Shown here in pieces: positions 1 to 64,000 of a stretch of DNA of 64,000 bases. Source of the stretch: Jiangella mangrovi (GTDB taxonomy: Bacteria > Actinomycetota > Actinomycetes > Jiangellales > Jiangellaceae); NCBI RefSeq assembly GCF_014204975.1, contig NZ_JACHMM010000001.1, positions 6,696,037 to 6,760,036 of the forward strand. The letters are read 5' to 3'. Numbering within the stretch: the stretch's first letter is position 1; each line of letters begins with the position of its first letter. Below the pieces are notes generated by a model. That model made no database searches. It was not told where the DNA came from and was given only the letters and a program-made list of their open reading frames with translations. The position numbers and the translations under genes were made by a program.

Positions 1-35
1 TCGCGCTGTGGAGTGACGACGGCGCCGGCCGCCGG

Positions 36-79
36 TCGCGACGGCGTCAGCCTGCGGTCGCGACGGCGTCAGCCTGCGG
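36..79. repeat. Perfect 22-bp tandem duplication at a gene's 3' end
   Basis: Two perfect head-to-tail copies of a 22-bp unit (36-57 and 58-79) with core GACGGCGTCAGCCTGCGG. The second copy contains the stop codon of the minus-strand gene ending at 69. A near-identical stretch (GACGGGGTCAGCCTGCGGTC) recurs at 4671-4690, again over the stop codon of a minus-strand gene. It could be a short 3'-end repeat or replication slippage. No function is visible. Confidence 0.7.
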
Positions 80-1166
80 TCTCGATGCGCACCTCCCGGG
101 CTCCGGCGAGGGTCCTGACCACGTCGGCATCGGACTGGATCGCCGGGTGGCCGGCCCAGCCGGGCGGGAGCGCGACGAACGGGGTCGCCGTCAGCGTGAG
201 CCGGTTGCCGCTGGTGCGCCGCCGCCAGGTCGCCGCGATCTCGCCGTCGTGCAGCACGATGCCGGGGTTGGCCGCCGCCGCCCAGAGCTGCTTGCGCCGG
301 GCGGCGTCGGGCAGGACGAGCTCGCGGTCGGCCAGCTCGGTGAGCGGGTCGTAGGGGCCGAGCAGCCGCAGCTCGCCGGGCGCCGGCGGGTCGTCGAGGG
401 CGGCGAGGTCGGCGGTGAGGACGGCGCCCGCCCGGCCGCCGGCGTCGACCTCGGACAGCTCGGACTCGACGAGCGCCCACCAGTCCCTGGCCGCCGCCGG
501 GGTGAGCGACAGCCAGCTGGCCAGGTGGGCCGGGCGCACCGGGCCGGCGACGTGGACGTAGCGGCGGACCAGCTCGGCCCGCGCGCCCGCGGCGTCGACC
601 GCGTGCTCTCCGTCCGCGGGCGCCCGGCGGAACCGGAACACCCGGGCCGACTCGACCTCGGCGACGAGCCGCGCCTGCAGCGTCGCGTACCGGAACAGCG
701 CGTCCTGGACGTGGTGGACGCCGCAGCCCGCGCACCACGGCGCGAGGGCCGGCGCGACCCGCGGCGAGACCGCCCCGGACAGCTCGCCCTTGGTGCGCGC
801 GTCGCCGTCGGCCATGACCTCGCGCATGACCCCGGCGACCTCGTCGACGGCCGCGCCGAAGCCGGCGCCGACCTGGGCACCGGACGGGCCGATGGCCTGC
901 GGGGCGAGCTGAGCGCCGTCGTCGATGCGCAGCGCCGCGGCCAGCAGGGCGAGGTCGTCGGCGCGGTGCAGGTGCAGGGCGGCCCGCACGGAATGGACGA
1001 GGACGCCGTCGCCCCCTCCCCCGCGCAGTGCCACCGCCAGCCGCGCCGTCGCCCCGGCCGGGTGGTCCTGGACGCCCACCGCCAGGATCGCCTCGGCACC
1101 GGCGCCGGGCCCGGAGAGGCCGGCGGCCGCCGCCCGGTAGGCGAGCACCTGCGCGCGAGTGATCAT
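69..1166 (-). CDS. Winged-helix DNA-binding domain protein (HTH_42/YcaQ-like)
   Basis: A protein of about 365 residues. The C-terminal half, with a segment like VHVAGPVRPAHLASWLSL, an LLGPYDPLTELADRELVLPD stretch and a late PGIVLHDGEIAATWRRR strand, matches the winged-helix family called HTH_42, which includes YcaQ-like DNA glycosylases and uncharacterised actinobacterial relatives. I start it at the ATG giving MITRAQVLAYRAAAAGL, the usual family N-terminus, and not at the upstream in-frame ATG at 1190, which would overlap the XRE promoter. It is divergent from the XRE regulators. Nucleic-acid binding is inferred from the family only. Confidence 0.8.
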   Translation of the reverse strand: MITRAQVLAYRAAAAGLSGPGAGAEAILAVGVQDHPAGATARLAVALRGGGGDGVLVHSVRAALHLHRADDLALLAAALRIDDGAQLAPQAIGPSGAQVGAGFGAAVDEVAGVMREVMADGDARTKGELSGAVSPRVAPALAPWCAGCGVHHVQDALFRYATLQARLVAEVESARVFRFRRAPADGEHAVDAAGARAELVRRYVHVAGPVRPAHLASWLSLTPAAARDWWALVESELSEVDAGGRAGAVLTADLAALDDPPAPGELRLLGPYDPLTELADRELVLPDAARRKQLWAAAANPGIVLHDGEIAATWRRRTSGNRLTLTATPFVALPPGWAGHPAIQSDADVVRTLAGAREVRIETAG

Positions 1167-1189
1167 GGATCCCACCTTGCCACCCGGCA

Positions 1190-1232
1190 CTGACAGCGTG
1201 GAATGCCATCCATAGTCTGTCGACCCATAGTG
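1190..1232 (+). promoter_or_regulatory. Promoter with C-box-like double operator for first XRE gene
   Basis: CATAGTCTGTCGAC (1211-1224) begins 44 bases before the GTG start at 1255. A second ATAGTG hexamer follows exactly 15 bases after the first ATAGTC, and the second box reads GACCCATAGTG (1222-1232). The 15-base period and the ATAGTCyGTnGA core match operators of restriction-modification controller proteins. TAGTCT can also serve as a -10, with CTGACA (1190-1195) as -35 at 17-bp spacing. Confidence 0.65.
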
Positions 1233-1254
1233 CCCAGCCCTCGACCGTGGACGA

Positions 1255-1524
1255 GTGTCGACGACCGAGGAGTATGCCCGTGGGCTGCGCGAGGCGTTCG
1301 CCGCGCGCCTGCAGGAGCTGCGTGACGCCGCCGAGCCCGAGCTGAGCCAGGAGGCACTGGCGATCGCCGCCGGCCTGGACCGCTCCTACGTCGGCATGCT
1401 CGAACGCGCCGAACGCACGCCGTCCATCTTCGTCGTGCACCTGCTGGCGGAGGCGCTGGGGCGGCCCGCGCGTGATCTTCTGCCCGCCCACCCGCCGCCC
1501 GTTCTGCCCGGAGTGCCGGAATAA
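1255..1524 (+). CDS. Small XRE-family regulator, C-protein-like (1 of 3)
   Basis: An 89-residue protein that is almost entirely one helix-turn-helix domain (about residues 15-75): ELSQEALAIAAGLDRSYVGMLERAERTPS, then LLAEALGRPARDLL. This layout (SQExLA, x-R-Y-x-G-xx-ER, then a dimerisation helix ending in DLL) is that of controller proteins of restriction-modification systems, which bind C-boxes as dimers and regulate their own gene. The GTG start is chosen by its 44-base distance to the C-box, shared with the next two genes. No methylase or nuclease gene adjoins it. Confidence 0.8.
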   Translation: MSTTEEYARGLREAFAARLQELRDAAEPELSQEALAIAAGLDRSYVGMLERAERTPSIFVVHLLAEALGRPARDLLPAHPPPVLPGVPE

Positions 1525-1557
1525 CCGGCGCGACCCGATCCGCTGAACCGCCTCATG

Positions 1558-1584
1558 CTACTCATAGTCTGTAGATCTTGAAGC
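1558..1584 (+). promoter_or_regulatory. C-box-like operator for second XRE gene
   Basis: TACTCATAGTCTGTAGATC spans 1559-1577. The central ACTCATAGT is a perfect palindrome around CAT, and the whole fits the controller-protein consensus ACTyATAGTCyGTnGAy. The second box (1574-1584) is weak, matching about half the positions of GACTnnnAGTC. CATAGT starts 45 bases before the GTG at 1608. Confidence 0.65.
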
Positions 1585-1607
1585 GGGGCGACCCGCAGCG
1601 TAGACGG

Positions 1608-1832
1608 GTGCCACAGCCCCTCGACGACGAGCGCCGCGCCCTGAGCGCGTTCGGCACTCGCGTCCGAGAGCTCCGCCGCGAGCTGGGGCTGAGCCAGGAG
1701 GACCTCGCCGACCGCGCGAACCTCCACCGCACGTACGTCGGGTCGATCGAGCGGGGCGAACGCAACGTCGCGCTGCTCAACATCCACCGCCTCGCCAAGG
1801 CCCTGGGTGTGACCGCCCGCGATCTGCTCTGA
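1608..1832 (+). CDS. Small XRE-family regulator, C-protein-like (2 of 3)
   Basis: A 74-residue helix-turn-helix protein and the most typical controller-protein relative here: LGLSQEDLADRANLHRTYVG, SIERGERNVALLNIHRLAKA, then LGVTARDLL. The HRTYVG-SIERGERN recognition region is characteristic of C proteins. I place the start at GTG 1608, giving MPQPLDDERRALSAFG, because this restores the common operator-to-start distance. An in-frame TTG at 1578 would put the start inside the operator. It lies 83 bases after the preceding XRE gene and has its own operator, so each gene of the trio seems separately controlled. Confidence 0.85.
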   Translation: MPQPLDDERRALSAFGTRVRELRRELGLSQEDLADRANLHRTYVGSIERGERNVALLNIHRLAKALGVTARDLL

Positions 1833-1840
1833 CTGTGCTC

Positions 1841-1864
1841 TCCATAGTCTGTCGACGAACGATC
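1841..1864 (+). promoter_or_regulatory. C-box-like operator for third XRE gene
   Basis: TCCATAGTCTGTCGAC (1841-1856) is identical over 16 bases to the operator of the first XRE gene. CATAGT starts 44 bases before ATG 1887. The second box (GACGAACGATC, 1854-1864) keeps 5 of 8 GACT/AGTC positions. Confidence 0.65.
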
Positions 1865-1886
1865 ATCATGCCCCGACGGTGAGGGG

Positions 1887-2126
1887 ATGCCCGCACACGA
1901 CGACGTCAAGGCCGGCAAGGCCGACTTCCTCATGGCCTTCGGCGAGACGGCGCGCGCCCGCCGCGCGGCGCTCGGACTCACCCAGCGGCAGCTGGACGCG
2001 CGCATGGGCTATCGCGGCAAGTTCTCCGGCGGCGTCGAGCGCGGCGCCCGCAACCTCACGCTGGACAACCTCTACCTCCTGGCTGCCGCCCTGGACACCG
2101 ACCCGCGGGACCTCCTGTCGGACTAG
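1887..2126 (+). CDS. Small XRE-family regulator, divergent C-protein-like (3 of 3)
   Basis: A 79-residue helix-turn-helix protein: MAFGETARARRAALGLTQRQ, then LDARMGYRGKFSGGVERGAR and NLTLDNLYLLAAALDTDPRD. It keeps the overall controller-protein layout, but its recognition helix (GYRGKFSGG) is unlike its two neighbours (LHRTYVG, LDRSYVG), so its DNA preference may differ although its upstream site is nearly the same. The ATG is chosen for the 44-base operator distance and the GAGGGG just before it. The IS110 element begins right after its stop. Confidence 0.8.
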   Translation: MPAHDDVKAGKADFLMAFGETARARRAALGLTQRQLDARMGYRGKFSGGVERGARNLTLDNLYLLAAALDTDPRDLLSD

Positions 2127-2147
2127 ACATCCCAGGGGCGTAACTTG

Positions 2148-3371
2148 TCAAGCGGCCTCTGGTTGATCTTGGCCCCGGTGGGCCCAGGCGGTGTGTTCGT
2201 TGTAGTGGGTGTGGTGGCGTAGGCAGCCGTGCAGGATGCCGACGAGTCGGTTGCCCAGGGCGCGTAGTGCCTGGTGGTGCAGGTCCCCGGCGGCGCGGTG
2301 CTGGTCGTAGAACGCTCGGCATCCGGGGCTGGCGCTGAGTGAGCAGAATGCCCACTGGTCGATCGCGTCGTAGAGGCGGCGGTTACGAACGTGGCGGGCG
2401 AGCACGGCACGTTTCTTGCCCGAGGCGATGGTCAACGGTGACGTGCCGGCGTAGTTCTTGCGAGACTTGGCGGTGGTGTAGCGGTCGGGGTCGTCCCCGA
2501 ACTCACCGAGCACCCGGGCGCCGAGCACATCACCGAGTCCTGGCAGGGAGAGGTAGATGTCGGCGTCCGGGTGTTGCTCAAAATGGTCGTTGAGCTGGGT
2601 TTCCAGCTCGCTGATCTGCCGGTTCAACTCCACGATGATGCCGGCCGTGGCGCGGGTGGTCGCAGCGAACGCGGCCGTCACCGGGCCGGGCGCGGTGAGC
2701 TGTTCGGTGCGTAGCGCGGCCTGGATCTGCGCCGCCCGCTGGTCCAGGTTGCGGCGCCGCCCGGCGTGCTTGAGCGCGGAACGGATCGCACCGATCGTCA
2801 GCCGGGCGCCGTCGGCTGGAGCCGGGGCACGGCCCAGCACCGCCAACGCGTCACGATCATGCAGGTCGTCGAAGGCCTGCAGGGCGGCCGGGTAGTACTC
2901 CCGCAACGCCGAGCGCAGCGCGTTGGTGTGCTTGTTCCGCGCCCAGATCAGGCTCTGGTGGGTGCGGGCGAGCACCTTGATCGCCTCGGCCTGGCCAGTG
3001 TCGCCGGCGACCGGGCGGTGGTTGTGCCGATCGGTGCGGACCAGATCGGCCAGAAGCTTGGCATCCCCGGCATCGGACTTGGCACCGGACACATGGTGGC
3101 GGTCGCGGTAACGGGTCACCGCCAGCGGGTTGATCGCATACACCTGGTAGCCGGCCGCGGTCAGCGCGTCGACCCACAGGCCCCGGTCGATCTCGATCCC
3201 GATCACCACGTCGCCCGGCTCGTCGGCATACCCGGCGATCAGCTCGTGCAGCCCGCCGATGCCCGCCAGCCCCTCGGGAAGCCGCCGCGACGCCAACCGG
3301 GTCCCGCCCTCGTCCATGACATGCACGTCGTGGTGGTCCTCGGCCCAGTCATCACCCACGAAGATCATCAC
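2148..3371 (-). CDS. IS110-family DEDD transposase/recombinase
   Basis: A 407-residue protein of typical IS110 length. The N-terminal RuvC-like domain has D near residue 7 (FVGDDWAEDHHDV), E in VIGIEIDRG and the paired D of GAKSDAGDAKLLADL, giving the DEDD set. The C-terminal Transposase_20 domain has SLPGLGDVLGARVLGEFGD and YAGTSPLTIASGKKRAVL with the conserved serine region. It looks intact. It lies between the XRE trio and an SDR gene, opposite to both. IS110 enzymes use a bridge RNA from the element's non-coding end to choose target and donor. Confidence 0.95.
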   Translation of the reverse strand: MMIFVGDDWAEDHHDVHVMDEGGTRLASRRLPEGLAGIGGLHELIAGYADEPGDVVIGIEIDRGLWVDALTAAGYQVYAINPLAVTRYRDRHHVSGAKSDAGDAKLLADLVRTDRHNHRPVAGDTGQAEAIKVLARTHQSLIWARNKHTNALRSALREYYPAALQAFDDLHDRDALAVLGRAPAPADGARLTIGAIRSALKHAGRRRNLDQRAAQIQAALRTEQLTAPGPVTAAFAATTRATAGIIVELNRQISELETQLNDHFEQHPDADIYLSLPGLGDVLGARVLGEFGDDPDRYTTAKSRKNYAGTSPLTIASGKKRAVLARHVRNRRLYDAIDQWAFCSLSASPGCRAFYDQHRAAGDLHHQALRALGNRLVGILHGCLRHHTHYNEHTAWAHRGQDQPEAA

Positions 3372-3640
3372 ATCGCCTCAGCCCTCTCGATGTCGTGACA
3401 CAGGTCGGAGCCACGAGGGCCTCGGCGGCGACCTAATGGATCAGTGCTCGCACGGCACGACACCCCATCAGCGCTACGACAGCCCTCACCGACCGGCCGG
3501 GGCACGATCTAGCCCTAGGAATCAACCATCTCCGAGGCGTGGCAGTGCTCACCGGCCGGCGGCTCGACGACCAGCCTTCCCATCGACGCACAACAGCCAA
3601 CGCAGAAACGCCGGTCGATCCCCATTAGGGCGTGCTCCGT
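3372..3640 (-). other. IS110 non-coding end, possible bridge RNA locus
   Basis: About 270 bases without a gene lie between the transposase start and the next gene's promoter. In the IS110 subgroup the bridge RNA is transcribed from the non-coding end preceding the transposase gene, and the length fits. I could not fold it by hand into the two-loop structure, so this rests on position only. Confidence 0.35.
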
Positions 3641-3645
3641 GCGGC

Positions 3646-3676
3646 TTGACTTCGAGCGCACTCGAATTCGTAGCGT
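3646..3676 (+). promoter_or_regulatory. MerR-type promoter (19-bp spacer, dyad operator)
   Basis: TTGACT (3646-3651) and TAGCGT (3671-3676) are 19 bp apart. The spacer region holds the perfect inverted repeat TTCGAG-CGCA-CTCGAA (3651-3666). An overlong spacer with a dyad inside is the mark of MerR-family activation. The start codon begins 7 bases after the -10, so the transcript is probably leaderless. No MerR gene is in the window. Confidence 0.75.
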
Positions 3677-3682
3677 CGAAGC

Positions 3683-4669
3683 ATGACCATCGAGCAACAA
3701 CACCCGATCGGCACCGGGTTCGGCGCCCACACGACCGCCACCGAGGTCCTGGCCGGGCTCGACCTGTCCGGGCGCGTCGCGATCGTCACCGGCGGCTACT
3801 CGGGCCTCGGCCTCGAGACCACCCGCGCGCTCGCCGCGGCCGGCGCGCACGTCGTCGTGCCGGCGCGGCGACCGGACCACGCCCGCGAGGCCCTGGCCGG
3901 CCTCGGCGGCTCAGGCACCGGCTCCGTCGAGGTCGACGAGCTCGACCTGGGCGATCTCGAGAGCGTCCGCGGGTTCGCCGAGCGGTTCCTCGCGTCTGGC
4001 CGCGGCCTCGACACCGTCATCGACAGCGCGGGAATCATGGCCTGCCCCGAGACGCGCGTCGGGCCGGGCTGGGAGGCGCAGTTCGCCACCAACCACCTCG
4101 GGCACTTCGCGCTGGTCAACCGGCTCTGGCCGGCCCTGTCCGCCGGCGGCGGCGCCCGGGTCGTGTCGGTCTCGTCCCGCGGCCACCACCGCTCGCCGAT
4201 CCGCTGGGACGACGTGCAGTTCGAGACCCGGTACGACAAGTGGCTCGCGTACGGGCAGGCCAAGACCGCGAACGTGCTGTTCGCCGTCCACCTCGACACC
4301 CTCGGCAAGGACGCCGGGGTGCGGGCGTTCGCGCTGCACCCGGGCGGCATCCTGACGCCGTTGCAGCGCCACCTGCCGAGGGAGGAGATGGTCGGCTACG
4401 GCTGGATCGACGAGGCCGGCAACCCGCTCGGGCAGGGCTTCAAGACGCCGGAGCAGGGCGCGGCGACGCAGGTCCTCGCGGCGACGTCGCCCCAGCTCGA
4501 CGGCCTGGGCGGCCTCTACCTCGAGGACTGCGACGTCGCCGGTCCGGCCGCCGGTGAGGGCGCCACCGCCAGCGGGGTGAAGGACTACGCCGTCGACCCC
4601 GAGCAGGCGGCCCGGCTGTGGTCGCTCTCGGCCATCCTCACCGGCGTCGACGCCCTCGCCACCATCTGA
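3683..4669 (+). CDS. Short-chain dehydrogenase/reductase (retinol-dehydrogenase-like)
   Basis: A 328-residue classical SDR. The nucleotide-binding motif is VTGGYSGLGLETTRALA (about residue 35), the NNAG motif is replaced by DSAGIM, and the active-site YGQAK follows a VVSVSSRGHH strand. Length and the NHLGHFALVNRLWP segment resemble the retinol-dehydrogenase/protochlorophyllide-reductase-like SDRs. It probably uses NADP(H), since ARRPDHAR after the second strand offers arginines to a 2'-phosphate. The substrate is unknown. It has no obvious partner genes, and the MerR-type promoter suggests induction by a small electrophilic or toxic molecule. Confidence 0.85.
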   Translation: MTIEQQHPIGTGFGAHTTATEVLAGLDLSGRVAIVTGGYSGLGLETTRALAAAGAHVVVPARRPDHAREALAGLGGSGTGSVEVDELDLGDLESVRGFAERFLASGRGLDTVIDSAGIMACPETRVGPGWEAQFATNHLGHFALVNRLWPALSAGGGARVVSVSSRGHHRSPIRWDDVQFETRYDKWLAYGQAKTANVLFAVHLDTLGKDAGVRAFALHPGGILTPLQRHLPREEMVGYGWIDEAGNPLGQGFKTPEQGAATQVLAATSPQLDGLGGLYLEDCDVAGPAAGEGATASGVKDYAVDPEQAARLWSLSAILTGVDALATI

Positions 4670-4688
4670 CGACGGGGTCAGCCTGCGG

Positions 4689-5360
4689 TCAGTGCCAATC
4701 GAGGCGCTCCCAGCGCTCGAGGGCGCCCTGACGGGTGTCGGCGAGCGCGGGGCTGCGCAGGTCGGCCACGTGCACGCCGTCCCAGAGCCGGAACCCGAGC
4801 TCCTCGAGCACCGCGGTCCGCCGCGCCCTCCGCCGCTCGGCCACGCGTTCGCGGGCGGCCCGGCCGAGTCCGGTGGTGTGCGGCCGGCCGGGCACGGCGG
4901 GCGCCGCCCGCGCCACCCGGAACGCGGCGAGCCGGGCCAGCGGCAGGAAGGCGCCGAGCGCACCGGCCAGCAGGACGGGGCCGAGCCCGTGCCCGCGCCA
5001 GGCGGCGGCGAGCTCGTAGCGGCGCACGACCACCACCCGCGGCGGTCCGTCGCCGACCCAGGCCTCGAGCTCGGGCAGCAGGCGTCCGCCGTCGTCGTCG
5101 ACCACATGGGCGAGGAAACCGGGCGCCCACTCCCCCAGCACGACGGCGTCGAGGGCCACCCGGCCGCGCCGAAGGTCGGCGACGGTGACGGACAGGTCGG
5201 CGACGTGGCGCACCTCGGGGGCGCACAGGCCGAGCTCGGAGACGGCGGCGGTGACCTCCCACGCCTCGGGCCGGAGCTCGTCGTCGGGTTGCCACCAGGC
5301 ACGGCGTTGCAGCACGGTCAGCTCGACGGACATCGGGTTGGCCGGTGGGGCGCTGAGCAC
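4689..5360 (-). CDS. GNAT-like protein (tandem paralogue B)
   Basis: About 223 residues from the GTG at 5360, or 214 from the ATG at 5333. RRYELAAAWRGHGLGPVLLA is an acetyl-CoA-binding loop like GNAT motif A (R-x-x-G-x-G/A), after VVVVRRYEL and before LEELGFRLWDGV. It is a clear paralogue of the gene just upstream in the same direction: both have ANPMS[VI]EL, a WW near residue 22, a VADL strand and the A-WRG-GL-P-L loop. The upstream GTG is preferred because the homology reaches through ANP before the internal ATG. Substrate unknown. Confidence 0.7.
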   Translation of the reverse strand: MLSAPPANPMSVELTVLQRRAWWQPDDELRPEAWEVTAAVSELGLCAPEVRHVADLSVTVADLRRGRVALDAVVLGEWAPGFLAHVVDDDGGRLLPELEAWVGDGPPRVVVVRRYELAAAWRGHGLGPVLLAGALGAFLPLARLAAFRVARAAPAVPGRPHTTGLGRAARERVAERRRARRTAVLEELGFRLWDGVHVADLRSPALADTRQGALERWERLDWH

Positions 5361-5377
5361 GGTCGTGGGCCCGCCCC

Positions 5378-6028
5378 TCACTGGTCCAGGTCGCTGTAGG
5401 GGCCCCAGCGCTCGAGGGGTTCGAGGCTGGCGTCGGTGAGCGCCGTGTTGCGGAGGTCGACCACGTACACCCCGCGCCACAGGTAGAAGCCGATGCGCTC
5501 GAGCAGCGCGCCGAGCCGCAGGCAGGTGAGCTCGGCGGACACGCGGTCGCCCGCGACCCCGAAGAAGTCGGCCGGCGAGATGCGGCAGACCGCCAGCCGT
5601 GCGGTGGCGGCGAACCGTTCGAGGCTGGCCGCGATGAGCGGTCCGGCCAGGCCGAAACCGCGCCACGCGGGCGCGAGCTCGAACCGGCGCAGGATCACCA
5701 TGCGCGGCAGGCCGTCACTGATCTGGTCGTCCAGCTCGGCGACCAGGGTCCCCTCGGCGAGGTCGAGGACGGTCTCGGCGATGAACTCGAGGGCCCACTC
5801 GCCGAGCTCGACGCTGTCGAGGAGGTTGCGGTCGCCGTTGAGGTCGGCGACCGCGAGGGAGAAGTCGCCCACGTGACGGTGCTCGGGGCGGCAGAGGTCG
5901 AGGTTCCACACGTCCGCGGAAACGTGCCAGTGTTCGGGGAGGTCATCTTCGTCGACCGTCTGCCACCACAGCATCCTGTGGGTCACGCTCAGTTCGATCG
6001 ACATCGGGTTCGCGGGAAGGTCAGCCAT
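5378..6028 (-). CDS. GNAT-like protein (tandem paralogue A)
   Basis: A 216-residue protein starting at ATG 6028, behind a GAGGTG ribosome-binding site. RFELAPAWRGFGLAGPLIAA is the GNAT-type coenzyme A loop, and the end (LLERIGFYLWRGVYVVDLRN) parallels its paralogue (ELGFRLWDGVHVADLRS). Only 17 bases separate it from paralogue B, so the two are probably co-transcribed and arose by tandem duplication. The family is otherwise uncharacterised to me, and acetyltransferase activity is an inference from the loop. Confidence 0.7.
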   Translation of the reverse strand: MADLPANPMSIELSVTHRMLWWQTVDEDDLPEHWHVSADVWNLDLCRPEHRHVGDFSLAVADLNGDRNLLDSVELGEWALEFIAETVLDLAEGTLVAELDDQISDGLPRMVILRRFELAPAWRGFGLAGPLIAASLERFAATARLAVCRISPADFFGVAGDRVSAELTCLRLGALLERIGFYLWRGVYVVDLRNTALTDASLEPLERWGPYSDLDQ

Positions 6029-6392
6029 TCCGGTCACCTCGCTCGCACGACATGGTTCGCAGGGCGGGTTGTCCGGCTGGCCCGGGGTCACAGCCGACAG
6101 GGCGGTCACGAGCGGCGTCGAACACCTGGACCACCTCGTTCGAGATGGGCGGGCGAGCTCCAACTCCTGATCAGCCATTGTCCTACGGCGCTGACTATGT
6201 GCAACCCGACTGCTCATGACGCAGCCGGCCGAACCGGGCCGAATACCGGATGCCACCAGTGGTGCATCGTGCGAACTCATGGAAAATGCTACTCATTGTC
6301 TGTCGACTCGAAGTCTGCCACAAGACTCGCCGAAATGACGGCTCGACAGCCGAATTCCGGCTGCGACATCTCATCGCCGCCCGGGCCGCGGA
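6029..6392. other. Gene-free stretch with orphan double C-box
   Basis: There is no supported gene in these 364 bases. The notable content is the double C-box at 6290-6315. A plus-strand peptide frame near 6340-6420 reads EFRLRHLIAARAADYDALSR, which looks like the first helices of an XRE domain but runs into the 3' end of the opposing gene and is not a complete gene. This might be a decayed regulator, with low certainty. Confidence 0.5.
6290..6315 (+). promoter_or_regulatory. Orphan double C-box-like operator
   Basis: TACTCATTGTC (6290-6300) is followed by GACTCGAAGTC (6305-6315). The second is a perfect GACT-nnn-AGTC palindrome and the first differs from it only slightly. The period between hexamers is 15 bases, as in controller-protein operators. 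An ATG lies at 6335, about the same distance as for the XRE trio, but opens only a 23-codon frame. Confidence 0.6.
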
Positions 6393-7661
6393 CTACGACG
6401 CGCTGAGCCGCCGCCAGTCCGCCGCGTCGACGCCCAGCCGCTGCCGCAACGACCGCACCTGCTGCTCGAGGGCGTCCAGAGCCGCGACGACGGCGGCGCC
6501 GGTGTGGCCCTGACCGTTCAGCACGCCGCGCAGCTCGTCGTTCTCGGCGCGGAGCCGGTCGTTCTCGGACAGCAGCTCGACGAGCCGGCGGTGCTGGCCG
6601 CGCCGGGTCAGCACCTGGACCGGCGCGCCGTCCGGCCCGGCGGCCGGCCCACTGGCCGACTGGTGCGTCACGCCGTCGGCGACGGGCCGGCGGGTGGCGG
6701 CGCCCACGCCGCCGGCCCCCGTCGGCGCCGTCACCACCGGCAGCCTGGCCACGACGGCGTCGTCGGCGATGCGGCTCTCGAGCAGGGTCAGTGCCGAGTC
6801 GACGAGCCCGACCTCGTCGGGCAGCGGGGTGCTGAGCGTCCGGTCACGCTGCGACAGGCCGAGGATGTACGACAGCCGCCGCGGGCCCGTGCGGTCGATG
6901 CGCACGCTGCCGAGGATCTGGTGCCGGCGCGGGTCGAACGGGTCGTCGAGGCGCACGCCGGGTAGGTACGTGCGGATGGCGGCGTCGGGGATCGCGTGGT
7001 TCGGGCCGACCATGTCGTTGAACTCGTCCTCCACGCCGGACGGGAGCAGGAACATGTGCCCGAGGCTGACGACCTCCCAGGCGACGTTGGTGGCCCAGGT
7101 CTGGAACTCGGCGGAGTCGCGCGCGCCCTGCCGCGCCACGTACACCGGGCCGAGCCGGGACTCGTCGGCGAGGTAGTCCATCAGGTCGGGAAGGTCGGCA
7201 CTGCCGGCCCAGCGCGGCTCCGTGCTCACCGGCACCAGGCCGTCGGCGCAGTCGAGGTCGGGCAGCAGCCCGCGCAGGACCGCCGGCACCGACATGAACG
7301 GCACCCTCGGCGCGCGGTCGCCGGGCTCGTCGGCCACCTCGATCTCGACCCACATCCACCCCGGGCCGGACTCGCCCGCCTCGACGGCGGTGATGGTGGT
7401 GCGCCAGATCTCCTCGGCCCCGCGCGCGAGCGGGTGCAGCCGGCGCCAGCGGTACAGCCGGCGGCCGGTGTCGTCGTCGGCCACCAGCACGGTGACGACG
7501 TCGTCGGCGTCGAGCTCGGACCGTCCCGGCCGCCCCGCGTCGACGTCGATCTCCTTCGCTGCCGACCACCGGCCGACGTGGTCGACGACGGTCTCGACGA
7601 CCGGTCCGGAGAACGTGTGGAGGAACGATCGGAAGCCCACGGACACGGGTCGGCCCTCCAT
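6393..7661 (-). CDS. Hypothetical protein with C-terminal coiled coil
   Basis: A 422-residue protein I do not recognise. It is soluble, without signal peptide or membrane segments. Residues about 1-270 are a folded acidic region with VSLGHMFLLPSGVEDEFNDM and a repeated aromatic pattern. A low-complexity Gly/Ala/Pro linker (about 300-345) follows, then a leucine-zipper-like stretch (RRLVELLSENDRLRAENDEL) and a second heptad run (ALDALEQQVRSLRQRLG). Such tails usually drive oligomerisation. Its predicted promoter overlaps a site resembling the IclR-type operator of neighbouring catabolic genes. Confidence 0.65.
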   Translation of the reverse strand: MEGRPVSVGFRSFLHTFSGPVVETVVDHVGRWSAAKEIDVDAGRPGRSELDADDVVTVLVADDDTGRRLYRWRRLHPLARGAEEIWRTTITAVEAGESGPGWMWVEIEVADEPGDRAPRVPFMSVPAVLRGLLPDLDCADGLVPVSTEPRWAGSADLPDLMDYLADESRLGPVYVARQGARDSAEFQTWATNVAWEVVSLGHMFLLPSGVEDEFNDMVGPNHAIPDAAIRTYLPGVRLDDPFDPRRHQILGSVRIDRTGPRRLSYILGLSQRDRTLSTPLPDEVGLVDSALTLLESRIADDAVVARLPVVTAPTGAGGVGAATRRPVADGVTHQSASGPAAGPDGAPVQVLTRRGQHRRLVELLSENDRLRAENDELRGVLNGQGHTGAAVVAALDALEQQVRSLRQRLGVDAADWRRLSAS

Positions 7662-7710
7662 TCCGCGGTCGATCGGAGCCGATGGACCGACGCTCGGGTG
7701 TTTCGTTCAC

Positions 7711-7752
7711 TGATACAACAGTTTTAATACGGCACGGCGCGTGGCACGTCAA
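7711..7752 (-). promoter_or_regulatory. Promoter with IclR-type operator-like dyad
   Basis: On the minus strand TTGACG (7747-7752), 17 bp, TATTAA (7724-7729). TGATAC-AACA-GTTTTA (7711-7726, plus strand) covers the expected start point and matches 10 of 12 defined positions of the TGAAAY-N4-RTTTCA site found at six other places in the window. It would serve the gene starting at 7661. Confidence 0.5.
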
Positions 7753-7806
7753 GTGCCCGCGGGCGCAGCCGGGCGGGCTGCGCCTGCGGGCGTGGACGGT
7801 GAGACG

Positions 7807-9783
7807 TCAGGTGCGGACGAGGCGGCGGACGGCGTCGGCGATGGCCTCGGCGCCGGGCAGCCAGGCCCGCTCGAGCGCCGGCGCGTACGGCACCGGCGTG
7901 GGCGGCGGGGCGACACGGACGACGGGGGCGTCGAGGTGCCAGAACCCCTCGTCGACGGCGAGGGCGGCGAGCTCGGCCCCCACCCCGAAGTCGCGGACCG
8001 CCTCATGGGCGATGACCAGGCGATTCGTACGGGCCAGAGACTCGAGCACCGTCGCGCGGTCCAGCGGCACGATGGTCCGCAGGTCCACCACCTCGACCGA
8101 GATCCCCTCGGCGGCGACGGCGTCAGCGGCGGCCAGCGCCTCGTGCACCATCCGCGACCACGACACCACCGTGACGTCGGTCCCCGGCCGCCGCACGACC
8201 GCGCGCCCGAGCGGCACCAGATGAGTCGGCGGTGGTTTCACTCCGCGGAACCCGTACAGGTGCCGGTGCTCCACGAACACGACCGGATTCGGGTCGCGGA
8301 TCGCGGCGCGGAGCAGTCCGTAGGTGTCGGCCGGCGTCGAGGGCATGACGACGGTGAGCCCGGGGATGTGCGCGAGCAGCGCCTCGAGGCTCTGCGAGTG
8401 CTGGCTGCCCGAGGACCGCCCGGCGCCGAACTGGGTGCGCAGCACGAGCGACATCGGGGCTCGCCCGCCGGTCATGTACCGCAGTTTCGCCGCCTGGTTG
8501 AGCAGCTGGTCGAAGCAGACGCCCAGGAAGTCCATGTACATGATCTCGACGACCGGCCGCAGCCCGGCCATCGCGGCTCCGACGGCGAGCCCGGCGATCG
8601 CCGTCTCACTGATCGGGGTGTCGCGCACCCGCTCCGGGTACGTCTCGGCCAGCCCGCGGGTCAGCCCGAAGACGTTGCCGCCGGCGCCCACGTCGATGCC
8701 GGCGACGAAGACGTCCGGGTCCTCGGCCAGCTCGCGGTCCAGGGCGTCGCGGACGGCGTCCATCACCCGGTACCGCTCGCCCCCCGCCCCCGTCCCCGCC
8801 TCAGCGACCGGAACGGTCTCGGACACCGCCGCGACCGACGGCGCCACGACATACTCCCCCAGCGACGACGGTGACGGCTCCGGCGCCGCCCGGGCGAACT
8901 CGATGGCCTCCTCGATCTCGGCGTCGACCTCGGTGTCGACGACGGCGACGGCTGCGGACCCGACGCCGAGCGCGAGCAGCCGGTCGCGGGCGACGGTGAG
9001 CGGGTCGCGCCGGCGCCACTCGTCCACCTCGCCGGCGTCGCGATAGCGCTGCGGGTCGCCCTCGTAGTGGCCCTGCCAGCGATAGGTGTCGGCCTCGAGC
9101 AGCACGGGGCCGCCGCCCCGCCGGCGCCCCTCCACCAGTTTCGCCATGACCTCGGCGACGGCGACGACGTCGTTGCCGTCGACATGCGCGTACTCGATGC
9201 CGTAGCCGCCCGCCCGGTCGGCCAGTCCGGCCCGGTGCTGGTCGGCGGCCCGCGAGAACTCGGCATAGTGGTTGTTCTCGCAGCAGAAGATCACCGGCAG
9301 GTCCCAGACGGCGGCCAGGTTGACGGCCTCGTGGAACATCCCCTGCGCCACGGCGCCGTCGCCGAAGAACGCCACGACCACGCCGTCGTTCCCGGTGAGG
9401 CGGAACGCCGTGGCCACGCCCCCGGCGATCGGCAGTCCGGCGCCGACGATGCCGTTGGCACCGTAGACGCCGAGCGCGGGGTCGGCGATGTGCATGGACC
9501 CGCCGCGCCCGTGGCAGGTGCCGGCGTCGCGCCCCATGAGCTCGGCGAACATCGGCGCCGGGGGCATCCCCTTGGCCAGGCAGTGCCCGTGCCCGCGGTG
9601 CGTCGAGGTGATCGCGTCGGTGGCGCGCAGGGGCCAGCAGGCGCCGACGGCGGTGGCCTCCTGCCCGATGGACAGGTGCAGGAACCCCGGCACCTCGGTG
9701 TCGCGATAGAGCTGCCCGGCCCGTTCCTCGAACCGCCGGATGCGGCGCATGCGCCGGTACAGCTCGAGGAGCTCGGCGCTCAC
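7807..9783 (-). CDS. Fused E1 alpha-beta 2-oxoacid/acetoin dehydrogenase
   Basis: 658 residues combining both E1 subunits. The alpha half (about 1-310) has HRGHGHCLAKGMP, a CHGRGGSMH loop and the ThDP motif GDGAVAQGMFHEAVNLAAVW...ENNHYA. The beta half (about 345-658) has the PISETAIAGLAVGAAMAGLR segment, SGSQHSQSLEALLAHIPGL and VVDLRTIVPLD. It starts at a GTG inside the stop of the ligase gene (GTGA overlap). In this family ThDP decarboxylates a 2-oxoacid or cleaves acetoin and passes the acyl group to an E2 lipoyl protein. No E2 or E3 gene is nearby, so it must borrow them or work alone. Last gene of the five-gene IclR-controlled operon. Confidence 0.9.
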   Translation of the reverse strand: MSAELLELYRRMRRIRRFEERAGQLYRDTEVPGFLHLSIGQEATAVGACWPLRATDAITSTHRGHGHCLAKGMPPAPMFAELMGRDAGTCHGRGGSMHIADPALGVYGANGIVGAGLPIAGGVATAFRLTGNDGVVVAFFGDGAVAQGMFHEAVNLAAVWDLPVIFCCENNHYAEFSRAADQHRAGLADRAGGYGIEYAHVDGNDVVAVAEVMAKLVEGRRRGGGPVLLEADTYRWQGHYEGDPQRYRDAGEVDEWRRRDPLTVARDRLLALGVGSAAVAVVDTEVDAEIEEAIEFARAAPEPSPSSLGEYVVAPSVAAVSETVPVAEAGTGAGGERYRVMDAVRDALDRELAEDPDVFVAGIDVGAGGNVFGLTRGLAETYPERVRDTPISETAIAGLAVGAAMAGLRPVVEIMYMDFLGVCFDQLLNQAAKLRYMTGGRAPMSLVLRTQFGAGRSSGSQHSQSLEALLAHIPGLTVVMPSTPADTYGLLRAAIRDPNPVVFVEHRHLYGFRGVKPPPTHLVPLGRAVVRRPGTDVTVVSWSRMVHEALAAADAVAAEGISVEVVDLRTIVPLDRATVLESLARTNRLVIAHEAVRDFGVGAELAALAVDEGFWHLDAPVVRVAPPPTPVPYAPALERAWLPGAEAIADAVRRLVRT

Positions 9784-11345
9784 GCGAGCGCCCGGGCGAG
9801 GTCGCGCAGCCCGGCCTTGCGGACCTTTCCGATGGACGTGCGCGGGAACTCCGGCACCGGCACGACCCGCGACGGCACCTTGAACGACGCCAGCCGCTCG
9901 GCGCAGTGGTCGCGCAGCGCGTCGTCGTCGACGGCGGCACCGGCGGACAGCACGACGAAGGCCAGCAGCCGCTCGCCGAGGATGGGGTCGGGGACGCCGA
10001 CCGCCGCACACTCCTCGACCAGCGGATGCTCCAGCAGCACCCGTTCGACCTCGCCGGCGCCGACGTTCTCGCCCTTGACCTTGATGACGTCCTTGCGCCG
10101 GTCGTGGAAGAACACGTAGCCGTCGTCGACCCGGCCGAGGTCGCCCGTGCGCAGCCAGCCGCCGCCGTCGAGCACCTCGGCCGTCGCCGCCGGGTCCTTG
10201 AAGTAGCCGGCCATGGTCGACGGGCCGCGGATCAGCAGCTCGCCGACGCCGCCTGGCGCGACCTCGGCCCCGTCGTCGCCCACGACCCGCAGGTCCCAGC
10301 CGGGGCTCACCGTTCCGATCGACTGCCAGTCGTGCCGCGGGTCCAGGTGGACGGGGGTGCGCGTGCCGCACGCGGCGGACTCCGTCAGCCCCCAGCCCAT
10401 GGACACCGCCACGCCGAACCGAGTCTCGACGGCGCGGATCTCGTCGCCGTCGAGCGGCAGCGCGTACATCATCAGCCGCATCGACGCCGCCGCCTCCCTC
10501 TCGCCCGGTCCCGGGGGCGCGGCGAGCAGGATCCGCAGCGGCCCGGCCGTGAGATTGCCTACGGTGACCGCGTGCTCCGCCACCACCGACCAGTAGGCGC
10601 GGGCGCTGAACACCGGCCCGACCACCAGCTGCGAGCCCGTGAGCAGGGCCGGCATCAGCTGGAAGCACATCGCGTTGACGTGGAACAGCGGCAGCACGCA
10701 ATAGGAGCGGTCCGACGGTGTCAGCGCGGTCTGGTCGCGGGTCGTCGCGCCGGCCGCCAGCAGCGCCGCGTGCGAGAGCATGACCCCCTTGGGCCGGCCC
10801 GTGGTGCCCGACGTGTACATGATCAGCGCGGTGCGCCGCCCCGGCGGGCCGGCGGGATCGTCCGGCAGCGGCGTCGTCGTCGTGCGAGCCCGGCGTCGGC
10901 CGTTGGTCACCGTCGTGCCGCACACGACCGGCGGCGGGACCGACGCGCCGGCGGCCACCCGTTCGGCCAGGCCCTGGTGCCGCAAATTCGTGACGACGGC
11001 GGCGCACTCGCTGTGCTCGACGACGTAGCCGAGCTCGTCGGCGGTGTACTGGGCCACCGTGGGGACGGCGACCGCCCCCAGCCCCGTGATCGCCAGCAGC
11101 GCGACGACGAACGCCGGCGCGTTCTCGAGGTGCAGCACGACGCGATCGCCGGGGCCGACGCCGAGCTCGCCCAGGAGCGCCGCGAGCTCGGCCACGCCGG
11201 CGGCGCAGTCCGAGTAGGTCCAGGTCCGGGCGGCCGCGGGCTCGAGCGGATCGGCGTAGGCGAGGAACGGCCGGTCGCCGTCGGCCGCGGCCCGGTGCGC
11301 CAGAACGGCGCCCAGCGTGAGATGGTCGAACGCCGCCGTCGTCAT
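9780..11345 (-). CDS. AMP-forming acyl-CoA synthetase/ligase
   Basis: A 521-residue member of the adenylate-forming family. The phosphate loop is MYTSGTTGRPKGVML. Further hallmarks are MGWGLTESAACGTR, TGDLGRVDDGYVFFHDRRKD, VIKVKGENVGAGEVERVL, and near the C-terminus the catalytic lysine in FPRTSIGKVRK. It activates a carboxylate with ATP and CoA. The substrate is unknown. Starts and stops overlap both neighbours by 4 bases. In this operon it may activate the acid left after peptidase and aminotransferase steps. Confidence 0.92.
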   Translation of the reverse strand: MTTAAFDHLTLGAVLAHRAAADGDRPFLAYADPLEPAAARTWTYSDCAAGVAELAALLGELGVGPGDRVVLHLENAPAFVVALLAITGLGAVAVPTVAQYTADELGYVVEHSECAAVVTNLRHQGLAERVAAGASVPPPVVCGTTVTNGRRRARTTTTPLPDDPAGPPGRRTALIMYTSGTTGRPKGVMLSHAALLAAGATTRDQTALTPSDRSYCVLPLFHVNAMCFQLMPALLTGSQLVVGPVFSARAYWSVVAEHAVTVGNLTAGPLRILLAAPPGPGEREAAASMRLMMYALPLDGDEIRAVETRFGVAVSMGWGLTESAACGTRTPVHLDPRHDWQSIGTVSPGWDLRVVGDDGAEVAPGGVGELLIRGPSTMAGYFKDPAATAEVLDGGGWLRTGDLGRVDDGYVFFHDRRKDVIKVKGENVGAGEVERVLLEHPLVEECAAVGVPDPILGERLLAFVVLSAGAAVDDDALRDHCAERLASFKVPSRVVPVPEFPRTSIGKVRKAGLRDLARALA

Positions 11346-12847
11346 CGGCTCGGCTCCTCCGCCGGCCGGACGGGGAACCGCGCTGGCTCGAACGGGTAGA
11401 GCGGGCGGCGCCGGCGCCGGTACTCGAAGCGTTCCAGGCCCATGGCCGTGATGCCGTCGGTGTCGACGACGACCAGCCGGCTGGCGACGGGCGCATAGGC
11501 GGCCCGCGGGGCGTTGACGCCCTTGGCGACGACCACCCGGAACGACCTCGGGTCGAGGCCCAGGGACGTGAGCTGGCGCCGGCTGGTGTTCATGGTCTGC
11601 CGCGACATCAGGACGAGAGTGGGCCCGTCGGCGGTCTCGAGGACGGCGGTCGGGCCCATGTCGAACCAGCGGAACCCGCCGTGCGTCGGCGCCGGCTCCT
11701 CGAACCGTCCGTCGGAGATGACCCGGACCCGGCCCTTCACCGGGACCGGCGCGCCGGCGGAGTGGCCGTGCCGCGCGCCGACACTGAGGCTCAGCTCGGC
11801 GCCCACGCCGGCGGCGACACAGGTCGCGGCGGCGACGGGATCCCAGAGCGTCTGGACCAGCGAGCGCTGGCCGCGGCGTACCGCGGCCTCGAGGATCACG
11901 GTGGAGTCTCCGGGGGCGCCCGCGCCGACGTTGTCGCCGACGTCGAGCAGGACGACAGGCCCGCTCGGCTCGCGCTCGGCCAGGTCGAGGGCCTCATCGA
12001 CGGTGAGTCCGGTGGCCTGCAGGTCGTCACGACGGTTCCACACCGCTTCGGCGAGCTCCCAGGCCGCCCACTCGGCCGCCAGGCGGTCGCCGTCGTGCAG
12101 CGTCAGGCAGGACATCCCGAGGTGCGGCACGTCGGCGTACGGGAAGCCCTCGACCACGCCGGCCCAGAGCATGCCGGGCCGCGCGGAGATCCGCTCCGCG
12201 GCGGCGACGAGCGAGGCCATGGGCTCCTCGCCGGTGTCCTGGCGGGCGATGTTCACGACCAGCGGCAGCGGCACCAGCACCTGGACCGGCGCGATCTCTC
12301 GGCGCGCCGCCCGGACCACCAGCTCGGTGCAACGCGCTCCCTGCACGGCCGCGTCGACGTGCGGGTTCGTCTGGTAGGCGAGCGTGACGGTGAGCGCGTC
12401 GACCAGCGCCGGCGAGGCGTTGCCGTGCAGGTCGAGCACCGCCCCGACCGGCACGTCGGGGCCGACGACCGAGCGCACCCGCCGGGCCAGCTCCGCGTCG
12501 GCGTCGTCGAGATGGGCGGCGACGGCGGCGCCGTGCAGGTTGAGCAGCACGCCGTCCCACGGTCCCTCGCGCCGCAAGTCGTCGAGCATCTCGCCCGCGA
12601 GCCACTCGAAGGCGTCCTCGGTGACGGCCCCGACCGGGTTGACGAACGCGAACGTCAGCGGGACGACCTCGACACCGAGCCGCTCGGCCGCGGCGAGGTA
12701 GCCGCCGATGGTCGTCGACGAGCCCGCGTACTCGTCGACGATGCCCCCGCCGCGGAAGACGCCGCCGGAGGCGAAGAGCGCCCGGTCGGCCTGCAGCGGC
12801 GAGAACGTGTTGGCCTCGTGGAACAGGCCGAGCAGGGCCAGCCGCAC
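11342..12847 (-). CDS. M81 family metallopeptidase (MlrC-like)
   Basis: 501 residues beginning MRLALLGLFHEANTFSPLQA, the standard M81/MlrC N-terminus. PWDGVLLNLHGAAVAAHLDD, VLDLHGNASPALVDAL and LAYQTNPHVD supply the zinc-binding residues. The C-terminal domain has LDVGDNVGAGAPGDSTVIL. MlrC cleaves linearised microcystin fragments. Many relatives are amidohydrolases of unknown substrate found beside transporters and aminotransferases, as here. Probably cytoplasmic, with no signal peptide. It is 3 bases after RidA and overlaps the ligase start (ATGA). Confidence 0.9.
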   Translation of the reverse strand: MRLALLGLFHEANTFSPLQADRALFASGGVFRGGGIVDEYAGSSTTIGGYLAAAERLGVEVVPLTFAFVNPVGAVTEDAFEWLAGEMLDDLRREGPWDGVLLNLHGAAVAAHLDDADAELARRVRSVVGPDVPVGAVLDLHGNASPALVDALTVTLAYQTNPHVDAAVQGARCTELVVRAARREIAPVQVLVPLPLVVNIARQDTGEEPMASLVAAAERISARPGMLWAGVVEGFPYADVPHLGMSCLTLHDGDRLAAEWAAWELAEAVWNRRDDLQATGLTVDEALDLAEREPSGPVVLLDVGDNVGAGAPGDSTVILEAAVRRGQRSLVQTLWDPVAAATCVAAGVGAELSLSVGARHGHSAGAPVPVKGRVRVISDGRFEEPAPTHGGFRWFDMGPTAVLETADGPTLVLMSRQTMNTSRRQLTSLGLDPRSFRVVVAKGVNAPRAAYAPVASRLVVVDTDGITAMGLERFEYRRRRRPLYPFEPARFPVRPAEEPSR

Positions 12848-12850
12848 CGG

Positions 12851-13219
12851 TCAGCCCTCCCCGTCGCCGGCGAACGCGACGACGTCGATCTCGAACCGGA
12901 CCTGCTCGGTGAGGCAGCCGGTCAGCGTCGTGCGGGCCGGGCGCGGCGGGGGGAAGTACTCGAGGTAGATGCGGTTGAACTCCGGCGCGTCGGCGGGGTC
13001 GTGGACATAGCACCCGGTCCGCACGACGTGGCGCAGGTCCAGTCCGGCCAGCGCCAGCACGCGCCGGACGTTCTCGATCGAGCGGCGCATCTGCTCCTCG
13101 AAGGTGCCCGGCACCAGCCGGCCGGCCTCGTCGACCGACGCCTGGCCGGACACGAAGACGAACGGACCGGCCTGGACGTAGGCCGAGAACGGCGCGGTGT
13201 CGGGAGAGGTCGCCGTCAC
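12851..13219 (-). CDS. RidA/YjgF-family deaminase
   Basis: 122 residues with VFVSGQASVDEAGRLVPGTF, QMRRSIENVRRVLALAGLDL, VVRTGCYVHDP and FPPPRPARTTLTGCL. The last carries the arginine that binds the carboxylate of enamine/imine intermediates. RidA hydrolyses reactive enamines such as 2-aminoacrylate made by PLP enzymes. Its place directly after a class III aminotransferase (GTGA overlap at 13216-13219) suggests it clears an imine released in this pathway. Confidence 0.9.
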   Translation of the reverse strand: MTATSPDTAPFSAYVQAGPFVFVSGQASVDEAGRLVPGTFEEQMRRSIENVRRVLALAGLDLRHVVRTGCYVHDPADAPEFNRIYLEYFPPPRPARTTLTGCLTEQVRFEIDVVAFAGDGEG

Positions 13220-14487
13220 AGCCACTCCGCCAGGGTCTTGCCGAACCGCGTCAGCGCGGCGTCCAACTCGGCCGGCCCGTGGCAGGCCGAGACGTACCAG
13301 ACCCCGCGCGGCGCCACCCAGACGCCGTTGTCGATCAGCTTGTCGGCGAACTGCTCGTACCGGGCGAGGTCGAGCCGCTGCAGGGACCGGTAGTCGACGA
13401 CGTCGGCGTCGCCGAACGAGACGTGGAACGCCGCCGCCAGCCCGGCCGCCCGCAGCGGGACGCCGTGGGTCTCGCCGAGCTCGCGGATGCCGGCCATGAG
13501 CGCGGTGCCGTGCTCCTCGATGGCGGCGTACGGCGGGTCGTCGCGCAGCCGCTCGAGGCTGGCCTTGACCGCCGCCGTCGCCACGACGGAGCCGTTGAAG
13601 GTGCCGGAGTGGTTGACCTCGCCGGTGCCGAACCGCTCCATCAGGTCCGCCCGCCCGGCCAGCGCCGCCACCGGCCAGCCGGCGGCCAGCGCCTTGGCGT
13701 ACGTCGCGAGGTCGGGCGCCACGCCGTACCGGCCGGCGGCGCCGCCCAGCCCGAGCCGGAACCCCGACAGCACCTCGTCGAAGATCAGGACGACGCCGTG
13801 CAGCGTGCACAGCTCGCGCACGCGCTCGAGGTAGCCGGGCAGCGGCTCGATGACACCGGCGTTGATCATGACCGGTTCCATGATGACGGCCGCCACCTGG
13901 TCGCCACCGGAGGCCAGCGCGTCGGCGAGCCGGTCGGCGTCGTTCCACGGCAGCACCACGACGTCGTCGAGGTGACTGGCGAGCTGGCCCGCGCTCGCGG
14001 TGCCCCAGCCGTCGCCGTCGGGCGCCATGAGCACGTTGTCGAGCCAGCCGTGGTAGTGCCCCTCGAACCGGATGATCTTCGTGCGGCCCGTGACCGCGCG
14101 GGCCAGCCGGAACGCCGCCTGGACCGCCTCGGTGCCGGAGACGCCGAAGCGCACCATGTCGGGCCAGCCGAGCGTCTCGCAGACCAGCTCGGCCGCCTGC
14201 ACCTCGATCTCGTGCTGGCCGCCGAAGATCACCCCGTCCTGGCACGCGTCATTGACCGCCGCGAGGACCGCGGCGGGCGCGTGGCCCAGGAAGTTCGGGC
14301 CCTGGCCCAGCAGGTAGTCGACATAGTCGTGTCCGTCGACGCTTCGCAGCCAGGCGCCGTCGGCCCGCTCGAAGAAGATCCGCGGGCCGGGCAGCCGTAC
14401 GTTGGAGTGGACGCCCCCGGGCGTGCAGCGGCTGGCCCGCTGGTGGAGCTCGTGGGAACGGACGTGTGGTCGAGCATCTGTGCTCAT
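13216..14487 (-). CDS. Class III aminotransferase (glutamate-1-semialdehyde mutase-like)
   Basis: 423 residues from ATG 14487. An upstream in-frame TTG at 14571 would sit inside the promoter. CTPGGVHSNVRLPG and FFERADGAWLRSVDGHDYVD are HemL-like. IIRFEGHYHGWLDNVL, LIFDEVLSGFRLGLGGAAGR (PLP aspartate) and the lysine in APDLATYAKALAAGWPVAAL (Schiff base) are present. It is probably not the haem-biosynthesis HemL, because it heads a catabolic operon under an IclR operator. Likely role: transamination or 1,2-amino migration of an imported amino compound. Confidence 0.88.
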   Translation of the reverse strand: MSTDARPHVRSHELHQRASRCTPGGVHSNVRLPGPRIFFERADGAWLRSVDGHDYVDYLLGQGPNFLGHAPAAVLAAVNDACQDGVIFGGQHEIEVQAAELVCETLGWPDMVRFGVSGTEAVQAAFRLARAVTGRTKIIRFEGHYHGWLDNVLMAPDGDGWGTASAGQLASHLDDVVVLPWNDADRLADALASGGDQVAAVIMEPVMINAGVIEPLPGYLERVRELCTLHGVVLIFDEVLSGFRLGLGGAAGRYGVAPDLATYAKALAAGWPVAALAGRADLMERFGTGEVNHSGTFNGSVVATAAVKASLERLRDDPPYAAIEEHGTALMAGIRELGETHGVPLRAAGLAAAFHVSFGDADVVDYRSLQRLDLARYEQFADKLIDNGVWVAPRGVWYVSACHGPAELDAALTRFGKTLAEWL

Positions 14488-14547
14488 GAGGCGGGCTCCT
14501 GCCGAACGGGCTGGACACGGGTTCCGGGTCAGGCGCGTTTTGTTTAT

Positions 14548-14604
14548 CGAAACAGATGCTCCACTTGGCAAATCACGCTACGATCGTGAGAAACCATGCG
14601 TCAA
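14548..14604 (-). promoter_or_regulatory. Promoter and IclR-type operator of the aminotransferase operon
   Basis: Minus strand: TTGACG (14599-14604), 18 bp, TAGCGT (14575-14580). The operator CGAAAC-AGAT-GCTCCA (14548-14563) lies just past the expected start point. A second perfect dyad, TGTTT-ATCG-AAACA (14541-14554), overlaps it. Repression by the divergent IclR protein is the natural reading. Confidence 0.65.
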
Positions 14605-14696
14605 GGGGGCCAGTTCGCAGCATCCGCCTGCGACCGGGATCGAGGCGATGGACCATCGGGCGCGCCGGCGAGGGACGAACGCCGCGAAATTGGCCC

Positions 14697-14746
14697 CTGG
14701 CAGATGATCTTGATTCCGGTATTCTCAGTCTGAAACTGCAGGTTCG
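14697..14746 (+). promoter_or_regulatory. iclR promoter with self-operator
   Basis: CTGGCA (14697-14702), 17 bp, TATTCT (14720-14725), then TGAAAC-TGCA-GGTTCG (14731-14746) over the start point. The wider TCTGAAACTGCAGGTTCGGA matches its own reverse complement at 16 of 20 positions. IclR proteins commonly repress their own genes. Confidence 0.65.
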
Positions 14747-14773
14747 GATCCAGAAACCCACGGAGGCGGCCTC

Positions 14774-15670
14774 ATGCCACGCAGACGGCCCGCAGGCCGC
14801 AACCCCGAGGACCTCGACCACGAGTCCACGTCAGAGGCCGGCGACGAGCATCTCGACATCCACGATGCGCCCGACCCGGCCACTGCGACACCCGAACAAG
14901 CCCGCAAATACAACAACCGGTCCGTCGAACGGGTCGTGTCCATGCTCAACGTGCTCCAGGAGTCGACCGAGCCCATGTCGCTCGTCGAGATCCACCGGTC
15001 CATCCGCATGGCCAAGGCCACCGCGTTCCGCTACCTCTGGACGCTCGAGAAACACCGATACGTCGAGCGCGACGCCAGCGGCCGCTACCGCCTCGGTCTC
15101 GGCTTCGTCGGCATGCAGTCGCGCGACCTCGAGGTCCTGCAGGACCGCGCCCGCCCCTGGCTGGAGCGGCTGCGCGACGAGACCGACGAGACCACCAACC
15201 TGGGTGTGCTGGACGGCGTCGCGGTCCGCTACGTCGAGGTCGCCGAGAGCCCACGCACGGTGCGCATGGTGAGCGTGCGCGGGAGCCGCGACCCGCTCTA
15301 CTGCACCGCTCTGGGCAAGGCCATCGCCGCTCAACTGCCCGCGGGCCAGGTCGTCGAGCTGCTCGAGCAGGTCGACCTCAAGCCCCGCACCGGCCACACC
15401 ATCACGTCCATCGACAGGTTCCTCGCCGAGCTCGACAAAGTCCGACGCCAGGGATACGCCGTCGACGACGGCGAGAACGAGGACGACGGACGCTGCGTCG
15501 CCGTCGCGATCCTCGGCTCCCGGCTGCCCGCGGCGCTGAGCGTCAGCGCGCCTTCCGTGCGGTTCGCCATGGAGGAGGTCCCCGTGGTCGCCGCCCGGCT
15601 GGCCGAGGTCGCCGCGCACCTGGCCGGCGAGCCCGGCGCCTACCGCACCGACCGAACGACAGGAGGCTGA
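14774..15670 (+). CDS. IclR-family transcriptional regulator
   Basis: 298 residues. An acidic N-terminal tail (about 1-38) precedes a winged helix (about 40-105: RSVERVVSMLNVLQESTEPM, then SLVEIHRSIRMAKATAFRYL and RYRLGLGFVGMQ). The effector domain (about 120-290) has TNLGVLDGVAVRYVEV, DPLYCTALGKAIAAQLP, then GYAVDDGENEDDGRCVAVAI and AALSVSAPSVR. It is divergent from the aminotransferase operon. A common dyad (TGAAAY-N4-RTTTCA) over its own promoter and five or six others makes it the probable regulator of a dispersed regulon. The ligand is unknown. Confidence 0.93.
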   Translation: MPRRRPAGRNPEDLDHESTSEAGDEHLDIHDAPDPATATPEQARKYNNRSVERVVSMLNVLQESTEPMSLVEIHRSIRMAKATAFRYLWTLEKHRYVERDASGRYRLGLGFVGMQSRDLEVLQDRARPWLERLRDETDETTNLGVLDGVAVRYVEVAESPRTVRMVSVRGSRDPLYCTALGKAIAAQLPAGQVVELLEQVDLKPRTGHTITSIDRFLAELDKVRRQGYAVDDGENEDDGRCVAVAILGSRLPAALSVSAPSVRFAMEEVPVVAARLAEVAAHLAGEPGAYRTDRTTGG

Positions 15671-15745
15671 CCCCCGTCCGCCCGCGGCGCAGGGGCGGTC
15701 GGCCCGGGGCGGTGGGACCGTGACGAGAGGACGAACCGACGGACG

Positions 15746-16666
15746 ATGGTGAACACGATTCAGCCGCGCCTGCTGGTTCACTGCCGTGCGGACGTCGGCG
15801 AGGGCCCCGTCTACGACCCCACGTCCGGCACGCTCTACTGGGTCGACATCCCCGCCGGTCACCTGTGGCGCTGGGACCGCACCAGCCGCGACGTCGCGTA
15901 CCGCGAGATCGGTGAGCCGCTGGGCAGTGTGGCGCTCATCGACGGCGGCGGGTTCCTGCTCGCCGGACGGCGCGGCGTCCTGGTGCTGGCCGGCTGGAAC
16001 GACCTCCCCGTCCTCTGGCAGCCGGTCGAGCCGCACCGCGCCACCCAGTTCAACGACGGCAAGTGCGCCCCCGACGGCCGGTTCGTCGCCGGCACCGCGG
16101 CCCACGACCCGCGTTTCACCGGCGCCCTCTACCGCGTCGACCCCGACGGCAGCACCACGCCGTTGTTCGAGGGCATCGGCATGTCCAACGGCCTCGACTG
16201 GAGCCCCGACGGCCGCTGGTTCTACCACGTCGACACCATCGCGCAGACCGTCCACCGGTACCGCTGGGACGCCTGCGCGGGCGTGCCGTCTGACCCCGAG
16301 CCGTTCATCGAGGTCCCGTCGGGCGACGGCCTCCCCGACGGCCTCACCGTCGACAGCGAGGGCTGCCTCTGGCTGGCCGTCTGGGGCGCCGGCGAGGTCC
16401 GCCGCTACGCCCCCGACGGCCGCCTCCTGGGCGCCGTCGCCGTCCCCACCCCCAACGTCTCGAGCTGCGCGTTCGGCGGCCCGCACCGCAACGAGCTCTA
16501 CATCACGACGGCGGCGCAGGCGGCCCCTCAGCACGGCCGCCAGGGCCGCCTCGCCGGCGACGTCTTCGTCGTCACCACGCCCATCCGCGGCCAGCGCCGC
16601 ACCCCCTTCCCGCGGCACGGCATCCCGGCGGAACTGCTCGAGCACCACCCCTACGAACTCGACTGA
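15746..16666 (+). CDS. SMP-30/gluconolactonase-family lactonase
   Basis: A 306-residue six-bladed propeller protein. The metal-binding glutamate is in CRADVGEGPVYDP, the asparagines in TQFNDGKCAPDGRF and GMSNGLDWSPDGRWFYHVDT, and the aspartate in GDGLPDGLTVDSEGCLWLAV, matching the E-N-N-D site of SMP-30. It hydrolyses sugar or other lactones. It lies 75 bases after iclR on the same strand, so co-transcription is likely. Its last 16 bases overlap the converging PLP-enzyme gene. Confidence 0.9.
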   Translation: MVNTIQPRLLVHCRADVGEGPVYDPTSGTLYWVDIPAGHLWRWDRTSRDVAYREIGEPLGSVALIDGGGFLLAGRRGVLVLAGWNDLPVLWQPVEPHRATQFNDGKCAPDGRFVAGTAAHDPRFTGALYRVDPDGSTTPLFEGIGMSNGLDWSPDGRWFYHVDTIAQTVHRYRWDACAGVPSDPEPFIEVPSGDGLPDGLTVDSEGCLWLAVWGAGEVRRYAPDGRLLGAVAVPTPNVSSCAFGGPHRNELYITTAAQAAPQHGRQGRLAGDVFVVTTPIRGQRRTPFPRHGIPAELLEHHPYELD

Positions 16667-17751
16667 CCGTTCCGCCCGTCGAACCAGGTACCGATGTGGT
16701 GAGCGACCTCGGTGGCCGCGACGACCGGGAGGTCGCTCGTCGCGGCGGCGATCCGGCCGAGGTCCTTCCACCCCGCGCCGGACAGGACGAGCACCGGCCG
16801 GCTGTCCGGCGCCACTCGTCCTCGCTCGACGTCAGCGACGAGGCCGGCCAGAGTGGCCGCGGCGGCCGGCTCGACGAACAGGCCCTCGACCTCGGCCAGC
16901 ATGCGCTGAGCAGCCAGAATGGCGTCGTCGCCGACCGCCGTGCCCCAGCCCTGCGTGCTGATCACCGCCTGGGCGGCCAGGTCGCCGTCGGGCGGATCGG
17001 GGATCTGCAAGGCCGAGATCCCGCTCTCACAACGATCGATGGCCGGCGTCGCGATGGCTCCGTCGAGAAAAGCCACGATCGGCGCGCAGCCCGACGGCTG
17101 GCAGGCGATGGTGCGCGCGCGCATCCCGCGCGCACGCAGCCCTCGGGTCACCGCGGCCAGGAGCCCGCCCCCTCCGGCGGGCACGTAGAGGTGGCTGAGA
17201 TCGGGCGCTTGTTCGGCCAGCTCGTAGCCGATGGTGTCGATCCCGCGCATGCCGTCGGGGTTGAAGGCGTGAGCCGTGATGCCGAGGAACAGGTCGTACC
17301 GTTCCGAGGCCATCCGCAACTGCTTGACCAGCGCGTCGATCGCCGCGGCGGTGGAGCCGTCGCCCACACCGTCGACTCCGATGAGCTCGACGCCGTACGG
17401 GAGCACCGGGAGTCGCTTCTCGACCGGCGCCGACGCGACCAGGCACAGGAAGCCACGAAGCCCGGCCCGAGCACCGTAGGCGGCCATGGCGAGACCGGCG
17501 TTGCCCGAGGACGAGGCGATCCAGCCGTTCCTGCCTTGCTGTCGCGCCAGCGACACCGAGAGCGCAGCCACCCGGTCCTTGTAGGAGCCGGTGGGGTTCT
17601 GCGACTCCATCTTGGCCGAGAGCCGGGCCAGGCCGAGCCGTCGCGCCAGGACGGGCAGGTCCACGAGTGGGGTGTCGCCCTCGCCGAGGGTCACGAACTC
17701 GCCGGCGTCCGGCAGGTCCGCCGCGAACCGGCCGATTCCGAGCCCGCTCAC
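16651..17751 (-). CDS. PLP-dependent fold-type II enzyme (threonine-synthase-like)
   Basis: 366 residues. LGEGDTPLVDLPVLARRLG and MESQNPTGSYKDRVAALSVS (PLP lysine in SYKDR) are threonine-synthase/dehydratase hallmarks. ASSSGNAGLAMAAYGARAGL is the substrate loop and YVPAGGGGLLAAVTRG the phosphate-binding glycine loop. It is short for threonine synthase and closer to threonine dehydratase or diaminopropionate lyase-like enzymes. The GTG start overlaps the stop of the deacylase gene (17748-17751), so the pair is coupled and under the shared 18.78-kb operator. Ammonia elimination from an amino acid freed by the deacylase is a reasonable guess. Confidence 0.85.
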   Translation of the reverse strand: MSGLGIGRFAADLPDAGEFVTLGEGDTPLVDLPVLARRLGLARLSAKMESQNPTGSYKDRVAALSVSLARQQGRNGWIASSSGNAGLAMAAYGARAGLRGFLCLVASAPVEKRLPVLPYGVELIGVDGVGDGSTAAAIDALVKQLRMASERYDLFLGITAHAFNPDGMRGIDTIGYELAEQAPDLSHLYVPAGGGGLLAAVTRGLRARGMRARTIACQPSGCAPIVAFLDGAIATPAIDRCESGISALQIPDPPDGDLAAQAVISTQGWGTAVGDDAILAAQRMLAEVEGLFVEPAAAATLAGLVADVERGRVAPDSRPVLVLSGAGWKDLGRIAAATSDLPVVAATEVAHHIGTWFDGRNGQSSS

Positions 17752-18707
17752 GCGCCCGCCCCGTCGCCGAGGCCGCCGTCGTCGAGGCCGGCCAGCGCGA
17801 AGAGCACGTCACCGGCGCGGGTGCGGGCCCGGCGGCGCAGGAACATCACCATGCCCGCCGCCGGCGCCGTCACGGTCTCGAGCAGGGCGCCGTCGTAGCC
17901 GTGGAGGCGGCCGATCTCCGCTCCCGGAGTCACCCGCTCGCCGGCGTCGACCGCGCTGACGAAGAACCCGTCGTGGGCCGCGAGCACCCCGGCGTCGAGG
18001 TCGCCGCCGCCGTCGTAGACCCAGGTCGTCGCGGCGGGTTCAGGCGGCCGCCACGACGGCGGGAGCAGCCCGAACTCCGCGAGGACCCCCAGGACGCCGC
18101 GGGTGTAGGCGTCCAGGTGCTCGCCGCGGATGCCGCCGCCGCCCCCGCACTCGGCGTAGACCGCCGGGATGCCGAGGTCGGCCGCCACGGACAGGCTCCG
18201 TCCCGGCGGCGCTCCCGAGTGCGCCCAGATCAGCGGCGCCCCGAACGCGGTCGCCGCCCGGCTCGACCCCTCGGCGTCGCCCGCGTCACGGATGAACCCG
18301 CAGAACAGCGGCATGCGGTACGCCACGCCGGCCGAGTGCAGGTCGATCAGGACGTCGGCGCCGTCGATGACCGACTCGGTGATCGACGCCGCGACCCCGG
18401 CCGTGGGGCCGGTCTTCGGATCGCCGGGAAAGCAGCGCGCGAGGTTGCCGCCGTCGAGCGGACCGGTCCGGCTGCCCGCCGCCCAGGCCGCCGCGTGGGC
18501 GCGCGCGACCGCCCGCACCGTCCCGGCCAGCGGCGCGCCGGCCAGCTCGCGCACGACCCGGAGCACCGCGAGGACCCCCTCGTCCTCGTCACCGTGCACC
18601 CCGCCGAGCAGCGCGACCGTCGGCCCGGGGCCACCGCGGACCGTCGTCAGCACCGCCCCGCCCGCCAGCGCCGTCTGCTCGTTCGACGCCTGATCAGCTC
18701 GCTCCAT
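17748..18707 (-). CDS. Succinylglutamate desuccinylase/aspartoacylase-family deacylase (DoeB-like)
   Basis: 319 residues from ATG 18707, behind GAGGTGG. LLGGVHGDEDEGVLAVLRVV gives zinc ligands H and E, VLIDLHSAG the second histidine, and AVYAECGGGGG carries a glutamate. The C-terminal barrel ends VTAPAAGMVMFLRRRARTRA. The family removes N-acyl groups from amino acids, and the nearest known relatives are ectoine-pathway DoeB/EutE deacetylases. No ectoine hydrolase gene (DoeA/EutD) is here, so another N-acylated substrate is more likely. Metal-dependent and cytoplasmic. An upstream ATG at 18722 is possible. Confidence 0.85.
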   Translation of the reverse strand: MERADQASNEQTALAGGAVLTTVRGGPGPTVALLGGVHGDEDEGVLAVLRVVRELAGAPLAGTVRAVARAHAAAWAAGSRTGPLDGGNLARCFPGDPKTGPTAGVAASITESVIDGADVLIDLHSAGVAYRMPLFCGFIRDAGDAEGSSRAATAFGAPLIWAHSGAPPGRSLSVAADLGIPAVYAECGGGGGIRGEHLDAYTRGVLGVLAEFGLLPPSWRPPEPAATTWVYDGGGDLDAGVLAAHDGFFVSAVDAGERVTPGAEIGRLHGYDGALLETVTAPAAGMVMFLRRRARTRAGDVLFALAGLDDGGLGDGAGA

Positions 18708-18743
18708 CGCCACCTCGCCCATGTCGTCGCTCGTCCTACCGCG

Positions 18744-18805
18744 TTGAGTCCATGGAGGTCGCCGTCTAGGATTAATGAAACTCAGGTTCCATTCTCGCCA
18801 CCATA
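18744..18805 (+). promoter_or_regulatory. Divergent promoters sharing one IclR-type operator
   Basis: Plus strand: TTGAGT (18744-18749), 17 bp, TAGGAT (18767-18772). Minus strand: a -10 TATGGT lies at 18800-18805. The operator TGAAAC-TCAG-GTTCCA (18776-18791) falls on the start points of both, so one bound protein could block the epimerase and the deacylase/PLP operon together. Confidence 0.65.
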
Positions 18806-18872
18806 GCGGACGGCCATCGCCCGCCGCACCACACGAACGCGGCGGCACGACGACGACGGAAGTGGGCGCGAC

Positions 18873-19880
18873 ATGCGAGTTCTGGTGACCGGTGCGGCAG
18901 GCAGGGTGGGCGCGAACATGGTGCGGCGGCTCGTGACCGCCGGCGCCGACGTGAAAGCCATGGTGTTACCGGGCGACCCGCTGCGCAGCAAGCTCGACCC
19001 GTTCCCCGACATCGAGGTCGTCGAGGCCGATCTCGGCGACCAGCCGGCCATCGACGCCGCCTGCAAGAACGTCACCCATGTCGTCCATCTCGCGGCCCAG
19101 CTGATCCGCGGCGACACCCCCGTCGACCGCTTCTACGACGTCAACGCGTTCGGCACCCTCCGGCTGCTGGAGGGCGTCGTGAAGGCCGGCGTCCCGATCG
19201 ATCGGTTCGTGCTGGCCAGCTCCGACGGCACCTACCGCCCGGGCGCGCCGCCCGCCGTGCCGCTGACCGAGGACTCGCCGCAGGAACCGGCCGACTACTA
19301 CGGCACCGGCAAGCTGCTGGGCGAGTACATCCTGCGCAACCACGCCGCCCAGTACGACATCCCTTTCGCCATCACCCGGTTCGCGACCGTCGTCAGCCCC
19401 GAGGAGGTCGGCGACATGTTCCGCCTCGACTTCTGGCGGCGCGTCCTGAGCTGGCAGGCCCTGGGCAAGGACTGCCACATCTGGCATCTCTTCGACGGTC
19501 AACCCGACCTGGTCAAGATCTTCGATGCCCAGACCGGCGACGCGCCGGGCGACACCGCCGTGGGCCTGACCGGCCCCGACGGCACACCCTGGACCCTCTC
19601 GATCCTCGACGTCCGCGACGCCGTCGACGGCCTCTACCTGGCCCTCACCGAGCCCGAGGCCGTCGGCCACGCCTTCAACCTCGCCGCCGCCCGCCCCACC
19701 TCCCACGACGACGGAGCGGCTGCCATCGCCGACGCCTACGGCGTGCCGAAACTGATGGTCGAGATGCCGATGGCCCACCACCTCGAGCTCGACATCCGCC
19801 GTGCCCGCACCATGCTCGGCTTCGAGCCCCGCTTCGACTTTCGCTCCATGGCCGCCACGGCGGCACGGCCACGTTTGTGA
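18873..19880 (+). CDS. NAD-dependent epimerase/dehydratase (extended SDR)
   Basis: 335 residues starting MRVLVTGAAGRVGANMVRRL (Rossmann GxxGxxG). VVHLAAQLIRGDTPVDRFYD and DYYGTGKLLGEYILRN (YxxxK) follow. It is a paralogue of the gene at 26673-27707: both have TYxP-AP, TEDxPQ-P-DYYGTxK and the later DVRD-GL segment. These two share more with each other than with the LegB-like dehydratase. Substrate unknown, possibly not a nucleotide sugar, since this copy is wired into the catabolic regulon. Confidence 0.88.
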   Translation: MRVLVTGAAGRVGANMVRRLVTAGADVKAMVLPGDPLRSKLDPFPDIEVVEADLGDQPAIDAACKNVTHVVHLAAQLIRGDTPVDRFYDVNAFGTLRLLEGVVKAGVPIDRFVLASSDGTYRPGAPPAVPLTEDSPQEPADYYGTGKLLGEYILRNHAAQYDIPFAITRFATVVSPEEVGDMFRLDFWRRVLSWQALGKDCHIWHLFDGQPDLVKIFDAQTGDAPGDTAVGLTGPDGTPWTLSILDVRDAVDGLYLALTEPEAVGHAFNLAAARPTSHDDGAAAIADAYGVPKLMVEMPMAHHLELDIRRARTMLGFEPRFDFRSMAATAARPRL

Positions 19881-19892
19881 GCCACGACCACG

Positions 19893-19942
19893 TTGACACG
19901 ACGGCAGCAACGATCCTAACGTACCTTGAAACGCCTGTTTCG
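19893..19942 (+). promoter_or_regulatory. Promoter and IclR-type operator of the ABC transporter operon
   Basis: TTGACA (19893-19898), 18 bp, TAACGT (19917-19922). The dyad TGAAAC-GCCT-GTTTCG (19927-19942), with perfect GAAAC/GTTTC arms, sits on the expected start point about 25 bases before the ATG at 19967. Confidence 0.7.
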
Positions 19943-19966
19943 TTTTCCCGCAGGTCGGAGGCTCGA

Positions 19967-21604
19967 ATGAATACGAGCAGGCACGAGGACGACTTCGAGG
20001 GTCTTTGGCCACTACTCGCGTCCCGCCGACAGTTTCTCCGGATGACCGGATTGACCATGGGCGCCGCCGCGGTCGGCCTACCCATCGCGGCATGCACGAG
20101 CGAGAGCGCATCGTCATCGCAGGATCAAGACGCCGGCGAGTCGCCCGACTCCTTGGCCGTCGCCATGGCGAATCCGTTCAGCGATCTCGACCCGACCACC
20201 GCCATCCAGTTCGGAACCATCACCGTCAACGATTACGTCTACGAATCGCTCTATAGCATCGACAAATTCACTCCGCGTTCCGAGATCTCACCCGAGATCG
20301 CGGTAGGTCTCCCCGAGGAGATCACGCCGACCACTTACCGCCTGACCATCCGCGACGACGTTCGCATGCATGACGGGAGCACGCTGGCAGCAAGCGACGT
20401 CGTCTACACGATCAATCGCATCAAGGATCCGGAGACGGCGTCCCCCTTCGCACAGACCTTCGAGATCATCGCAGCGGTCCGCGCTCCGAGCGCGACCGAG
20501 ATCGAGATCGAACTCACGGCACCCACTACTCGCCTCGCCGAGCGCCTGGCGCTCATCCCCGGAATCCTGTCAGAAGCGGCAGTGACGGCATCGGCCGATG
20601 CACTTGTGCTCGAGCCCGTCGGCAGCGGCCCGCTGCGTGTGGTGTCCGCCGTCTCGGGCGAGAGGATCAGCCTCGAGCGATTCACCGAGTACACGGGTGC
20701 CCGCGAGTTCCATTACGAGCGCGTCGACATCAGCGTCGTCGCTGACGCCAATGCCCGCATCTCCGGCCTACGCACGGGACAGTTCAGGGCGATCGAGGAC
20801 GTTCCGGCCAGTGCCTACGAGGAACTGTCGACAGCGAACGGCATTCGGACGGAGGCTGCGCCGAGCGCGCTGATCACCTACCTCATGTGCAACTGCGGGA
20901 AGCCACCGTTCGATGACGTTCGCGTGCGCCAGGCCGTCGCCTACGCCATCGACCGCGACTCGGTGACGCAGTCATCGTTCTTCGGCCAGGCGGAGCCCGC
21001 GTGGGCTCAAAGTCTGTCCGCGGAGATCTCCGGAGCGGTGGAAGCCGAAACGGTCTATCGACACGACCCAGAGCGCGCTCGTGAGCTGCTCGCCGAGGCC
21101 GGTTACGGCGATCAGAGCGTGCCCATCGACGTGCTCGTGACCACCAACGTCGAGTTCCTCGGATCGCAGGGCCCCATCATCGAGGAGAACCTCCGGTCCG
21201 CGGGATTCGAACCGAATATGATCCCCGGCGAAGGTGTCGCGCATGTCTCCCGTGTAACTGAGGGCAACTACGGGCTATGGCTGGGTTTGACCGACCCCTC
21301 GGTCTACGCCGCCGACGCAGAGTTCATGATCCGCTTCCTCTGGGTCGGGACATTCCAGACCGGGTTCTTCTATTGGCTGACGCCCGAGGCGACCCGGGTG
21401 CAAGAGCTCCTTCGATCCGTGTCCCTCTCGACGAACGACGCTGAGAGAGAACGAATCCTCGAAGAGGTTCAGAACATCATCCAGGATGAGGTTCCCATCG
21501 TCCCATTGCATTTCAAGAAGCAGATCACGGCATGGGACGACTCCCTCGACGGCTTCAAGGCGCTACCGGCCGCCGGCCTGGCACTCGATGACGTCCAGGG
21601 CTGA
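19967..21604 (+). CDS. Peptide/dipeptide ABC transporter substrate-binding lipoprotein
   Basis: 545 residues of the DppA/OppA family (SBP_bac_5). The N-terminus has a twin-arginine signal (SRRQFLRMTG) followed by a lipobox (PIAAC), so it is probably Tat-exported and lipid-anchored. YRLTIRDDVRMHDGSTLAAS, VVYTINRIKDP and DVRVRQAVAYAIDRDSV are family hallmarks. ATG 19967 follows GGAGG at a good distance. Its GC content is visibly lower than that of most of the window, as is the rest of this operon, suggesting a separate origin. The permeases follow directly. The ATPases are about 20 kb away at 41-43 kb. Confidence 0.93.
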   Translation: MNTSRHEDDFEGLWPLLASRRQFLRMTGLTMGAAAVGLPIAACTSESASSSQDQDAGESPDSLAVAMANPFSDLDPTTAIQFGTITVNDYVYESLYSIDKFTPRSEISPEIAVGLPEEITPTTYRLTIRDDVRMHDGSTLAASDVVYTINRIKDPETASPFAQTFEIIAAVRAPSATEIEIELTAPTTRLAERLALIPGILSEAAVTASADALVLEPVGSGPLRVVSAVSGERISLERFTEYTGAREFHYERVDISVVADANARISGLRTGQFRAIEDVPASAYEELSTANGIRTEAAPSALITYLMCNCGKPPFDDVRVRQAVAYAIDRDSVTQSSFFGQAEPAWAQSLSAEISGAVEAETVYRHDPERARELLAEAGYGDQSVPIDVLVTTNVEFLGSQGPIIEENLRSAGFEPNMIPGEGVAHVSRVTEGNYGLWLGLTDPSVYAADAEFMIRFLWVGTFQTGFFYWLTPEATRVQELLRSVSLSTNDAERERILEEVQNIIQDEVPIVPLHFKKQITAWDDSLDGFKALPAAGLALDDVQG

Positions 21605-21621
21605 ACAGCCCAAGGAGCGAA

Positions 21622-22662
21622 GTGACCGCGAACCTTCTCGACACACGCCCAGCGCGGAATTCCGCCGCGAACGGAGGGCCCGACGCCAACCGCCGGCTCA
21701 GCCGTTCCATCGCACGAAGACTCGTCATCAGGCGGGTGGCAGGCGCACCGCTGCTCTTGATCGGAGCCTGCTTTGCGGTCTTCGTAGCCGTCGATCTGTC
21801 CCCGAACGATCCCGCGCGAGCCCGTCTGGGCATCTTCGCCAGCGCAGAAGCACGGGCACAGTTCGCCGCCGAGCACGGTCTGGACGATCCGCTTCCCCTG
21901 CGTTTCCTCCGATTCCTCGCCGACCTCGCTCAGTTCGACCTGGGCGACTCGGTGGTTCGGTCGGAGTCCGTAAATCAGCTGGTCGCCATGGCCCTGCCCG
22001 TGACATTGCAGCTTCTGCTGCTCACGTCGCTCATCGCCGTCGTGCTCTCCTTCGGCTTCGGAGTGCTTGCCGCCTGGCGTGAGGGAAGGGCTACCGACCG
22101 CGTGATCAGCTCCGCCGCGGCTGTGTTCTATGCGACCCCGCAGTTCTGGATCGGACTCCTCTTCATACAGCTCTTCGCGGTATCGCTGGGGGTCCTGCCA
22201 TCCGGCGGACACATGCCGATCGGCAACGGGTTCTCAGAGTGGCTGTCGACCTTGATCGGTCCGGCTGTCGTGCTCGCCCTGCCGGTCACCGCTGCGTTGA
22301 CGCGGGTCGTCCGCGCATCGGTGGCCGACGAGCTCGACAAGGACTACGTCCGAACCGCAGTCGGCGCCGGAGTGCCGATGGCGGCGGTCCTGTGGAGGAA
22401 CGTGCTCTGCAACGCGATGACCGGACCGCTCACCGTGCTGGGCATCTATGTCGGCGCCATGATGTCGGGCGCGATCTTGGTCGAGGTCGTCTTCAACGTT
22501 CCCGGGATGGGCCACCTCCTGATCGCCGGGGTGACTCAAGGCGACCTTGGCGTCGTTCGAGGGGTCGCGATCGTCGGTGCCGCATCGTTCGTCGTGGTGA
22601 ATCTCGTCATCGACCTCCTTTACCTCTTTCTCAGTCCACGAAGCGTGGAGGCGGTTGCATGA
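21622..22662 (+). CDS. ABC transporter permease, DppB type
   Basis: 346 residues with about six membrane helices. The first is RVAGAPLLLIGACFAVFVAV, followed by the periplasmic DPARARLGIFASAEARAQFA segment typical of DppB. The EAA-like cytoplasmic loop is VRTAVGAGVPMAAVLWRNVL. The GTG start follows AAGGAG, 17 bases after the binding-protein stop. The stop overlaps the next permease start (ATGA). It forms half of the membrane channel. Confidence 0.93.
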   Translation: MTANLLDTRPARNSAANGGPDANRRLSRSIARRLVIRRVAGAPLLLIGACFAVFVAVDLSPNDPARARLGIFASAEARAQFAAEHGLDDPLPLRFLRFLADLAQFDLGDSVVRSESVNQLVAMALPVTLQLLLLTSLIAVVLSFGFGVLAAWREGRATDRVISSAAAVFYATPQFWIGLLFIQLFAVSLGVLPSGGHMPIGNGFSEWLSTLIGPAVVLALPVTAALTRVVRASVADELDKDYVRTAVGAGVPMAAVLWRNVLCNAMTGPLTVLGIYVGAMMSGAILVEVVFNVPGMGHLLIAGVTQGDLGVVRGVAIVGAASFVVVNLVIDLLYLFLSPRSVEAVA

Positions 22663-23525
22663 TGTCGAACGGGATCCCGGAGACTTTCGCTCGTTCGCGC
22701 CTCGATACTCCACAGGACCAGTCGGCACGAACGCGTCGACTGGTGTGGTGGGTGCTAGCCGCCTTCATCCTGTTGAGCGTGCTCGTCATACTCCCTGCAA
22801 CGCTGGTCGGTTCACCCAACGCGTTGAATGTCGGGTCTCCGCTTGAGGCACCGAGTCGCGAACACCTCTTCGGGACCGATCAACTGGGCCGCGACGTGGC
22901 CGCCCGGGTCGTTCACGGAGCACGCTTGAGCTTCACTGTCGCTGCCTGCTCCGCGCTAACGGCGTTGGTAGCGGGCGCTCTGCTCGGTGCCATCGCGGCA
23001 AGGAACAGGCGGTGGCTCGATGAGCCGATCATGCGGTTGATGGATGTCGCATTGGCATTCCCCGGCATCCTCCTCGCAGTCGTCCTCGCCGCAGCCATCG
23101 GGCCGAGCATGACCACGACGATCATCGTTCTCGCGGTGATCTACACGCCTTCCATGGCTCGTCTGGTCCGAGCGAGCATCTTCGCCGAGCAGGGGGAGGA
23201 CTACGTCACGGCCGCGACGCTGATCGGGACGCGTTCAGTCCGCGTCGTCGGGTATCACGTCGGCATCAACGTCGCACTACCGATCATGGTCTATACGACG
23301 CTCATCATGGCTGACGCGATCGTTGCCGAGGCTGCTCTGTCGTTCCTCGGCGCAGGGATCAAGGCGCCGGCACCCTCGTGGGGGAACATCATCCGGGACG
23401 GCCAGGCGATAGTCCACGCCGGCGCGTGGTGGGTCGCGCTGTTCCCTGGTCTCGCGATCCTCATCACAGTGCTCGGCCTGAACCGGTTGTCCGAATCACT
23501 GGGCCGGAACCTGAGACGGCGCTGA
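22659..23525 (+). CDS. ABC transporter permease, DppC type
   Basis: 288 residues. WWVLAAFILLSVLVILPATL is the first membrane helix. EHLFGTDQLGRDVAARVVHG is the conserved DppC segment, and DYVTAATLIGTRSVRVVGYH the EAA-like loop that docks the ATPase. It ends SLGRNLRRR. Start ATG 22659 (or 22662) follows GTGGAGG within the previous gene. No ATPase gene follows, so the operon ends at the hairpin after 23525. Confidence 0.93.
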   Translation: MMSNGIPETFARSRLDTPQDQSARTRRLVWWVLAAFILLSVLVILPATLVGSPNALNVGSPLEAPSREHLFGTDQLGRDVAARVVHGARLSFTVAACSALTALVAGALLGAIAARNRRWLDEPIMRLMDVALAFPGILLAVVLAAAIGPSMTTTIIVLAVIYTPSMARLVRASIFAEQGEDYVTAATLIGTRSVRVVGYHVGINVALPIMVYTTLIMADAIVAEAALSFLGAGIKAPAPSWGNIIRDGQAIVHAGAWWVALFPGLAILITVLGLNRLSESLGRNLRRR

Positions 23526-23533
23526 CCATAGGC

Positions 23534-23569
23534 TCGGCCGGCGGCCCTGGCACCAGGTCCGCCGGCCGA
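23534..23569. terminator. Bidirectional hairpin terminator
   Basis: Long stem TCGGCCGGCGG / CCGCCGGCCGA (23534-23544 and 23559-23569), continued inside by CCTGG/CCAGG around a CA loop. It lies between the converging permease and acyltransferase genes. No T-run follows, common for high-GC actinomycetes. Confidence 0.75.
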
Positions 23570-23575
23570 ATTGTG

Positions 23576-24775
23576 TCAGACGCCGTGGCCGGCGATCGTG
23601 CGAAGCCGAGTCACGATGTCGGTCGTCAGCCGGTCGATCTGCGAACTGGAGAAGGTGTCTGAGCGGAATCGGCATTGCAGGTTGAGCCGGCCGCCGTACG
23701 TGTAGACGGAATAGCCCGGCGACACCGGCGGATAGACGTTGACCATGGTCCGAAAGTTGGCGATCTGCAGGCCCTCAGCGTTCGGAATCACGGCGAGTCG
23801 TCCGTAGTTGCTGACTCCTGTGTTCGCGAGTTGCTGACCCAGCCTGCTCTCGGTGTCCAATTCCAGCATGCCCGACATGTCCGCCGAAAGCTTCCTGGGA
23901 TCGGCCAGCGCCTCGTCGACCTGATCGGCTACCAGCTTGGCGACACGCATCATGTCGTCCGCACGGTCGACCTCGACGTCAGCTCTGTGCATCGTGACGA
24001 ACATGCTCGTTTCGGTCGCGCTGACCGGCGGAGACACCCGATCTCGGAGATCCACGGCGGCCCAGCAGAACATCCGGGCCGAGCCGTTGAGATCCTCCGC
24101 GAAGTCGCGCTGCGCCGTGAGCACTGACCCGCAGAGTATCGAGTGGACCGATAGACCGACCGATTTGGCTGTGTCGACCAATCCACTCGTCTCGGCCGCG
24201 GTCAGCCGGAGCAGCGGCTGCACGATTTCGCAACTGTCGACATGAATGGCAGCCGTGCTCACCTGTGGGCTGGGCGCGCGATTCGCGATCTGCAACCTCT
24301 GGGAGAGCAGGTCGAATGGCGGAGTCGGAAGCGGGACCGGCGCCGCCTGTACCGGCTTCCTGCCCGCCACGAGGTCGACGTAGGTTGACCAGACCTCGTA
24401 CATGATGGTGTTCAACGCCCGCCCGTCGACGACCGCGTGGGACATGCGCAGCGCCGTGATACCGCCGTCCGCGTCCGAACCGACGACCAGCCTGGCCAGC
24501 GCGACGGAGTTGTCCCAGCTACCCCAGAGGGCCGATTCGAACTGGTCGCGGCCGACTGAGACGAACTCCGGCTGCCCGCGTTCCCCGATCAGAACGTACC
24601 CTCGACGATCACGACTGATCGCTGCTCGCGTCGCGGCGTAGTGGCGGCACACGACGTCGAAAGCCTGCGCGTAGGCGCTCTCGTCGAGAACTCCTCGGTA
24701 CTCTGCGCCAAACGCTGGCGCATACCGGATCAGCCGGGCTTCCATGTCATCCAGATATCGCTGAGCCAACGACAC
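23576..24775 (-). CDS. Standalone condensation-domain acyltransferase (PapA-like)
   Basis: 399 residues of the condensation/Pap acyltransferase fold. MSHAVVDG near residue 110 corresponds to HHxxxDG with Ser in place of the first His, so the catalytic His and the structural DG remain. A later VSNYGRLAVIPNAEGLQ region resembles the DFGWG-side strand of PapA5-type enzymes. It would transfer an acyl group from CoA or carrier protein to an alcohol or amine. It is 30 bases after the SnoaL-like gene, probably one operon. Lower GC than the following sugar genes. Possible acceptor: a product of the sugar/acyl operon upstream. Confidence 0.75.
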   Translation of the reverse strand: MSLAQRYLDDMEARLIRYAPAFGAEYRGVLDESAYAQAFDVVCRHYAATRAAISRDRRGYVLIGERGQPEFVSVGRDQFESALWGSWDNSVALARLVVGSDADGGITALRMSHAVVDGRALNTIMYEVWSTYVDLVAGRKPVQAAPVPLPTPPFDLLSQRLQIANRAPSPQVSTAAIHVDSCEIVQPLLRLTAAETSGLVDTAKSVGLSVHSILCGSVLTAQRDFAEDLNGSARMFCWAAVDLRDRVSPPVSATETSMFVTMHRADVEVDRADDMMRVAKLVADQVDEALADPRKLSADMSGMLELDTESRLGQQLANTGVSNYGRLAVIPNAEGLQIANFRTMVNVYPPVSPGYSVYTYGGRLNLQCRFRSDTFSSSQIDRLTTDIVTRLRTIAGHGV

Positions 24776-24805
24776 CCAACTCCTCCTTGTGCAAACGAGC
24801 CCGGA

Positions 24806-25267
24806 TCAGTCGTTCTGGCTGTATGCGTCGGCCCACTCGGAGAGGTCCTGGATCTCTGTCGCGACAGAGATCCGGCCATCGGCGAAGTCGAGAACGAGTG
24901 CGATGTCCTTGCCCTTCGCGATCGCGCCGGTCTTCTTGATCGTGTAGGCGTACGACGTGAGGACGACCACGCGATCCCCGTTGCAGAAGTATTCGAGCGG
25001 CTTCTCGACGACGAGTCCCTCGATGAGGTCGGGGTCGTCCTCGAGGAACAGTTTCTTGATGGCGTCCTTGCCTCGGAACTCTCCTCCGAAGACCGGAGTG
25101 CCGGGCGGGCATGGCACCTTGAAAACGCCGTCCTCGGCGAACATGTCGATCAGAGGGTGGTAGTCGAGCGGCCGAGGCGGGGTGATCCCGGCCTGACCGT
25201 CCTGATACCGCGCCTCGAGATGTGAGCAAGCCTTGCGGGCAAGCCCCACGATGTCGTTCTCTGTCAC
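24806..25267 (-). CDS. SnoaL/NTF2-like protein
   Basis: 153 residues starting at GTG 25267, behind GAGGAGAG. HPLIDMFAEDGVFKVPCPPG, FRGKDAIKKLF and the final strand (ALVLDFADGRISVATEIQDL) fit the SnoaL-like NTF2 cone fold, which includes polyketide cyclases, ketosteroid isomerases and hydrolases. No catalytic set can be fixed from the sequence alone. First gene of a two-gene unit with the acyltransferase. Confidence 0.75.
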   Translation of the reverse strand: MTENDIVGLARKACSHLEARYQDGQAGITPPRPLDYHPLIDMFAEDGVFKVPCPPGTPVFGGEFRGKDAIKKLFLEDDPDLIEGLVVEKPLEYFCNGDRVVVLTSYAYTIKKTGAIAKGKDIALVLDFADGRISVATEIQDLSEWADAYSQND

Positions 25268-25466
25268 ATTCTCTCCTCGTCCGTCGCCAGATGTGCTCCG
25301 CGCCGGAGGCTCACCTCCGCACGGGTTCATACTTTCGCGATCGTGGACACGGCGCAGGGTGGCCGTTTTCGATGCGGTACGACCCCGCTGAGTCACACGA
25401 TTTGGCCGCAGCCCACAGCCGCGCGCCAGAATACAGCTGTTTTATCTAATGAAATCAGTGTCTTGA
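25268..25466. other. Intergenic region with weak dyad
   Basis: 199 bases between the SnoaL-like gene and the end of the sugar operon. CTGTTTT-ATCTAATG-AAATCAG (25437-25458) is an imperfect dyad, and TGAAAT-CAGT-GTCTTG (25450-25465) matches only one arm of the IclR-type site. I would not count it as a sure operator. Confidence 0.35.
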
Positions 25467-26669
25467 TTATGGATCGCCCAGTCGCGCATCGTCAAGGAAA
25501 TCGCCTGACGGTTGGGTCACGTCGGCGAAGCCCTTCACCGTGAGTGCGTCCACACTCACGATCTTGAGCACGGCCGCGATCCGCTCCGCCGCGTGGCCGT
25601 CGCCGAAGGGCGACACGGCGACGGCGGCTATGGCCTGATGCTCCGCCGACAGGGACTGTCTGATGGCGCCCTCGATCTCGGCTGCCGACTCGCCGCAGTC
25701 GATGACCGAGCCGGCCCGGGGTCGCCCGTCCTGCCGAGATCCGATGTTCACGGTCGCCGTCCGCAGGGCCGGCGCCTCGGCCAGGCCGCTCGACGAGTTC
25801 CCGATGACCACCGCAGCCTGGGCGACCAGGCTGAGGTAGGTCACCTGCCCCAGTGATGCTCGAGCCATGGCCCGACCGGGATGAGCGGACACGTAGTCGC
25901 GGATCGGCGCGAACACGCCGGCGCCGCCCTGGTCCACGTTGGTGCCCGTGAAGACGACCGTGGCCTCGGGTAACCGGTCCAGTGCCGCGAGCAGTCCCAG
26001 AACGCCGTCGCGGCTGCCCCTCGGGTCGGCGGTCGCCGGATGGTAGGTGACAGCGAACAGCGGCCCGGTCAGGTCGAGGCCGAGGGCCTCCGCCAGCTCG
26101 CCGCGGCCGAGCAGCGGCATGGTCCGGATCGTGTCCAGGCCGGGAGCGCCGAAGGCGTGGACGCGCGAGGGGTCCTCGCCGAGCTGGATCACCCGTTGCC
26201 GGAACTCCTCGTTCGAGGTGAAGTGCAGGTGAGCCAGCTTCGTGATCGCGTGCCGCACGGAGTCATCGGTCGAGCCGTACGAGAGCTCCCCGCCACCGAT
26301 GTGTGCGACCGGGAGCAGACGGAGCGCCGCGGCGACGGTGACGGCGAGCGCTTCGTAACGGTCGCCCAGAACCATCAGGATCTCCGGGCGGAGTCGTTCC
26401 AGCGCGTCCGCGTAGCCGATGACCCCGAGCCCGAACGACTTCGCCACGGCCGTCGCGGTATCGCTGGCCAGCACCATCTCGACCCGCTCAGAGACCGGGA
26501 AGCCGTCGGCCTCGATCTGGTCCACGGTCGTTCCCTGTGCCTCGACGAGATGGCCACCCGAGGCGAGGACGGCGAGCTCGATGTCCGGGTCCTTGTGCAG
26601 TGCCGCGATGACCGCGAGCAGAGGTCCGTAGTCGGCGCGCGACCCGGTGAATACACAGACGCGGCGCAT
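25467..26669 (-). CDS. UDP-N-acetylglucosamine 2-epimerase, hydrolysing (NeuC/LegG-like)
   Basis: 400 residues. MRRVCVFTGSRADYGPLLAV is the characteristic NeuC start. ILMVLGDRYEALAVTVAAAL, IGGGELSYGSTDDSVRHAIT (HAITKLAHLHFTSNE) and VIGNSSSGLAEAPAL are active-site segments of the GT-B-like fold. These enzymes cleave the nucleotide and invert C2 to give free ManNAc or, in LegG/PseG-like pathways, 2,4-diacetamido-2,4,6-trideoxy-hexoses. Placed after LegB/LegC/NeuD-like genes it should act last in this set. The expected next enzyme (LegI/NeuB synthase) is missing from the window. Confidence 0.9.
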   Translation of the reverse strand: MRRVCVFTGSRADYGPLLAVIAALHKDPDIELAVLASGGHLVEAQGTTVDQIEADGFPVSERVEMVLASDTATAVAKSFGLGVIGYADALERLRPEILMVLGDRYEALAVTVAAALRLLPVAHIGGGELSYGSTDDSVRHAITKLAHLHFTSNEEFRQRVIQLGEDPSRVHAFGAPGLDTIRTMPLLGRGELAEALGLDLTGPLFAVTYHPATADPRGSRDGVLGLLAALDRLPEATVVFTGTNVDQGGAGVFAPIRDYVSAHPGRAMARASLGQVTYLSLVAQAAVVIGNSSSGLAEAPALRTATVNIGSRQDGRPRAGSVIDCGESAAEIEGAIRQSLSAEHQAIAAVAVSPFGDGHAAERIAAVLKIVSVDALTVKGFADVTQPSGDFLDDARLGDP

Positions 26670-26672
26670 CGA

Positions 26673-27707
26673 TCACTCGCCGCCGGCCGGCAGGAAGTCC
26701 TGTGGCGCCGGTTCGAGAGCCGTGCGCAGCGTCCCGGCGAAGTCCCAGGCCGGCCGGTAACCGAGGACTCGTCGTGCCTTGTCGGTGGAGACCTCGAAGG
26801 AGAGTGTGACCGGCAGATGGACCGTCACCGTGTCGAGGTCGAACTCCTTGGCGACGACGGCGGCTGCCTCGGCGAAGGTCGTCGTGTGCGGGCCCACGAC
26901 ATTGAACGACTGGCCGGCCGCGGCGACGTGCTCGATGCCGAGCATGAGTCCCGACGCGACGTCGCGGACGTCGCTCAAGTGCAGCGCCCATGGCTCCCCA
27001 CCCGGGCCGGTCAGCGCCACGGCGGGGTCGTCCGGCCGGTCGCCGACGGCGTCGCGGACCATTGCACTGAGATCGGGCTGGTCCGCGAAGAGCTGGTAGA
27101 GATTGCCCCGGCGGCCGGCTTGGGCCTGCGCCCCGAGGAAGGCCGTGACCCACGACAGCCGGAACAGCGGGAGCACCTCGTGCGGCGCGACCACCGAACC
27201 GAGCCGCATGATCGTGTACTCCAGGCCGTACAACTCGTGGTGGTTGCGAACGAGCTGCTCCGCGAGCACCTTCGCCGTGCCGTAGTAGTCACCGGGCAGT
27301 TGCGGATGGTCTTCGGTGATCGGCAGGAATTGCGGTGCGGCCGGGCCATAGGTGTTGTCCGTGCTGGCGAAGACGAACCGGCGCACGGGCCGACTCGAGC
27401 CGGCGGCAGCCTCGAGCAGGCGCAGTGTTCCCAGCACGTTGACGTCGTGGAACCGGTCGGGCCTCGTGTCGCCGATGACCATCTGAGCGGCCAGGTGCAC
27501 GATGACGTCGGCACCGTCGGTCGCCCGTTCCAGGGCCGCCGCGTCGGTCAGGTCGGCTTCGAGGAGCTCGACGCGACCGGCGAGCAGCGGGTGCAACGAG
27601 CGGCCGCCGGGCCGGACGGTGCCGCGGACGTCGTAGCCGGCGCGCACCAGCCTGTGCGCGAGGGTCGATCCGACTCGGCCGGCGATCCCGGTGATGAGGA
27701 CGGTCAT
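26673..27707 (-). CDS. NAD-dependent epimerase/dehydratase (paralogue of 18.9-kb gene)
   Basis: 344 residues starting MTVLITGIAGRVGSTLAHRL. VIVHLAAQMVIGDTRPDRFH and DYYGTAKVLAEQLVRNHHEL (YxxxK) mark an extended SDR. Compared with 18873-19880, both share the unusual TEDxPQ-P-DYYGT-K block and the NTYGPAAP/GTYRPGAP turn. It is 3 bases before the NeuC-like gene and 19 bases after LegC-like, so it belongs to the sugar operon. The reaction (epimerase, dehydratase or ketoreductase) cannot be told from the motifs. Confidence 0.88.
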   Translation of the reverse strand: MTVLITGIAGRVGSTLAHRLVRAGYDVRGTVRPGGRSLHPLLAGRVELLEADLTDAAALERATDGADVIVHLAAQMVIGDTRPDRFHDVNVLGTLRLLEAAAGSSRPVRRFVFASTDNTYGPAAPQFLPITEDHPQLPGDYYGTAKVLAEQLVRNHHELYGLEYTIMRLGSVVAPHEVLPLFRLSWVTAFLGAQAQAGRRGNLYQLFADQPDLSAMVRDAVGDRPDDPAVALTGPGGEPWALHLSDVRDVASGLMLGIEHVAAAGQSFNVVGPHTTTFAEAAAVVAKEFDLDTVTVHLPVTLSFEVSTDKARRVLGYRPAWDFAGTLRTALEPAPQDFLPAGGE

Positions 27708-27726
27708 CGAAGCAGCCTTTCTGGCG

Positions 27727-28860
27727 TCAGTTGGCGGACAGTGCCGAGATGAGGGCCGCGACGACGGTGTCCTGGTCGCGCTCGGAGAGGTGCGCGGAGC
27801 TGGGCAGGGACAGGCCGCGACGGTACAGGTCGTCCGCCACCTCGCCGCCGATCCGGTCCGCGGCGCGGTAGGGGCGCTGGTCGTGCAGGGGTGGCCAGAG
27901 CCGCCGGGCCTGGACACCGTCGGCGGCGAGGACGGCGACGATCTTCTCCGGATCGAGGCCGGGGTCGTCGAGGAGGACGGAGTAGAGCCAGAATGTCGAG
28001 TCGGCCCAGGAAGCGGCCGGCGGGGCGGCCACAGGGGCGGACCGCAGCGCGTCGCGGTACCGGGCGGCCACCGCGCGCTTCGCGGCCACCTTCGCCGGCA
28101 GCTGCTCGAGCTGGGCGGTGGCGACGGCGGCGGCGATGTTGGTGAGCCGGTAGTTGTAGCCGACGTCGTCGTGGCGGTAGTGCTCGCCGTCGACCTTGGC
28201 CTGGGTGGTGAGGTGGGCCGCGGCGGCAGCGCGGTCGCCGTCGGCGGTGACGATCATCCCGCCGCCACCCGCGGTGATGATCTTGTTGCCGTTGAATGAG
28301 AAGCACCCGAGGTCGCCCGCCGTGCCGACCTGGTGCCCGGCCAGCTGACCGGCCGTCCACGAGGCGCCGAGCGACTCGGCCGCGTCCTCGACGATGTCGA
28401 TCCAGAACCGGTCGCGCAGGTCGAACAGCGGCTCCATGCGCGCGGGGTGGCCCAGGACATGGACCACCTCGACGACGTCGGGGATCGGCCGGCCGAGGCG
28501 GGCCCGGCGCAGCACCTCGTCGTGCAGCAGCTCGGTGTCCATGTTCCAGGTCTGCGGCTCGCTGTCGACCAGCAGCAGGTCGGCACCGGTGTAGTGGGCG
28601 GCGTTCGCCGACGCGATGAACGTGAAGTCCGAGACCGCCACCATGGCGCCCGGCCCGGCGCCGGCGATGCGGAGGGCGACGTGCAGGGCGGCGGTCCCGC
28701 TGGCGCAGGCGACGGCGTTCGGGCTGCCGACGGCGGCGGCGAACTCGCGCTCGAACCGGCCGACGAACGGCCCGGCCGACGAGACGAAGCCGGTGTCGAC
28801 GCACTCGCGCAGGTAGCGCGCCTCGTTGCCGCCCAGGGACGGCTCCGCGAGCGGGATCAT
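27727..28860 (-). CDS. DegT/DnrJ/EryC1 sugar aminotransferase (LegC-like)
   Basis: 377 residues starting MIPLAEPSLGGNEARYLREC. VACASGTAALHVALRIAGAG binds the PLP phosphate, DIVEDAAESLGAS the pyridine nitrogen, and CFSFNGNKIITAGGGGMIVT carries the Schiff-base lysine. GYNYRLTNIAAAVATAQLEQ is the family signature. It should aminate C4 of the 4-keto-6-deoxy sugar made by the LegB-like enzyme, with glutamate as donor. It overlaps that gene by ATGA (28857-28860). Confidence 0.92.
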   Translation of the reverse strand: MIPLAEPSLGGNEARYLRECVDTGFVSSAGPFVGRFEREFAAAVGSPNAVACASGTAALHVALRIAGAGPGAMVAVSDFTFIASANAAHYTGADLLLVDSEPQTWNMDTELLHDEVLRRARLGRPIPDVVEVVHVLGHPARMEPLFDLRDRFWIDIVEDAAESLGASWTAGQLAGHQVGTAGDLGCFSFNGNKIITAGGGGMIVTADGDRAAAAAHLTTQAKVDGEHYRHDDVGYNYRLTNIAAAVATAQLEQLPAKVAAKRAVAARYRDALRSAPVAAPPAASWADSTFWLYSVLLDDPGLDPEKIVAVLAADGVQARRLWPPLHDQRPYRAADRIGGEVADDLYRRGLSLPSSAHLSERDQDTVVAALISALSAN

Positions 28861-29855
28861 CGCTGGTACCTCGCCGCCCGCTCGACGTCGACGCGCGGCG
28901 CCAGCCAGGCGGCGGTCGCCGCGAGCCCGTCGCGCAGGGACCAGCCGGCCTGCCAGCCGAGCTGCTCCTTGGCCCGACTCGGCTCGGACAGCAGCAGCTG
29001 CACCTCGCTGGCCTCGGGCCGCACTCGCTCCGGGTCGGTGACGGCGACGGCGTCGACCCCGGTGACCGCGCAGCACAGCTCGAACAGCTCGCCGATCGAG
29101 ACCGACTGGCCGGTGCCCAGCTGCACCAGCGATCCGGGCGCCAGGTCGGACAGCGCCATGCGCACGAACCCGTCGACGGTGTCGCTGACGAAGGTCAGGT
29201 CGCGCCGAGGTGCAAGGCTGCCGAGCCGGACCTCGGTCGCGCCGGCGAGGAGCTGGCCGAGGATCGTCGGGATGACGGCGCGCGCGGACTGCCGCGGCCC
29301 GTAGGTGTTGAACGGCCGCAGCACGAGCACGTCGACACCGAACGAGCGCGCGTAGGCCTGGCAGAGCTGGTCGGCGGCGATCTTCGAGGCGGCGTACGGC
29401 GACTGGCCGCACAGCGGGTGCGTCTCGGTGATCGGCACCGACTCCGGCGTGCCGTAGACCTCGCTGGTCGACGTGCTGACCATGCGCACGTGCCCGGCGT
29501 CGCGGACGGCCTCGAGCACGTTGAGGGTTCCGGTGATGTTGGTGTCGACGAACGACTCCGGCGCCTGGTAGCTGTACGGAATCGCGACCAGCGCGGCCAG
29601 GTGGAACACGAGGTCGACGTCGCGCACCGCCTGGCGCACCGAGCGGGCGTCGCGGATGTCGCCCAGCTGCAGGTTCATCGCCGCCAGCTGGTCGCTGCCG
29701 AGCTCGTCCAACCAGCCGTAGGAGCCGTTGGAGTTGTAGACGCAGAAGGCACTGACGGAGGCCGCCTCACGCAGCAGCCGCTCGGTCAGATGGCTGCCGA
29801 TGAAGCCGTCGGCCCCGGTCACCAGTACCCGCCGGCCGGCCAGCCCGCCCGTCAT
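28857..29855 (-). CDS. Nucleotide-sugar 4,6-dehydratase (LegB-like)
   Basis: 332 residues. RRVLVTGADGFIGSHLTERL (NAD site), NSNGSYGWLDELG after the second strand (typical of LegB-type GDP/UDP-GlcNAc 4,6-dehydratases), STSEVYGTPESVPITETHPL, then SPYAASKIAADQLC (YxxxK). It makes the 4-keto-6-deoxy intermediate for aminotransfer. LegB-type enzymes often take GDP-GlcNAc, for which the guanylyltransferase PtmE supplies the nucleotide sugar. A PtmE-like gene lies at 43.9 kb. Confidence 0.9.
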   Translation of the reverse strand: MTGGLAGRRVLVTGADGFIGSHLTERLLREAASVSAFCVYNSNGSYGWLDELGSDQLAAMNLQLGDIRDARSVRQAVRDVDLVFHLAALVAIPYSYQAPESFVDTNITGTLNVLEAVRDAGHVRMVSTSTSEVYGTPESVPITETHPLCGQSPYAASKIAADQLCQAYARSFGVDVLVLRPFNTYGPRQSARAVIPTILGQLLAGATEVRLGSLAPRRDLTFVSDTVDGFVRMALSDLAPGSLVQLGTGQSVSIGELFELCCAVTGVDAVAVTDPERVRPEASEVQLLLSEPSRAKEQLGWQAGWSLRDGLAATAAWLAPRVDVERAARYQR

Positions 29856-30499
29856 GCGGTGATCCGGCCGCGCCGCAGCCGCGTCTCCTTCGCCGGGATC
29901 CCGACGACGACTGCGCCGGCGGGGACGTCCTTGGTGACGACGGCGCCGGCCCCGACCACGGCACGGTCCCCGACCACGACGTCGCCGAGCACGATGCAGC
30001 CGATGCCGAGCATGACGTCGTCGCCGATGACGGCCCGGGCGCCGACGGAGGCGCCGCCGGCCAGGAGCACGTGGTCACCGATGCGGGAGTCGTGCCCGGC
30101 GAACGTGTTGACCTCCATCATCACGTGCTGCCCCACCTGCGCGCCGGCGACGACGTGCGCCGTCTCGAAGATCAGCGAGCCGGCGCCGACGCTGGTGTGC
30201 AGGCCGATCCAGGCCGCCGAGTGGACGAGGGTCGCGGGCTCGCGCCCGTGCGCGTCGGCCATCGCGGCCAGCCGGCGCCGCGCGGTGGGCAGCCCGACGC
30301 CGATGACGTAGTGGGCGTCGAGCCCGGCCAGCTGGTCGTCGCCGCCGAGCACCGGCACACCCCAGACGTCGGGCTCGTCGACGCCGTCGTCGAGGAAGCC
30401 CAGCAGCTTGTACGCGGAGGTCTGCTGCTCCACGTCCTGGGCGAGGCCGATGATCTGACGGCCGAGGCCGCCGGATCCGAGTATCACCAGTGGGCGCAC
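29852..30499 (-). CDS. Left-handed beta-helix sugar N-acyltransferase (NeuD/PglD-like)
   Basis: 215 residues. The N-terminal Rossmann-like part (VILGSGGLGRQIIGLAQDVE) binds the nucleotide sugar. Hexapeptide repeats from about residue 90 include FAGHDSRIGDHVLLAGGASV, where the histidine is the probable base. It ends DVPAGAVVVGIPAKE. It should transfer an acyl group from CoA to the C4 amine made by LegC-like. The acyl-CoA-building genes just upstream in the same operon raise the possibility that the acyl donor is not acetyl-CoA. Confidence 0.9.
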   Translation of the reverse strand: MRPLVILGSGGLGRQIIGLAQDVEQQTSAYKLLGFLDDGVDEPDVWGVPVLGGDDQLAGLDAHYVIGVGLPTARRRLAAMADAHGREPATLVHSAAWIGLHTSVGAGSLIFETAHVVAGAQVGQHVMMEVNTFAGHDSRIGDHVLLAGGASVGARAVIGDDVMLGIGCIVLGDVVVGDRAVVGAGAVVTKDVPAGAVVVGIPAKETRLRRGRITA

Positions 30500-30583
30500 G
30501 CGAGTCGTCCTTCCGCAGCCGATTGCTCTCTGACCAGCGCTGTCGATTCTGGTTCGCCGCGCCCGCCCGGGGCAGGGGGCGCG

Positions 30584-31033
30584 TTACGGCCCGGCCGGCC
30601 CATCCGGGCCGGCCGGACCGGCCGGCCAGGCCACCGTGACGTGGCCCGGCGCGCACAGCTCGCCGTCCTGGCGCCGTTCCTCCAGCCGCAGCTCGGCGAC
30701 GCGCTCTCCCGGCGCGTCCCGCACCTCGACCACCTCGCCGGTGACGATCAGCTCGTCGCCGGCGACGGCGATGCCGCGGTTCTGCCAGCCGAACGAGCGG
30801 AGCGTGACCCCCGGCCCGGCCCAGGCCAGGACGGCGTTCAGCAGGACACAGCCGTGCAGGTGCGACTGCACGAGCACGTCCGGGTAGCCCTCCGACCGCG
30901 CGTACTCCGCGTCGTAGTGGATGCGGTGCGCGTTCCACGTCACCGCGCTGAACCGGAACAGCCGCACGGTGCTGGTGCGCAGGCGGTACGGCGGCAGCGT
31001 CACACCGGCGACGACCTCGGTCAGGACGGTCAT
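30584..31033 (-). CDS. MaoC-fold dehydratase (C-half type)
   Basis: 149 residues with FSAVTWNAHRIHYDAEYARS, where D/N-x-H is the hydratase-2 motif, and VLVQSHLHGCVLLNAVLAWA. A (R)-hydroxyacyl thioester dehydratase subunit of the hot-dog fold. Paired with the next gene upstream (overlap 31030-31033) as in heterodimeric HadAB-type dehydratases. A Pro/Gly/Ala repeat (GPAGPDGPAGP) ends the protein. 84 bases then separate it from the NeuD-like gene. Confidence 0.85.
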   Translation of the reverse strand: MTVLTEVVAGVTLPPYRLRTSTVRLFRFSAVTWNAHRIHYDAEYARSEGYPDVLVQSHLHGCVLLNAVLAWAGPGVTLRSFGWQNRGIAVAGDELIVTGEVVEVRDAPGERVAELRLEERRQDGELCAPGHVTVAWPAGPAGPDGPAGP

Positions 31034-31506
31034 CGCGCCACGAACGTCTCGTCGCAGGTCACCAATGGCCGGCCGGCGCCGTCGGCGAACTCGCGGCGCA
31101 CGTGGAGCAGCAGCAGGTCGCCGGTCCGTCCGCTCTTGTGGCGCACGCTCAGGAGCGTCGTCGTCTCGACGACGCGGTCGCCGGCGCGGGCCGGGTGGTG
31201 GAACTGCAGCTCCTGGCCGGCGCCCATGAGCCGCAGCCCTTCCAGCGGCAGGCCGCGGGTCTCGTCGGTGCCGGAGCCGTCGGGCCGCAGCTCGGACTCG
31301 GGCGGGCCGGGCGACCAGCCCATGACCGAGCTGAGGTACAACGGCGGCGCCTGCCCGTCCGGCAACGCCGGCGCGCCCGCCACCAACGCGAAACGCTCCA
31401 GGTCGCGGACCGCCAGCACGCCGAGGTCGCGCCGCCGCGTCACGCCGGTCTCGGCGGCCAGCCGCCGCTCCGCCGCGACGAGGACGCCGGTGTCGCCGTC
31501 ACCCAC
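31030..31506 (-). CDS. MaoC-like N-terminal-domain dehydratase subunit
   Basis: 158 residues starting at GTG 31506. LYLSSVMGWSPGPPESELRP, then RLMGAGQELQFHHPARAGDR and VVETTTLLSVRHKSGRTGDL match FAS1-type/MaoC_dehydrat_N hot-dog domains that lack the catalytic His and complement a catalytic partner. It overlaps the acyl-CoA dehydrogenase gene by 8 bases and the partner MaoC gene by 4. Confidence 0.82.
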   Translation of the reverse strand: MGDGDTGVLVAAERRLAAETGVTRRRDLGVLAVRDLERFALVAGAPALPDGQAPPLYLSSVMGWSPGPPESELRPDGSGTDETRGLPLEGLRLMGAGQELQFHHPARAGDRVVETTTLLSVRHKSGRTGDLLLLHVRREFADGAGRPLVTCDETFVAR

Positions 31507-32644
31507 GAGCGGCCGTGCCCAGCAGCTCGCGGGCGATCATCCAGCGCTGGATCTCGCTGGTCCCGTGGCCGATCCGCCACACCCGGACCTGGCGGTAGAA
31601 GCTCTGGATCGGCAGCTCGCGCGTGTAGCCGAGGCCGCCGAGGATCTGCAGGCACCGGTCGGTGACGCGCTGCGCCATCTCGGTGGCGTAGAGCTTGGCC
31701 ATGTACGCCTCGCTGGTGATCGTGCGGCCCTCGTCGGCCAGCCAGGCGGCGCGGTGGACGAGCAGCCGGGCCGCCTCGAGCTCGGTCACGGAGTCGGCCA
31801 GCATCCACTGCACCGCCTGCCGCGACGCGATCGGCTTGCCCCAGGTGGTGCGCTCCTTCGCCCACTCGACGGCGATGTCGATGCAGCGCTGCGCGATGCC
31901 CAGCTGGAACGCGGCGATCTTCAGCCGGCCGTGGGTGAGCTGCTCGGTCGCCAGCGCCCAGCCGGCGCCCACGTCGCCGAGCCGGTTCTCGTCGGGCACC
32001 ACGCAGTTCTCGAAGGACAGCTCGTGCGGGTCCCAGTCGTCGCCCATGGTGGGGATCGGCCGCGACCGGGTCAGGCCCGGGTTGTCCATGTCGACGAGGA
32101 AGCAGGTGACCCCGCGCGAGCCCAGCTCCGGGTCGACGGTGGCGAACAGGATCACGAAGTCGGCGCTCTCGGCGTAGGAGATGAACGTCTTCGTGCCGTT
32201 GATCAGCCAGGTGTCACCGTCGCGCACGGCGCGGGTGCGGACGGCCGCGACGTCGGACCCGCCGCCCGGCTCGGTGAACGCGTAACAGCAGCGCAGGTCC
32301 TCCTTGATGATCGGATAGAGGTAGCGGTGCCGTTGCTCCTCGGTGCAGGCGTACAGCACCGGCTCGGGGCTGCCGCCGAACTCGAACATGGCGGGGTGCT
32401 GGAACAGCTCCTCCCCCACCAGGCAGGCGCCCAGCGTGCCGATGCCCTGGCCGCCGAGCTCCTCGGGAACGTCCAGCGCCCACAGCCCCTGCCGCCGGGC
32501 CCGGTGCTCCAGCTCCGTCCGCAGCTCCGCGGGGAACCGCCCCTCGAGCAGGAAGTCGCGTTCCAGCGGCATCAGCTCGCGCTCGCGGAACCGGCGGACG
32601 ATGTCGACGAAGTCACGCAGGTCGTCGGGGATGGTGAAGTCCAT
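31499..32644 (-). CDS. Acyl-CoA dehydrogenase
   Basis: 381 residues. CCYAFTEPGGGSDVAAVRTR and TWLINGTKTFISYAESADF are FAD/substrate signatures. QAVQWMLADSVTELEAARLL and LQILGGLGYTRELPIQSFYR are C-terminal signatures, and VWRIGHGTSEIQRWMIAREL holds the region of the catalytic base. Oxidises an acyl thioester to the 2,3-enoyl form. The start ATG overlaps the stop of the ThDP enzyme (TGATG at 32644). Confidence 0.92.
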   Translation of the reverse strand: MDFTIPDDLRDFVDIVRRFRERELMPLERDFLLEGRFPAELRTELEHRARRQGLWALDVPEELGGQGIGTLGACLVGEELFQHPAMFEFGGSPEPVLYACTEEQRHRYLYPIIKEDLRCCYAFTEPGGGSDVAAVRTRAVRDGDTWLINGTKTFISYAESADFVILFATVDPELGSRGVTCFLVDMDNPGLTRSRPIPTMGDDWDPHELSFENCVVPDENRLGDVGAGWALATEQLTHGRLKIAAFQLGIAQRCIDIAVEWAKERTTWGKPIASRQAVQWMLADSVTELEAARLLVHRAAWLADEGRTITSEAYMAKLYATEMAQRVTDRCLQILGGLGYTRELPIQSFYRQVRVWRIGHGTSEIQRWMIARELLGTAARG

Positions 32645-35031
32645 CAGCGCAACCGCCAGCTCTTCCGTGAGGTGGGCATGATGTCGTCGCCCTCGTTGTC
32701 GTGGGCGAGGTAGACGGAGAACAGGTTGATCGACGACGGCGTCAGCAGCCGGTCGGCGAGGTGGCCCGGATCGACGGTCACCAGCCGCTCGTGCGTCACC
32801 GTCGTGCCGGCCCAGGTCTCCCGCCACGGCGGCTCCACCGGCGTCAGCAACGACATCTGGGCGTCCGCGGTGGCCGCGTGCTGCAGCTCGCGGTTCGACC
32901 GGATGATGGAGAACCCGCCGTTGAGCAGGAAGAAGATGCTGATGTTGCCGTCGACGCGGCCATGCTCGTGGCGCAGCTGCTGGGCCAGGCTCGGAAGCGA
33001 CGACGGCACCAGCCGCGCGGCGCCGTCGCCGATGAAGCCCAGCACGTTGCCCGGCCGGGTCAGCGCGATCGACGGGATCGCCTGCAGCGCGTCGCCCATG
33101 AGCGCGCGCCCGTACCAGCCGGAGAACCCCGGGCCGGTGCGGGCGAGATTGCGGATCGCCGAGATGCCGCCGCGGCCGACGTCGTAGAAGCCGGTGTACT
33201 CGTAGCCGTGGCCGGTGATCAGGCCGCGGAGGACGCCGTCGAGCGCGGTGAAGAAGTGCTCGTGGCTCATCGGCACCGACGGGACCGCGGCGAGCGGGTC
33301 GCCGGTGGCCCGCCGCGCCCGGGCGATCGCCTCGCGCCGCGAGCGCAGCACCCACTCGCCCGGCGCGACGCGGGGCGCGAGCCGGCGCAGGAACGACGAC
33401 AGCTGCTCGACCACGGGCAGGTCGGTGAACGGGGCGACGTGCGCGGGCGTGTCAGTGACCTGCACGATCCGGCAGTCCTGGTAGAGCGTCTTCTCCGGGA
33501 ACGGCGTCGCGAGGTCGGTGATGCGGCTCTTGAGGAAGAACAGCGCGTGGTCGCCGTGGCCCAGCCGTCGCCCGCCGGGGTGCAGCAGGCTCCACACCTG
33601 CGGCGAGCACCCGTAGATGCTCATGGTGCCGACGAACTCCTCGACCTCGCGCCCCTGGTGGTAGCGGGCGACGGTGCCCGGCCGGCCGAGCGAGTCGACC
33701 AGCGCGACGCCGGCCCGGTGGGCGAGGTCGTAGACCAGCTCCCGCTCGTCCTCGGTCAGGTTGCCGCACTGCCAGAGGACCGGTCCCGGCTCCTCGTTCA
33801 GGATGCGGGCGACGGCGTCGACGGTGTCCTCGTCGGCCTGCGGGTGCGCGGCGGCGACGGTGACCTTGGGGACGTCGAGCGGGCCGGTCATCCGCAGGAC
33901 CGACGGGGCGGTCAGCAGGACCACCGGTCCGCTGCGTCGGTGGTAGGCCCGGAACGCCGCGGCCAGCTCCTCGGCCAGCCGCTCCGGCTCGGTCAGGTAG
34001 AAGCAGGGCAGACCGCGGGCGGCGAACACGGCCCGCGCGTCCTCGTCGTCGTGGACGGTGCCCTGGAACGGCTGCCAGCCGCCCGGCGCCGTCTCGCCGA
34101 AGACGATGAACCCGCGCGCCTGCGAGTCGCGCAGGTTGGCCAGGGTGCCCTTGAGCTCGTCGACCATCCCGGCCGTCGCGACCAGCAGGAACGGCGCCTG
34201 GTCGAGCTGCCAGCGGGCCAGCGCGCCGCACGCGAGGCTGTGCTCGTTGGGGCCGCGCAGGACGGGGTTGCCGGCCTGCTGGGCGATCGTCGTGGCGTCC
34301 TGGATCAGCTTGGCCGGCAGGGTGCCGGTGAAGAAGTGCAGCGCCCAGCGCGGGCCGGACTGCTCGGTGAGGAAGTCGGTGAGCGCCAGCGCCAGCGACC
34401 CGGCCGGCTCGGTGTCCGGCAGCAGCGCACGCCGGTTGACGTGGCGCGCCTGGACGAGGTCGGTGAACGCCGTCAGCACCTCGGCGGCCAGCACCCAGTC
34501 GTCGTCGGGCAGCCGGCGCGAGGTGCACACCGTCCGCGAGTAGACCTGGTCCTCGTCCAGCTCGTCATAGACGACGACGGAGTACGGCGAGACCCCGATG
34601 CCCAGGTGCTGGCGCAGCTTCGCCAGCGTCTCGACGACGGTGTCCAGCCGGTCGCCGACCTCCTCGCCCGGCACCGCCGTCGTGGCGTCGACCAGCAGCA
34701 GCACCGTCGGTGCGGCGGTCCAGGGGCGCGGACCCTCGCCCGGTTCCGTGGCCTGCGCGGGTAGCACCTGGCGCAGCCGGTCCTCGACCAGGCTGAGCCG
34801 GGCCACCTCGACCAGCTCCACCCGGGCGTCGGGCAGGGCCTCGTCCAGGTAGGCGTTCGCCCGGCTCGCCAGCGCCTGAGCCGGCTCGGGCCAGGCCGTC
34901 GGGAAGACGTCCTTGTCCAGCGCACCGGCGAACCAGCGGCTCGGCCCGGCCAGCTGGCCCAGCGCCGCCGCGGCGGTGGCGTGGAAGGCCGGGCTGCTGC
35001 TGACGATCGCGACGTACAGCTCCTGCGTCAT
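32644..35031 (-). CDS. Thiamine-diphosphate-dependent enzyme with extra N-terminal domain
   Basis: 795 residues, longer than usual (about 550-600) for the acetolactate-synthase/decarboxylase family. The first ~200 residues are an unfamiliar domain. Then come a TPP-binding N part (about 230-400: LRGPNEHSLACGALARWQLD with an active-site glutamate candidate, then FLLVATAGMVDELKGTLANL), a central part (GPVLWQCGNLTEDERELVYD) and a C part (LGFIGDGAARLVPSSLPSLA, NISIFFLLNGGFSIIRSNRE) that keeps the GDG-N metal/ThDP motif. It probably does decarboxylation or carboligation on a 2-oxoacid, feeding the KAS III/dehydrogenase/dehydratase set. Confidence 0.8.
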   Translation of the reverse strand: MTQELYVAIVSSSPAFHATAAAALGQLAGPSRWFAGALDKDVFPTAWPEPAQALASRANAYLDEALPDARVELVEVARLSLVEDRLRQVLPAQATEPGEGPRPWTAAPTVLLLVDATTAVPGEEVGDRLDTVVETLAKLRQHLGIGVSPYSVVVYDELDEDQVYSRTVCTSRRLPDDDWVLAAEVLTAFTDLVQARHVNRRALLPDTEPAGSLALALTDFLTEQSGPRWALHFFTGTLPAKLIQDATTIAQQAGNPVLRGPNEHSLACGALARWQLDQAPFLLVATAGMVDELKGTLANLRDSQARGFIVFGETAPGGWQPFQGTVHDDEDARAVFAARGLPCFYLTEPERLAEELAAAFRAYHRRSGPVVLLTAPSVLRMTGPLDVPKVTVAAAHPQADEDTVDAVARILNEEPGPVLWQCGNLTEDERELVYDLAHRAGVALVDSLGRPGTVARYHQGREVEEFVGTMSIYGCSPQVWSLLHPGGRRLGHGDHALFFLKSRITDLATPFPEKTLYQDCRIVQVTDTPAHVAPFTDLPVVEQLSSFLRRLAPRVAPGEWVLRSRREAIARARRATGDPLAAVPSVPMSHEHFFTALDGVLRGLITGHGYEYTGFYDVGRGGISAIRNLARTGPGFSGWYGRALMGDALQAIPSIALTRPGNVLGFIGDGAARLVPSSLPSLAQQLRHEHGRVDGNISIFFLLNGGFSIIRSNRELQHAATADAQMSLLTPVEPPWRETWAGTTVTHERLVTVDPGHLADRLLTPSSINLFSVYLAHDNEGDDIMPTSRKSWRLR

Positions 35032-35933
35032 CGCGCGCTCCTCTCGCCGTAGTCGTGGAAGCCGCGGCCGGTCTTCCGGCCCAGCAGGCCGGCGTCGACC
35101 ATGCGCCGCAGCAGCGGCGGCGGCGAGTAGTGGGGCTCGCGGAACTCGTGGTGCAGCGACTCCCCGATGGCGCTGACGACGTCCAGGCCCACGAAGTCGG
35201 CCAGCGCCAGCGGGCCCATCGGGTGGTTGCAGCCCAGCACCATGGCCGTGTCGATGTCGGCCGCGGACGCGAAGCCGGACTCCAGCATGCGGATCGACGA
35301 CATCAGGTACGGGAACAGCAGCGCGTTGACGATGAACCCGGACCGGTCGCGGACCCGCACCACCTGCTTGTCCAGCACGCCGGTCAGGAACGACTCCACC
35401 CGCTCGGTGCAGCCGCGGTCGGTCAGCAGCGACTCGACCACCTCGACCAGCGGCATCCGCGTCGCCGGGTTGAAGAAGTGCGCGCCCAGCACCCGGTCCG
35501 GCCGGTGGGTCACGCACCCGAGCTTCATCACCGGGATCGACGACGTGTTCGACGCCAGCACGGCGTCCGGGCTCTCGACGACCTTGTCGAGGGTCGCGAA
35601 GATCTGCGTCTTCGTCTCCTCGTCCTCGGGAGCGGCCTCGAACACCAGCTCGCGGTCGGCGAGTTCGCTGAGGTCCGCCGTCAGCACGACGCGGTGCCGG
35701 GCCTGCTCTGCCTCGTCCCTCGTCAGCGTGCCGCGCTGGACGGCCCGCGCGAAGGCGCCGTCGAGGCTGCGCCGGCGCGGCTCGACCGACTCCGGCTGGC
35801 TCACCGCGACGACGACGTCCAGCCCGGCGGTGGAGCAGGTCTCGGCGATCCCGCGGCCCATCACGCCGCACCCGACGACACCGACCCTGGTGATGGGGGC
35901 TGCGGTGATGGGGGCCGTGCTCGAGGCCGTCAT
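35028..35933 (-). CDS. 3-hydroxyacyl-CoA dehydrogenase
   Basis: 301 residues. After a short repetitive leader (two copies of ITAAPIT-like sequence) comes TRVGVVGCGVMGRGIAETCS, the NAD site. Then LASNTSSIPVMKLGCVTHRP, VLGAHFFNPATRMPLVEVVE (catalytic H and E), FIVNALLFPYLMSSIRMLES and NHPMGPLALADFVGLDV. Closest to FadB2/3-hydroxybutyryl-CoA dehydrogenases. It overlaps both neighbours by 4 bases. It would reduce the ketoacyl product of the KAS III gene to the hydroxyacyl form. Confidence 0.93.
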   Translation of the reverse strand: MTASSTAPITAAPITRVGVVGCGVMGRGIAETCSTAGLDVVVAVSQPESVEPRRRSLDGAFARAVQRGTLTRDEAEQARHRVVLTADLSELADRELVFEAAPEDEETKTQIFATLDKVVESPDAVLASNTSSIPVMKLGCVTHRPDRVLGAHFFNPATRMPLVEVVESLLTDRGCTERVESFLTGVLDKQVVRVRDRSGFIVNALLFPYLMSSIRMLESGFASAADIDTAMVLGCNHPMGPLALADFVGLDVVSAIGESLHHEFREPHYSPPPLLRRMVDAGLLGRKTGRGFHDYGERSAR

Positions 35934-36928
35934 GCCGACCACCGCAGCAGGCAGGTGCCGATGGCCATGCCGCCGCCGAAGCCCGCCAGCAGCACCAGGT
36001 CGCCGTCGGCGATCCGGCCGGCCCGGCTGGCCTCGTCGAGCGCCACCGGGATGCAGGCGCTGCCGACGTTGCCGTAGCGCTCGAGCGTGCGGTGGGTCCG
36101 TGCGCCGTCCAGGCCGGACTTCGCCACCAGGTCGTCCAGCAGGTTGCCGTTCGGCTGGTGCGGCACGAAGTGGTCGACGAGGGCGCGCTCGACCCCGGCG
36201 CCGGTCAGTAGCGCGTCGATCGCGGGCGGGACCTCGTCGAGCACGAAGTCGCTCACCGCGTGGCCGTCCATCGCGAACCAGTGCTGGCCGGCCGCGACGG
36301 TGGCGCTCGACGCCGGCAGCCGGCTGCCGCCCGCAGGGACTCTGATCAGCTGGTGCGCGTCGCCGCGCGTGTGCAGGCCGACGCCCAGCACCCCGCGACC
36401 GTCCGGCACGCCGCCCACGACGGCCGCCCCGGCGCCATCGGCGAACAGCACCGCCGTCCTCCGATCCCCGACGTCGAGGATCCGCGAGTACACGTCGGCG
36501 CCGATCACCAGAGCGCGGGCACCCGGGTGGGCGGCGAGCAGCCCGCGGGCCACCGCGAGCGCGTACACGAAGCCGCTGCACACGGCGTTGAGGTCGAAGC
36601 AGGCCGCACCGCGGGCGCCGAGCAGGTCCTGCACCAAGGCCGCCGTCGGCGGCTGCGGCGAATCCGGCGTCGACGTCGCGACCAGCAGGTAGTCGAGCTG
36701 CGCGGCGTCGACGCCGGCGTCTTCGAGGGCGTTCCGCCCGGCCTCCGCCGCCAGATCCGACGTGGCCTGCTCCGGCGCCGCATACCGGCGCGTCCGGATC
36801 TGCGTCTTCTTCTCGATCCACTCCGGCGTGACGCCCGCCAGGGCCGCCACCTCGGCGTTCGGGACCTCGCGAGCGGGTAGGCAGGACCCGGTTCCGAGGA
36901 TCCCCACGGGCTGTGGTGTCGCGGCCAC
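35930..36928 (-). CDS. 3-oxoacyl-ACP synthase III (FabH-like)
   Basis: 332 residues starting MAATPQPVGILGTGSCLPAR. The triad is visible: Cys in FDLNAVCSGFVYAL, His in FVPHQPNGNLLDDL and Asn in YGNVGSACIPVALDEA. IEKKTQIRTRRYAAPEQATS is the usual FabH dimer segment. As first gene of the eleven-gene operon it probably begins a short acyl chain used by later genes, not housekeeping fatty acid synthesis, since no fabD/acpP genes are next to it. Confidence 0.92.
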   Translation of the reverse strand: MAATPQPVGILGTGSCLPAREVPNAEVAALAGVTPEWIEKKTQIRTRRYAAPEQATSDLAAEAGRNALEDAGVDAAQLDYLLVATSTPDSPQPPTAALVQDLLGARGAACFDLNAVCSGFVYALAVARGLLAAHPGARALVIGADVYSRILDVGDRRTAVLFADGAGAAVVGGVPDGRGVLGVGLHTRGDAHQLIRVPAGGSRLPASSATVAAGQHWFAMDGHAVSDFVLDEVPPAIDALLTGAGVERALVDHFVPHQPNGNLLDDLVAKSGLDGARTHRTLERYGNVGSACIPVALDEASRAGRIADGDLVLLAGFGGGMAIGTCLLRWSA

Positions 36929-36944
36929 CCATCCTCCAGCCGTC

Positions 36945-36965
36945 GAGTCGTTTCGCTGACGACTC
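36945..36965. terminator. Inverted repeat between MFS gene and KAS III operon
   Basis: GAGTCGT (36945-36951), a 7-base loop, ACGACTC (36959-36965), perfect arms, in the 57-base gap between two same-strand genes. It could stop or attenuate MFS transcripts or be an operator for the KAS III operon. No T-run. Confidence 0.45.
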
Positions 36966-36985
36966 CAGGCTGTCCAGCCACTCCC

Positions 36986-38392
36986 TCAATCAGCAGAGGA
37001 CGACTTCAGGCGGGGTCGCTCATGCTCGGATCGGACGAACGCGATCACGAGCGCCGCGGCGGTCAACGCCATCACTGCGAGGGTCATGAAGACGCGGTCG
37101 AATCGTCCGAGGAGCTCGGTCGCCTCGCCCGACCCAACGCGGAAGGTTCCGAGCGCGGTCGCGGAGAGCAAGGCGAGCCAGAACCCCGCGCCAATCTGCT
37201 GGGATGCACTGATGAGTCCCGACGCGAATCCCAGGTCGCTTTCGTGTGAGGTTCGCGTTGCCAGGGACGTCAGGCAGACGAAGGCGCCTCCCATCCCAAC
37301 GAACGTGGGGACCAGTGCAGGGAGCGCCTCCGTCAGGTAGGACTGCTCTTCGCCGAGCCGGGTGAAGAGCACTGACCCGGCGAAGACGAGTACACAGGCT
37401 GCGCAGAGGATGCGCTTCGTACTCGTCCGGCCCGACAAGGACCTCGCAGTCATCGAACCGATCACCACGGCCACCGAGACCGGCAGGAACAGGAATGCTG
37501 TCACCAGCGTGGAGGCCGCATGTATCTCCTGGTAGTACAGCGTCAGGAGATACATGGCCACCGCCGGACAGCCGACGACGATGAACATGGCCGTGTTCGC
37601 GATCGCCAAGTTGCGCACACGAAGTGCGCCCAGCGGTATGAGCGGGTGGGCCGAGCGGCGCTGCAGGCCTACGAACAGGAGCAGCAGCACCGCTCCGGCT
37701 ACTGTTGCCGAAAGGGCCACCGCTGCCTGGCCACGGTCAGTTCGCACGGTCGACACCCCGAGCACGAACGCGAGCAGTCCGATCGTTAGGGTCACCGCTC
37801 CCGCGACGTCGAATGATTCCGAATGATCGACATCATCGCGACGGACGAACCTTGCGAGAGCAATTGACACGACGGCGAGCACCACGTTCGCGGCGAAGAT
37901 CGCTCGCCACGCCAGGACCTCGGTCAAGAGGCCGCCCGAGAGAAGACCCACGCTGCCCGAGCAGGCTCCTATGGTGGCCCAGATCGCCATCGCGTGCTCG
38001 CGCCGCGGGCCTTCGCCATAGATCACTGCGAGCATTGCAAGGCCGGTCGGAACCACCAGCCCGGCGGCAACACCTTGCGCAGCCCGACCGGCGTACAGGA
38101 CCCCCGGCCACCAGGCGACGGCGCACAGAAGCGATGACGCTCCGAAGACTCCGATCCCCATCAACAGCACGCGGCGCTGACCGAGTCGGTCGGCGAGGCG
38201 GCCCCCTGTGAGTAGGAGCGCGCCGAACGGCACGTTGTACGCATTCAGCACCCAGGCGAGGTCTGTCGTCTGCATGCTCCAGGTGGTCCCTATGTCGGGA
38301 AGTGCCACGATGACAGTCGTCGCGTTGGCGAGCACGGTGCCCGCGGCGACGCATATCCCGATCAACGCAAGGGCTTCCCTTGCCTTGGGCAT
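36986..38392 (-). CDS. MFS drug/metabolite exporter, DHA2 (14-helix) type
   Basis: 468 residues, strongly hydrophobic. VIVALPDIGTTWSMQTTDLA and WVLNAYNVPFGALLLTGGRL form the DHA2 motif region, and GGRLADRLGQRRVLLMGIGV is motif A. VVPTGLAMLAVIYGEGPRRE precedes the motif-C glycine-rich helix. A proton-driven efflux pump, probably for a small hydrophobic compound. GC is visibly lower than in the sugar operon downstream, as for the next genes up to about 40 kb. It is divergent from the HMG-CoA-lyase-like gene. Confidence 0.9.
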   Translation of the reverse strand: MPKAREALALIGICVAAGTVLANATTVIVALPDIGTTWSMQTTDLAWVLNAYNVPFGALLLTGGRLADRLGQRRVLLMGIGVFGASSLLCAVAWWPGVLYAGRAAQGVAAGLVVPTGLAMLAVIYGEGPRREHAMAIWATIGACSGSVGLLSGGLLTEVLAWRAIFAANVVLAVVSIALARFVRRDDVDHSESFDVAGAVTLTIGLLAFVLGVSTVRTDRGQAAVALSATVAGAVLLLLFVGLQRRSAHPLIPLGALRVRNLAIANTAMFIVVGCPAVAMYLLTLYYQEIHAASTLVTAFLFLPVSVAVVIGSMTARSLSGRTSTKRILCAACVLVFAGSVLFTRLGEEQSYLTEALPALVPTFVGMGGAFVCLTSLATRTSHESDLGFASGLISASQQIGAGFWLALLSATALGTFRVGSGEATELLGRFDRVFMTLAVMALTAAALVIAFVRSEHERPRLKSSSAD

Positions 38393-38591
38393 ACCGAGCC
38401 CTCTTCAGTCCAGCCGGAGACGTGGAGGCGTCGCGGGTAGGCCGATCCCAGCGTGTGGTCGCTGCCCCGTCCGCTGACGCAGGTACCGTAAGTACAGGGC
38501 TCTGTCGCTCACCAGGATGCTTCTTCCACCCCTATCGGCGGGATGCCCAACGACTTAGAATGAAATCCTCATTTCATTATTGGAGGTGCAC
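38393..38591. other. Divergent intergenic region of MFS and lyase genes
   Basis: 199 bases between divergent starts. The only clear signal is the operator dyad close to the lyase gene. I see no convincing -35 for either gene. Confidence 0.4.
38556..38576 (+). promoter_or_regulatory. -10 box and IclR-type operator of HMG-CoA-lyase-like gene
   Basis: TAGAAT (38556-38561) as -10, overlapped by the perfect dyad AATGAAAT-CCTC-ATTTCATT (38559-38578). This is the strongest example of the TGAAAY-N4-RTTTCA site in the window and covers the predicted start point. Confidence 0.7.
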
Positions 38592-39503
38592 ATGGCGGTT
38601 GTTGACATCTGCGAGGTAGGGCCACGCGATGGACTGCAGAACGAAGACGTGATCCTTTCCCCGGAGGTCCGAGGTGAGCTCTGCGACCGCCTGGCAGCCA
38701 GCGGTCTGCCCCGGATCGAGGCGGTGAGCTTCGTCCGCGAGGACCTGGTCCCGGCCATGGCAGGCGCAGAAGAGGTGCTCAACCGGACCCGCCGCGATCC
38801 AGCCGTGCTCTGGGCAGCGCTCGTCTTGAACGAGAAGGGCTACCAGCGCGCGGTCGAAGCAGGAGTGGACGAGGTCAGGTTCGCGTTCCCCGTGACGGAC
38901 ACCTACGCGGCGCGCAACCAGCGGACCACAGTCACCGACGCGATCGACACCGCGATCCGGATCGTCGAGCGCTCTCGGGACGATGGCATCGCGTCAGCGA
39001 TCACGCTGTCTGCCGCCTTCGGCTGCCCGTTCGAGGGCCCGGTGTCCCGCGACCACGTGTTGCGGATCACCGATCGCGTGGCTTCAGCGCAGCCCGACAC
39101 CGTGATCTTCGCGGATTCCATCGGCGTCGGGGTGCCGCGCCAGGTCCGCGAGCTGGTCGGCGCCGCCGTCGGCGCGAGCGCAGTCGGGTGCCACTTCCAC
39201 AACACCCGCAACACCGGCTATGCCAACGCCCTCGCCGCCGTCGAAGCAGGCGCCTCGATTCTCGACGCCTCGATCGGAGGCCTCGGTGGCTGTCCGTTCG
39301 CGCCAGGCGCGACAGGAAACATCGCCACCGAGGACCTCGTCTACCTCCTCGAGGGCATGGGCTTCGCGACGGGCATCGATCTCGACAAGCTCCGTCAGTG
39401 CTCGGCATGGGTCGCCGACCGGGTCGGACACGAGCTGCCCAGCCTCGTCGCCCGAGCCGGTGACCCGTGTGGGGTGGCAACCACCGCGCAGCTCACTCCC
39501 TGA
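38592..39503 (+). CDS. HMG-CoA lyase-like enzyme (DRE-TIM metallolyase)
   Basis: 303 residues. VDICEVGPRDGLQNEDVILS holds the DRE-TIM RDG(L)QNE signature. IEAVSFVREDLVPAMAGAEE, CHFHNTRNTGYANALAAVEA (metal HxH) and GGLGGCPFAPGATGNIATED with the catalytic cysteine follow. Cleaves 3-hydroxy-3-methylglutaryl-CoA or a similar 3-hydroxyacyl-CoA. ATG 38592 follows GGAGG; an in-frame ATG at 38580 is less well placed. Its 3' end overlaps the converging MaoC gene by 11 bases. Confidence 0.92.
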   Translation: MAVVDICEVGPRDGLQNEDVILSPEVRGELCDRLAASGLPRIEAVSFVREDLVPAMAGAEEVLNRTRRDPAVLWAALVLNEKGYQRAVEAGVDEVRFAFPVTDTYAARNQRTTVTDAIDTAIRIVERSRDDGIASAITLSAAFGCPFEGPVSRDHVLRITDRVASAQPDTVIFADSIGVGVPRQVRELVGAAVGASAVGCHFHNTRNTGYANALAAVEAGASILDASIGGLGGCPFAPGATGNIATEDLVYLLEGMGFATGIDLDKLRQCSAWVADRVGHELPSLVARAGDPCGVATTAQLTP

Positions 39504-40008
39504 GTTCGGTCTTGGCCTCCGGGTATACGTCGTTGAACGGACCGCCACCGCGCTTGTAGATGTAGAAGGTCCGCTTGAACGAACAGACCTCGTCGCCATG
39601 CTGATTGATCGTTCTCGTCTTCACCTTGACGATGCCCGCATCGGGCCGGCTGTTCGACTCACGCTTCTCCAGCACCAGTGACTCGCTCCACAACGTGTCA
39701 CCGACGAAGACGGGATGCGGCAGTCTGATCTCGTCCCAGCCCAGGTTCGCTACGGCATTCTGCGTGACATCCGTGACGCTCTGACCAGTGGCGATCGCAA
39801 CGGTGAGCGGCGAATAGACCAAGAGCTGCTTGAACTCCGAGCGCTCGGCGTACTCGCTGTTGTAGTGGAGCATGTTTGTGTTCATCGTCAGCAGCGAGAA
39901 CCAGGCATTGTCGGTTTCGGTGATGGTCCGGCCGAGCGGGTGTCGATAGACGTCGCCGATGACGAAATCCTCGTAGCGCCTGCCCTGCCATCCGGGGACG
40001 TTTCCCAT
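39493..40008 (-). CDS. MaoC-family hydratase (mesaconyl-CoA hydratase-like)
   Basis: 171 residues. DFVIGDVYRHPLGRTITETD then NAWFSLLTMNTNMLHYNSEY (N/H hydratase motif) and LPHPVFVGDTLWSESLVLEK. The same family layout as mesaconyl/itaconyl-CoA hydratases, which are often neighbours of CitE-like lyases. The CitE-like gene is 9 bases upstream, so the two probably act in series on a methyl-branched dicarboxyl-CoA. Confidence 0.87.
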   Translation of the reverse strand: MGNVPGWQGRRYEDFVIGDVYRHPLGRTITETDNAWFSLLTMNTNMLHYNSEYAERSEFKQLLVYSPLTVAIATGQSVTDVTQNAVANLGWDEIRLPHPVFVGDTLWSESLVLEKRESNSRPDAGIVKVKTRTINQHGDEVCSFKRTFYIYKRGGGPFNDVYPEAKTELRE

Positions 40009-40017
40009 CGTTCTCCT

Positions 40018-40860
40018 TCAGTTATCGATGTGACTTGCGGCTGCACGAGCCTCTTGAGCCAGCACGCGGCGTGCGCGATCGACGATCGGTTTGCCGACGA
40101 CGTAGCCGTCCAGGGCGGCGACTGAGCCGTCGCCGGCGGCGGCGAGGACGTCCTGGGCCCAGCGGACGTCCTCGGCGGAGGGACTGAAGGCGGCGTTGAC
40201 GACCGGCACCTGCCGGGGATGCAGGCAGAGCTTGCCGCCGAAGCCGAGGCCCGCGGCGTGCTCAGAGTCGATCGTGACCTTCTTCTCGTCGGTCAATGCG
40301 GTCGTGACGCCGTCGATGGGCGGCGGCAGCTGAGCGGCCGCCGAGGCGAGTACGACGAGCGAGCGGGCGGCCGCCATGGCCGCGAGGTCGGCGTGGTCGA
40401 CGCCGAGTTCGCGGCCGAGGTCGGCGTTGCCGAAGACCGCCCGGACCGCTCCGGTCACCGAGCAGATGGCGCGCGCCTCGAGGGCAGCCGCCGCGGTCTC
40501 GATGAGCGGGAGCACGCAGGAGCCGGGCGCGAGCCGGCCAAGCAGCTCCCACACCTGGCCGGGCGCCGTGACCTTCGCCAGCATGACGGCGCACGGCCGG
40601 GCAGCCAGCATGGCGACGTCGTCGTCGTACCACTGGGTGCTCGGGTCGTTGATCCGCACGACACCGGCGCCGCCGTTGGCGAGCCAGCGGCCGATGTTCT
40701 CCCGCGCCGTCGCCTTCGAGGGCGGGGCGACTGCGTCCTCGATGTCGAGGACGATGCCGTCGGCGCCGCTACCGGCCGCCTTGGCGAACCGATCCGGGCG
40801 ATCGCCGGGCACGAACAGCAGCGACCGGGCCCGCGCCAGGTGCGACCAGTCCGCAGTCAT
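40018..40860 (-). CDS. CitE-like CoA-ester lyase (HpcH/HpaI family)
   Basis: 280 residues. RSLLFVPGDRPDRFAKAAGS, GIVLDIEDAVAPPSKATARE (metal aspartate/glutamate), VVRINDPSTQWYDDDVAML, VLPLIETAAAALEARAIC and GGKLCLHPRQVPVVNAAFSP are CitE/Mcl hallmarks. Cleaves malyl-, methylmalyl- or citramalyl-CoA to two CoA or oxo products. It overlaps the small DUF5988 gene by ATGA and is followed by the MaoC hydratase. With the HMG-CoA-lyase-like gene this fits breakdown of a branched C5-C6 acyl-CoA. Confidence 0.9.
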   Translation of the reverse strand: MTADWSHLARARSLLFVPGDRPDRFAKAAGSGADGIVLDIEDAVAPPSKATARENIGRWLANGGAGVVRINDPSTQWYDDDVAMLAARPCAVMLAKVTAPGQVWELLGRLAPGSCVLPLIETAAAALEARAICSVTGAVRAVFGNADLGRELGVDHADLAAMAAARSLVVLASAAAQLPPPIDGVTTALTDEKKVTIDSEHAAGLGFGGKLCLHPRQVPVVNAAFSPSAEDVRWAQDVLAAAGDGSVAALDGYVVGKPIVDRARRVLAQEARAAASHIDN

Positions 40861-41081
40861 TCCGCGATCCAGGTGCGGTCGGTCCAGACGAACACCGGGA
40901 CAGGGTCGCCGTCGCCGCCGGGCTCGTCGAAGTGGTCGAGGTCGAAGTGCTCGTAGCCCGCACCGAACTGGATCTTCAGCCGGCCCTCGGCGACCGCCGC
41001 GCGGTCGACCGAGATGTGCGAGCCGAGACCGGTGCAACCCACCAGCTCGACCTGGACGTTGTCGTCATCCGTGCGTGTCAC
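40857..41081 (-). CDS. Small DUF5988-type protein
   Basis: 74 residues. FGAGYEHFDLDHFDEPGGDG and the final VFVWTDRTWIAE match the short DUF5988 proteins of actinomycetes, which end in a WT-RT-IAE motif and are often found beside biosynthetic or catabolic genes. Function unknown. It overlaps the CitE-like gene (40857-40860). Confidence 0.7.
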   Translation of the reverse strand: MTRTDDDNVQVELVGCTGLGSHISVDRAAVAEGRLKIQFGAGYEHFDLDHFDEPGGDGDPVPVFVWTDRTWIAE

Positions 41082-41163
41082 GCTGCCCCCTCACCTGGGC
41101 GGGATCGTCTTCACCCAGGGTCGTGAGCGCGGCGGGGATCAGCCAGGGGACGAGTTCACGCCG

Positions 41164-41979
41164 TCACCGGCGGAGGCTGGGAGCGGAGGCGAGCAGCGTG
41201 CGGGTGTACTCGTGCTGCGGGTCGTCGTGGATGCGGGCGGTGGGGCCGAGCTCGACGATCTCGCCGTTGTACATGACGGCGGTGCGGTCGGTCAGGTAGC
41301 GGATGACCCGGATGTCGTGCGAGACGACGAGCAGGGCCAGCCGGCGGGTGGCGCGAACCTGCTGGATGAGGTTGAGGATCTGCGCCTGGACGGACACGTC
41401 GAGGGCGGAGGTGGGCTCGTCGGCGACGATGATGCCGGGCTCGACGGCGAGCGCTCGGGCCAGGGCCACGCGCTGCAGCTGTCCGCCGGAGAGCGCACGT
41501 ACCGGCCGGCTGACGAGCTGTGCGGGCAGCCCGACGCTCTCGAGGAGCTCGGCGACCCGGGCGGCGCGCTCGGCGCGGGTCCCGATGCGCTGGACGGTGA
41601 GCGGGTCGCGCACGACGGCGCCAACGGTGAGCCGCGGGTTGAGCGAGCTGCGGGGGTCCTGGAAGACCAGTGAGGCGTCGCGGCCGAGCATGCGGTAGCG
41701 CGGGATGCTCTTCATCGCGTAGACGTCCTGGCCGCGGAACGTCACCTGGCCGTGTGCCGGGCGGATCAGCCCGAGCAGCGTGCGGGCGAGGGTGGTCTTG
41801 CCGGAGCCGGACTCGCCGATGAGTCCGACGGCCTCGCCCTCGGCGATGCTCAGCGACACCTGGTTCAGGGCCCGGTTCACCTGACCGCGCGAGTGGTAGT
41901 CGACCACGAGGTCGCGCGCCTCGAAGATGGGTACCTCGGCCCGGTCCGCGACACTGCAGGCGACGTCGACGGCGGTCAT
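41164..41979 (-). CDS. Peptide ABC transporter ATPase, OppF/DppF type
   Basis: 271 residues. Walker A GLIGESGSGKTTLARTLLGL, Q-loop DASLVFQDPRSSLNPRLTVG, signature ALSGGQLQRVALARALAVEP, Walker B IIVADEPTSALDVSVQAQIL, H-loop VVSHD. It lacks the C-terminal Cys cluster of longer OppD-like subunits, so it is the F-type partner. ATGA overlap with the D-type gene. This and its neighbour are the ATPases missing from the 20-23.5 kb transporter operon. Confidence 0.93.
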   Translation of the reverse strand: MTAVDVACSVADRAEVPIFEARDLVVDYHSRGQVNRALNQVSLSIAEGEAVGLIGESGSGKTTLARTLLGLIRPAHGQVTFRGQDVYAMKSIPRYRMLGRDASLVFQDPRSSLNPRLTVGAVVRDPLTVQRIGTRAERAARVAELLESVGLPAQLVSRPVRALSGGQLQRVALARALAVEPGIIVADEPTSALDVSVQAQILNLIQQVRATRRLALLVVSHDIRVIRYLTDRTAVMYNGEIVELGPTARIHDDPQHEYTRTLLASAPSLRR

Positions 41980-42980
41980 CGGGCGCCCCCGACCTGGTGC
42001 GTGAGCGGGTGGTGACAGGCCAGCCGCCGGGGGCCGTCGGTGAGGACGGGGCGGACAGCGCAGTCGTCCTGCGCGTGGGAGCAGCGGTCGCGGAAGCGGC
42101 AGCCGCTGGGGAACTCCGTCGGCGGGTGGACGAAGCCGGGAATGGTCGCCAGCGTGGCGTGACCCTCGTCGAGGCTGCTGCTGGCGGCGAGCAGGCCGGC
42201 GGTGTACGGATGGTGCGGGCTCGCCAGGATCTCGTCCGTCGGGCCGGTCTCGACGAGCTGGCCGCCGTACATGACGGCGACCCGGTGGCAGAGCTGCGAG
42301 ACGATCGCGAGGTCGTGGCTGATGAACAGCAGCGCGAAGTCGAGCTCGGCCTGGAGCCGCTGGAGCAGCTCGATGATCTTGGCCTCGACGGTGACGTCGA
42401 GTGCCGTGGTGGGCTCGTCGGCGATGAGCAGCTTCGGCTCGCGGGCCAGCGCCAGGGCGATCAGCACCCGCTGCCGCTGCCCGCCGGAGAGCTGGTACGG
42501 CTTCGCCTTGAGGATCCGCGCGTCGGGCAGCCCGACGGCGTCGAGGAGCTCCGACGGCGTGTACGGGGACCCGAGGCGGCACACCTGGCGCAGCTGGGCG
42601 CCGATGCTCATGCCGGGGTTCAAGCTGGTGAGCGCGTCCTGGTAGACGATGCCGATGCCGGCGCCGCGGACGGCGCGGCGCTCGCGTCCGCGCAGCCGGT
42701 AGAGGTCGCGGCCCTGGAACAGCACCTGCCCGCCCACCTCGGCGGTCGGCGGCAGCATGTTGGCGGCCGCCAGCCCCAGCAGCGACTTGCCGCAGCCCGA
42801 CTCCCCCACGATGGCCAGCGACTCTCCCGGCCCGATACTGAGGCCGACGCCGTCGAGCACCGCGACGTCGCCATAGCGTTGGGGGAACCGCACGGTCAGG
42901 TCCGAGATGGCCAGGGTGCTGGTCGACGCGCCACCACCGTCGTCGACGTGATGCGGCTGAATCCTCGTGCTCACCGTCAT
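41976..42980 (-). CDS. Peptide ABC transporter ATPase, OppD/DppD type
   Basis: 334 residues. Walker A AIVGESGCGKSLLGLAAANM, signature LSGGQRQRVLIALALAREPK, Walker B LLIADEPTTALDVTVEAKII, H-loop FISHDLAIV. The C-terminal oligopeptide extension has the cysteine-rich SGCRFRDRCSHAQDDCA typical of DppD/OppD. Its promoter carries the same operator as the permease operon, which supports joint function. Confidence 0.93.
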   Translation of the reverse strand: MTVSTRIQPHHVDDGGGASTSTLAISDLTVRFPQRYGDVAVLDGVGLSIGPGESLAIVGESGCGKSLLGLAAANMLPPTAEVGGQVLFQGRDLYRLRGRERRAVRGAGIGIVYQDALTSLNPGMSIGAQLRQVCRLGSPYTPSELLDAVGLPDARILKAKPYQLSGGQRQRVLIALALAREPKLLIADEPTTALDVTVEAKIIELLQRLQAELDFALLFISHDLAIVSQLCHRVAVMYGGQLVETGPTDEILASPHHPYTAGLLAASSSLDEGHATLATIPGFVHPPTEFPSGCRFRDRCSHAQDDCAVRPVLTDGPRRLACHHPLTHQVGGAR

Positions 42981-43015
42981 GCTGAATCCAGTCTGAACGT
43001 CGGCATACGAGAATC

Positions 43016-43064
43016 TGAAATACCAGTTTCAAACAAGCGTAGGGGGCCAGTACGCGGACGGCAA
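43016..43064 (-). promoter_or_regulatory. Promoter and IclR-type operator of the ATPase operon
   Basis: Minus strand: TTGCCG (43059-43064), 17 bp, TACGCT (43036-43041). The dyad TGAAAT-ACCA-GTTTCA (43016-43031) covers the start point. Layout and sequence match the transporter operon promoter at 19.9 kb. Confidence 0.7.
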
Positions 43065-43097
43065 CCTCGCTGAGCAGCCGCCATGTCCACCCACTCG

Positions 43098-43114
43098 ATT
43101 GGGCAAAGCCCAAT
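43098..43114. promoter_or_regulatory. Palindrome upstream of XRE gene
   Basis: ATTGGGC-AAA-GCCCAAT is perfect. TACATT (43114-43119) next to it could be a -10, 45 bases from GTG 43159, the same distance as in the XRE trio at 1.2-1.9 kb. It may be this regulator's own operator. Confidence 0.5.
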
Positions 43115-43158
43115 ACATTTGGCTGACCTTCGACGCCACTCCGTCCAGGCTCGTCCAC

Positions 43159-43521
43159 GTGCCGCACCGCGAGACACCCGAGGACTGGCCGGCACTGGCC
43201 AGGCAACTCGGGCAGCGTGTGCGGCAACTGCGGGAGGACCGGAAGAAGCAGGGCGACGCTCCCCGGTTCACCCAGGAGGGCCTGGCCCACGAGGCCGGGA
43301 TCAGCCGGAACCACGTCCAGAACATCGAGAACGCCCGCAACAACACCAAGGGCGAGGACGGGCGACCCGGTGTCGGCAACCCCGGCGTGGCCACGTTGCT
43401 GGCGATCTCTCGCGCACTGGACGTCGAGTTGCTCGATCTGCTTCCGGACGGGCTGCTGCCCGAGTCGGTGCGGCACCGGCCATGGACGAAGTCAACGGGA
43501 GATTCACCGAGCACACTATGA
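43159..43521 (+). CDS. XRE-family regulator
   Basis: 120 residues from GTG 43159. LARQLGQRVRQLREDRKKQG, RFTQEGLAHEAGISRNHVQN (HTH), then LLAISRALDVELLDLLPDGL. A loop (NARNNTKGEDGRPGVGNPGV) in the domain is longer than in typical XRE proteins. A TTG at 43099 would extend the frame into the palindrome and is unlikely. It ends tail-to-tail with another XRE gene, overlapping by 6 bases. Confidence 0.75.
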   Translation: MPHRETPEDWPALARQLGQRVRQLREDRKKQGDAPRFTQEGLAHEAGISRNHVQNIENARNNTKGEDGRPGVGNPGVATLLAISRALDVELLDLLPDGLLPESVRHRPWTKSTGDSPSTL

Positions 43522-43525
43522 GTAG
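43512..43525. promoter_or_regulatory. Single C-box-like palindrome at convergent XRE stops
   Basis: On the minus strand GCTACTCATAGTGT (43512-43525) contains the same ACT-CAT-AGT palindrome as the XRE operator at 1.56 kb and shares GCTACTCAT with the 6.29-kb site. It lies over the stop codons of two converging XRE genes. A second box is not evident, so it may be a relic. Confidence 0.4.
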
Positions 43526-43815
43526 CGCCCGGCACTGTCAACGGAGTCGGCTTCGCGCAACCCGGAGATGCCCGACGGCAGGAGCTCGGCCACCGTCGTG
43601 TCGAGGGCGCGCGCGACCCGCAGCAGAACGTCGAGCGTCGGGCAGACCCGGGCGTGCTCGACCTTCTGCAGGTAGCCGCGGCTGATGCCGGCCCGGTGGG
43701 CGAGCTGCTCCTGCGTCAGGTCCCGCGCCAGCCGCAGGAAGCCCACGCGGACGCCGAGCGCCCTGGCCACCTGCGGCCAGTCCTCCGATCGTGTCCCGGG
43801 CGCCGCCACCCGCAC
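43516..43815 (-). CDS. XRE-family regulator
   Basis: 99 residues. EDWPQVARALGVRVGFLRLA, DLTQEQLAHRAGISRGYLQK (HTH), ARVCPTLDVLLRVARALDTT. Its WPxLARxLGxRV-type N-terminus is like the converging XRE gene (DWPALARQLGQRVRQLR), so the two are relatives arranged tail to tail. It follows the PtmE-like gene by 62 bases on the same strand and may be read from that promoter. Confidence 0.75.
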   Translation of the reverse strand: MRVAAPGTRSEDWPQVARALGVRVGFLRLARDLTQEQLAHRAGISRGYLQKVEHARVCPTLDVLLRVARALDTTVAELLPSGISGLREADSVDSAGRYS

Positions 43816-43877
43816 GAGGCTGAGCGAGACCGCGGCGCCGGTCAGCCCACAGCAGTGGGCATCCGGCCCAGCAGGGC

Positions 43878-44939
43878 TCAGGACTGGCCGCGGGCCTGGG
43901 CGAGCTCGGCGGGGCGGCCGATGTCCTGCCAGGAGTCGCGCAGGGTCCAGAGGCCGACCCGCTCACCGCGGGTGAGGCAGTCCTCGAACAAGCGGGTGAT
44001 CGGGAACGGCTCGCCGCGGGGGACGCGGCCGAGGAGGGCCGGCGAGAGGACGTAGATGCCGGCGTTCACCGCCCAGGACGGACGGGGCTTCTCGACGATG
44101 CGCCGCAGCCGGCCGTCGTCGGACTCGAGGACGCCGAAGGGGACCTGGTGCTCGTACTCGGTGGCCGCGAGGGTGGCGACGCCGCCGTGGGCCGCGTGCG
44201 CCGCGAGCAGGCCGGTGACCGAGAAGCCGGTGACGAGGTCGCCGTTCATGAGCAGGACCGGGGCCGCCGGACGTTCCCCGATCTCGTCCAGCAGACCCAG
44301 CGCCCCGCCCGTCCCCAGCGGCCGGTCCGGTCGTTCGCGCAGGTAGTCGATAGTGCAGCCGTAGGCGGACCCGTCGCCGAAGTACTGCTCGACGATGTCG
44401 CCGAGGTAGTTCACGGACAGGAACACCCGGCGGATCCCGGCGCCGACGAGGTGCAGGACGATGCGCTCGAGGATCGGCCGGCCGGCGACGGGGAGCATCG
44501 GCTTGGGGACGGAGTCGGTGAGCGGCGCGAGCCGGGTGCCGCGCCCGCCGGCCATGACGACCGCCCAGTTCGGCAGCGGCTCCGCGCCGACGACGTCGGT
44601 CTCGACGTGCACGCCCACGACGCGGCCGTCGCCGTCGACGATGGGGACCTCGCCGAGGCCGAGGGCGCGCATGACGTCGAGCACCTCGGCCCGGCCCTCC
44701 CCCGGCCGGGCGGTCGCCGACGGGGTGCCGACGAGGTCCGTGACGGGGTCGTCGGGCTGCGCGCCGGTGACCAGTGCCCGCCGGATCTGCCGCTCCCCCA
44801 CGGCGCCCGACAGCCGCCCGGAATCGTCCACGACGAAAACCGTCCCCACGTCGTGGGTGTCGATGATGGTCAGGCATTCGCGAATCGACGCGCCGTGTTC
44901 GGCGAGCATGTCGTCTAGTCGCACCGTTTGTCGGCTCAT
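43878..44939 (-). CDS. CBS-pair nucleotidyltransferase (PtmE-like GlcN-1-P guanylyltransferase)
   Basis: 353 residues from ATG 44939, behind AGGAG. Two CBS motifs (about 1-115: CLTIIDTHDVGTVFVVDDSG and GLGEVPIVDGDGRVVGVHVE) precede an NTP-transferase domain (about 120-350) with WAVVMAGGRGTRLAPLTDSV, PKPMLPVAGRPILERIVLHL and LLMNGDLVTGFS. This CBS plus nucleotidyltransferase order is that of PtmE, which makes GDP-glucosamine for legionaminic acid. It supports the LegB/LegC/NeuD/NeuC-like set at 25-30 kb, although it is 14 kb away. Confidence 0.82.
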   Translation of the reverse strand: MSRQTVRLDDMLAEHGASIRECLTIIDTHDVGTVFVVDDSGRLSGAVGERQIRRALVTGAQPDDPVTDLVGTPSATARPGEGRAEVLDVMRALGLGEVPIVDGDGRVVGVHVETDVVGAEPLPNWAVVMAGGRGTRLAPLTDSVPKPMLPVAGRPILERIVLHLVGAGIRRVFLSVNYLGDIVEQYFGDGSAYGCTIDYLRERPDRPLGTGGALGLLDEIGERPAAPVLLMNGDLVTGFSVTGLLAAHAAHGGVATLAATEYEHQVPFGVLESDDGRLRRIVEKPRPSWAVNAGIYVLSPALLGRVPRGEPFPITRLFEDCLTRGERVGLWTLRDSWQDIGRPAELAQARGQS

Positions 44940-45194
44940 GTCGCACACTCCTGGTCGCATTGCTGAGGTCAGCGTGACGGCGACACCCGAGATCGGGCAG
45001 GGGGCGAGTTTCCGGTCATACGCACGTCTCTGACCAGGTGAAACACCAACGTCAATCCGTGAACCGACGTTATTCGCATTCTGGACAGCCTTCGTCGCAA
45101 AGTGCACCGGCGAGGCGGCGAAAATCGCCGTAGCCTCCGATCAGAAGCCCCACGCAACCCCGGAGCAGGGCTTTCGAAAGAGGTGCTTGCGAAG
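44940..45194. promoter_or_regulatory. Divergent intergenic region with inverted repeat
   Basis: 255 bases between the PtmE-like gene and the XRE/NTase gene. AACGTC (45048-45053), 12 bases, GACGTT (45066-45071) is a perfect dyad near the middle and could be an operator for either gene. I see no clear promoter hexamers. Confidence 0.4.
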
Positions 45195-46724
45195 ATGAAC
45201 CCCGAATTTCACGGAGCCCCCCAGCCCCCTATCGGGCAGGTGATCCGGTCGGCTCGCCTGAACCTGCACATGAGCCAGTACACCCTCGCGGACAAACTGG
45301 CGGCGGTCTCCGGCAAGCCCACCATGGGTCGCGACCGCGTCGCCCGCTGGGAGCGCGGCCGCCAGGTCCCCCGACGCGAGTGGCGGCAGTGGCTCGCCGT
45401 GGTCCTGGAGGTCCCGGTCGAGCGGCTCGACGCGGGCGCGGACACGGCCCGGCGGCAGAACCGCCTCGGCCTCGCGGCGGCGGTCGCCCCGGTGCCGGAG
45501 TCGGGAACCGCGCGCCGGCCCCAGGGCACGCCGGCGCTGCTCCCGGTGTTCCGGTCGCGGGTGCAGGCCGGCATCCTCGCGGCCACGCTACTCAACCCCG
45601 ACCGCGCGTTCAGCCTGACCGAACTGGCCGAGCACGCCGGCGGCTCGCTCGCGTCGGTGTCGAAGGAGGCCAAGCTCCTCGAGGACGCGGGCATCCTGAC
45701 CAGGCGCAACGACGGCGCCATCCGGCTCATGCGGGCGGCCACCGACCGCGCCACCCTCGCCCCGCTCACCGAGCTGATCCGCGGCACCTACGGCGTCCCC
45801 CAGATCGTCGGCGAGGAGTTCGGCCGGGTCGCGGGCGTCGCCCGGATCGCCCTCACCGGCACGTGGGCGGAGCGGTTCACCGGTGTCGTCGGACCCGAGC
45901 CGGACGTCATCCAGGTGCGGCTCACGCCAGACCAGGACAACACGCCGCGCCGGCCGGACCTGCTGGCCGCGGCGCGCCGGGCCGAGCGCCGGCTGCACCG
46001 CCGGGTCGCGTTCGCCGTGGTGGGCCGCCCCGACGGGTCGCGCCGCCCGAACGTCATCCGGCCGATCGGAACCGGCACCGCCGTCCCCGTCCCCGCTCCC
46101 GCTGGCATCGGAACGGCCGGAGGCCTGCCGGGCGCCCGGCACCTCGCGAGCCGGACCACCGGCCGGACCCGGCCGCACGAACGGGTCCGCCTCCCGCGGC
46201 AGCGCGGCGGCAGCGCCGTCGTCCACGTCGCGCCGCCCGCCAGTTCCGACACGCCGCCGATCGCGGCCGGCGGCTGGACCGACGGCGCGAGCCTGGTGGC
46301 GGAGCTGCTGGCAGGCAACCGGCTGGAGCTGTTCAGCGGCGCGGCCGCCGACGGGCGGCCCTACTTCGACCTGGCGGCGCACCACCTGGCGGCGGCCGAG
46401 GACGTCGTGGCGGCCTCCGCCGGGTCGGCGTACGTGCTGGTCTGCCAGGCGGCGCAGCTCGTGGGCTGCGGGTTGCTCGCCGCGCAGGGCCTGCGTCCCG
46501 CGGCCGGTGTCGACGGCGACGTCGTCAGCCGCGCCGTCATCGCCCAGTTCGGCGACCGGTTCGGGCACCTCGAGCTGTTGCGACGGCGGCAGCTGAGCCT
46601 CGCGCACCCGGTCGGGCGGGACAACCGCGTCGCCGAGCACGACGTCGAGGCCGCGCTGCCCGCCGTCCGGTCGCTCGTGCAGGAGGCGCGGTCGCTCGCG
46701 CCGCAGCTCGACCTCTTCGGCTGA
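45195..46724 (+). CDS. XRE HTH / winged helix / nucleotidyltransferase / HEPN-like protein
   Basis: 509 residues from ATG 45195 (GTG 45183 also possible). Order: XRE domain (about 10-75: IGQVIRSARLNLHMSQYTLA, RDRVARWERGRQVPRREW), winged helix (about 125-185: FSLTELAEHAGGSLASVSKE), nucleotidyltransferase-like strand (ARIALTGTWAERFTGVVGPE, a weak GS-x-A-R motif), a Pro/Arg-rich linker, then a helical end with HHLAAAEDVVAASAGSAYVL, like HEPN nucleotide-binding helices. The HTH is close to the XRE gene at 50.0 kb. Regulator or toxin/antitoxin-like sensor; function unknown. Confidence 0.65.
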   Translation: MNPEFHGAPQPPIGQVIRSARLNLHMSQYTLADKLAAVSGKPTMGRDRVARWERGRQVPRREWRQWLAVVLEVPVERLDAGADTARRQNRLGLAAAVAPVPESGTARRPQGTPALLPVFRSRVQAGILAATLLNPDRAFSLTELAEHAGGSLASVSKEAKLLEDAGILTRRNDGAIRLMRAATDRATLAPLTELIRGTYGVPQIVGEEFGRVAGVARIALTGTWAERFTGVVGPEPDVIQVRLTPDQDNTPRRPDLLAAARRAERRLHRRVAFAVVGRPDGSRRPNVIRPIGTGTAVPVPAPAGIGTAGGLPGARHLASRTTGRTRPHERVRLPRQRGGSAVVHVAPPASSDTPPIAAGGWTDGASLVAELLAGNRLELFSGAAADGRPYFDLAAHHLAAAEDVVAASAGSAYVLVCQAAQLVGCGLLAAQGLRPAAGVDGDVVSRAVIAQFGDRFGHLELLRRRQLSLAHPVGRDNRVAEHDVEAALPAVRSLVQEARSLAPQLDLFG

Positions 46725-46745
46725 CGGGGCAGACGGACCACGGGC

Positions 46746-47384
46746 TCAGCCCAGCTCGTCCGAGAACGAGTTGGGCTGGGCCCGCAGCAGCCCCGTCAGC
46801 AGCGTGTCCTCGAGCCGCCGCACCTGGACGGGGTTGCCGACCAGCCCGAACACGTGGTTGAGCCGCTGCGTCAGCGGACGGACGATGCCCACGTTGAGGT
46901 CGCGGCCGCGCCCCTCGGACAGGTCCATCGCCGGCTCGAACCGCAGCTCGCGCTCCGGTGGGCGCTCGAGCAGACCGGCCACGTGCTCGCGGTAGTCCGC
47001 CTCGCCCACCCGGAAGCTCAGGACGCCGCAGTCGGCCGACCACCAGGTGCTGACGTCAGCGCCCGGCGAGAGGACCACCGCCGCGCCCGGCTCCGCCGTC
47101 ACCTCCCGATCGCCGATCCGCACCGTGTACGTCCCGAAGAGCACGACCTGCAGCACGAAGAAGTCGAGCTCGCCGGGGTGTGTCCGGGTCTCGGCGCCGA
47201 AGGCCAGGTAGCCGGCCGAGACGCGGTCCAGCCGGCGCCCGTTGAGGTAGCTGTCGAGGCCGTCCTCGGGGCGCACCGGCTCGATCGGGTGGCGGTGGAC
47301 GAACCGGTAGATCACTTCACGGGTGTGGTCGACGTCGGAGGATCGCAGGACGGGGAAGCGATCGAGCGGCGCCGTGGTGGTCAT
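46746..47384 (-). CDS. AraC-type sensor domain protein lacking the HTH
   Basis: 212 residues. TTTAPLDRFPVLRSSDVDHT then FFVLQVVLFGTYTVRIGDRE and VLSPGADVSTWWSADCGVLS parallel the N-terminal domain of the full AraC protein upstream (TTMPLDRYPVFRSHELDHAR). It ends after LLTGLLRAQPNSFSDELG, where the paralogue continues into two HTH motifs. So it is a natural half-copy that could bind ligand or dimerise with the full protein. 31 bases after the full-length gene, same strand. Confidence 0.78.
   Translation of the reverse strand: MTTTAPLDRFPVLRSSDVDHTREVIYRFVHRHPIEPVRPEDGLDSYLNGRRLDRVSAGYLAFGAETRTHPGELDFFVLQVVLFGTYTVRIGDREVTAEPGAAVVLSPGADVSTWWSADCGVLSFRVGEADYREHVAGLLERPPERELRFEPAMDLSEGRGRDLNVGIVRPLTQRLNHVFGLVGNPVQVRRLEDTLLTGLLRAQPNSFSDELG
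46747..46778. terminator. Hairpin terminator at convergent gene ends
   Basis: CAGCCCAGCTCGT (46747-46759) and ACGAGTTGGGCTG (46766-46778), one mismatch, 6-base loop. It lies in the last codons of the minus-strand gene and just after the stop of the plus-strand gene. Confidence 0.6.
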
Positions 47385-47415
47385 GTCCGTGTCCGCGTCG
47401 CGGCGCCGCGCCCGT

Positions 47416-48396
47416 TCACCGGGCCAGGGTCTCCGACGGCAGTTCGCCGTACCTGGCGAAGTAGGACCGGGCGAACCGGCCCGGATGGCCGAGGCCCCAG
47501 CGCTCGACCACCGCGTTGACGGTGGTGGTGTCGCGCTGGGCCGCGAGCAGCTCCTCGTGGGCGCGCTGCATGCGCACGTGGGTGAGGTAGGCCCGCGGCG
47601 TCGTGCCGAGGTGCTGGCGGAACCCGAGCTGCAGCGCGCGGACGCTGACCTGCGCCTCCCTGGCCAGGCTCGTCACCGTGTGCCGCCACTCCGGGTGGCT
47701 CTCGATCAGTTCGCGGGCGATGGTGACGGCACGGTGCGGCACCGGCGAGCGGGTGGTGTCGTCGAGCATGGCGGTGTAGTTGTGCGGCTGCGACAGCAGC
47801 AGTCCCGTCATGAGCCAGTCCTCGTACTCCGATGCCACGACCTGCTGGTTGAGAATGCTGTGGCCGGGACGGTCCAGCTCTTCGACCAGCAGCCGGAAGA
47901 CCGAGAGCCAGCTGCGTCCGGGGCCGGCGCTGACGTCCATGCCCAGCTCGAACTGGACCGGTCCGGGCAGCGACGCCCCGATCATGTCGCGCAGGTGCGC
48001 CTCGAGCGCGGACCGCTCCAGGCGCAGGATCAGTTGTGAGCAGTCGGGCGACCAGCGCTGGGTCAGCGGGACGGTGGGCGAGATGACCGAGGCGGTGTCC
48101 GGCGTGGACAGCAGCTCCTCGTTGCCGTAGAAGATCAGGCTGTGCCCGGTGAGCGGCACCTGGACGACGAAGAACGAGCCCAGCTCGCCGGGCTCGATGA
48201 CGACGTCGCCGCCGTAGGTGATGTAGTTGGCCGAGATGCGGTCGATGCGCCGGGTGTTCATCCGGGCGTCGAGCTCGGTCGACCGGCCGATCAGGTCCAG
48301 GCGGTGCGGCGTGAAGACGCGGCCGACCACCTCTCGGGCGTGGTCCAGCTCATGTGACCGGAACACCGGATATCGGTCGAGCGGCATGGTCGTCAT
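47416..48396 (-). CDS. AraC-family transcriptional regulator
   Basis: 326 residues from ATG 48396, behind GGGGAG. The N-terminal ligand domain (about 1-210) belongs to AraC_binding_2. The C-terminal pair of HTH motifs is about 230-320: TVTSLAREAQVSVRALQLGF, RQHLGTTPRAYLTHVRMQRA, WGLGHPGRFARSYFARYGEL. Divergent from the tryptophanase gene, with four [CT]GTCAC repeats between them, so it probably controls that gene and itself. Confidence 0.88.
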   Translation of the reverse strand: MTTMPLDRYPVFRSHELDHAREVVGRVFTPHRLDLIGRSTELDARMNTRRIDRISANYITYGGDVVIEPGELGSFFVVQVPLTGHSLIFYGNEELLSTPDTASVISPTVPLTQRWSPDCSQLILRLERSALEAHLRDMIGASLPGPVQFELGMDVSAGPGRSWLSVFRLLVEELDRPGHSILNQQVVASEYEDWLMTGLLLSQPHNYTAMLDDTTRSPVPHRAVTIARELIESHPEWRHTVTSLAREAQVSVRALQLGFRQHLGTTPRAYLTHVRMQRAHEELLAAQRDTTTVNAVVERWGLGHPGRFARSYFARYGELPSETLAR

Positions 48397-48690
48397 GGCG
48401 GTTCTCCCCTGCGGACACGCTCCCCCTCGGATCGGAGCGATGAGCAACCCTCACCCCCGCGCTTGGAGAGCAGCATTCCACGGCACCGCACCGTTGCCTA
48501 GCACGTCAGTCGACTACAAGATCAATCCGAGGCTAATACTCGCGTCACGACCCGTCACCCCTGGCGAGTGTCACAAAACCGCCGCCAGCGTCACAGTCTC
48601 GTCCCGCGAGCTGAACTGGCCCCTGCCCGCGGGCCGTCCGGCTCGCCCACACTGGACCGCACCTGCCGTTCGAGCGGAGGGAGTGCGCTG
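48397..48690. promoter_or_regulatory. AraC/tryptophanase divergent region with GTCAC repeats
   Basis: 294 bases without a gene. CGTCAC at 48543 and 48553, TGTCAC at 48569 and CGTCAC at 48589 are direct repeats with 10-, 16- and 20-base steps. Direct repeats are usual AraC targets. I do not see unambiguous -35/-10 hexamers. Confidence 0.45.
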
Positions 48691-50124
48691 GTGCCGGCGT
48701 TCATGGAGCCGTTCCGCATCAAGGCCGTCGAGCCGATCCCGTTCCCCACCGCGGCAGAGCGCCGCCGGGCGCTCGGCGACGCGGGTTTCAACCTGTTCCG
48801 CGTCCCGGCGCGCGCGATCACCATCGACCTGCTCACCGACTCCGGGACGAGTGCGATGTCGTCGGCGCAATGGGCGGCTCTGCTCGACGGCGACGAGTCC
48901 TACGCCGGCGCGCGGTCGTACGAGCGGTTCGAGGCCGTGGTGCGCGAGCTCACCGGCTACGAGCAGGTCATCCCGGTGCACCAGGGTCGCGCCGCCGAGC
49001 GCATCCTGCTCGGCCGGCTGCTGCGCCCCGGCGACGTCTCCGTCGCCAACACCCACTTCGACACGACCCGGGCGAGCGTCGAGGCGGCCGGCGCCACCGC
49101 CGTCGACCTCCCGTCCGAGGAGCCCGCGCCGGCCCCGTTCGGCGGGGACATCTCGGTGCCGGCGCTGCGGCGGCTGCTCGAGGGTCCCGACGGCGCCGGC
49201 GTGCGGTGCGTGGTCCTCACCGTCACGAACAACGCCGGGGGCGGGCAGCCGGTGTCGCTGGACAACGTGGCCGCCGCGCGCGAGCTGTGCACCGCGCACG
49301 GTGTGGCCCTGCTGCTGGACGCCTCGCGGTTCGCCGAGAACGCCTACCTCATCACCGAGCGCGACCCCGCGCACGCCGGCCGGGCGCCGCGCGACGTCGC
49401 GCGCGAGGTGTTCGCCCTGGCCGACGGCTGCTGGGCCAGTCTGAAGAAGGACGGCATCGCGAACATCGGCGGCCTCATCGCGCTGCGCGACCCCGAGCTC
49501 GCCCGCCGCTGCCGCGACCACCTGATCGCCGTCGAGGGGTTCCCGACGTACGGCGGACTGGCAGGACGCGACCTGGACGCGCTGGCCCAGGGGCTGCGTG
49601 AGGTGACGGAGCCTGCGTACCTGCGCTACCGCGCGCAGACCGCGCGCTGGTTCGGCGACCGGCTGGCCGAGGCCGGCCTGCCGGTGCTGCAGCCCACCGG
49701 CTGCCACGCCGTCTACGTCGACGCCGCGCAGCTGCTGCCGCACGTGCCGGCGCACCAGTTCCCGGCGACGGCGCTGGCCAACGAGCTGTACCTGGCCGGG
49801 GCCGTGCGGGTGACCGAGCTGGGGACGCTGGTGTTCGGCCGGCCCGACCCGGCCGGCGGCGACGACCTGCCCGCTCCGCGCGAGCTGGTCCGCTTCTGCC
49901 TCCCCCGCCGGGTCTACACGAAGAGCCATCTCGAGTACGTCGCCGAGACGGCGGCCACCGTGGTGGCGAAGGCGGCGGAGATCCCCGGCTACCGCGTCGT
50001 GGAGCAGACCGGGTCACTACGCCACTTCACGGCCGTGCTCGCGCCGACCTCGCCGCGCGGGCCCGCCGGGCCTGGCGAGCCGCCGCCTCGAGCTCGGACG
50101 AACGGACCTCCAGCACCGCGCTGA
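48691..50124 (+). CDS. tnaA: Tryptophanase (beta-eliminating lyase)
   Basis: 477 residues from GTG 48691, which has GGAGGGAG 8 bases before it; ATG 48703 is the alternative. MEPFRIKAVEPIPFPT and TIDLLTDSGTSAMSSAQW match the tryptophanase start. VIPVHQGRAAERIL, VTNNAGGGQPVSLDNV, LLLDASRFAENAYL and WASLKKDGIANIGG (PLP lysine about 253) follow. LRHFTAVL is the usual C-terminus, and about 25 extra Pro/Arg-rich residues follow it. Splits tryptophan to indole, pyruvate and ammonia. A TsrM-like gene is 390 bases downstream. Confidence 0.9.
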   Translation: MPAFMEPFRIKAVEPIPFPTAAERRRALGDAGFNLFRVPARAITIDLLTDSGTSAMSSAQWAALLDGDESYAGARSYERFEAVVRELTGYEQVIPVHQGRAAERILLGRLLRPGDVSVANTHFDTTRASVEAAGATAVDLPSEEPAPAPFGGDISVPALRRLLEGPDGAGVRCVVLTVTNNAGGGQPVSLDNVAAARELCTAHGVALLLDASRFAENAYLITERDPAHAGRAPRDVAREVFALADGCWASLKKDGIANIGGLIALRDPELARRCRDHLIAVEGFPTYGGLAGRDLDALAQGLREVTEPAYLRYRAQTARWFGDRLAEAGLPVLQPTGCHAVYVDAAQLLPHVPAHQFPATALANELYLAGAVRVTELGTLVFGRPDPAGGDDLPAPRELVRFCLPRRVYTKSHLEYVAETAATVVAKAAEIPGYRVVEQTGSLRHFTAVLAPTSPRGPAGPGEPPPRARTNGPPAPR

Positions 50125-50335
50125 TCCACTGCCGCCAGTACGGGCCGGGGATCCGCTTGCCGCGCTCCCAGCGAGCCACCTCGTCGCGGGTCAGCGAGCC
50201 GTTGCCGGAGACCCGCGCCAGCTCGTCGGCGATGCCGTACTGGCTGTAGCCGAGCCGGCTGCGGGCACGGCGGATCACGGTCCCTATGGGCGCCTCGGAG
50301 GCTGCCGATCCGTTCCGGTGAACGATCGTCTTCAC
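50027..50335 (-). CDS. Small XRE-family regulator
   Basis: 102 residues from GTG 50335. PIGTVIRRARSRLGYSQYGI, ADELARVSGNGSLTRDEVAR, WERGKRIPGPYWRQWISAVL closely follow the HTH of the 45.2-kb protein (PIGQVIRSARLNLHMSQYTL, RWERGRQVPRREWRQWLAVV). Its 3' end overlaps the tail of the tryptophanase gene by 98 bases on the opposite strand. It is divergent from the TsrM-like gene and probably controls it. Confidence 0.8.
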   Translation of the reverse strand: MKTIVHRNGSAASEAPIGTVIRRARSRLGYSQYGIADELARVSGNGSLTRDEVARWERGKRIPGPYWRQWISAVLEVRSSELEAAARQARRARAARSARARP

Positions 50336-50514
50336 CCTTCGAGCGTGATCAACACGCCTGGCCACTACCAGGACAGAACGCGAAGACTCCTGTCCACTTC
50401 GCGAATCGCCGCAGGCCAGCAACGGCGGTCCCGGCGCCCCGGAAAACGGCCCCCTCCCCAAGGACCCTCCCGGCTGCGAGGCTGGATGATCGACTCCATC
50501 CCCGGGGAGGCGCG

Positions 50515-52173
50515 GTGAGTAGACCGCTCGTGACATTGGTGAACCCGAACCTGGTGCACCCGCCCATCACGCCGTATGCACTGGACATCCTCACCACGTC
50601 GCTCGAGGCGGCCGGCTTCGAGGTGGACGTGCTCGACCTGACACTGGTGCGCGACCGGTGGCGGTCGGAGGTGGCGGGCTTCTTCGGCGAGCGCCGCCCG
50701 CTGCTGGTCGGCGTGACGTTCCGGAACACCGACACGATCTATCCCCAGGAGCAGCGCGTCTTCCTGGACCAACACCGCGACATTGTGCGCGAGATCCAGC
50801 GCTGGACGACGGCGCCGATCGTCGGTGGCGGGGTGGGCTTCTCGTCCATGCCGTTCGCCCTGGTCGACTGGTTCGGCATCGACTACGGCGTCAAGGGCCC
50901 CGGCGAGGCGACGGTGACGGAGCTGGCGACGATGCTGGCCAAGGACGACTCGCCGGCCAAGGTGCCCGGGCTGATCATCAACCTCGGCAAAGGCGACGTG
51001 CGGCAGATCCCGCACCGCACCTCGCTGCTGGCCGACGGCCGGGTCGAGCTGGTGAACCGGGCGACGGCGTACACGCGCCGCTCAGGGGCGCGGCACAAGG
51101 TCGACAACCTCGCCTACTACCGCCGCGGCGGGCTGGGCAACATCCTCACGAAGAACGGCTGCACGTTCGCCTGCGCGCACTGCGTCGAGCCCGACGCCAA
51201 GGGCAACCGGTTCGCCCGTCGCGCCGAGGCCGCCGTCGTCGACGAGATGGAGCTGCTGACCTCCCAGGGCGTGCACGACCTGCACACCACCGACAGCGAG
51301 TTCAACCTCAACATCGCCCACAGCAAGGCGGTGCTGCGCGAGATCGTCCGGCGCAAGCGGGCCGACGGGTCGTCGCCGCTGCACGACCTGCGGTTGTGGA
51401 TCTACGTCCAGCCGGCGCCGTTCGACGAGGAGTACGCCGCGCTGCTGGCCGAGGCCGGCTGCGCGGGCATCAACGTCGCGCCCGACCACGTCCGCGACGA
51501 CGTGCTCGACGGCTGGAAGGTGACCGGCCGCGGCACCCGCTTCTACACCCACGCCGACACCGAGAAGCTCTGTGACCTGGCACGACGGTACGGCATGCTG
51601 ACCATGGTCGAGGCGCTGCTCGGCATGCCCGGCGAGACCGAGCAGACCATGAAGGACTGCGTGGACGGGCTGATGGCACTGGACGCCACCGTCGTCGGGT
51701 TCACGCTGGGCCTGCGGGCGTTCCCGTACTCGCCGCTGGGCCAGGACCTCGCCGCCCGCAGCGGCGGCACCCGCTCCGTCGCCGGTGTGCAGTCGAACAC
51801 GGCGACGGCGCCGATCCTGCTGTCCACGCTGGAGCAGTGCCACAGCCGGGTCGAGTACGAGCGGCAGTTCATGTTCGACCCGATGGGCGGCTTCCGCCCG
51901 GTGTACTACTTCTCGCCAGCGCTGCCCGACGGCGCCCTCAACACGCATCCGGGCGACCGCTGGCTGACCAGCCTGGCCCTGCTGTGGGACTGGGTGCCGG
52001 AGCACGACCGGCCCCGGGTGATGCTGCCAACGGCCCCCGGCCTGACACCGGAGGACAACAACTACGCGGACAACCCGTTCCTGCTCAAGCTCACCGAGCT
52101 GGGTTACAAGGGCGCGTTCTGGTCCCACTGGCCGCTGCGCGGGCAGATCATGGGCGACACCGTCCCGGCGTGA
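50515..52173 (+). CDS. tsrM: Cobalamin radical-SAM tryptophan 2-C-methyltransferase (TsrM-like)
   Basis: 552 residues from GTG 50515, after GGGGAGG. The N-terminal cobalamin domain (about 1-150) starts LVTLVNPNLVHPPITPYALD and has VTFRNTDTIY, where the Arg (about 70) corresponds to the lower-face cobalamin Arg of TsrM. The radical-SAM cluster is C216-x3-C220-x2-C223 (NGCTFACAHCVEPDAKGNRF). DLHTTDSEFNLNIAHSK, DDNNYADNPFL and GAFWSHW are shared with TsrM proteins. TsrM methylates C2 of tryptophan. With the tryptophanase nearby and no thiopeptide genes, 2-methyltryptophan may be cut to 2-methylindole. Confidence 0.87.
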   Translation: MSRPLVTLVNPNLVHPPITPYALDILTTSLEAAGFEVDVLDLTLVRDRWRSEVAGFFGERRPLLVGVTFRNTDTIYPQEQRVFLDQHRDIVREIQRWTTAPIVGGGVGFSSMPFALVDWFGIDYGVKGPGEATVTELATMLAKDDSPAKVPGLIINLGKGDVRQIPHRTSLLADGRVELVNRATAYTRRSGARHKVDNLAYYRRGGLGNILTKNGCTFACAHCVEPDAKGNRFARRAEAAVVDEMELLTSQGVHDLHTTDSEFNLNIAHSKAVLREIVRRKRADGSSPLHDLRLWIYVQPAPFDEEYAALLAEAGCAGINVAPDHVRDDVLDGWKVTGRGTRFYTHADTEKLCDLARRYGMLTMVEALLGMPGETEQTMKDCVDGLMALDATVVGFTLGLRAFPYSPLGQDLAARSGGTRSVAGVQSNTATAPILLSTLEQCHSRVEYERQFMFDPMGGFRPVYYFSPALPDGALNTHPGDRWLTSLALLWDWVPEHDRPRVMLPTAPGLTPEDNNYADNPFLLKLTELGYKGAFWSHWPLRGQIMGDTVPA

Positions 52174-52193
52174 TCACACGCCGGGACGGTGTC
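52156..52193. terminator. Perfect 17-bp hairpin, bidirectional terminator
   Basis: GACACCGTCCCGGCGTG (52156-52172), loop ATCA, CACGCCGGGACGGTGTC (52177-52193). The left arm overlaps the last TsrM codons, and the right arm ends 8 bases from the stop of the converging cold-shock gene. No T-run. Confidence 0.85.
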
Positions 52194-52200
52194 TCGACGC

Positions 52201-52404
52201 TCAGATGGTGCGGACGTTCTCGGCCTGCGGGCCCTTCTGGCCCTGCGTGATGTCGAACTCGACCCGCGCGTTGTCCTCGAGCGTACGGAAGCCGTTGGAG
52301 TTGATGGCGGAGTAGTGGACGAAGACGTCCGCGCCGCCACCGTCCTGCTCGATGAAGCCGAAGCCCTTCTCGCCGTTGAACCACTTGACGGTGCCCTGGG
52401 GCAT
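52201..52404 (-). CDS. Cold-shock protein (CspA family)
   Basis: 67 residues: [20 protein letters not shown], with RNP-1 (KGFGFI) and RNP-2 (VFVHY) motifs, ending [14 protein letters not shown]. An RNA chaperone of the single OB-fold type. AGGAG lies upstream of ATG 52404 in a long leader (to about 52530), typical for csp genes with structured 5' regions, though I did not find a definite structure. Confidence 0.97.
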
Positions 52405-52536
52405 GCTGTGTTGCTCCTCTTCGTGGAATGCCGGCCCCGGCCACGTCGGCCGGTCCCGGGTTGCCGCGGTGGTCGTCGCCGACGTCCGGACACCGCTGTT
52501 CAACCGTCGCAGACCCTAGCACGCGCCGATGAGCCG

Positions 52537-53484
52537 TCATTTCTCCCGCGCCCGGGCGCGCCGCTTGCCTTCGTGCATGGCGACGACCCGGGCGATGGGA
52601 ATGGTGTGCCCCTCGTCGACGAGATCGGCGGGGAGTCGCTGGGGCGCGGGCATGGCCGCCGCCCAGGGATCGTCGTCGCCGAGCAGGCCCGGAGCGGTGT
52701 GGACGGTGAAGTCGCCCGGACTGACGGAGTCGAGGCGGTCCCAGCCCACCGGGAACGACACCGGCAGGCCCGGCCGCAGCCGCGGACTGTACGCGGCGAC
52801 GACGGTGGCGCCGCCGGCCCGGGTGGAGTCGAGGAACACCTTCCCCTCGCGGTCCTCCTTGATGTACGCGGTGGTGGCCAGCGCCGGGTCCAGCCGCTCG
52901 GCCCGCGCGGCCAGCGCACGCGTGGCGGCGGCGACGTCCTCGGGCGACTGCGGCTCCAGCGGCACGAAGATGTGCACGCCCTTGGAGCCGCTGGTCTTGA
53001 CCGCGCCGGTCAGACCGTCGTTCTCGAGCGCCCGGCGGACCAGGTGGGCGGCGGCCGCGGCGACGGCGAACGGCTCGCCCTCGGGCGGGTCGATGTCCAT
53101 GATGAGGTGCGTCGGCACGTCCCAGGCGTCGGCCTTGACCAGCGTCGGGTGGTACTCGACGGCGCGCTGGTTGGCGAACCACAGCAGCGTGCGGCGGTCG
53201 TTGCACAGCGCGTACGCCACCTCGCGCTTGGAGGCCTGCGCCCAGGTGCTGACGGTCGGGATCCACGACGGCGCGTACTTGGGGAGGTTCTTCTGCATGA
53301 AGCCGGGCTGGCCGGGCCGGACCCGGATCACCGACAGCGGCCGGCCCTCGAGCCCGGGCAGGATCCGCTGGTGCACGGCGTCGAGGTAGTCGACGAGGTC
53401 GCGCTTGGTGGCGTCGTCGCCGTCGGACAGCGCCTGGTCGAGGTGGGTCAGCGGGACACCGTCGCGTTCCTCGTCGGCGCTCAT
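52537..53484 (-). CDS. LigD-type DNA polymerase domain protein (NHEJ primase-polymerase)
   Basis: 315 residues. IRVRPGQPGFMQKNLPKYAP, LWFANQRAVEYHPTLVKADA, LIMDIDPPEGEPFAVAAAAA (the DxD metal motif), VKTSGSKGVHIFVPL and FLDSTRAGGATVVAAYSPRL match the LigD polymerase domain. Standalone, with no ligase or phosphoesterase domain, as common in actinomycetes with several LigD-like genes. It fills gaps at broken ends, preferring ribonucleotides, with Ku. No ku gene in the window. ATG 53484 preferred over TTG 53493. Confidence 0.92.
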   Translation of the reverse strand: MSADEERDGVPLTHLDQALSDGDDATKRDLVDYLDAVHQRILPGLEGRPLSVIRVRPGQPGFMQKNLPKYAPSWIPTVSTWAQASKREVAYALCNDRRTLLWFANQRAVEYHPTLVKADAWDVPTHLIMDIDPPEGEPFAVAAAAAHLVRRALENDGLTGAVKTSGSKGVHIFVPLEPQSPEDVAAATRALAARAERLDPALATTAYIKEDREGKVFLDSTRAGGATVVAAYSPRLRPGLPVSFPVGWDRLDSVSPGDFTVHTAPGLLGDDDPWAAAMPAPQRLPADLVDEGHTIPIARVVAMHEGKRRARAREK

Positions 53485-53494
53485 GACGACCAAC

Positions 53495-54421
53495 CTATCC
53501 CCCGGTGAGGCGCAGACCCCAGGTCAGTGTCCAGGTCTCATCGGGCAGCAGCCAGCGCAGCGCCTCGCCGGTGCGCAGCGCGTTGGGCGGGGCGGTCATG
53601 GGCTCGACGGCGACGGCGTCGGCGGGGCCGCCGGGACCCGGGAAGGAGTCGGTGACCCACATCTGCACATAGCCGAAGGCCGGCTCCTGCCAGAGCTCGA
53701 CCGATCGGCCGTCGGGCGCCCGCAGCGCGCTGGTGATGACGCCGCCGCTGACGGCGAGGTCGGTGAAGCAGGCGTGGCCGGGGGCGTCGCCGACCGGGAC
53801 GCCGCCGCGCAGGTCGTCGTCGGTGCCGGTGACGTCGTAGGTGCCGGTGGGGATGAAGCGGTCGTCGATGCGGAACGCGCGCCCGGCCGGGACGGTGAGC
53901 GTGAGGTCGCGGGCCGGGACGTCGCCGATGCGCAGGTACGGGTGCGTGCCCAGGGCGACGGGGGCGGTGTCGGCGCCGGCGTTGCGCAGCCGGTGCCGCA
54001 CGATGACGCCGTCGGGCGTGAGCTCGTACTCGACGGAGGTCTCGAGGGTGAACGGGTAGCCCGGTTGCGGCGCGACGGGTGCGGCCAGCGTGACCGACGC
54101 GGCGGTGCAGGAGCCGCGGGTGTACCGGGTGCGCAGGAGCAGGCCGTGCACCGCGTGCCCCGCCTCGGGCTCGGTGATGTCGAGCTGCTGCTCGACGCCG
54201 CCCAGCATCCAGCGTCCGCCGTCGACCCGGTTGGGCCAGGGCACGAGGACGGCCCCGGCGGCCAGCGGCGGCGGGCCGTCGGTGACGTGCGGCTCGATCA
54301 GCTCGGTGCCGCCGACCGTCAGCGACCGCAGCGCGGCCGCGTACTCGGAGACGACCGCGCGGGTGGTGCCGAGCTCGAGCACGTGCGTGGCTCGCCGTGC
54401 CGTGCCGGATGTGGTGTCCAC
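53495..54421 (-). CDS. Aldose 1-epimerase family protein (galactose mutarotase-like)
   Basis: 308 residues from GTG 54421. VLVPWPNRVDGGRW, AGHAVHGLLLRTRYT (catalytic H), LGTHPYLRIG (second H), then a late glutamate in AVAVEPMTAPPNALRTG. Interconverts alpha and beta aldoses. It lies at the edge of the sugar-acid island and may feed the correct anomer to a sugar dehydrogenase there. Confidence 0.92.
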   Translation of the reverse strand: MDTTSGTARRATHVLELGTTRAVVSEYAAALRSLTVGGTELIEPHVTDGPPPLAAGAVLVPWPNRVDGGRWMLGGVEQQLDITEPEAGHAVHGLLLRTRYTRGSCTAASVTLAAPVAPQPGYPFTLETSVEYELTPDGVIVRHRLRNAGADTAPVALGTHPYLRIGDVPARDLTLTVPAGRAFRIDDRFIPTGTYDVTGTDDDLRGGVPVGDAPGHACFTDLAVSGGVITSALRAPDGRSVELWQEPAFGYVQMWVTDSFPGPGGPADAVAVEPMTAPPNALRTGEALRWLLPDETWTLTWGLRLTGG

Positions 54422-54458
54422 AGGCTCTCCTCGCGCCGGCGTCGCGCGGCCGGCGAGG

Positions 54459-55241
54459 TCACTGTAGCCGGGCCGGGTCCAGTGGGAGCGCGGGTGCGGG
54501 ATGGCCGCGGGCGGTGGTGGCGCCGTCGACGACGACCTCGGTGCCGCTGACGTACGACGCGTCGTCGGAGAGCAGGAACGCGACGACGGCGGCGACCTCG
54601 TCCGGCTCGGCGACCCGGCCGGTGGGCGACACCTCGCCCTCGCGGCGCAGCTCGGCCGCGACGTCCGCGCCCGGCGGGAACGTGGACCGCAGCATCGGCG
54701 TGTCGATCGAGCCGGGCAGGACGGATACGCAACGAATGCCGTACGGCGCGTAGTCGACGGCGACGCTGCGCGACATCGCGACGACGGCCGCCTTGGCCGC
54801 GCCGTAGGCGAAGTAGCGCGGCCAGTGCGCGAACGCCTGGATCGACGACACGTTGACGATGACGCCCCGGCGCAGCGGCAGCATGTGCCGGACCGCCGTG
54901 CAGGTGCCGTACATCGGGCCGAACTGCAGGACGCCGAGCGCGGCGCTCAGCTGCTCGGGCGTCACCTCGTGCGCGGCGGCCTGGACGTCGATGCCGGCGT
55001 TGTTGACCCACCAGGTCAGCGGCGCCGTGGCCGCGGCGAGACCGGCGGCCCGCTCGTGCGTCGCGGGGTCCTCGACGCCGCCGACGACGGTGCCGATGGG
55101 GACGGGCAGGGCGGCGGCCAGACGGTCCAGCCCGTCCGCGTCGACGTCGACGGCGACGACGTGCGTGCCAGCGCCGGCCAGCCGGGCGGCGACGGCGGCG
55201 CCGAGGCCCTTCGCGGCGCCGGTGACGACCGCGGAGATCAC
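54459..55241 (-). CDS. Short-chain dehydrogenase/reductase
   Basis: 260 residues from GTG 55241. SAVVTGAAKGLGAAVAARLA (TGxxxGxG), WWVNNAGIDVQ (NNAG), IVNVSSIQAFAHWPRYFAYG AAK (Ser and YxxxK) and GIRCVSVLPGSIDTPM. VAVDVDADGLDR after the second strand has an aspartate, pointing to NAD(H). GTGA overlap with the RraA gene. In fucose/rhamnose-type routes such an SDR oxidises 2-keto-3-deoxyaldonate at C4 or C5. Confidence 0.92.
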   Translation of the reverse strand: MISAVVTGAAKGLGAAVAARLAGAGTHVVAVDVDADGLDRLAAALPVPIGTVVGGVEDPATHERAAGLAAATAPLTWWVNNAGIDVQAAAHEVTPEQLSAALGVLQFGPMYGTCTAVRHMLPLRRGVIVNVSSIQAFAHWPRYFAYGAAKAAVVAMSRSVAVDYAPYGIRCVSVLPGSIDTPMLRSTFPPGADVAAELRREGEVSPTGRVAEPDEVAAVVAFLLSDDASYVSGTEVVVDGATTARGHPAPALPLDPARLQ

Positions 55242-55882
55242 AGCGCGCCCCACGTCTGCCAGACGGCGGCCAGCGTGCGTCCGGCGCCGAGGTCGGCCCG
55301 GGCGCCGGCCTCGTCCCGGCGGCGCGCCTCGACGACCGCGCGGACCTCGGGGAGCAGCCCGGCGGGGATCACGACGACACCGTCGTCGTCGGCCACCACG
55401 AAGTCGCCGCTCGTGACCTCGACATCGCCTACATGCACCAGGCCGCCGACCTCGCAGACGCTCGCCCGCGCAAGGGTGTCCAGCGGCGACGTGCCGCGGG
55501 CGAACACCGGGAAGCCGAGCGCACGGACCTGGCGGGTGTCGCGGACGCAGCCGTCGACGATGGCCCCGGCGGCGCCCATGGCCAGCGCGGCGTGCGAGAA
55601 CAGCTCGCCCCACAGCGCCGCGCGGTTGTCGCCGGGCGCGACGTACAGCGGGACGTGCCCCGGCCGCAGCGCGCCGACCGCCCGGATCTCGCCGCGGTAG
55701 GGGTCGTCGGGGTCGGCGACGGTCTCGGTGGTCTCGACCCGGACCGTCAGCACCGGCCCGGCGAGCACCGTCCCCTGGACCAGCGGGCGCAGCCCGGCGT
55801 CGAGCACCCGGCCGCGCGCGCCCAGCTCGTCGAGGGCGTCGCTGGCCAGTGCCGACGACCACTCCGGCAGGACCTCGTCCAT
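55238..55882 (-). CDS. RraA-family aldolase/decarboxylase-like protein
   Basis: 214 residues. YVAPGDNRAALWGELFSHAA, GAAGAIVDGCVRDTRQVRAL (the G-x-DG-x-RD metal/phosphate motif with the catalytic arginine) and VHVGDVEVTSGDFVVADDDG VVV. Relatives include 4-hydroxy-4-methyl-2-oxoglutarate aldolase and 4-carboxy-4-hydroxy-2-oxoadipate aldolase. Beside a sugar-acid dehydratase and an SDR it probably cleaves a diketo or 2-keto-3-deoxy acid. Coupled to the SDR downstream. Confidence 0.88.
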   Translation of the reverse strand: MDEVLPEWSSALASDALDELGARGRVLDAGLRPLVQGTVLAGPVLTVRVETTETVADPDDPYRGEIRAVGALRPGHVPLYVAPGDNRAALWGELFSHAALAMGAAGAIVDGCVRDTRQVRALGFPVFARGTSPLDTLARASVCEVGGLVHVGDVEVTSGDFVVADDDGVVVIPAGLLPEVRAVVEARRRDEAGARADLGAGRTLAAVWQTWGAL

Positions 55883-55951
55883 GCCCGTTCTCCGCTCGTG
55901 GTGGGGACGTGATGTCGTCTCGATCCAATACGAGCAACCGGCGTTTGTCCA

Positions 55952-56002
55952 GATAGCAATCGATTTTTCAGTCTTGACGGCCAGGCACGGAGTCAATAGC
56001 GT
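55952..56002 (+). promoter_or_regulatory. Promoter with LacI-type operator for the dehydratase gene
   Basis: TTGACG (55974-55979), 17 bp, TAGCGT (55997-56002). Just upstream, AGCAATCGATTTTT (55955-55968) has the CG-centred partial symmetry of LacI-family sites, with a perfect AATCGATT core (55958-55965). The LacI gene at 57.2 kb is the obvious candidate regulator. Confidence 0.6.
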
Positions 56003-56028
56003 TCCAGCCCACGAGAGCCGTCCGACCG

Positions 56029-57225
56029 ATGGGGTGCGACGTGAAGATCACCGGCGTTCAGTTCCACAAGGTGAACATCCCGCTGGAAGCGCCCATGCTC
56101 TGGGCCGGCGGGATCAACCGGTCGTGGACGCGCATCGTCATCCGCATGCAGACCGACGAGGGCATCGAGGGCATCGGCGAGACCTGCGGCGGCGACTCCA
56201 CGCTGCTCATGCTCGAGCAGCTCAAGGAGTTCTACGTCGGCCAGGACCCGTTCGACACCGCGAAGATCCTCAAGCACTTCTGGTACGTGCCGCGCTACCA
56301 CGGCAACACCGGCAAGTACGCGATCCAGGGCCTCGAGACCTGCTGCTACGACATCATGGGCAAGGCCGTGAACCGGCCGGTCTCGCAGCTGCTCGGAGGC
56401 ACCATGCGCGAGCGCATCCCCACCATCGCCTACGTGTTCTACCGGCTCCCCGGCGCCGGCGGCGTGGGCGGCGAACGGACCGCCGAGGAGATCGTCGGCT
56501 ACACCCAGGAGCTGGTCGAGCGCACCGGCGTGCGCACCATCAAGATGAAGGGCGGCGTGTACGAGCCCGAGGAGGAGTTCCGCACGACGGCGGCGCTGCG
56601 CGAGGCGTTCCCCGAGCACAAGCTGCGCTTCGACCCGAACAACCTCTGGTCGGTCGAGACCGCGATCCGCATGGGCCGGAAGTTCGAGGACCTCGACCTG
56701 GAGTTCTACGAGGACCCGGTGTGGGGCATCGAGGGCATGAGCCGGGCCCGCCGCGACGTGCGCATCCCGTTCGCCACCAACATGTGCTCGGTGCAGCTCG
56801 ACGAGCTGCCGGTGGCGATCCGCGACCACGCCATCGACGTGCAGCTGCTCGACGTGCAGGACTGGGGCGGCATCACGAACGTCTGGCGGGCCGCGGCCAC
56901 GTGTCTGACGTTCCAGGTCGGCATCGGCTTCCACTCCGGAGGCGAGGCGGGCATCTCGACGGCGCTCTACCTGCAGCTGGCGGCCGCGCTGCCGGTGCTG
57001 CCGTACGCCATCGACTCGCACTACCACCACCAGACCGACGACGTGCTGGCCGAGATGCTGCCCTACGAGGACGGCTGCTTCCGGGTGCCCGACGGTCCCG
57101 GGCTCGGCGTCGAGATCGACGAGGACAAGCTGCGCCACCTCGAGCGGCTGAACGAGCGCGAGGGCGACCTCGTCTTCCACGGCGAGTTCGAGCGGTCCGA
57201 GCCGCGCTACATGGGGATGTACTGA
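56029..57225 (+). CDS. Enolase-superfamily sugar-acid dehydratase (glucarate/fuconate dehydratase-like)
   Basis: 398 residues, or 394 if it starts at GTG 56041 (MKITGVQFHKVNIP), which has GGGG 6 bases before it and may be the true start. N-terminal capping domain, then barrel: TIKMKGGVYEPEEEF (KxK base), LRFDPNNLWS, EFYEDPVWG and ATNMC (metal D, E and N), then GFHSGGEAGIST (catalytic H). The D-E-N metal set and HSGGEAG follow glucarate dehydratase. It removes water from an aldonate/aldarate to give a 2-keto-3-deoxy acid. Divergent from RraA/SDR/epimerase genes. Confidence 0.9.
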   Translation: MGCDVKITGVQFHKVNIPLEAPMLWAGGINRSWTRIVIRMQTDEGIEGIGETCGGDSTLLMLEQLKEFYVGQDPFDTAKILKHFWYVPRYHGNTGKYAIQGLETCCYDIMGKAVNRPVSQLLGGTMRERIPTIAYVFYRLPGAGGVGGERTAEEIVGYTQELVERTGVRTIKMKGGVYEPEEEFRTTAALREAFPEHKLRFDPNNLWSVETAIRMGRKFEDLDLEFYEDPVWGIEGMSRARRDVRIPFATNMCSVQLDELPVAIRDHAIDVQLLDVQDWGGITNVWRAAATCLTFQVGIGFHSGGEAGISTALYLQLAAALPVLPYAIDSHYHHQTDDVLAEMLPYEDGCFRVPDGPGLGVEIDEDKLRHLERLNEREGDLVFHGEFERSEPRYMGMY

Positions 57226-57241
57226 CGGTGGGCGCTCGCGC

Positions 57242-58264
57242 TCAGGCGGCGGGGGCGGTGCTCCCCCGCACGACCAGCCGGGGCGCGGGGTCGACGATGC
57301 GCCGCGCGCCGGCCGGCTCGCCGCTCACCCGCCGATGCAGGTCGTGGATGCCGTGGTAGCCCATCTCGTAGAGCGGCAGCCGCACGACGGTGAGCCCGGG
57401 CTCGGAGTACTCGGCGAACCAGACGTCGTGCAGCGCCACGACGGAGACATCGCCCGGCACCGCCACGTCCAGCTCGCGGGCGGCCCCCAGGACCCCGATG
57501 GCGGCGTTGACGTTGGCCACCAGCAGCGCCGTCGGCCGCTCACCGCCCGGGCCGGGGCTGCCGCCGTCGTCGCCCAGCAGGTCGAGCCCGGCCCGCCGGC
57601 CCTCGGCGGCGCTGTAGCCGTACGCCGTCGCCCACTCCGGCCGCGGCACCTGCCCGGCCTCTTTGAGGGTCTCGATGTAGCCGGCCCTGCGCTCGCGGGC
57701 GGTGTAGCTGCCGTCGCGCCCGCCGACCAGGCCGATGCGGGTGTGCCCGAGCGCCAGCAGGTGCTCGACGGCGACGCGCGCGCCGGCGGCGTTGTCGAGG
57801 TAGACCGAGCCGTCGGGGCGGAACGTGTTGAGCCAGACCTCGGGGGCGTTGCGGCCGGCGAAGACGTCGCCGGGACCCGCGGTGTCGAGCGGCTGGATGA
57901 GGAAGCCGTCGACGCGGCGCTGGGAGTCCAGCCGCTCGAGGAACCCGGTGCCGGGGTCGAGCCGCGTGCCGCTGCCCATGAGGACGTCGAGGCCGAGCTC
58001 GTCGGCGCCGTCCTCGACGCCGCGCACGACCTCGGCGAAGATCGCGTTGTTGACCTCGGGCACGACGAACGCGATGGCGCCGGTGCGGGCCAGGCGCAGC
58101 GACCGGGCGCGGTGGTTGGGCGCGTAGTCGAGGCGGCGGGCCACCTCTACGACGCGCTCGCGGGTGGTCTCGCGGATGCGCAGGGTCGCGTCGCGGTTGA
58201 GCACACGCGAGGCGACCGACACCGAGACCCCGGCCTCGCGCGCTATGTCGCTCAGCGTGACCAT
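57242..58264 (-). CDS. LacI-family transcriptional regulator
   Basis: 340 residues. MVTLSDIAREAGVSVSVASR VLN is the LacI headpiece, and hinge RLDYAPNHRARSLRLARTGA leads to a periplasmic-binding-like domain with AIFAEVVRGVEDGADELGLD and VALHDVWFAEYSEPGLTVVR. Convergent with the dehydratase gene and divergent from the lactonase gene. It probably represses the sugar-acid genes on both sides and is released by a sugar acid or lactone. Confidence 0.94.
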   Translation of the reverse strand: MVTLSDIAREAGVSVSVASRVLNRDATLRIRETTRERVVEVARRLDYAPNHRARSLRLARTGAIAFVVPEVNNAIFAEVVRGVEDGADELGLDVLMGSGTRLDPGTGFLERLDSQRRVDGFLIQPLDTAGPGDVFAGRNAPEVWLNTFRPDGSVYLDNAAGARVAVEHLLALGHTRIGLVGGRDGSYTARERRAGYIETLKEAGQVPRPEWATAYGYSAAEGRRAGLDLLGDDGGSPGPGGERPTALLVANVNAAIGVLGAARELDVAVPGDVSVVALHDVWFAEYSEPGLTVVRLPLYEMGYHGIHDLHRRVSGEPAGARRIVDPAPRLVVRGSTAPAA

Positions 58265-58332
58265 GCCTGTACGGTAGCGCGCCACCAGGACGTTTCCGCG
58301 TGCTCACACGCCCCCGAACAGCAGGGATCCTC

Positions 58333-59154
58333 ATGGCTCTGATCGACGCGCACCAGCACTTCTGGGACCCGGCGGCCGTGGCCTACCCGTGGATGGATCC
58401 GGGCGACACCGTCATCCACCGCCACTACGGGCCGGAGCACCTGACCCCGCACCTCGAGCGGCACGGCATCGACGGGACCGTGCTGGTGCAGTCGGCCGAC
58501 AGCGACGAGGACACCGACGCGATGTTCGCCGTCGCGGCGGGGTTCCCGGCGGTCCTCGGCATCGTCGGGTACGTGCCGCTGGAGGACCCGGCGCGGGCGG
58601 CGGACCGGCTGGCCGAGCTGGCGGTCCGGCCGGGGTTCGCCGGCATCCGCAACCTCATCCACGACCGCGCCGACCCGGACTGGCTGCTGCAGCCGTCCGT
58701 CGTCGACGGGCTGCGGCTACTGGAGCGGGCGGACGTGCCGTTCGACCTGGTCGCCGTCCTCCCTCGGCACCTCGAGGTGCTGCTGGTCCTGAGCGAGCGG
58801 CTGCCGGAGCTACGCGTCGTCATCGACCACCTGGCGAAGCCGCCGTTCGAGGGCGACGCCGGACCGTGGCGCGAGCTGATGGCGGCCGCCGCGGCGAACC
58901 CGAACGTGTTCGCGAAGGTGTCCGGCCTGTACCCCGCGCCCGGCACCGACCTGCGCCCCTGGGTCGACCACGCGCTCGAGGCGTTCGGGCCGGAGCGCCT
59001 GATGCTCGGCAGCGACTGGCCGATCGCGGAGCTGGCCGGTGGGTTCGACCCCGTCTGGTCGTCGCTCGTCGAGGTCGTCGACGGGTACGGCCCGGCCGTC
59101 GCGGCGCACCTGCGGGCGGGGACGGCGCGGCGGTTCTACGGGTTGTCCTCGTGA
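58333..59154 (+). CDS. Amidohydrolase-2 family lactonase (fucono/rhamnonolactonase-like)
   Basis: 273 residues starting MALIDAHQHFWDP, the HxH metal motif. YVPLEDPARAADRLAEL, GFAGIRNLIHDRADPDWLL, LRVVIDHLAKPPFEG (metal H) and RLMLGSDWPIAELAGG (catalytic Asp). The family opens sugar lactones such as fuconolactone or rhamnonolactone. GTGA overlap with the Gfo/Idh/MocA gene that could make the lactone. Confidence 0.9.
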   Translation: MALIDAHQHFWDPAAVAYPWMDPGDTVIHRHYGPEHLTPHLERHGIDGTVLVQSADSDEDTDAMFAVAAGFPAVLGIVGYVPLEDPARAADRLAELAVRPGFAGIRNLIHDRADPDWLLQPSVVDGLRLLERADVPFDLVAVLPRHLEVLLVLSERLPELRVVIDHLAKPPFEGDAGPWRELMAAAAANPNVFAKVSGLYPAPGTDLRPWVDHALEAFGPERLMLGSDWPIAELAGGFDPVWSSLVEVVDGYGPAVAAHLRAGTARRFYGLSS

Positions 59155-60236
59155 TCCACGAGCTCGCCGCCGTCGCCGCCGAGGTCCGGCCCGCCCTGGC
59201 CCCCGGGTCGGCCAAGCCGATCGCCGTCGTGGGCGCGGGCGCCATCGTCGACGTCGGCCACCTGCCCGCCTACCGGGCCGCCGGCCTCGACGTCGCCGGG
59301 CTCACTGACCTCGACCCGGACCGCGCCCGGACGGTGGCCGCCCGGCACGGCGTCCCCCGCGTCTACGCCGACGTGGACGAGCTGCTCGCCGACGACGCCG
59401 TCGAGGTGGTCGACGTCGCCGTGCCGGGCCCCGCGCAGCCGCCGCTGGTCGAGCGGGCGCTGCGGTCCGGCCGGCACGTGCTGGCGCAGAAGCCGCTCGC
59501 GCCGGACCCCGCGACCGGGCGGCGGCTGGTATCGCTGGCGTCCTCGTTGGGCCTGGTGCTGACGGTGAACCAGCAGCTCCGGTACGACGAGGGCATCGCC
59601 GCGGCGCACGCCATGGTGGCGCGCGGCTGGGTCGGCCGGGTGCACTCGGTGACGTTCGAGGTGCGCATCCACACCGACTGGTCGCCCTGGCCGTGGCTGC
59701 TGGACTCGCCGCGGCTGGAGGTCTCGTACCACTCGATCCACTACCACGACGTCGTCCGCTGGTTCCTGGGCGAGCCGGATGCCGTCTTCTGCGCCGCCGG
59801 CCGGGCGCCCGGCCAGCGCGCGGTGGCCGAGACCAGCACCGTGACGGCCTACCTGTTCGCCGAGGGCGTCCGCGCGCTGGTGATCGCCGACCACAACACG
59901 ACCCGCGCGGCCCCGTCGGCCACCTTCCAGGTGGACGGGAGCGACGGCGTCATCCGCGGCACGCTCGGGCTGCTGTACGACTACCCGCACGGCCGCCCCG
60001 ACACGCTGGAGCTGCACAGCGACGTCCTCGGCACCGACGGCTGGGTGCCCTACCCGGTGACCCGGCGCTGGATCCCGGACGCGTTCGCCGGGCCGATGCT
60101 CGCGCTGCTCGCCCACGCCGCCGGCGGTCCCGAGCCGGTCACGTCGGCCCGCGACAACGTCGGCACTCTCGAGCTCGTGGAAGCCCTCTACCGGTCCCAG
60201 CAGACCGGCGAGGCCCAGCACCTGCGCCCGACGTAA
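59151..60236 (+). CDS. Gfo/Idh/MocA-family oxidoreductase
   Basis: 361 residues from GTG 59151. PIAVVGAGAIVDVGHLPAYR (Rossmann), VVDVAVPGPAQPPLVERALR, GRHVLAQKPLAPDPATG (the EKP-type motif as QKP) and YHSIHYHDVVRWFLGEPD (substrate histidines). A NAD(P)-dependent sugar dehydrogenase or related hydride-transfer enzyme. Coupled to the lactonase, so oxidation of an aldose to its lactone is likely. Confidence 0.9.
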   Translation: MIHELAAVAAEVRPALAPGSAKPIAVVGAGAIVDVGHLPAYRAAGLDVAGLTDLDPDRARTVAARHGVPRVYADVDELLADDAVEVVDVAVPGPAQPPLVERALRSGRHVLAQKPLAPDPATGRRLVSLASSLGLVLTVNQQLRYDEGIAAAHAMVARGWVGRVHSVTFEVRIHTDWSPWPWLLDSPRLEVSYHSIHYHDVVRWFLGEPDAVFCAAGRAPGQRAVAETSTVTAYLFAEGVRALVIADHNTTRAAPSATFQVDGSDGVIRGTLGLLYDYPHGRPDTLELHSDVLGTDGWVPYPVTRRWIPDAFAGPMLALLAHAAGGPEPVTSARDNVGTLELVEALYRSQQTGEAQHLRPT

Positions 60237-60541
60237 CGCCCGCACCTGACGCCCGCACCCGTACCCGTACCCGAGTTGATCATGGAGAAAGTCGGGTACC
60301 GAAACGATTCAAAGCCCCCGTTTCTCCATGACCAACACGCCCGAGCCCTCAGCGGTTCGCCGGCGATGGCGCAACTGCACCTTGGCAAGGCTGGCCATCC
60401 CGCGAATCGGGACGAAACGGACGGCGCAACGGTGACGAGCCGTGCCAACGGCGGTCAGTCGTGCCAAGGCGAGATCCGCCCGCCGGCCGCCTTTGCAATG
60501 AGCACCACTACGCACCGCTCGGCGAGTGGGCGTAGTGGTGC
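60237..60541. other. Gene-free region between convergent genes with two long hairpins
   Basis: 305 bases with no gene. It starts with short GTACCC repeats (60259-60272). It then holds two large inverted repeats, listed separately, and a middle part with dispersed CCTTGGCAAGG and GTGCCAAGG elements. No ORF with coding character. Confidence 0.7.
60275..60336. repeat. Long inverted repeat, 16-bp arms
   Basis: GTTGATCATGGAGAAA (60275-60290) and TTTCTCCATGACCAAC (60321-60336) pair at 15 of 16 positions around a 30-base loop. I recall similar GATCATGGAGAA palindromes as dispersed intergenic repeats in actinomycetes, which cannot be checked here. Confidence 0.75.
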
Positions 60542-60549
60542 TCATTGCA
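60494..60549. terminator. Perfect 20-bp hairpin at convergent gene ends
   Basis: TGCAATGAGCACCACTACGC (60494-60513) and GCGTAGTGGTGCTCATTGCA (60530-60549), perfect. The 16-base loop itself can pair in part (CCGCTC/GAGTGG). The right arm contains the stop codon of the minus-strand hydrolase gene (60542). It is longer than a usual terminator and lacks a T-run, so it may be a mobile repeat used as a terminator. Confidence 0.75.
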
Positions 60550-62878
60550 CAGGGAGGCGGGCGGGTTTGAGGAGCACGACGTCGGCCGCCCGCGACTCAG
60601 GGGTGACGTCGCAGCGGACGACGACCCCGTCGCGGTAGCCGACGTCGACCACGGTCGCTCCGGGGGCGTGCAGGCGGAAGTCGACGTCGACGCCGTCGGG
60701 CCAGGCGGGCAGCACCAGCAGCTGGTCGTCCACCGTCTGCAGCAGCATCTCCTGCAGGCCGATCATGCCGCTGCCGCCCCAGTTGTGGTCGGGCACCCAG
60801 TCGTGGCCGGGGCCCCAGAACGCGGGGAACCGCAGCGGCCCGTCGCCCAGTTTGAGCCGCGCCACCCGAAGCGCCTCGTCCACGAGCCCCAGCCGCGCGG
60901 CGAAGATGCCGTCCTGGTGCCAGGAGACGTGGTCGCGCTGGCCCTCGATGTCGGCGGGGGCGTGGTAGGTGTCGACGGCGACGTGCAGGCCGGGGCGGCC
61001 GAGGCCGTAGGACTCGTACGGGAAGACGGGGTACAGCTGCGGCAGCTCGACGTTCATGATGTCGGAGAACGACTGCGCCGGCGCCAGCACGGTCACGCCG
61101 TCGACGACCCGGAATGCCTGCGGCGGCAGCGAGGCCAGGATCCGCTCGTACTTGGCCGCCGTCGGGTCGTCGAGCAGTCCGCGCAGCGGCGCAGCCAGCA
61201 TCGACGAGAGCACCGCCCGCAGCCCGGCCACCGCGTCCGTCGGGTTGGTGGCGTCCTTGTAGGTCTCGAGCGCCGTCGACGGGAAGATGACGAGCTCGCC
61301 GGACAGGGACAGCTCCGAGCCGGTGGAGTCGTAGTGGCGCATCCGGTAGTGCTCGTCGAAGAACGTGACGCAGGCGTCGATGAGCGGCAGGTAGTCGTCG
61401 ACCGGCTCGCCGCCGTACAGGTGCCGCTTGATGATCATGAAGCAGATCTCGAGCTGCGTGGAGTAGTGGTGGCGCACCCACGGCCGCACCAGCTCGGTGG
61501 GGTCGTGCCAGGGCCGGCGCGGGTAGTCGCCGGACTCGTCGACGTCGCTGTCCCAGCCCCACTCGTAGCCGATGGGCAGCCCGAAGTTCTCCAGCTGCTC
61601 ACAGAACGACGCGCCGCCGTGCCCCCAGTACTCGCGGGTGCGCAGGGTCGCGTTGCCCAGCGCGCGCCGGTAGAACTCGAACTGCGGCCGCATCAGCTCC
61701 AGGTCGCCGGAGCGCAGCAGCGGCCAGTACACCAGCCGCTGGTTCTGCATGGTTCCGCTGCCGCCGCCCCAGATCCGGAAGTCCGGCGTCGGCGTCCCGT
61801 AGTCCACGGCCGGCACGCTGAACACGGTGTCGGTGGTGAAGAGGCCGCCGTTGAACTTGGTCGGGTGCTCACCGCGCGCGTTGCAGGCGAGCAGGTAGCG
61901 GAACAGGTTGTAGTTGCGTCCCACCTGCCAGTCCGGGTCCGCGGGGTCGGGCGACGCGGGCCGGACGTCGACGGCGCTGCGCGCCCACAGCCCGGCCCAG
62001 AACTCCTCCGCCTCCCGCTCCGTGGCCGCGGCATCGGCCAGCGAGCGACGCGCGTGCTCGACGGCGGAATGTTCCCATCCGGCGAGGTCCGGCGTGCGGT
62101 CACTGTGCAGCCCGACGACGACGGCGTGCGTGGCGCTCGGGCGGGTGGAGGCCAGCCGCCACTCGCGGTACGGCACGCCCGCGTACACCCCCTCCCCCAC
62201 GCCGGCCGGCTCGAAGCCGTCGCCCAGCAGCATCCCGCCGAAGACGAGGTCGCGCATCGGGTCCCACAGGTCGTCGAGCCGGTGCCCGAGGCCCTCGAGC
62301 TCGACCACCTGCCGGAAGCAGGTCAGGTCGTTGCGGTTGCGGTGCGCGAAGAGCACGCCGTCGTCCCGGTGCCCGACGGCGTCGGCGTACGTGACGATGT
62401 CGCCCGGCCGCCCGCGCACGCTGTAGCAGGCCACCCGCTGCTCGGCCGGTACGACGCGGTCGGCGAACCGCCAGCTCTGGTAGGCGACCCGCGCGGTCAC
62501 CGGGGCCGACGCATCGACATCGACGTGGACGGCGGCGGCGCCGGTCTCGCACCACACGAGGATCCGCACCGCCGTCCCGTCGGTGGAGCGACCGGAGACC
62601 ACGATCCGGCCGCGGTGCAGGTCCAGCCGCTGCTCGAACCCACCGGCATCGGACGAGAACGGGTTCGGCTCCAGGTCGACGACGACCCGGCCGAGCTTGA
62701 GCATGAGGTTGTTCTCGTCGAAGCTGCCGCTGCGGTCGATGTAGAACCACAGCCGGCCGTCCTCGACCCAGACGTTGAGGCCGACGTCGTGGCCACCGCA
62801 CGGCATGCTCGCGCCGGAGTCCGCCGACGGCGAGTCCCACACCACGTCGTACGCACCGGACGCGAGCACCGCGCTCAC
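60542..62878 (-). CDS. DUF5703-domain glycoside-hydrolase-like protein
   Basis: 778 residues from GTG 62878. The N-terminal beta domain (about 1-270: YDVVWDSPSADSGASMPCGG, then HDVGLNVWVEDGRLWFYIDR) matches DUF5703. The rest looks like an (alpha/alpha)6 barrel: NYNLFRYLLACNARGEHPTK FNGGLFTTD, RIWGGGSGTMQNQRLVYWPL, WHQDGIFAARLGLVDEALRV and PDHNWGGSGMIGLQEMLLQT, as in GH95/GH65-like enzymes. No signal peptide, so it acts on imported oligosaccharide. GTGA overlap with the upstream gene. Confidence 0.8.
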   Translation of the reverse strand: MSAVLASGAYDVVWDSPSADSGASMPCGGHDVGLNVWVEDGRLWFYIDRSGSFDENNLMLKLGRVVVDLEPNPFSSDAGGFEQRLDLHRGRIVVSGRSTDGTAVRILVWCETGAAAVHVDVDASAPVTARVAYQSWRFADRVVPAEQRVACYSVRGRPGDIVTYADAVGHRDDGVLFAHRNRNDLTCFRQVVELEGLGHRLDDLWDPMRDLVFGGMLLGDGFEPAGVGEGVYAGVPYREWRLASTRPSATHAVVVGLHSDRTPDLAGWEHSAVEHARRSLADAAATEREAEEFWAGLWARSAVDVRPASPDPADPDWQVGRNYNLFRYLLACNARGEHPTKFNGGLFTTDTVFSVPAVDYGTPTPDFRIWGGGSGTMQNQRLVYWPLLRSGDLELMRPQFEFYRRALGNATLRTREYWGHGGASFCEQLENFGLPIGYEWGWDSDVDESGDYPRRPWHDPTELVRPWVRHHYSTQLEICFMIIKRHLYGGEPVDDYLPLIDACVTFFDEHYRMRHYDSTGSELSLSGELVIFPSTALETYKDATNPTDAVAGLRAVLSSMLAAPLRGLLDDPTAAKYERILASLPPQAFRVVDGVTVLAPAQSFSDIMNVELPQLYPVFPYESYGLGRPGLHVAVDTYHAPADIEGQRDHVSWHQDGIFAARLGLVDEALRVARLKLGDGPLRFPAFWGPGHDWVPDHNWGGSGMIGLQEMLLQTVDDQLLVLPAWPDGVDVDFRLHAPGATVVDVGYRDGVVVRCDVTPESRAADVVLLKPARLPVQ

Positions 62879-63819
62879 CGCCACCACCGTCCCTTCGCCC
62901 ACGACACGCGACGCGCCGAGCGCGAGCCCGGCCGCAGTGCCAGCAGCGCGCACCGGGTCGCGCCGAGCAGGTCGCCGGGTGGCACCGTCATGGGCGCGCC
63001 GGTCTCGACCGCCGCCAGCAGCTCGGCCAGCAGCGACGGCCCGGGCGCGCACGCGTGCACCGTCGCCCCGCCCGCCCGCACGACCTCCACCGAACCGACC
63101 CCGCCCGCCGCGTGCAGCCGCCCCGCCGTCCCGAAGATCACCAGGTCGTCGCGGCCCCAGGCGCCGGAGCCGGGCGGGTTGAGGTAGTTGGCCGCGATGC
63201 CGGCCACCCCGCCGCCACGCAGGGTCGCGACCACGTTCGCCGCCATCCGCAGCGCGCCGGTCCCCGGGTTGCCGAGCGTCGTGTCGACCAGCTCCAGCGA
63301 CTCGATCTCGCCGCCGGCCACGTGCAGCACGCAGTCCAGCCCGTAGACGGCGGCCTGCAGCACCAGCCCGCCCTGGACGGACTCGTCCTGCGGCCGCCAG
63401 TCGGCGTACGGGTAGGACTTCGAGACCAGGACCTGCACGACGTCGCCGACGACACCGTCGGCCACCAGCTCGCGGGCCAGCCGGTAGGGCTGTTCGAACG
63501 GCGTGGTGGCGCGCTCGCACAGGATCGTCCCGCTGCGACAGGCGGCCTGCTCGAGCCGCTCCAGCTCGCCGGCCGACGCGGCGCACGGCCGCTCGATCAG
63601 CACGTGCCGCCCGGCCTCGAGAGCCCGCAGCGCACTGGCGACCTGCGCGGACCGCGGCGTCTGGCAGACCGACACCAGCCGGACGGCGTCGTCGGCCAGC
63701 ACCGTCTCGACGTCGTCGGACGCCGCCAGCACCCGCCCGCCGCAGGCCTCGACGTCGGCGACGGTCACCTGGTGCCCGCCGGAACCCACCAGCCCGACGC
63801 CGACACCGTCGCCGGTCAC
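62875..63819 (-). CDS. Gfo/Idh/MocA-family oxidoreductase
   Basis: 314 residues from GTG 63819. VGVGLVGSGGHQVTVADVEA at the start is a shortened Rossmann region. VSVCQTPRSAQVASALRALE, GRHVLIERPCAASAGELERL (EKP motif as ERP) and LVSKSYPYADWRPQDESVQG follow. It lacks part of the usual first beta-alpha-beta unit, so cofactor binding may be changed. Overlaps both neighbours by 4 bases. Confidence 0.82.
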   Translation of the reverse strand: MTGDGVGVGLVGSGGHQVTVADVEACGGRVLAASDDVETVLADDAVRLVSVCQTPRSAQVASALRALEAGRHVLIERPCAASAGELERLEQAACRSGTILCERATTPFEQPYRLARELVADGVVGDVVQVLVSKSYPYADWRPQDESVQGGLVLQAAVYGLDCVLHVAGGEIESLELVDTTLGNPGTGALRMAANVVATLRGGGVAGIAANYLNPPGSGAWGRDDLVIFGTAGRLHAAGGVGSVEVVRAGGATVHACAPGPSLLAELLAAVETGAPMTVPPGDLLGATRCALLALRPGSRSARRVSWAKGRWWR

Positions 63820-64000
63820 GTCAGCCGCTCCAGCACGCCGATCGCCGACGCCACCTGCTCCGGCGCGATCAGCGGCCCGACGTCCTCGCCCCGGCAGGCG
63901 CGGCGGAACAGCTCCCACTGGTAGCCGGTGTCGCTCTGCTCGACCTCCGCGGCGTCCACCACCCGGACCCCGTCGACGACCGCCGACACCCCGAGCCGCA
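63816..64000 (-). CDS. 3' part of a gene cut by the window edge, probably Gfo/Idh/MocA-like
   Basis: The last 60 codons of an open frame entering from the right edge: SAVVDGVRVVDAAEVEQSDT, GYQWELFRRACRGEDVGPLI, then APEQVASAIGVLERLT and a stop that overlaps the next start (GTGA). The ending resembles the C-terminal helix of Gfo/Idh/MocA proteins (WELFRRAC, then VASAIGVLERL), but too little is visible to be sure. Confidence 0.5.
   Translation of the reverse strand, partial: RLGVSAVVDGVRVVDAAEVEQSDTGYQWELFRRACRGEDVGPLIAPEQVASAIGVLERLT

Follow-up and report, generated by a model that had tools for sequence, protein, structure and literature searches.

The window, a stretch of 64,000 nucleotides from the soil actinomycete Jiangella mangrovi (NZ_JACHMM010000001.1, positions 6,696,037 to 6,760,036), contains on its minus strand, from 36928 to 25467, eleven genes that are predicted from gene order and spacing to form one operon (Table 1). 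All eleven lie where the first-pass annotation had placed them, and its family calls held in profile searches, except that the ThDP enzyme is now described as PigD-like. Most neighboring genes overlap: KAS III and HBD by 13 bases when HBD is read from the GTG at 35942 (4 bases from an ATG nine bases further in), and the following junctions, HBD/PigD-like, PigD-like/ACAD, ACAD/MaoC1, and MaoC1/MaoC2, by 4, 1, 8, and 4 bases, respectively. Thus, the overlaps of 1-8 bases originally reported apply to most junctions but not to KAS III/HBD if the GTG start is used. The single gap of 84 bases, also reported earlier, lies between MaoC2 and NeuD, i.e., between the acyl builder and the sugar block, and a crude consensus scan detected no promoter- or terminator-like match within it. 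In the sugar block, NeuD/LegB and LegB/LegC each overlap by 4 bases, and gaps of 19 and 3 bases separate LegC from the SDR and the SDR from NeuC.

Table 1. Features of the operon and of its surroundings in the window.
Feature	Position	Strand	Basis
KAS III, acetoacetyl-CoA synthase-like, first builder gene	35930..36928	-	PF08545/PF08541; NF006829
3-Hydroxybutyryl-CoA dehydrogenase (HBD)	35028..35942	-	NF005875; His/Asn kept
PigD-like ThDP enzyme	32644..35031	-	NF053552 PigD; ThDP residues; structure model
Acyl-CoA dehydrogenase (ACAD)	31499..32644	-	PF00441/PF02770/PF02771; alignment to 1ukw and SCAD
MaoC1, hot-dog subunit without catalytic motif	31030..31506	-	PF13452; motif absent from sequence
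MaoC2, hot-dog subunit with N-x-H-R-I/V-H-Y-D motif	30584..31033	-	PDB matches; motif
NeuD/PglD/VioB-type N-acyltransferase	29852..30499	-	TIGR03570; PglD_N + hexapeptide fold; catalytic His
LegB-like NDP-sugar 4,6-dehydratase	28857..29855	-	TIGR04180 413.5 bits, cut-off 475
LegC-like 4-aminotransferase	27727..28860	-	TIGR04181 363.1 bits, cut-off 420
Extended SDR (epimerase/dehydrogenase family)	26673..27707	-	PF01370; near full-length match to 4id9
NeuC/LegG-type hydrolysing 2-epimerase	25467..26669	-	TIGR03568 400.0 bits, cut-off 235.9
SnoaL-like protein	24806..25396	-	PF12680
PapA_C-type acyltransferase	23576..24775	-	PF16911
MFS transporter	36986..38392	-	PF07690
Fused 2-oxoacid dehydrogenase E1 alpha/beta + acyl-CoA ligase	7807..11345	-	PF00676/PF02779/PF02780; PF00501
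CBS-domain nucleotidyltransferase	43878..45107	-	PF00571 + PF00483
Second extended SDR	18873..19880	+	matches at 1e-40

KAS III scored 314 bits against NF006829 (cut-off 249), and its Cys-His-Asn triad is conserved in the readable alignment rows, that of Amycolatopsis jejuensis being split between two pieces. HBD scored 419.1 bits against NF005875 (cut-off 319) with its catalytic His and Asn conserved; its family is of the CoA type, and the gene spacing leaves no room for an acp gene within the operon. Alignment of ACAD to 1ukw and SCAD showed a His in place of the usual catalytic Glu (RIGHGTSEIQ), and this His is conserved in all ten readable rows, including the window's; the J. gansuensis row is unreadable since the fetched piece ends there. 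MaoC1 and MaoC2 likely form a heteromeric hydratase. The motif of MaoC2 was conserved in 9/9 rows; the protein reached only 20.7 bits for PF13452 (cut-off 22), and its nearest PDB relatives were itaconyl-CoA hydratase (8khg/8huc, E 6.6e-10) followed by ChsH2/ChsH1. A carboxyltransferase and a biotinyl-type protein adjoin KAS III in two Amycolatopsis loci (AA4-type and A. jejuensis), as would be expected for malonyl-CoA supply. Plasmid searches returned relatives of ACAD and of LegB that were all below 60% identity; LegB is ~54% identical to two plasmid genes annotated as LegB.

The ThDP enzyme matched the PigD family (NF053552) with 648.8 bits over residues 142-792, below the curated cut-off of 950. 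The ThDP residues Glu263 and GDG669-671..N704 are all present, and a structure model of moderate confidence matched acetolactate-synthase folds over residues 209-795; a search by sequence for a solved PigD relative yielded only weak acetolactate synthase matches. In a tree of 85 rows, the PigD-like clade was monophyletic, its 10 rows (window included) being separated from the rest by a branch supported at SH-aLRT 100, in a quick method that warned of long branches and odd letter make-up in many rows. The matches considered were the best 80 of 98 confirmed, representing 79 distinct loci. At the thresholds used, a PigE-like gene was near none of 9 clade loci vs. 66 of 75 other PigD loci, and builder genes were near 8/9 vs. 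0/75. The PigD of Trinickia has no builder genes nearby. The idea that the gene is simply a new PigD was dropped, given the sub-threshold NF053552 score and the missing PigE partner. These results locate a PigD-like, C-C-bonding enzyme beyond the prodiginine pathway, within a monophyletic clade that has conserved partners of its own.

The sugar block resembles the legionaminic pathway in containing LegB, LegC, NeuD, and a LegG-type NeuC. NeuD and NeuC scored above their cut-offs; LegB and LegC matched the LegB and LegC families best, yet fell below the NCBIfam cut-offs. The nearest PDB relative of LegC is perosamine synthetase (3bn1), and NeuC scored 310.9 bits with the LegG-type 5zlr/5xvs vs. 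181.8 with UDP-GlcNAc 2-epimerase/ManNAc kinase. The substrate of LegG, to which NeuC is closest, is a diacylated sugar. The CBS-domain nucleotidyltransferase, which we take to be PtmE-like in name and activity, is proposed to supply the NDP-sugar; it had a strong match in the same 7/12 Jiangella as NeuC. The second extended SDR is likewise linked with the sugar block, its matches at 1e-40 occurring in those same 7/12.

The first-pass annotation had pointed toward a cell-wall nonulosonic acid. For this to hold, NeuB would have to be encoded elsewhere, which we regard as extremely unlikely even though LegB, LegC, NeuD, and a LegG-type NeuC all occur together: no NeuB-type synthase was found in the seven Jiangella with a sugar block, which gave PF03102 matches of only 22.7-26.9 bits (cut-off 22.1). 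The scan for DAHP synthase covered, of these seven, the match of the window's own genome (24.4 bits), which proved to be such an enzyme (PF00793, 259.8 bits). Among 11 genomes searched, a strong NeuB match (279.5 bits) occurred only in the Prauserella marina-type genome, far from its cluster (0.19 Mb vs. 5.03-5.06 Mb). Since no match in Jiangella rose above the DAHP-synthase level, a nonulosonic acid was set aside as product. The hydroxybutyryl nonulosonic acids of actinomycete walls invoked by that annotation found no direct source in the open-licence PMC literature.

Comparison with relatives relied on our own gene caller, which uses base composition only and may therefore miss or cut short or atypical genes, and on tblastn rows alongside (the query OppC contained a stop, which was kept). 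In each of three protein searches 8000 candidates were scored, and results refer, among the matches listed, to the best 120 of 266, 2181, and 7077. PigD-ACAD-MaoC1-MaoC2-NeuD-LegB-LegC is contiguous in 5/5 Jiangella with PigD, and the gap between the blocks, measured from gene ends, is 79-95 bases in the four others with both. Conservation of the operon, which had been suggested as a check, thus extends to this seven-gene core; among these five, the strict eleven-gene order without inserts is confined to the window's genome. KAS III is located away from the operon in J. asiatica and J. gansuensis (2/5), J. ureilytica has two genes inserted between HBD and PigD, and in 3/5 LegC is followed by an additional SDR gene. 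In the Prauserella marina-type genome, from another bacterial order, the arrangement is PtmE-KASIII-HBD-PigD-NeuD-LegB-LegC. The builder occurs without the amino-sugar block in three Amycolatopsis and the sugar block alone in two Jiangella, so that separation of the blocks in relatives, one half of what had been named beforehand as refuting their link, was indeed found, while joined blocks recur in two orders.

NeuD connects these observations. It reaches the TIGR03570 score and has the PglD_N and hexapeptide fold and the catalytic His; its fold is closest to VioB of Acinetobacter baumannii, and its closest solved relatives are acetyltransferases. The close form of NeuD was present in 6/6 genomes with both modules, 0/3 builder-only Amycolatopsis, and 0/2 sugar-only Jiangella, as expected of an adaptor, in counts drawn from few, related genomes. 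NeuD is the best candidate for joining the built acyl group to the amino sugar. The link of acyl block, sugar block, and NeuD put forward earlier is supported in this respect; the acyl type and the nonulosonic product proposed with it are considered less likely and unlikely, respectively.

Gene content, families, co-occurrence, catalytic residues that are intact in most enzymes, and the NeuB result are observations; the individual reactions, the sequence in which they run, and the identity of the acyl are inferred. KAS III and HBD would produce 3-hydroxybutyryl-CoA, to be dehydrated to crotonyl-CoA. HBD-type enzymes usually yield (S)-3-hydroxyacyl-CoA and MaoC-type hydratases usually use the (R)-form, a mismatch that might keep MaoC from dehydrating what HBD makes. 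The predicted substrate of the ThDP enzyme is an enoyl-CoA, here crotonyl-CoA, whose beta carbon would receive pyruvate's acetyl, giving 3-methyl-4-oxopentanoyl-CoA, which ACAD and MaoC1/MaoC2 may convert to 3-hydroxy-3-methyl-4-oxopentanoyl-CoA. PigD transfers pyruvate's acetyl onto an enoyl thioester, according to the available text of PMC7065143. The best-predicted acyl is 3-methyl-4-oxopentanoyl-CoA or a dehydrogenated or hydrated derivative; because the ThDP enzyme is PigD-like, the plain 3-hydroxy or unsaturated short acyl of the first-pass annotation appears less likely than a branched oxo-acyl. LegB and LegC would form an NDP-4-amino-4,6-dideoxyhexosamine, NeuD would place the acyl group on its 4-amine, and NeuC would free the N-acylated 2,4-diamino-2,4,6-trideoxymannose; since NeuB is lacking, the pathway would end before a nonulosonic acid. 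We lean, at somewhat better than even confidence, toward an N-acylated diamino sugar as the product of the operon, formed through builder and sugar block. Against this reading stand the ACAD without its canonical Glu, the sub-threshold PigD-, LegB-, and LegC-like scores, the acetyltransferases among NeuD's solved relatives, the displaced KAS III in 2/5 Jiangella, the builder without amino-sugar genes in Amycolatopsis, and the Trinickia PigD without a builder.

NeuD might instead be a plain acetyltransferase, the built acyl being attached elsewhere, e.g., to a hydroxyl by a PapA-type acyltransferase, so that one natural product would be decorated twice. Besides the nearest structures, the PapA_C gene of the window argues for this, as do PapA-like genes in two builder loci that lack NeuD (A. 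acididurans and A. jejuensis) and one that separates HBD from PigD in J. ureilytica; overall, PapA-like stretches (27-33%) occur in the fetched loci of 3/4 other builder Jiangella and 2/3 Amycolatopsis, making the PapA_C-type enzyme a candidate rival user of the acyl group. However, the J. gansuensis, Prauserella-type, and AA4-type stretches showed none, NeuD stands immediately after builder genes in each of the six genomes that have both blocks, and its close form is missing from 2/2 PigD-less sugar Jiangella, although a plain Leg-type sugar needs an acetyltransferase. We consider a plain acetyltransferase rather unlikely.

That the acyl-CoA genes are catabolic, breaking down a branched oxo-acyl with ligase, dehydrogenase, hydratase, and acetoin-dehydrogenase-like E1, and that their position beside sugar genes serves the re-use of an imported compound, seems improbable. 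It would agree with the one-strand row of ACAD, ligase, MaoC1/2, E1 alpha/beta, and a lipoyl-type protein in the Prauserella marina-type genome, with the visual impression of sugar catabolism given by the genes around the Trinickia PigD, and with genes around the window operon for an oligopeptide-type ABC transporter, an IclR regulator, an SMP-30/gluconolactonase, and an AstE/AspA-type deacylase. KAS III, PigD, LegB, LegC, and the nucleotidyltransferase belong to biosynthetic families, however, and the carboxyltransferase and biotinyl-type genes by KAS III in two Amycolatopsis also speak for synthesis. Mere adjacency of two independently working blocks in a variable region, to which their separate occurrence in relatives might point, is very improbable considering the four-base overlaps inside the blocks, the order conserved in five species, and the recurrence of the join, with a different arrangement, in another bacterial order.

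The first-pass annotation considered the joining of these functions new. It is known in kind: the available text on the viosamine island of Pseudomonas syringae (vioA, vioM, vioT, vioS, vioB, vioR, acp; PMC3927599), whose pathway is termed putative by its authors, describes VioB in a KAS III-based cluster, with KAS III, reductase, and VioB acyltransferase beside a sugar 4-aminotransferase and a 3-hydroxybutyryl-type acyl ending on a 4-amino sugar. The window contains this set of KAS III, reductase, NeuD-family acyltransferase, and aminotransferase, with a reductase from another family (HBD). Its NeuD and P. syringae VioB belong to the same named family. In contrast to the operon, the island includes an acp gene and leads via dTDP-viosamine to flagellin, and the seven genes listed there include no PigD-type enzyme, dehydrogenase, hydratase, LegB, NeuC, or CBS-nucleotidyltransferase. 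The PigD/PigE route to 2-methyl-3-amylpyrrole in prodigiosin, as far as PMC7065143 was available, uses a related ThDP enzyme whose cofactor residues the window keeps; its PigE partner contrasts with the CoA-type builder genes of the window's clade. The legionaminic acid pathway, in the available text of PMC6137143, comprises LegB, LegC, LegH, LegG, LegI, and LegF; the window shares the LegB-, LegC-, NeuD/LegH-, and LegG-like steps with a CBS-nucleotidyltransferase nearby, whereas LegI (NeuB) was not found in the Jiangella genomes searched. In pseudomonad itaconate/methylsuccinate degradation, methylsuccinyl-CoA dehydrogenase works beside itaconyl-CoA hydratase, which MaoC2 resembles, on beta-methyl branched acyl-CoAs; that cluster is catabolic, and its available description (PMC12290011) includes no PigD, KAS III, or amino-sugar genes. 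The acyls proposed here are methyl-ketone analogues of the substrates of that pathway. Within the open-licence PMC literature, as far as its text was available, searches for 3-methyl-4-oxopentanoyl sugars, PigD homologues, Jiangella, and NeuC/LegB clusters returned no description of this cluster. An acyl builder with an amino sugar is known in kind, and PigD-type acyl chemistry joined to an amino sugar was not found in print.

The product of the operon is probably an undescribed sugar compound, and the findings point to undescribed products from Jiangella, Prauserella, and Amycolatopsis. A single acyltransferase may link an acyl-building cassette to a truncated legionaminic pathway; if NeuD accepts the built acyl, the operon would open the way to N-acylated diamino sugars that are new, and crotonyl-CoA plus pyruvate is a testable substrate pair.

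Among flanking genes, the SnoaL-like and PapA_C genes follow the operon on the same strand, the former possibly under its own promoter, as a promoter-like site lies ahead of it at 25495-25466 (2 sites found vs. 0.5 expected by chance per scan). The MFS gene, 57 bases upstream of KAS III, encodes a possible exporter; it was rejected as a fixed part of the locus, with none beside KAS III in other Jiangella loci. The fused E1 alpha/beta and the ligase are possible accessories of the acyl module: homologues of both lie beside MaoC1/2 in the Prauserella-type genome and two Amycolatopsis, and of E1 alone in A. acididurans. A close E1 occurs in the five builder Jiangella and in G001 and is absent from G008 and G009. 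Its presence in G001, which has neither block, weakens E1 as a strict builder partner; the partnership is favored by the sugar-only G008, where ligase and E1 are missing from a flank that is conserved in other respects. Speculatively, and we hold this to be unlikely, the ~45-kb locus would make, and possibly re-import and degrade, a free amino-sugar metabolite of a new class, carrying a PigD-type, Stetter-built C6 branched oxo-acyl on 2,4-diamino-2,4,6-trideoxymannose, the builder being a portable cassette whose acyl is put on cyclitols in other actinomycetes. Parts for possible re-import and breakdown in this locus are the oligopeptide-type transporter, deacylase, lactonase, ligase, and E1, and the cyclitol idea is based on sugar-phosphate-cyclase-type genes in Amycolatopsis.

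The first-pass annotation had described one operon coupling an acyl-CoA builder to legionaminic-type sugar genes, and all eleven genes are present as described in the window, which lies in a Jiangella genome of one 7.16-Mb contig. Acyl-block neighbors share 1-8 bases, as had been claimed, except at the joint of KAS III and 3-hydroxybutyryl-CoA dehydrogenase (HBD), where the overlap is 13 bases with the GTG start and 4 with the next ATG. A scan of the gap between the two blocks for promoter- and terminator-like matches found none inside it.

Coordinates and arrangement of features in the window
Feature	Position	Strand
Eleven-gene operon, KAS III to NeuC	36928 to 25467	minus
Acyl block, in order: KAS III, HBD, PigD-like ThDP enzyme, acyl-CoA dehydrogenase (ACAD), two hot-dog (MaoC-type) proteins (MaoC1, MaoC2)		minus
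ACAD	31499-32644	minus
Sugar block: NeuD-, LegB-, LegC-like, extended SDR, NeuC-like	84 bases past acyl block	minus
SnoaL-like gene, then PapA_C-type gene	downstream of operon	same as operon
MFS gene	preceding operon	
HMG-CoA-lyase-like, mesaconyl-CoA-hydratase-like and citrate-lyase-beta-like genes	38580-40860, just upstream of operon	
CBS-nucleotidyltransferase	43878-45107	
Beta-eliminating lyase, tryptophanase/tyrosine phenol-lyase type	48691-50124	plus
B12-binding radical SAM enzyme	50530-52173	plus

The ThDP enzyme (94% identical to its J. ureilytica homologue and 91% to that of J. aurantiaca) had no match in Pfam, and the NCBIfam PigD model covered residues 142-792 at 648.8 bits, below the cut-off of 950. 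The enzyme retains Glu263, which binds the cofactor, as well as the GDG-N motif, and the predicted structure, of moderate confidence (pLDDT 72.2), aligned with acetolactate synthase from residue 209 onward. In prodigiosin biosynthesis, PigD joins the acetyl of pyruvate to an enoyl thioester (PMC7065143). Neighborhoods were compared at 84 PigD loci: nine belong to the same clade as the window's enzyme (from Jiangella, Amycolatopsis, Prauserella-type, and Trinickia) and 75 do not. A PigE-like gene lay near 0/9 clade loci vs. 66/75 others, while builder genes, at the thresholds used, were near 8/9 and 0/75, respectively, Trinickia being the exception. Since the clade loci and the window also formed one side of a branch (SH-aLRT 100; quick tree, 85 rows), these PigD-like enzymes make up a clade of their own, distinguished by its partner genes as well. 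The Trinickia terrae PigD (locus L018, 10001-12373) is a betaproteobacterial member of this otherwise actinobacterial clade; builder genes were not found nearby, and its neighbors look sugar-catabolic by eye.

Catalytic residues are retained in KAS III (Cys-His-Asn) and HBD (His and Asn). Because the catalytic motif is kept in 9/9 rows of MaoC2 and missing from MaoC1, this pattern suggests that the two form one heteromeric hydratase; the closest solved structure to MaoC2 is itaconyl-CoA hydratase (72 residues aligned). An acyl-CoA dehydrogenase of the pseudomonad itaconate cluster converts methylsuccinyl-C4-CoA to mesaconyl-C4-CoA (PMC12290011). PigD chemistry on crotonyl-CoA would yield 3-methyl-4-oxopentanoyl-CoA, and since this is the methyl-ketone analogue of methylsuccinyl-CoA, an itaconate-type dehydrogenase/hydratase pair would fit. 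However, ACAD carries His at the position of the usual catalytic Glu (that of YEGT in SCAD and 1ukw) in 10/10 readable builder rows, which counts against this fit, as does the usually differing stereochemistry of the HBD and MaoC families.

Among sugar-block proteins, NeuD and NeuC exceeded their NCBIfam cut-offs, while LegB and LegC were best matches yet below theirs. NeuC was closest to LegG, a GDP/UDP-diacetylbacillosamine 2-epimerase (310.9 bits vs. 181.8 for UDP-GlcNAc 2-epimerase/ManNAc kinase). Since a search for NeuB (PF03102) in the seven NeuC-bearing Jiangella genomes gave only 22.7-26.9 bits, and the window genome's own match was rejected as a DAHP synthase, the pathway should end at free diamino-trideoxymannose; a nonulosonic acid product is not supported. 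The CBS-nucleotidyltransferase had strong matches, 3-35 kb distant, in exactly the 7/12 Jiangella genomes with this NeuC, as did a second SDR, whose J. asiatica copy is on a separate contig. The J. gansuensis nucleotidyltransferase match (G002:C1:3938117-3939199) has one TGA inside.

The annotation had also supposed that NeuD attaches the acyl group made by the first block to the sugar amine. Full-length PigD occurred in 5/12 Jiangella (296 genomes searched; in six others the matches were partial and weak, at 19.5-24.6 bits), and close NeuD (79-100%) in the same five, a co-occurrence with a plain 2x2 chance of 1/792, kinship ignored. Jiangella G008 and G009 have LegB, LegC, and NeuC, and neither PigD nor close NeuD. 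A 30-32% fold-mate adjoins NeuC in G008, and in G009 the sugar block has as neighbors a phosphoesterase gene and one for a PylC-like ATP-grasp protein (locus L116, 10580-12238); the fold-mate or the ATP-grasp protein could be the amine acylator in its genome. A Prauserella marina-type genome has both blocks in the order PtmE-KASIII-HBD-PigD-NeuD-LegB-LegC, with ACAD and MaoC1/2 ~6 kb from this run. Three builder-bearing Amycolatopsis, searched at 1e-10, yielded neither NeuC nor NeuD, and matches in Trinickia were just 24-27% and located elsewhere. Both modules occur in six genomes, and one block occurs without the other in G008 and G009 (sugar) and the three Amycolatopsis (builder). Close NeuD (56% in the Prauserella-type genome) was present in 6/6 genomes with both modules and 0/5 with one, these being few and related. 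The earlier interpretation is partly supported: of the readings weighed, the one in which NeuD transfers the built acyl ranks first and is slightly more likely than not. Neither the presence of LegB and LegC in G008 nor the DAHP-synthase assignment changed these odds.

A rival reading, in which NeuD is a plain acetyltransferase and the built acyl is attached elsewhere, e.g., by a PapA_C-type acyltransferase, is less probable but kept alive by the builder apparently serving more than one acceptor. All three Amycolatopsis (A. jejuensis, A. acididurans, and an AA4-type strain) carry the builder alongside 2-oxoacid dehydrogenase E1 alpha/beta, a gene for a lipoyl-type protein, and one of the DHQ-synthase family (sugar-phosphate-cyclase-type), the last ~10 kb distant in A. 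acididurans. A carboxyltransferase and biotinyl-type protein adjoin it in two of the three, as do PapA-like genes in two. Given these varied settings, the builder resembles a cassette whose acyl group can go to different acceptors. Across 390 genomes of the Amycolatopsis family, six have a PigD-like gene at 1e-100, four of them in the window's clade. Homologues of the window's beta-eliminating lyase and radical SAM enzyme, at 71-76%, lie near the PigD builder in both A. jejuensis and the AA4-type strain.

An oligopeptide-type transporter, lactonase, deacylase, and IclR regulator flank the operon, and the locus may conceivably both make and reclaim its product. Close E1 alpha/beta, fused in the window and adjoining an acyl-CoA ligase, occurs in the five builder Jiangella and Jiangella G001 and is absent from G008 and G009; G008 retains the flank without ligase and E1. 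Searches of G001 for PigD and this NeuC found neither, and its locus L147 retains the genes of the left flank (aminotransferase, RidA, MlrC, ligase, and fused E1) at 83-88%.
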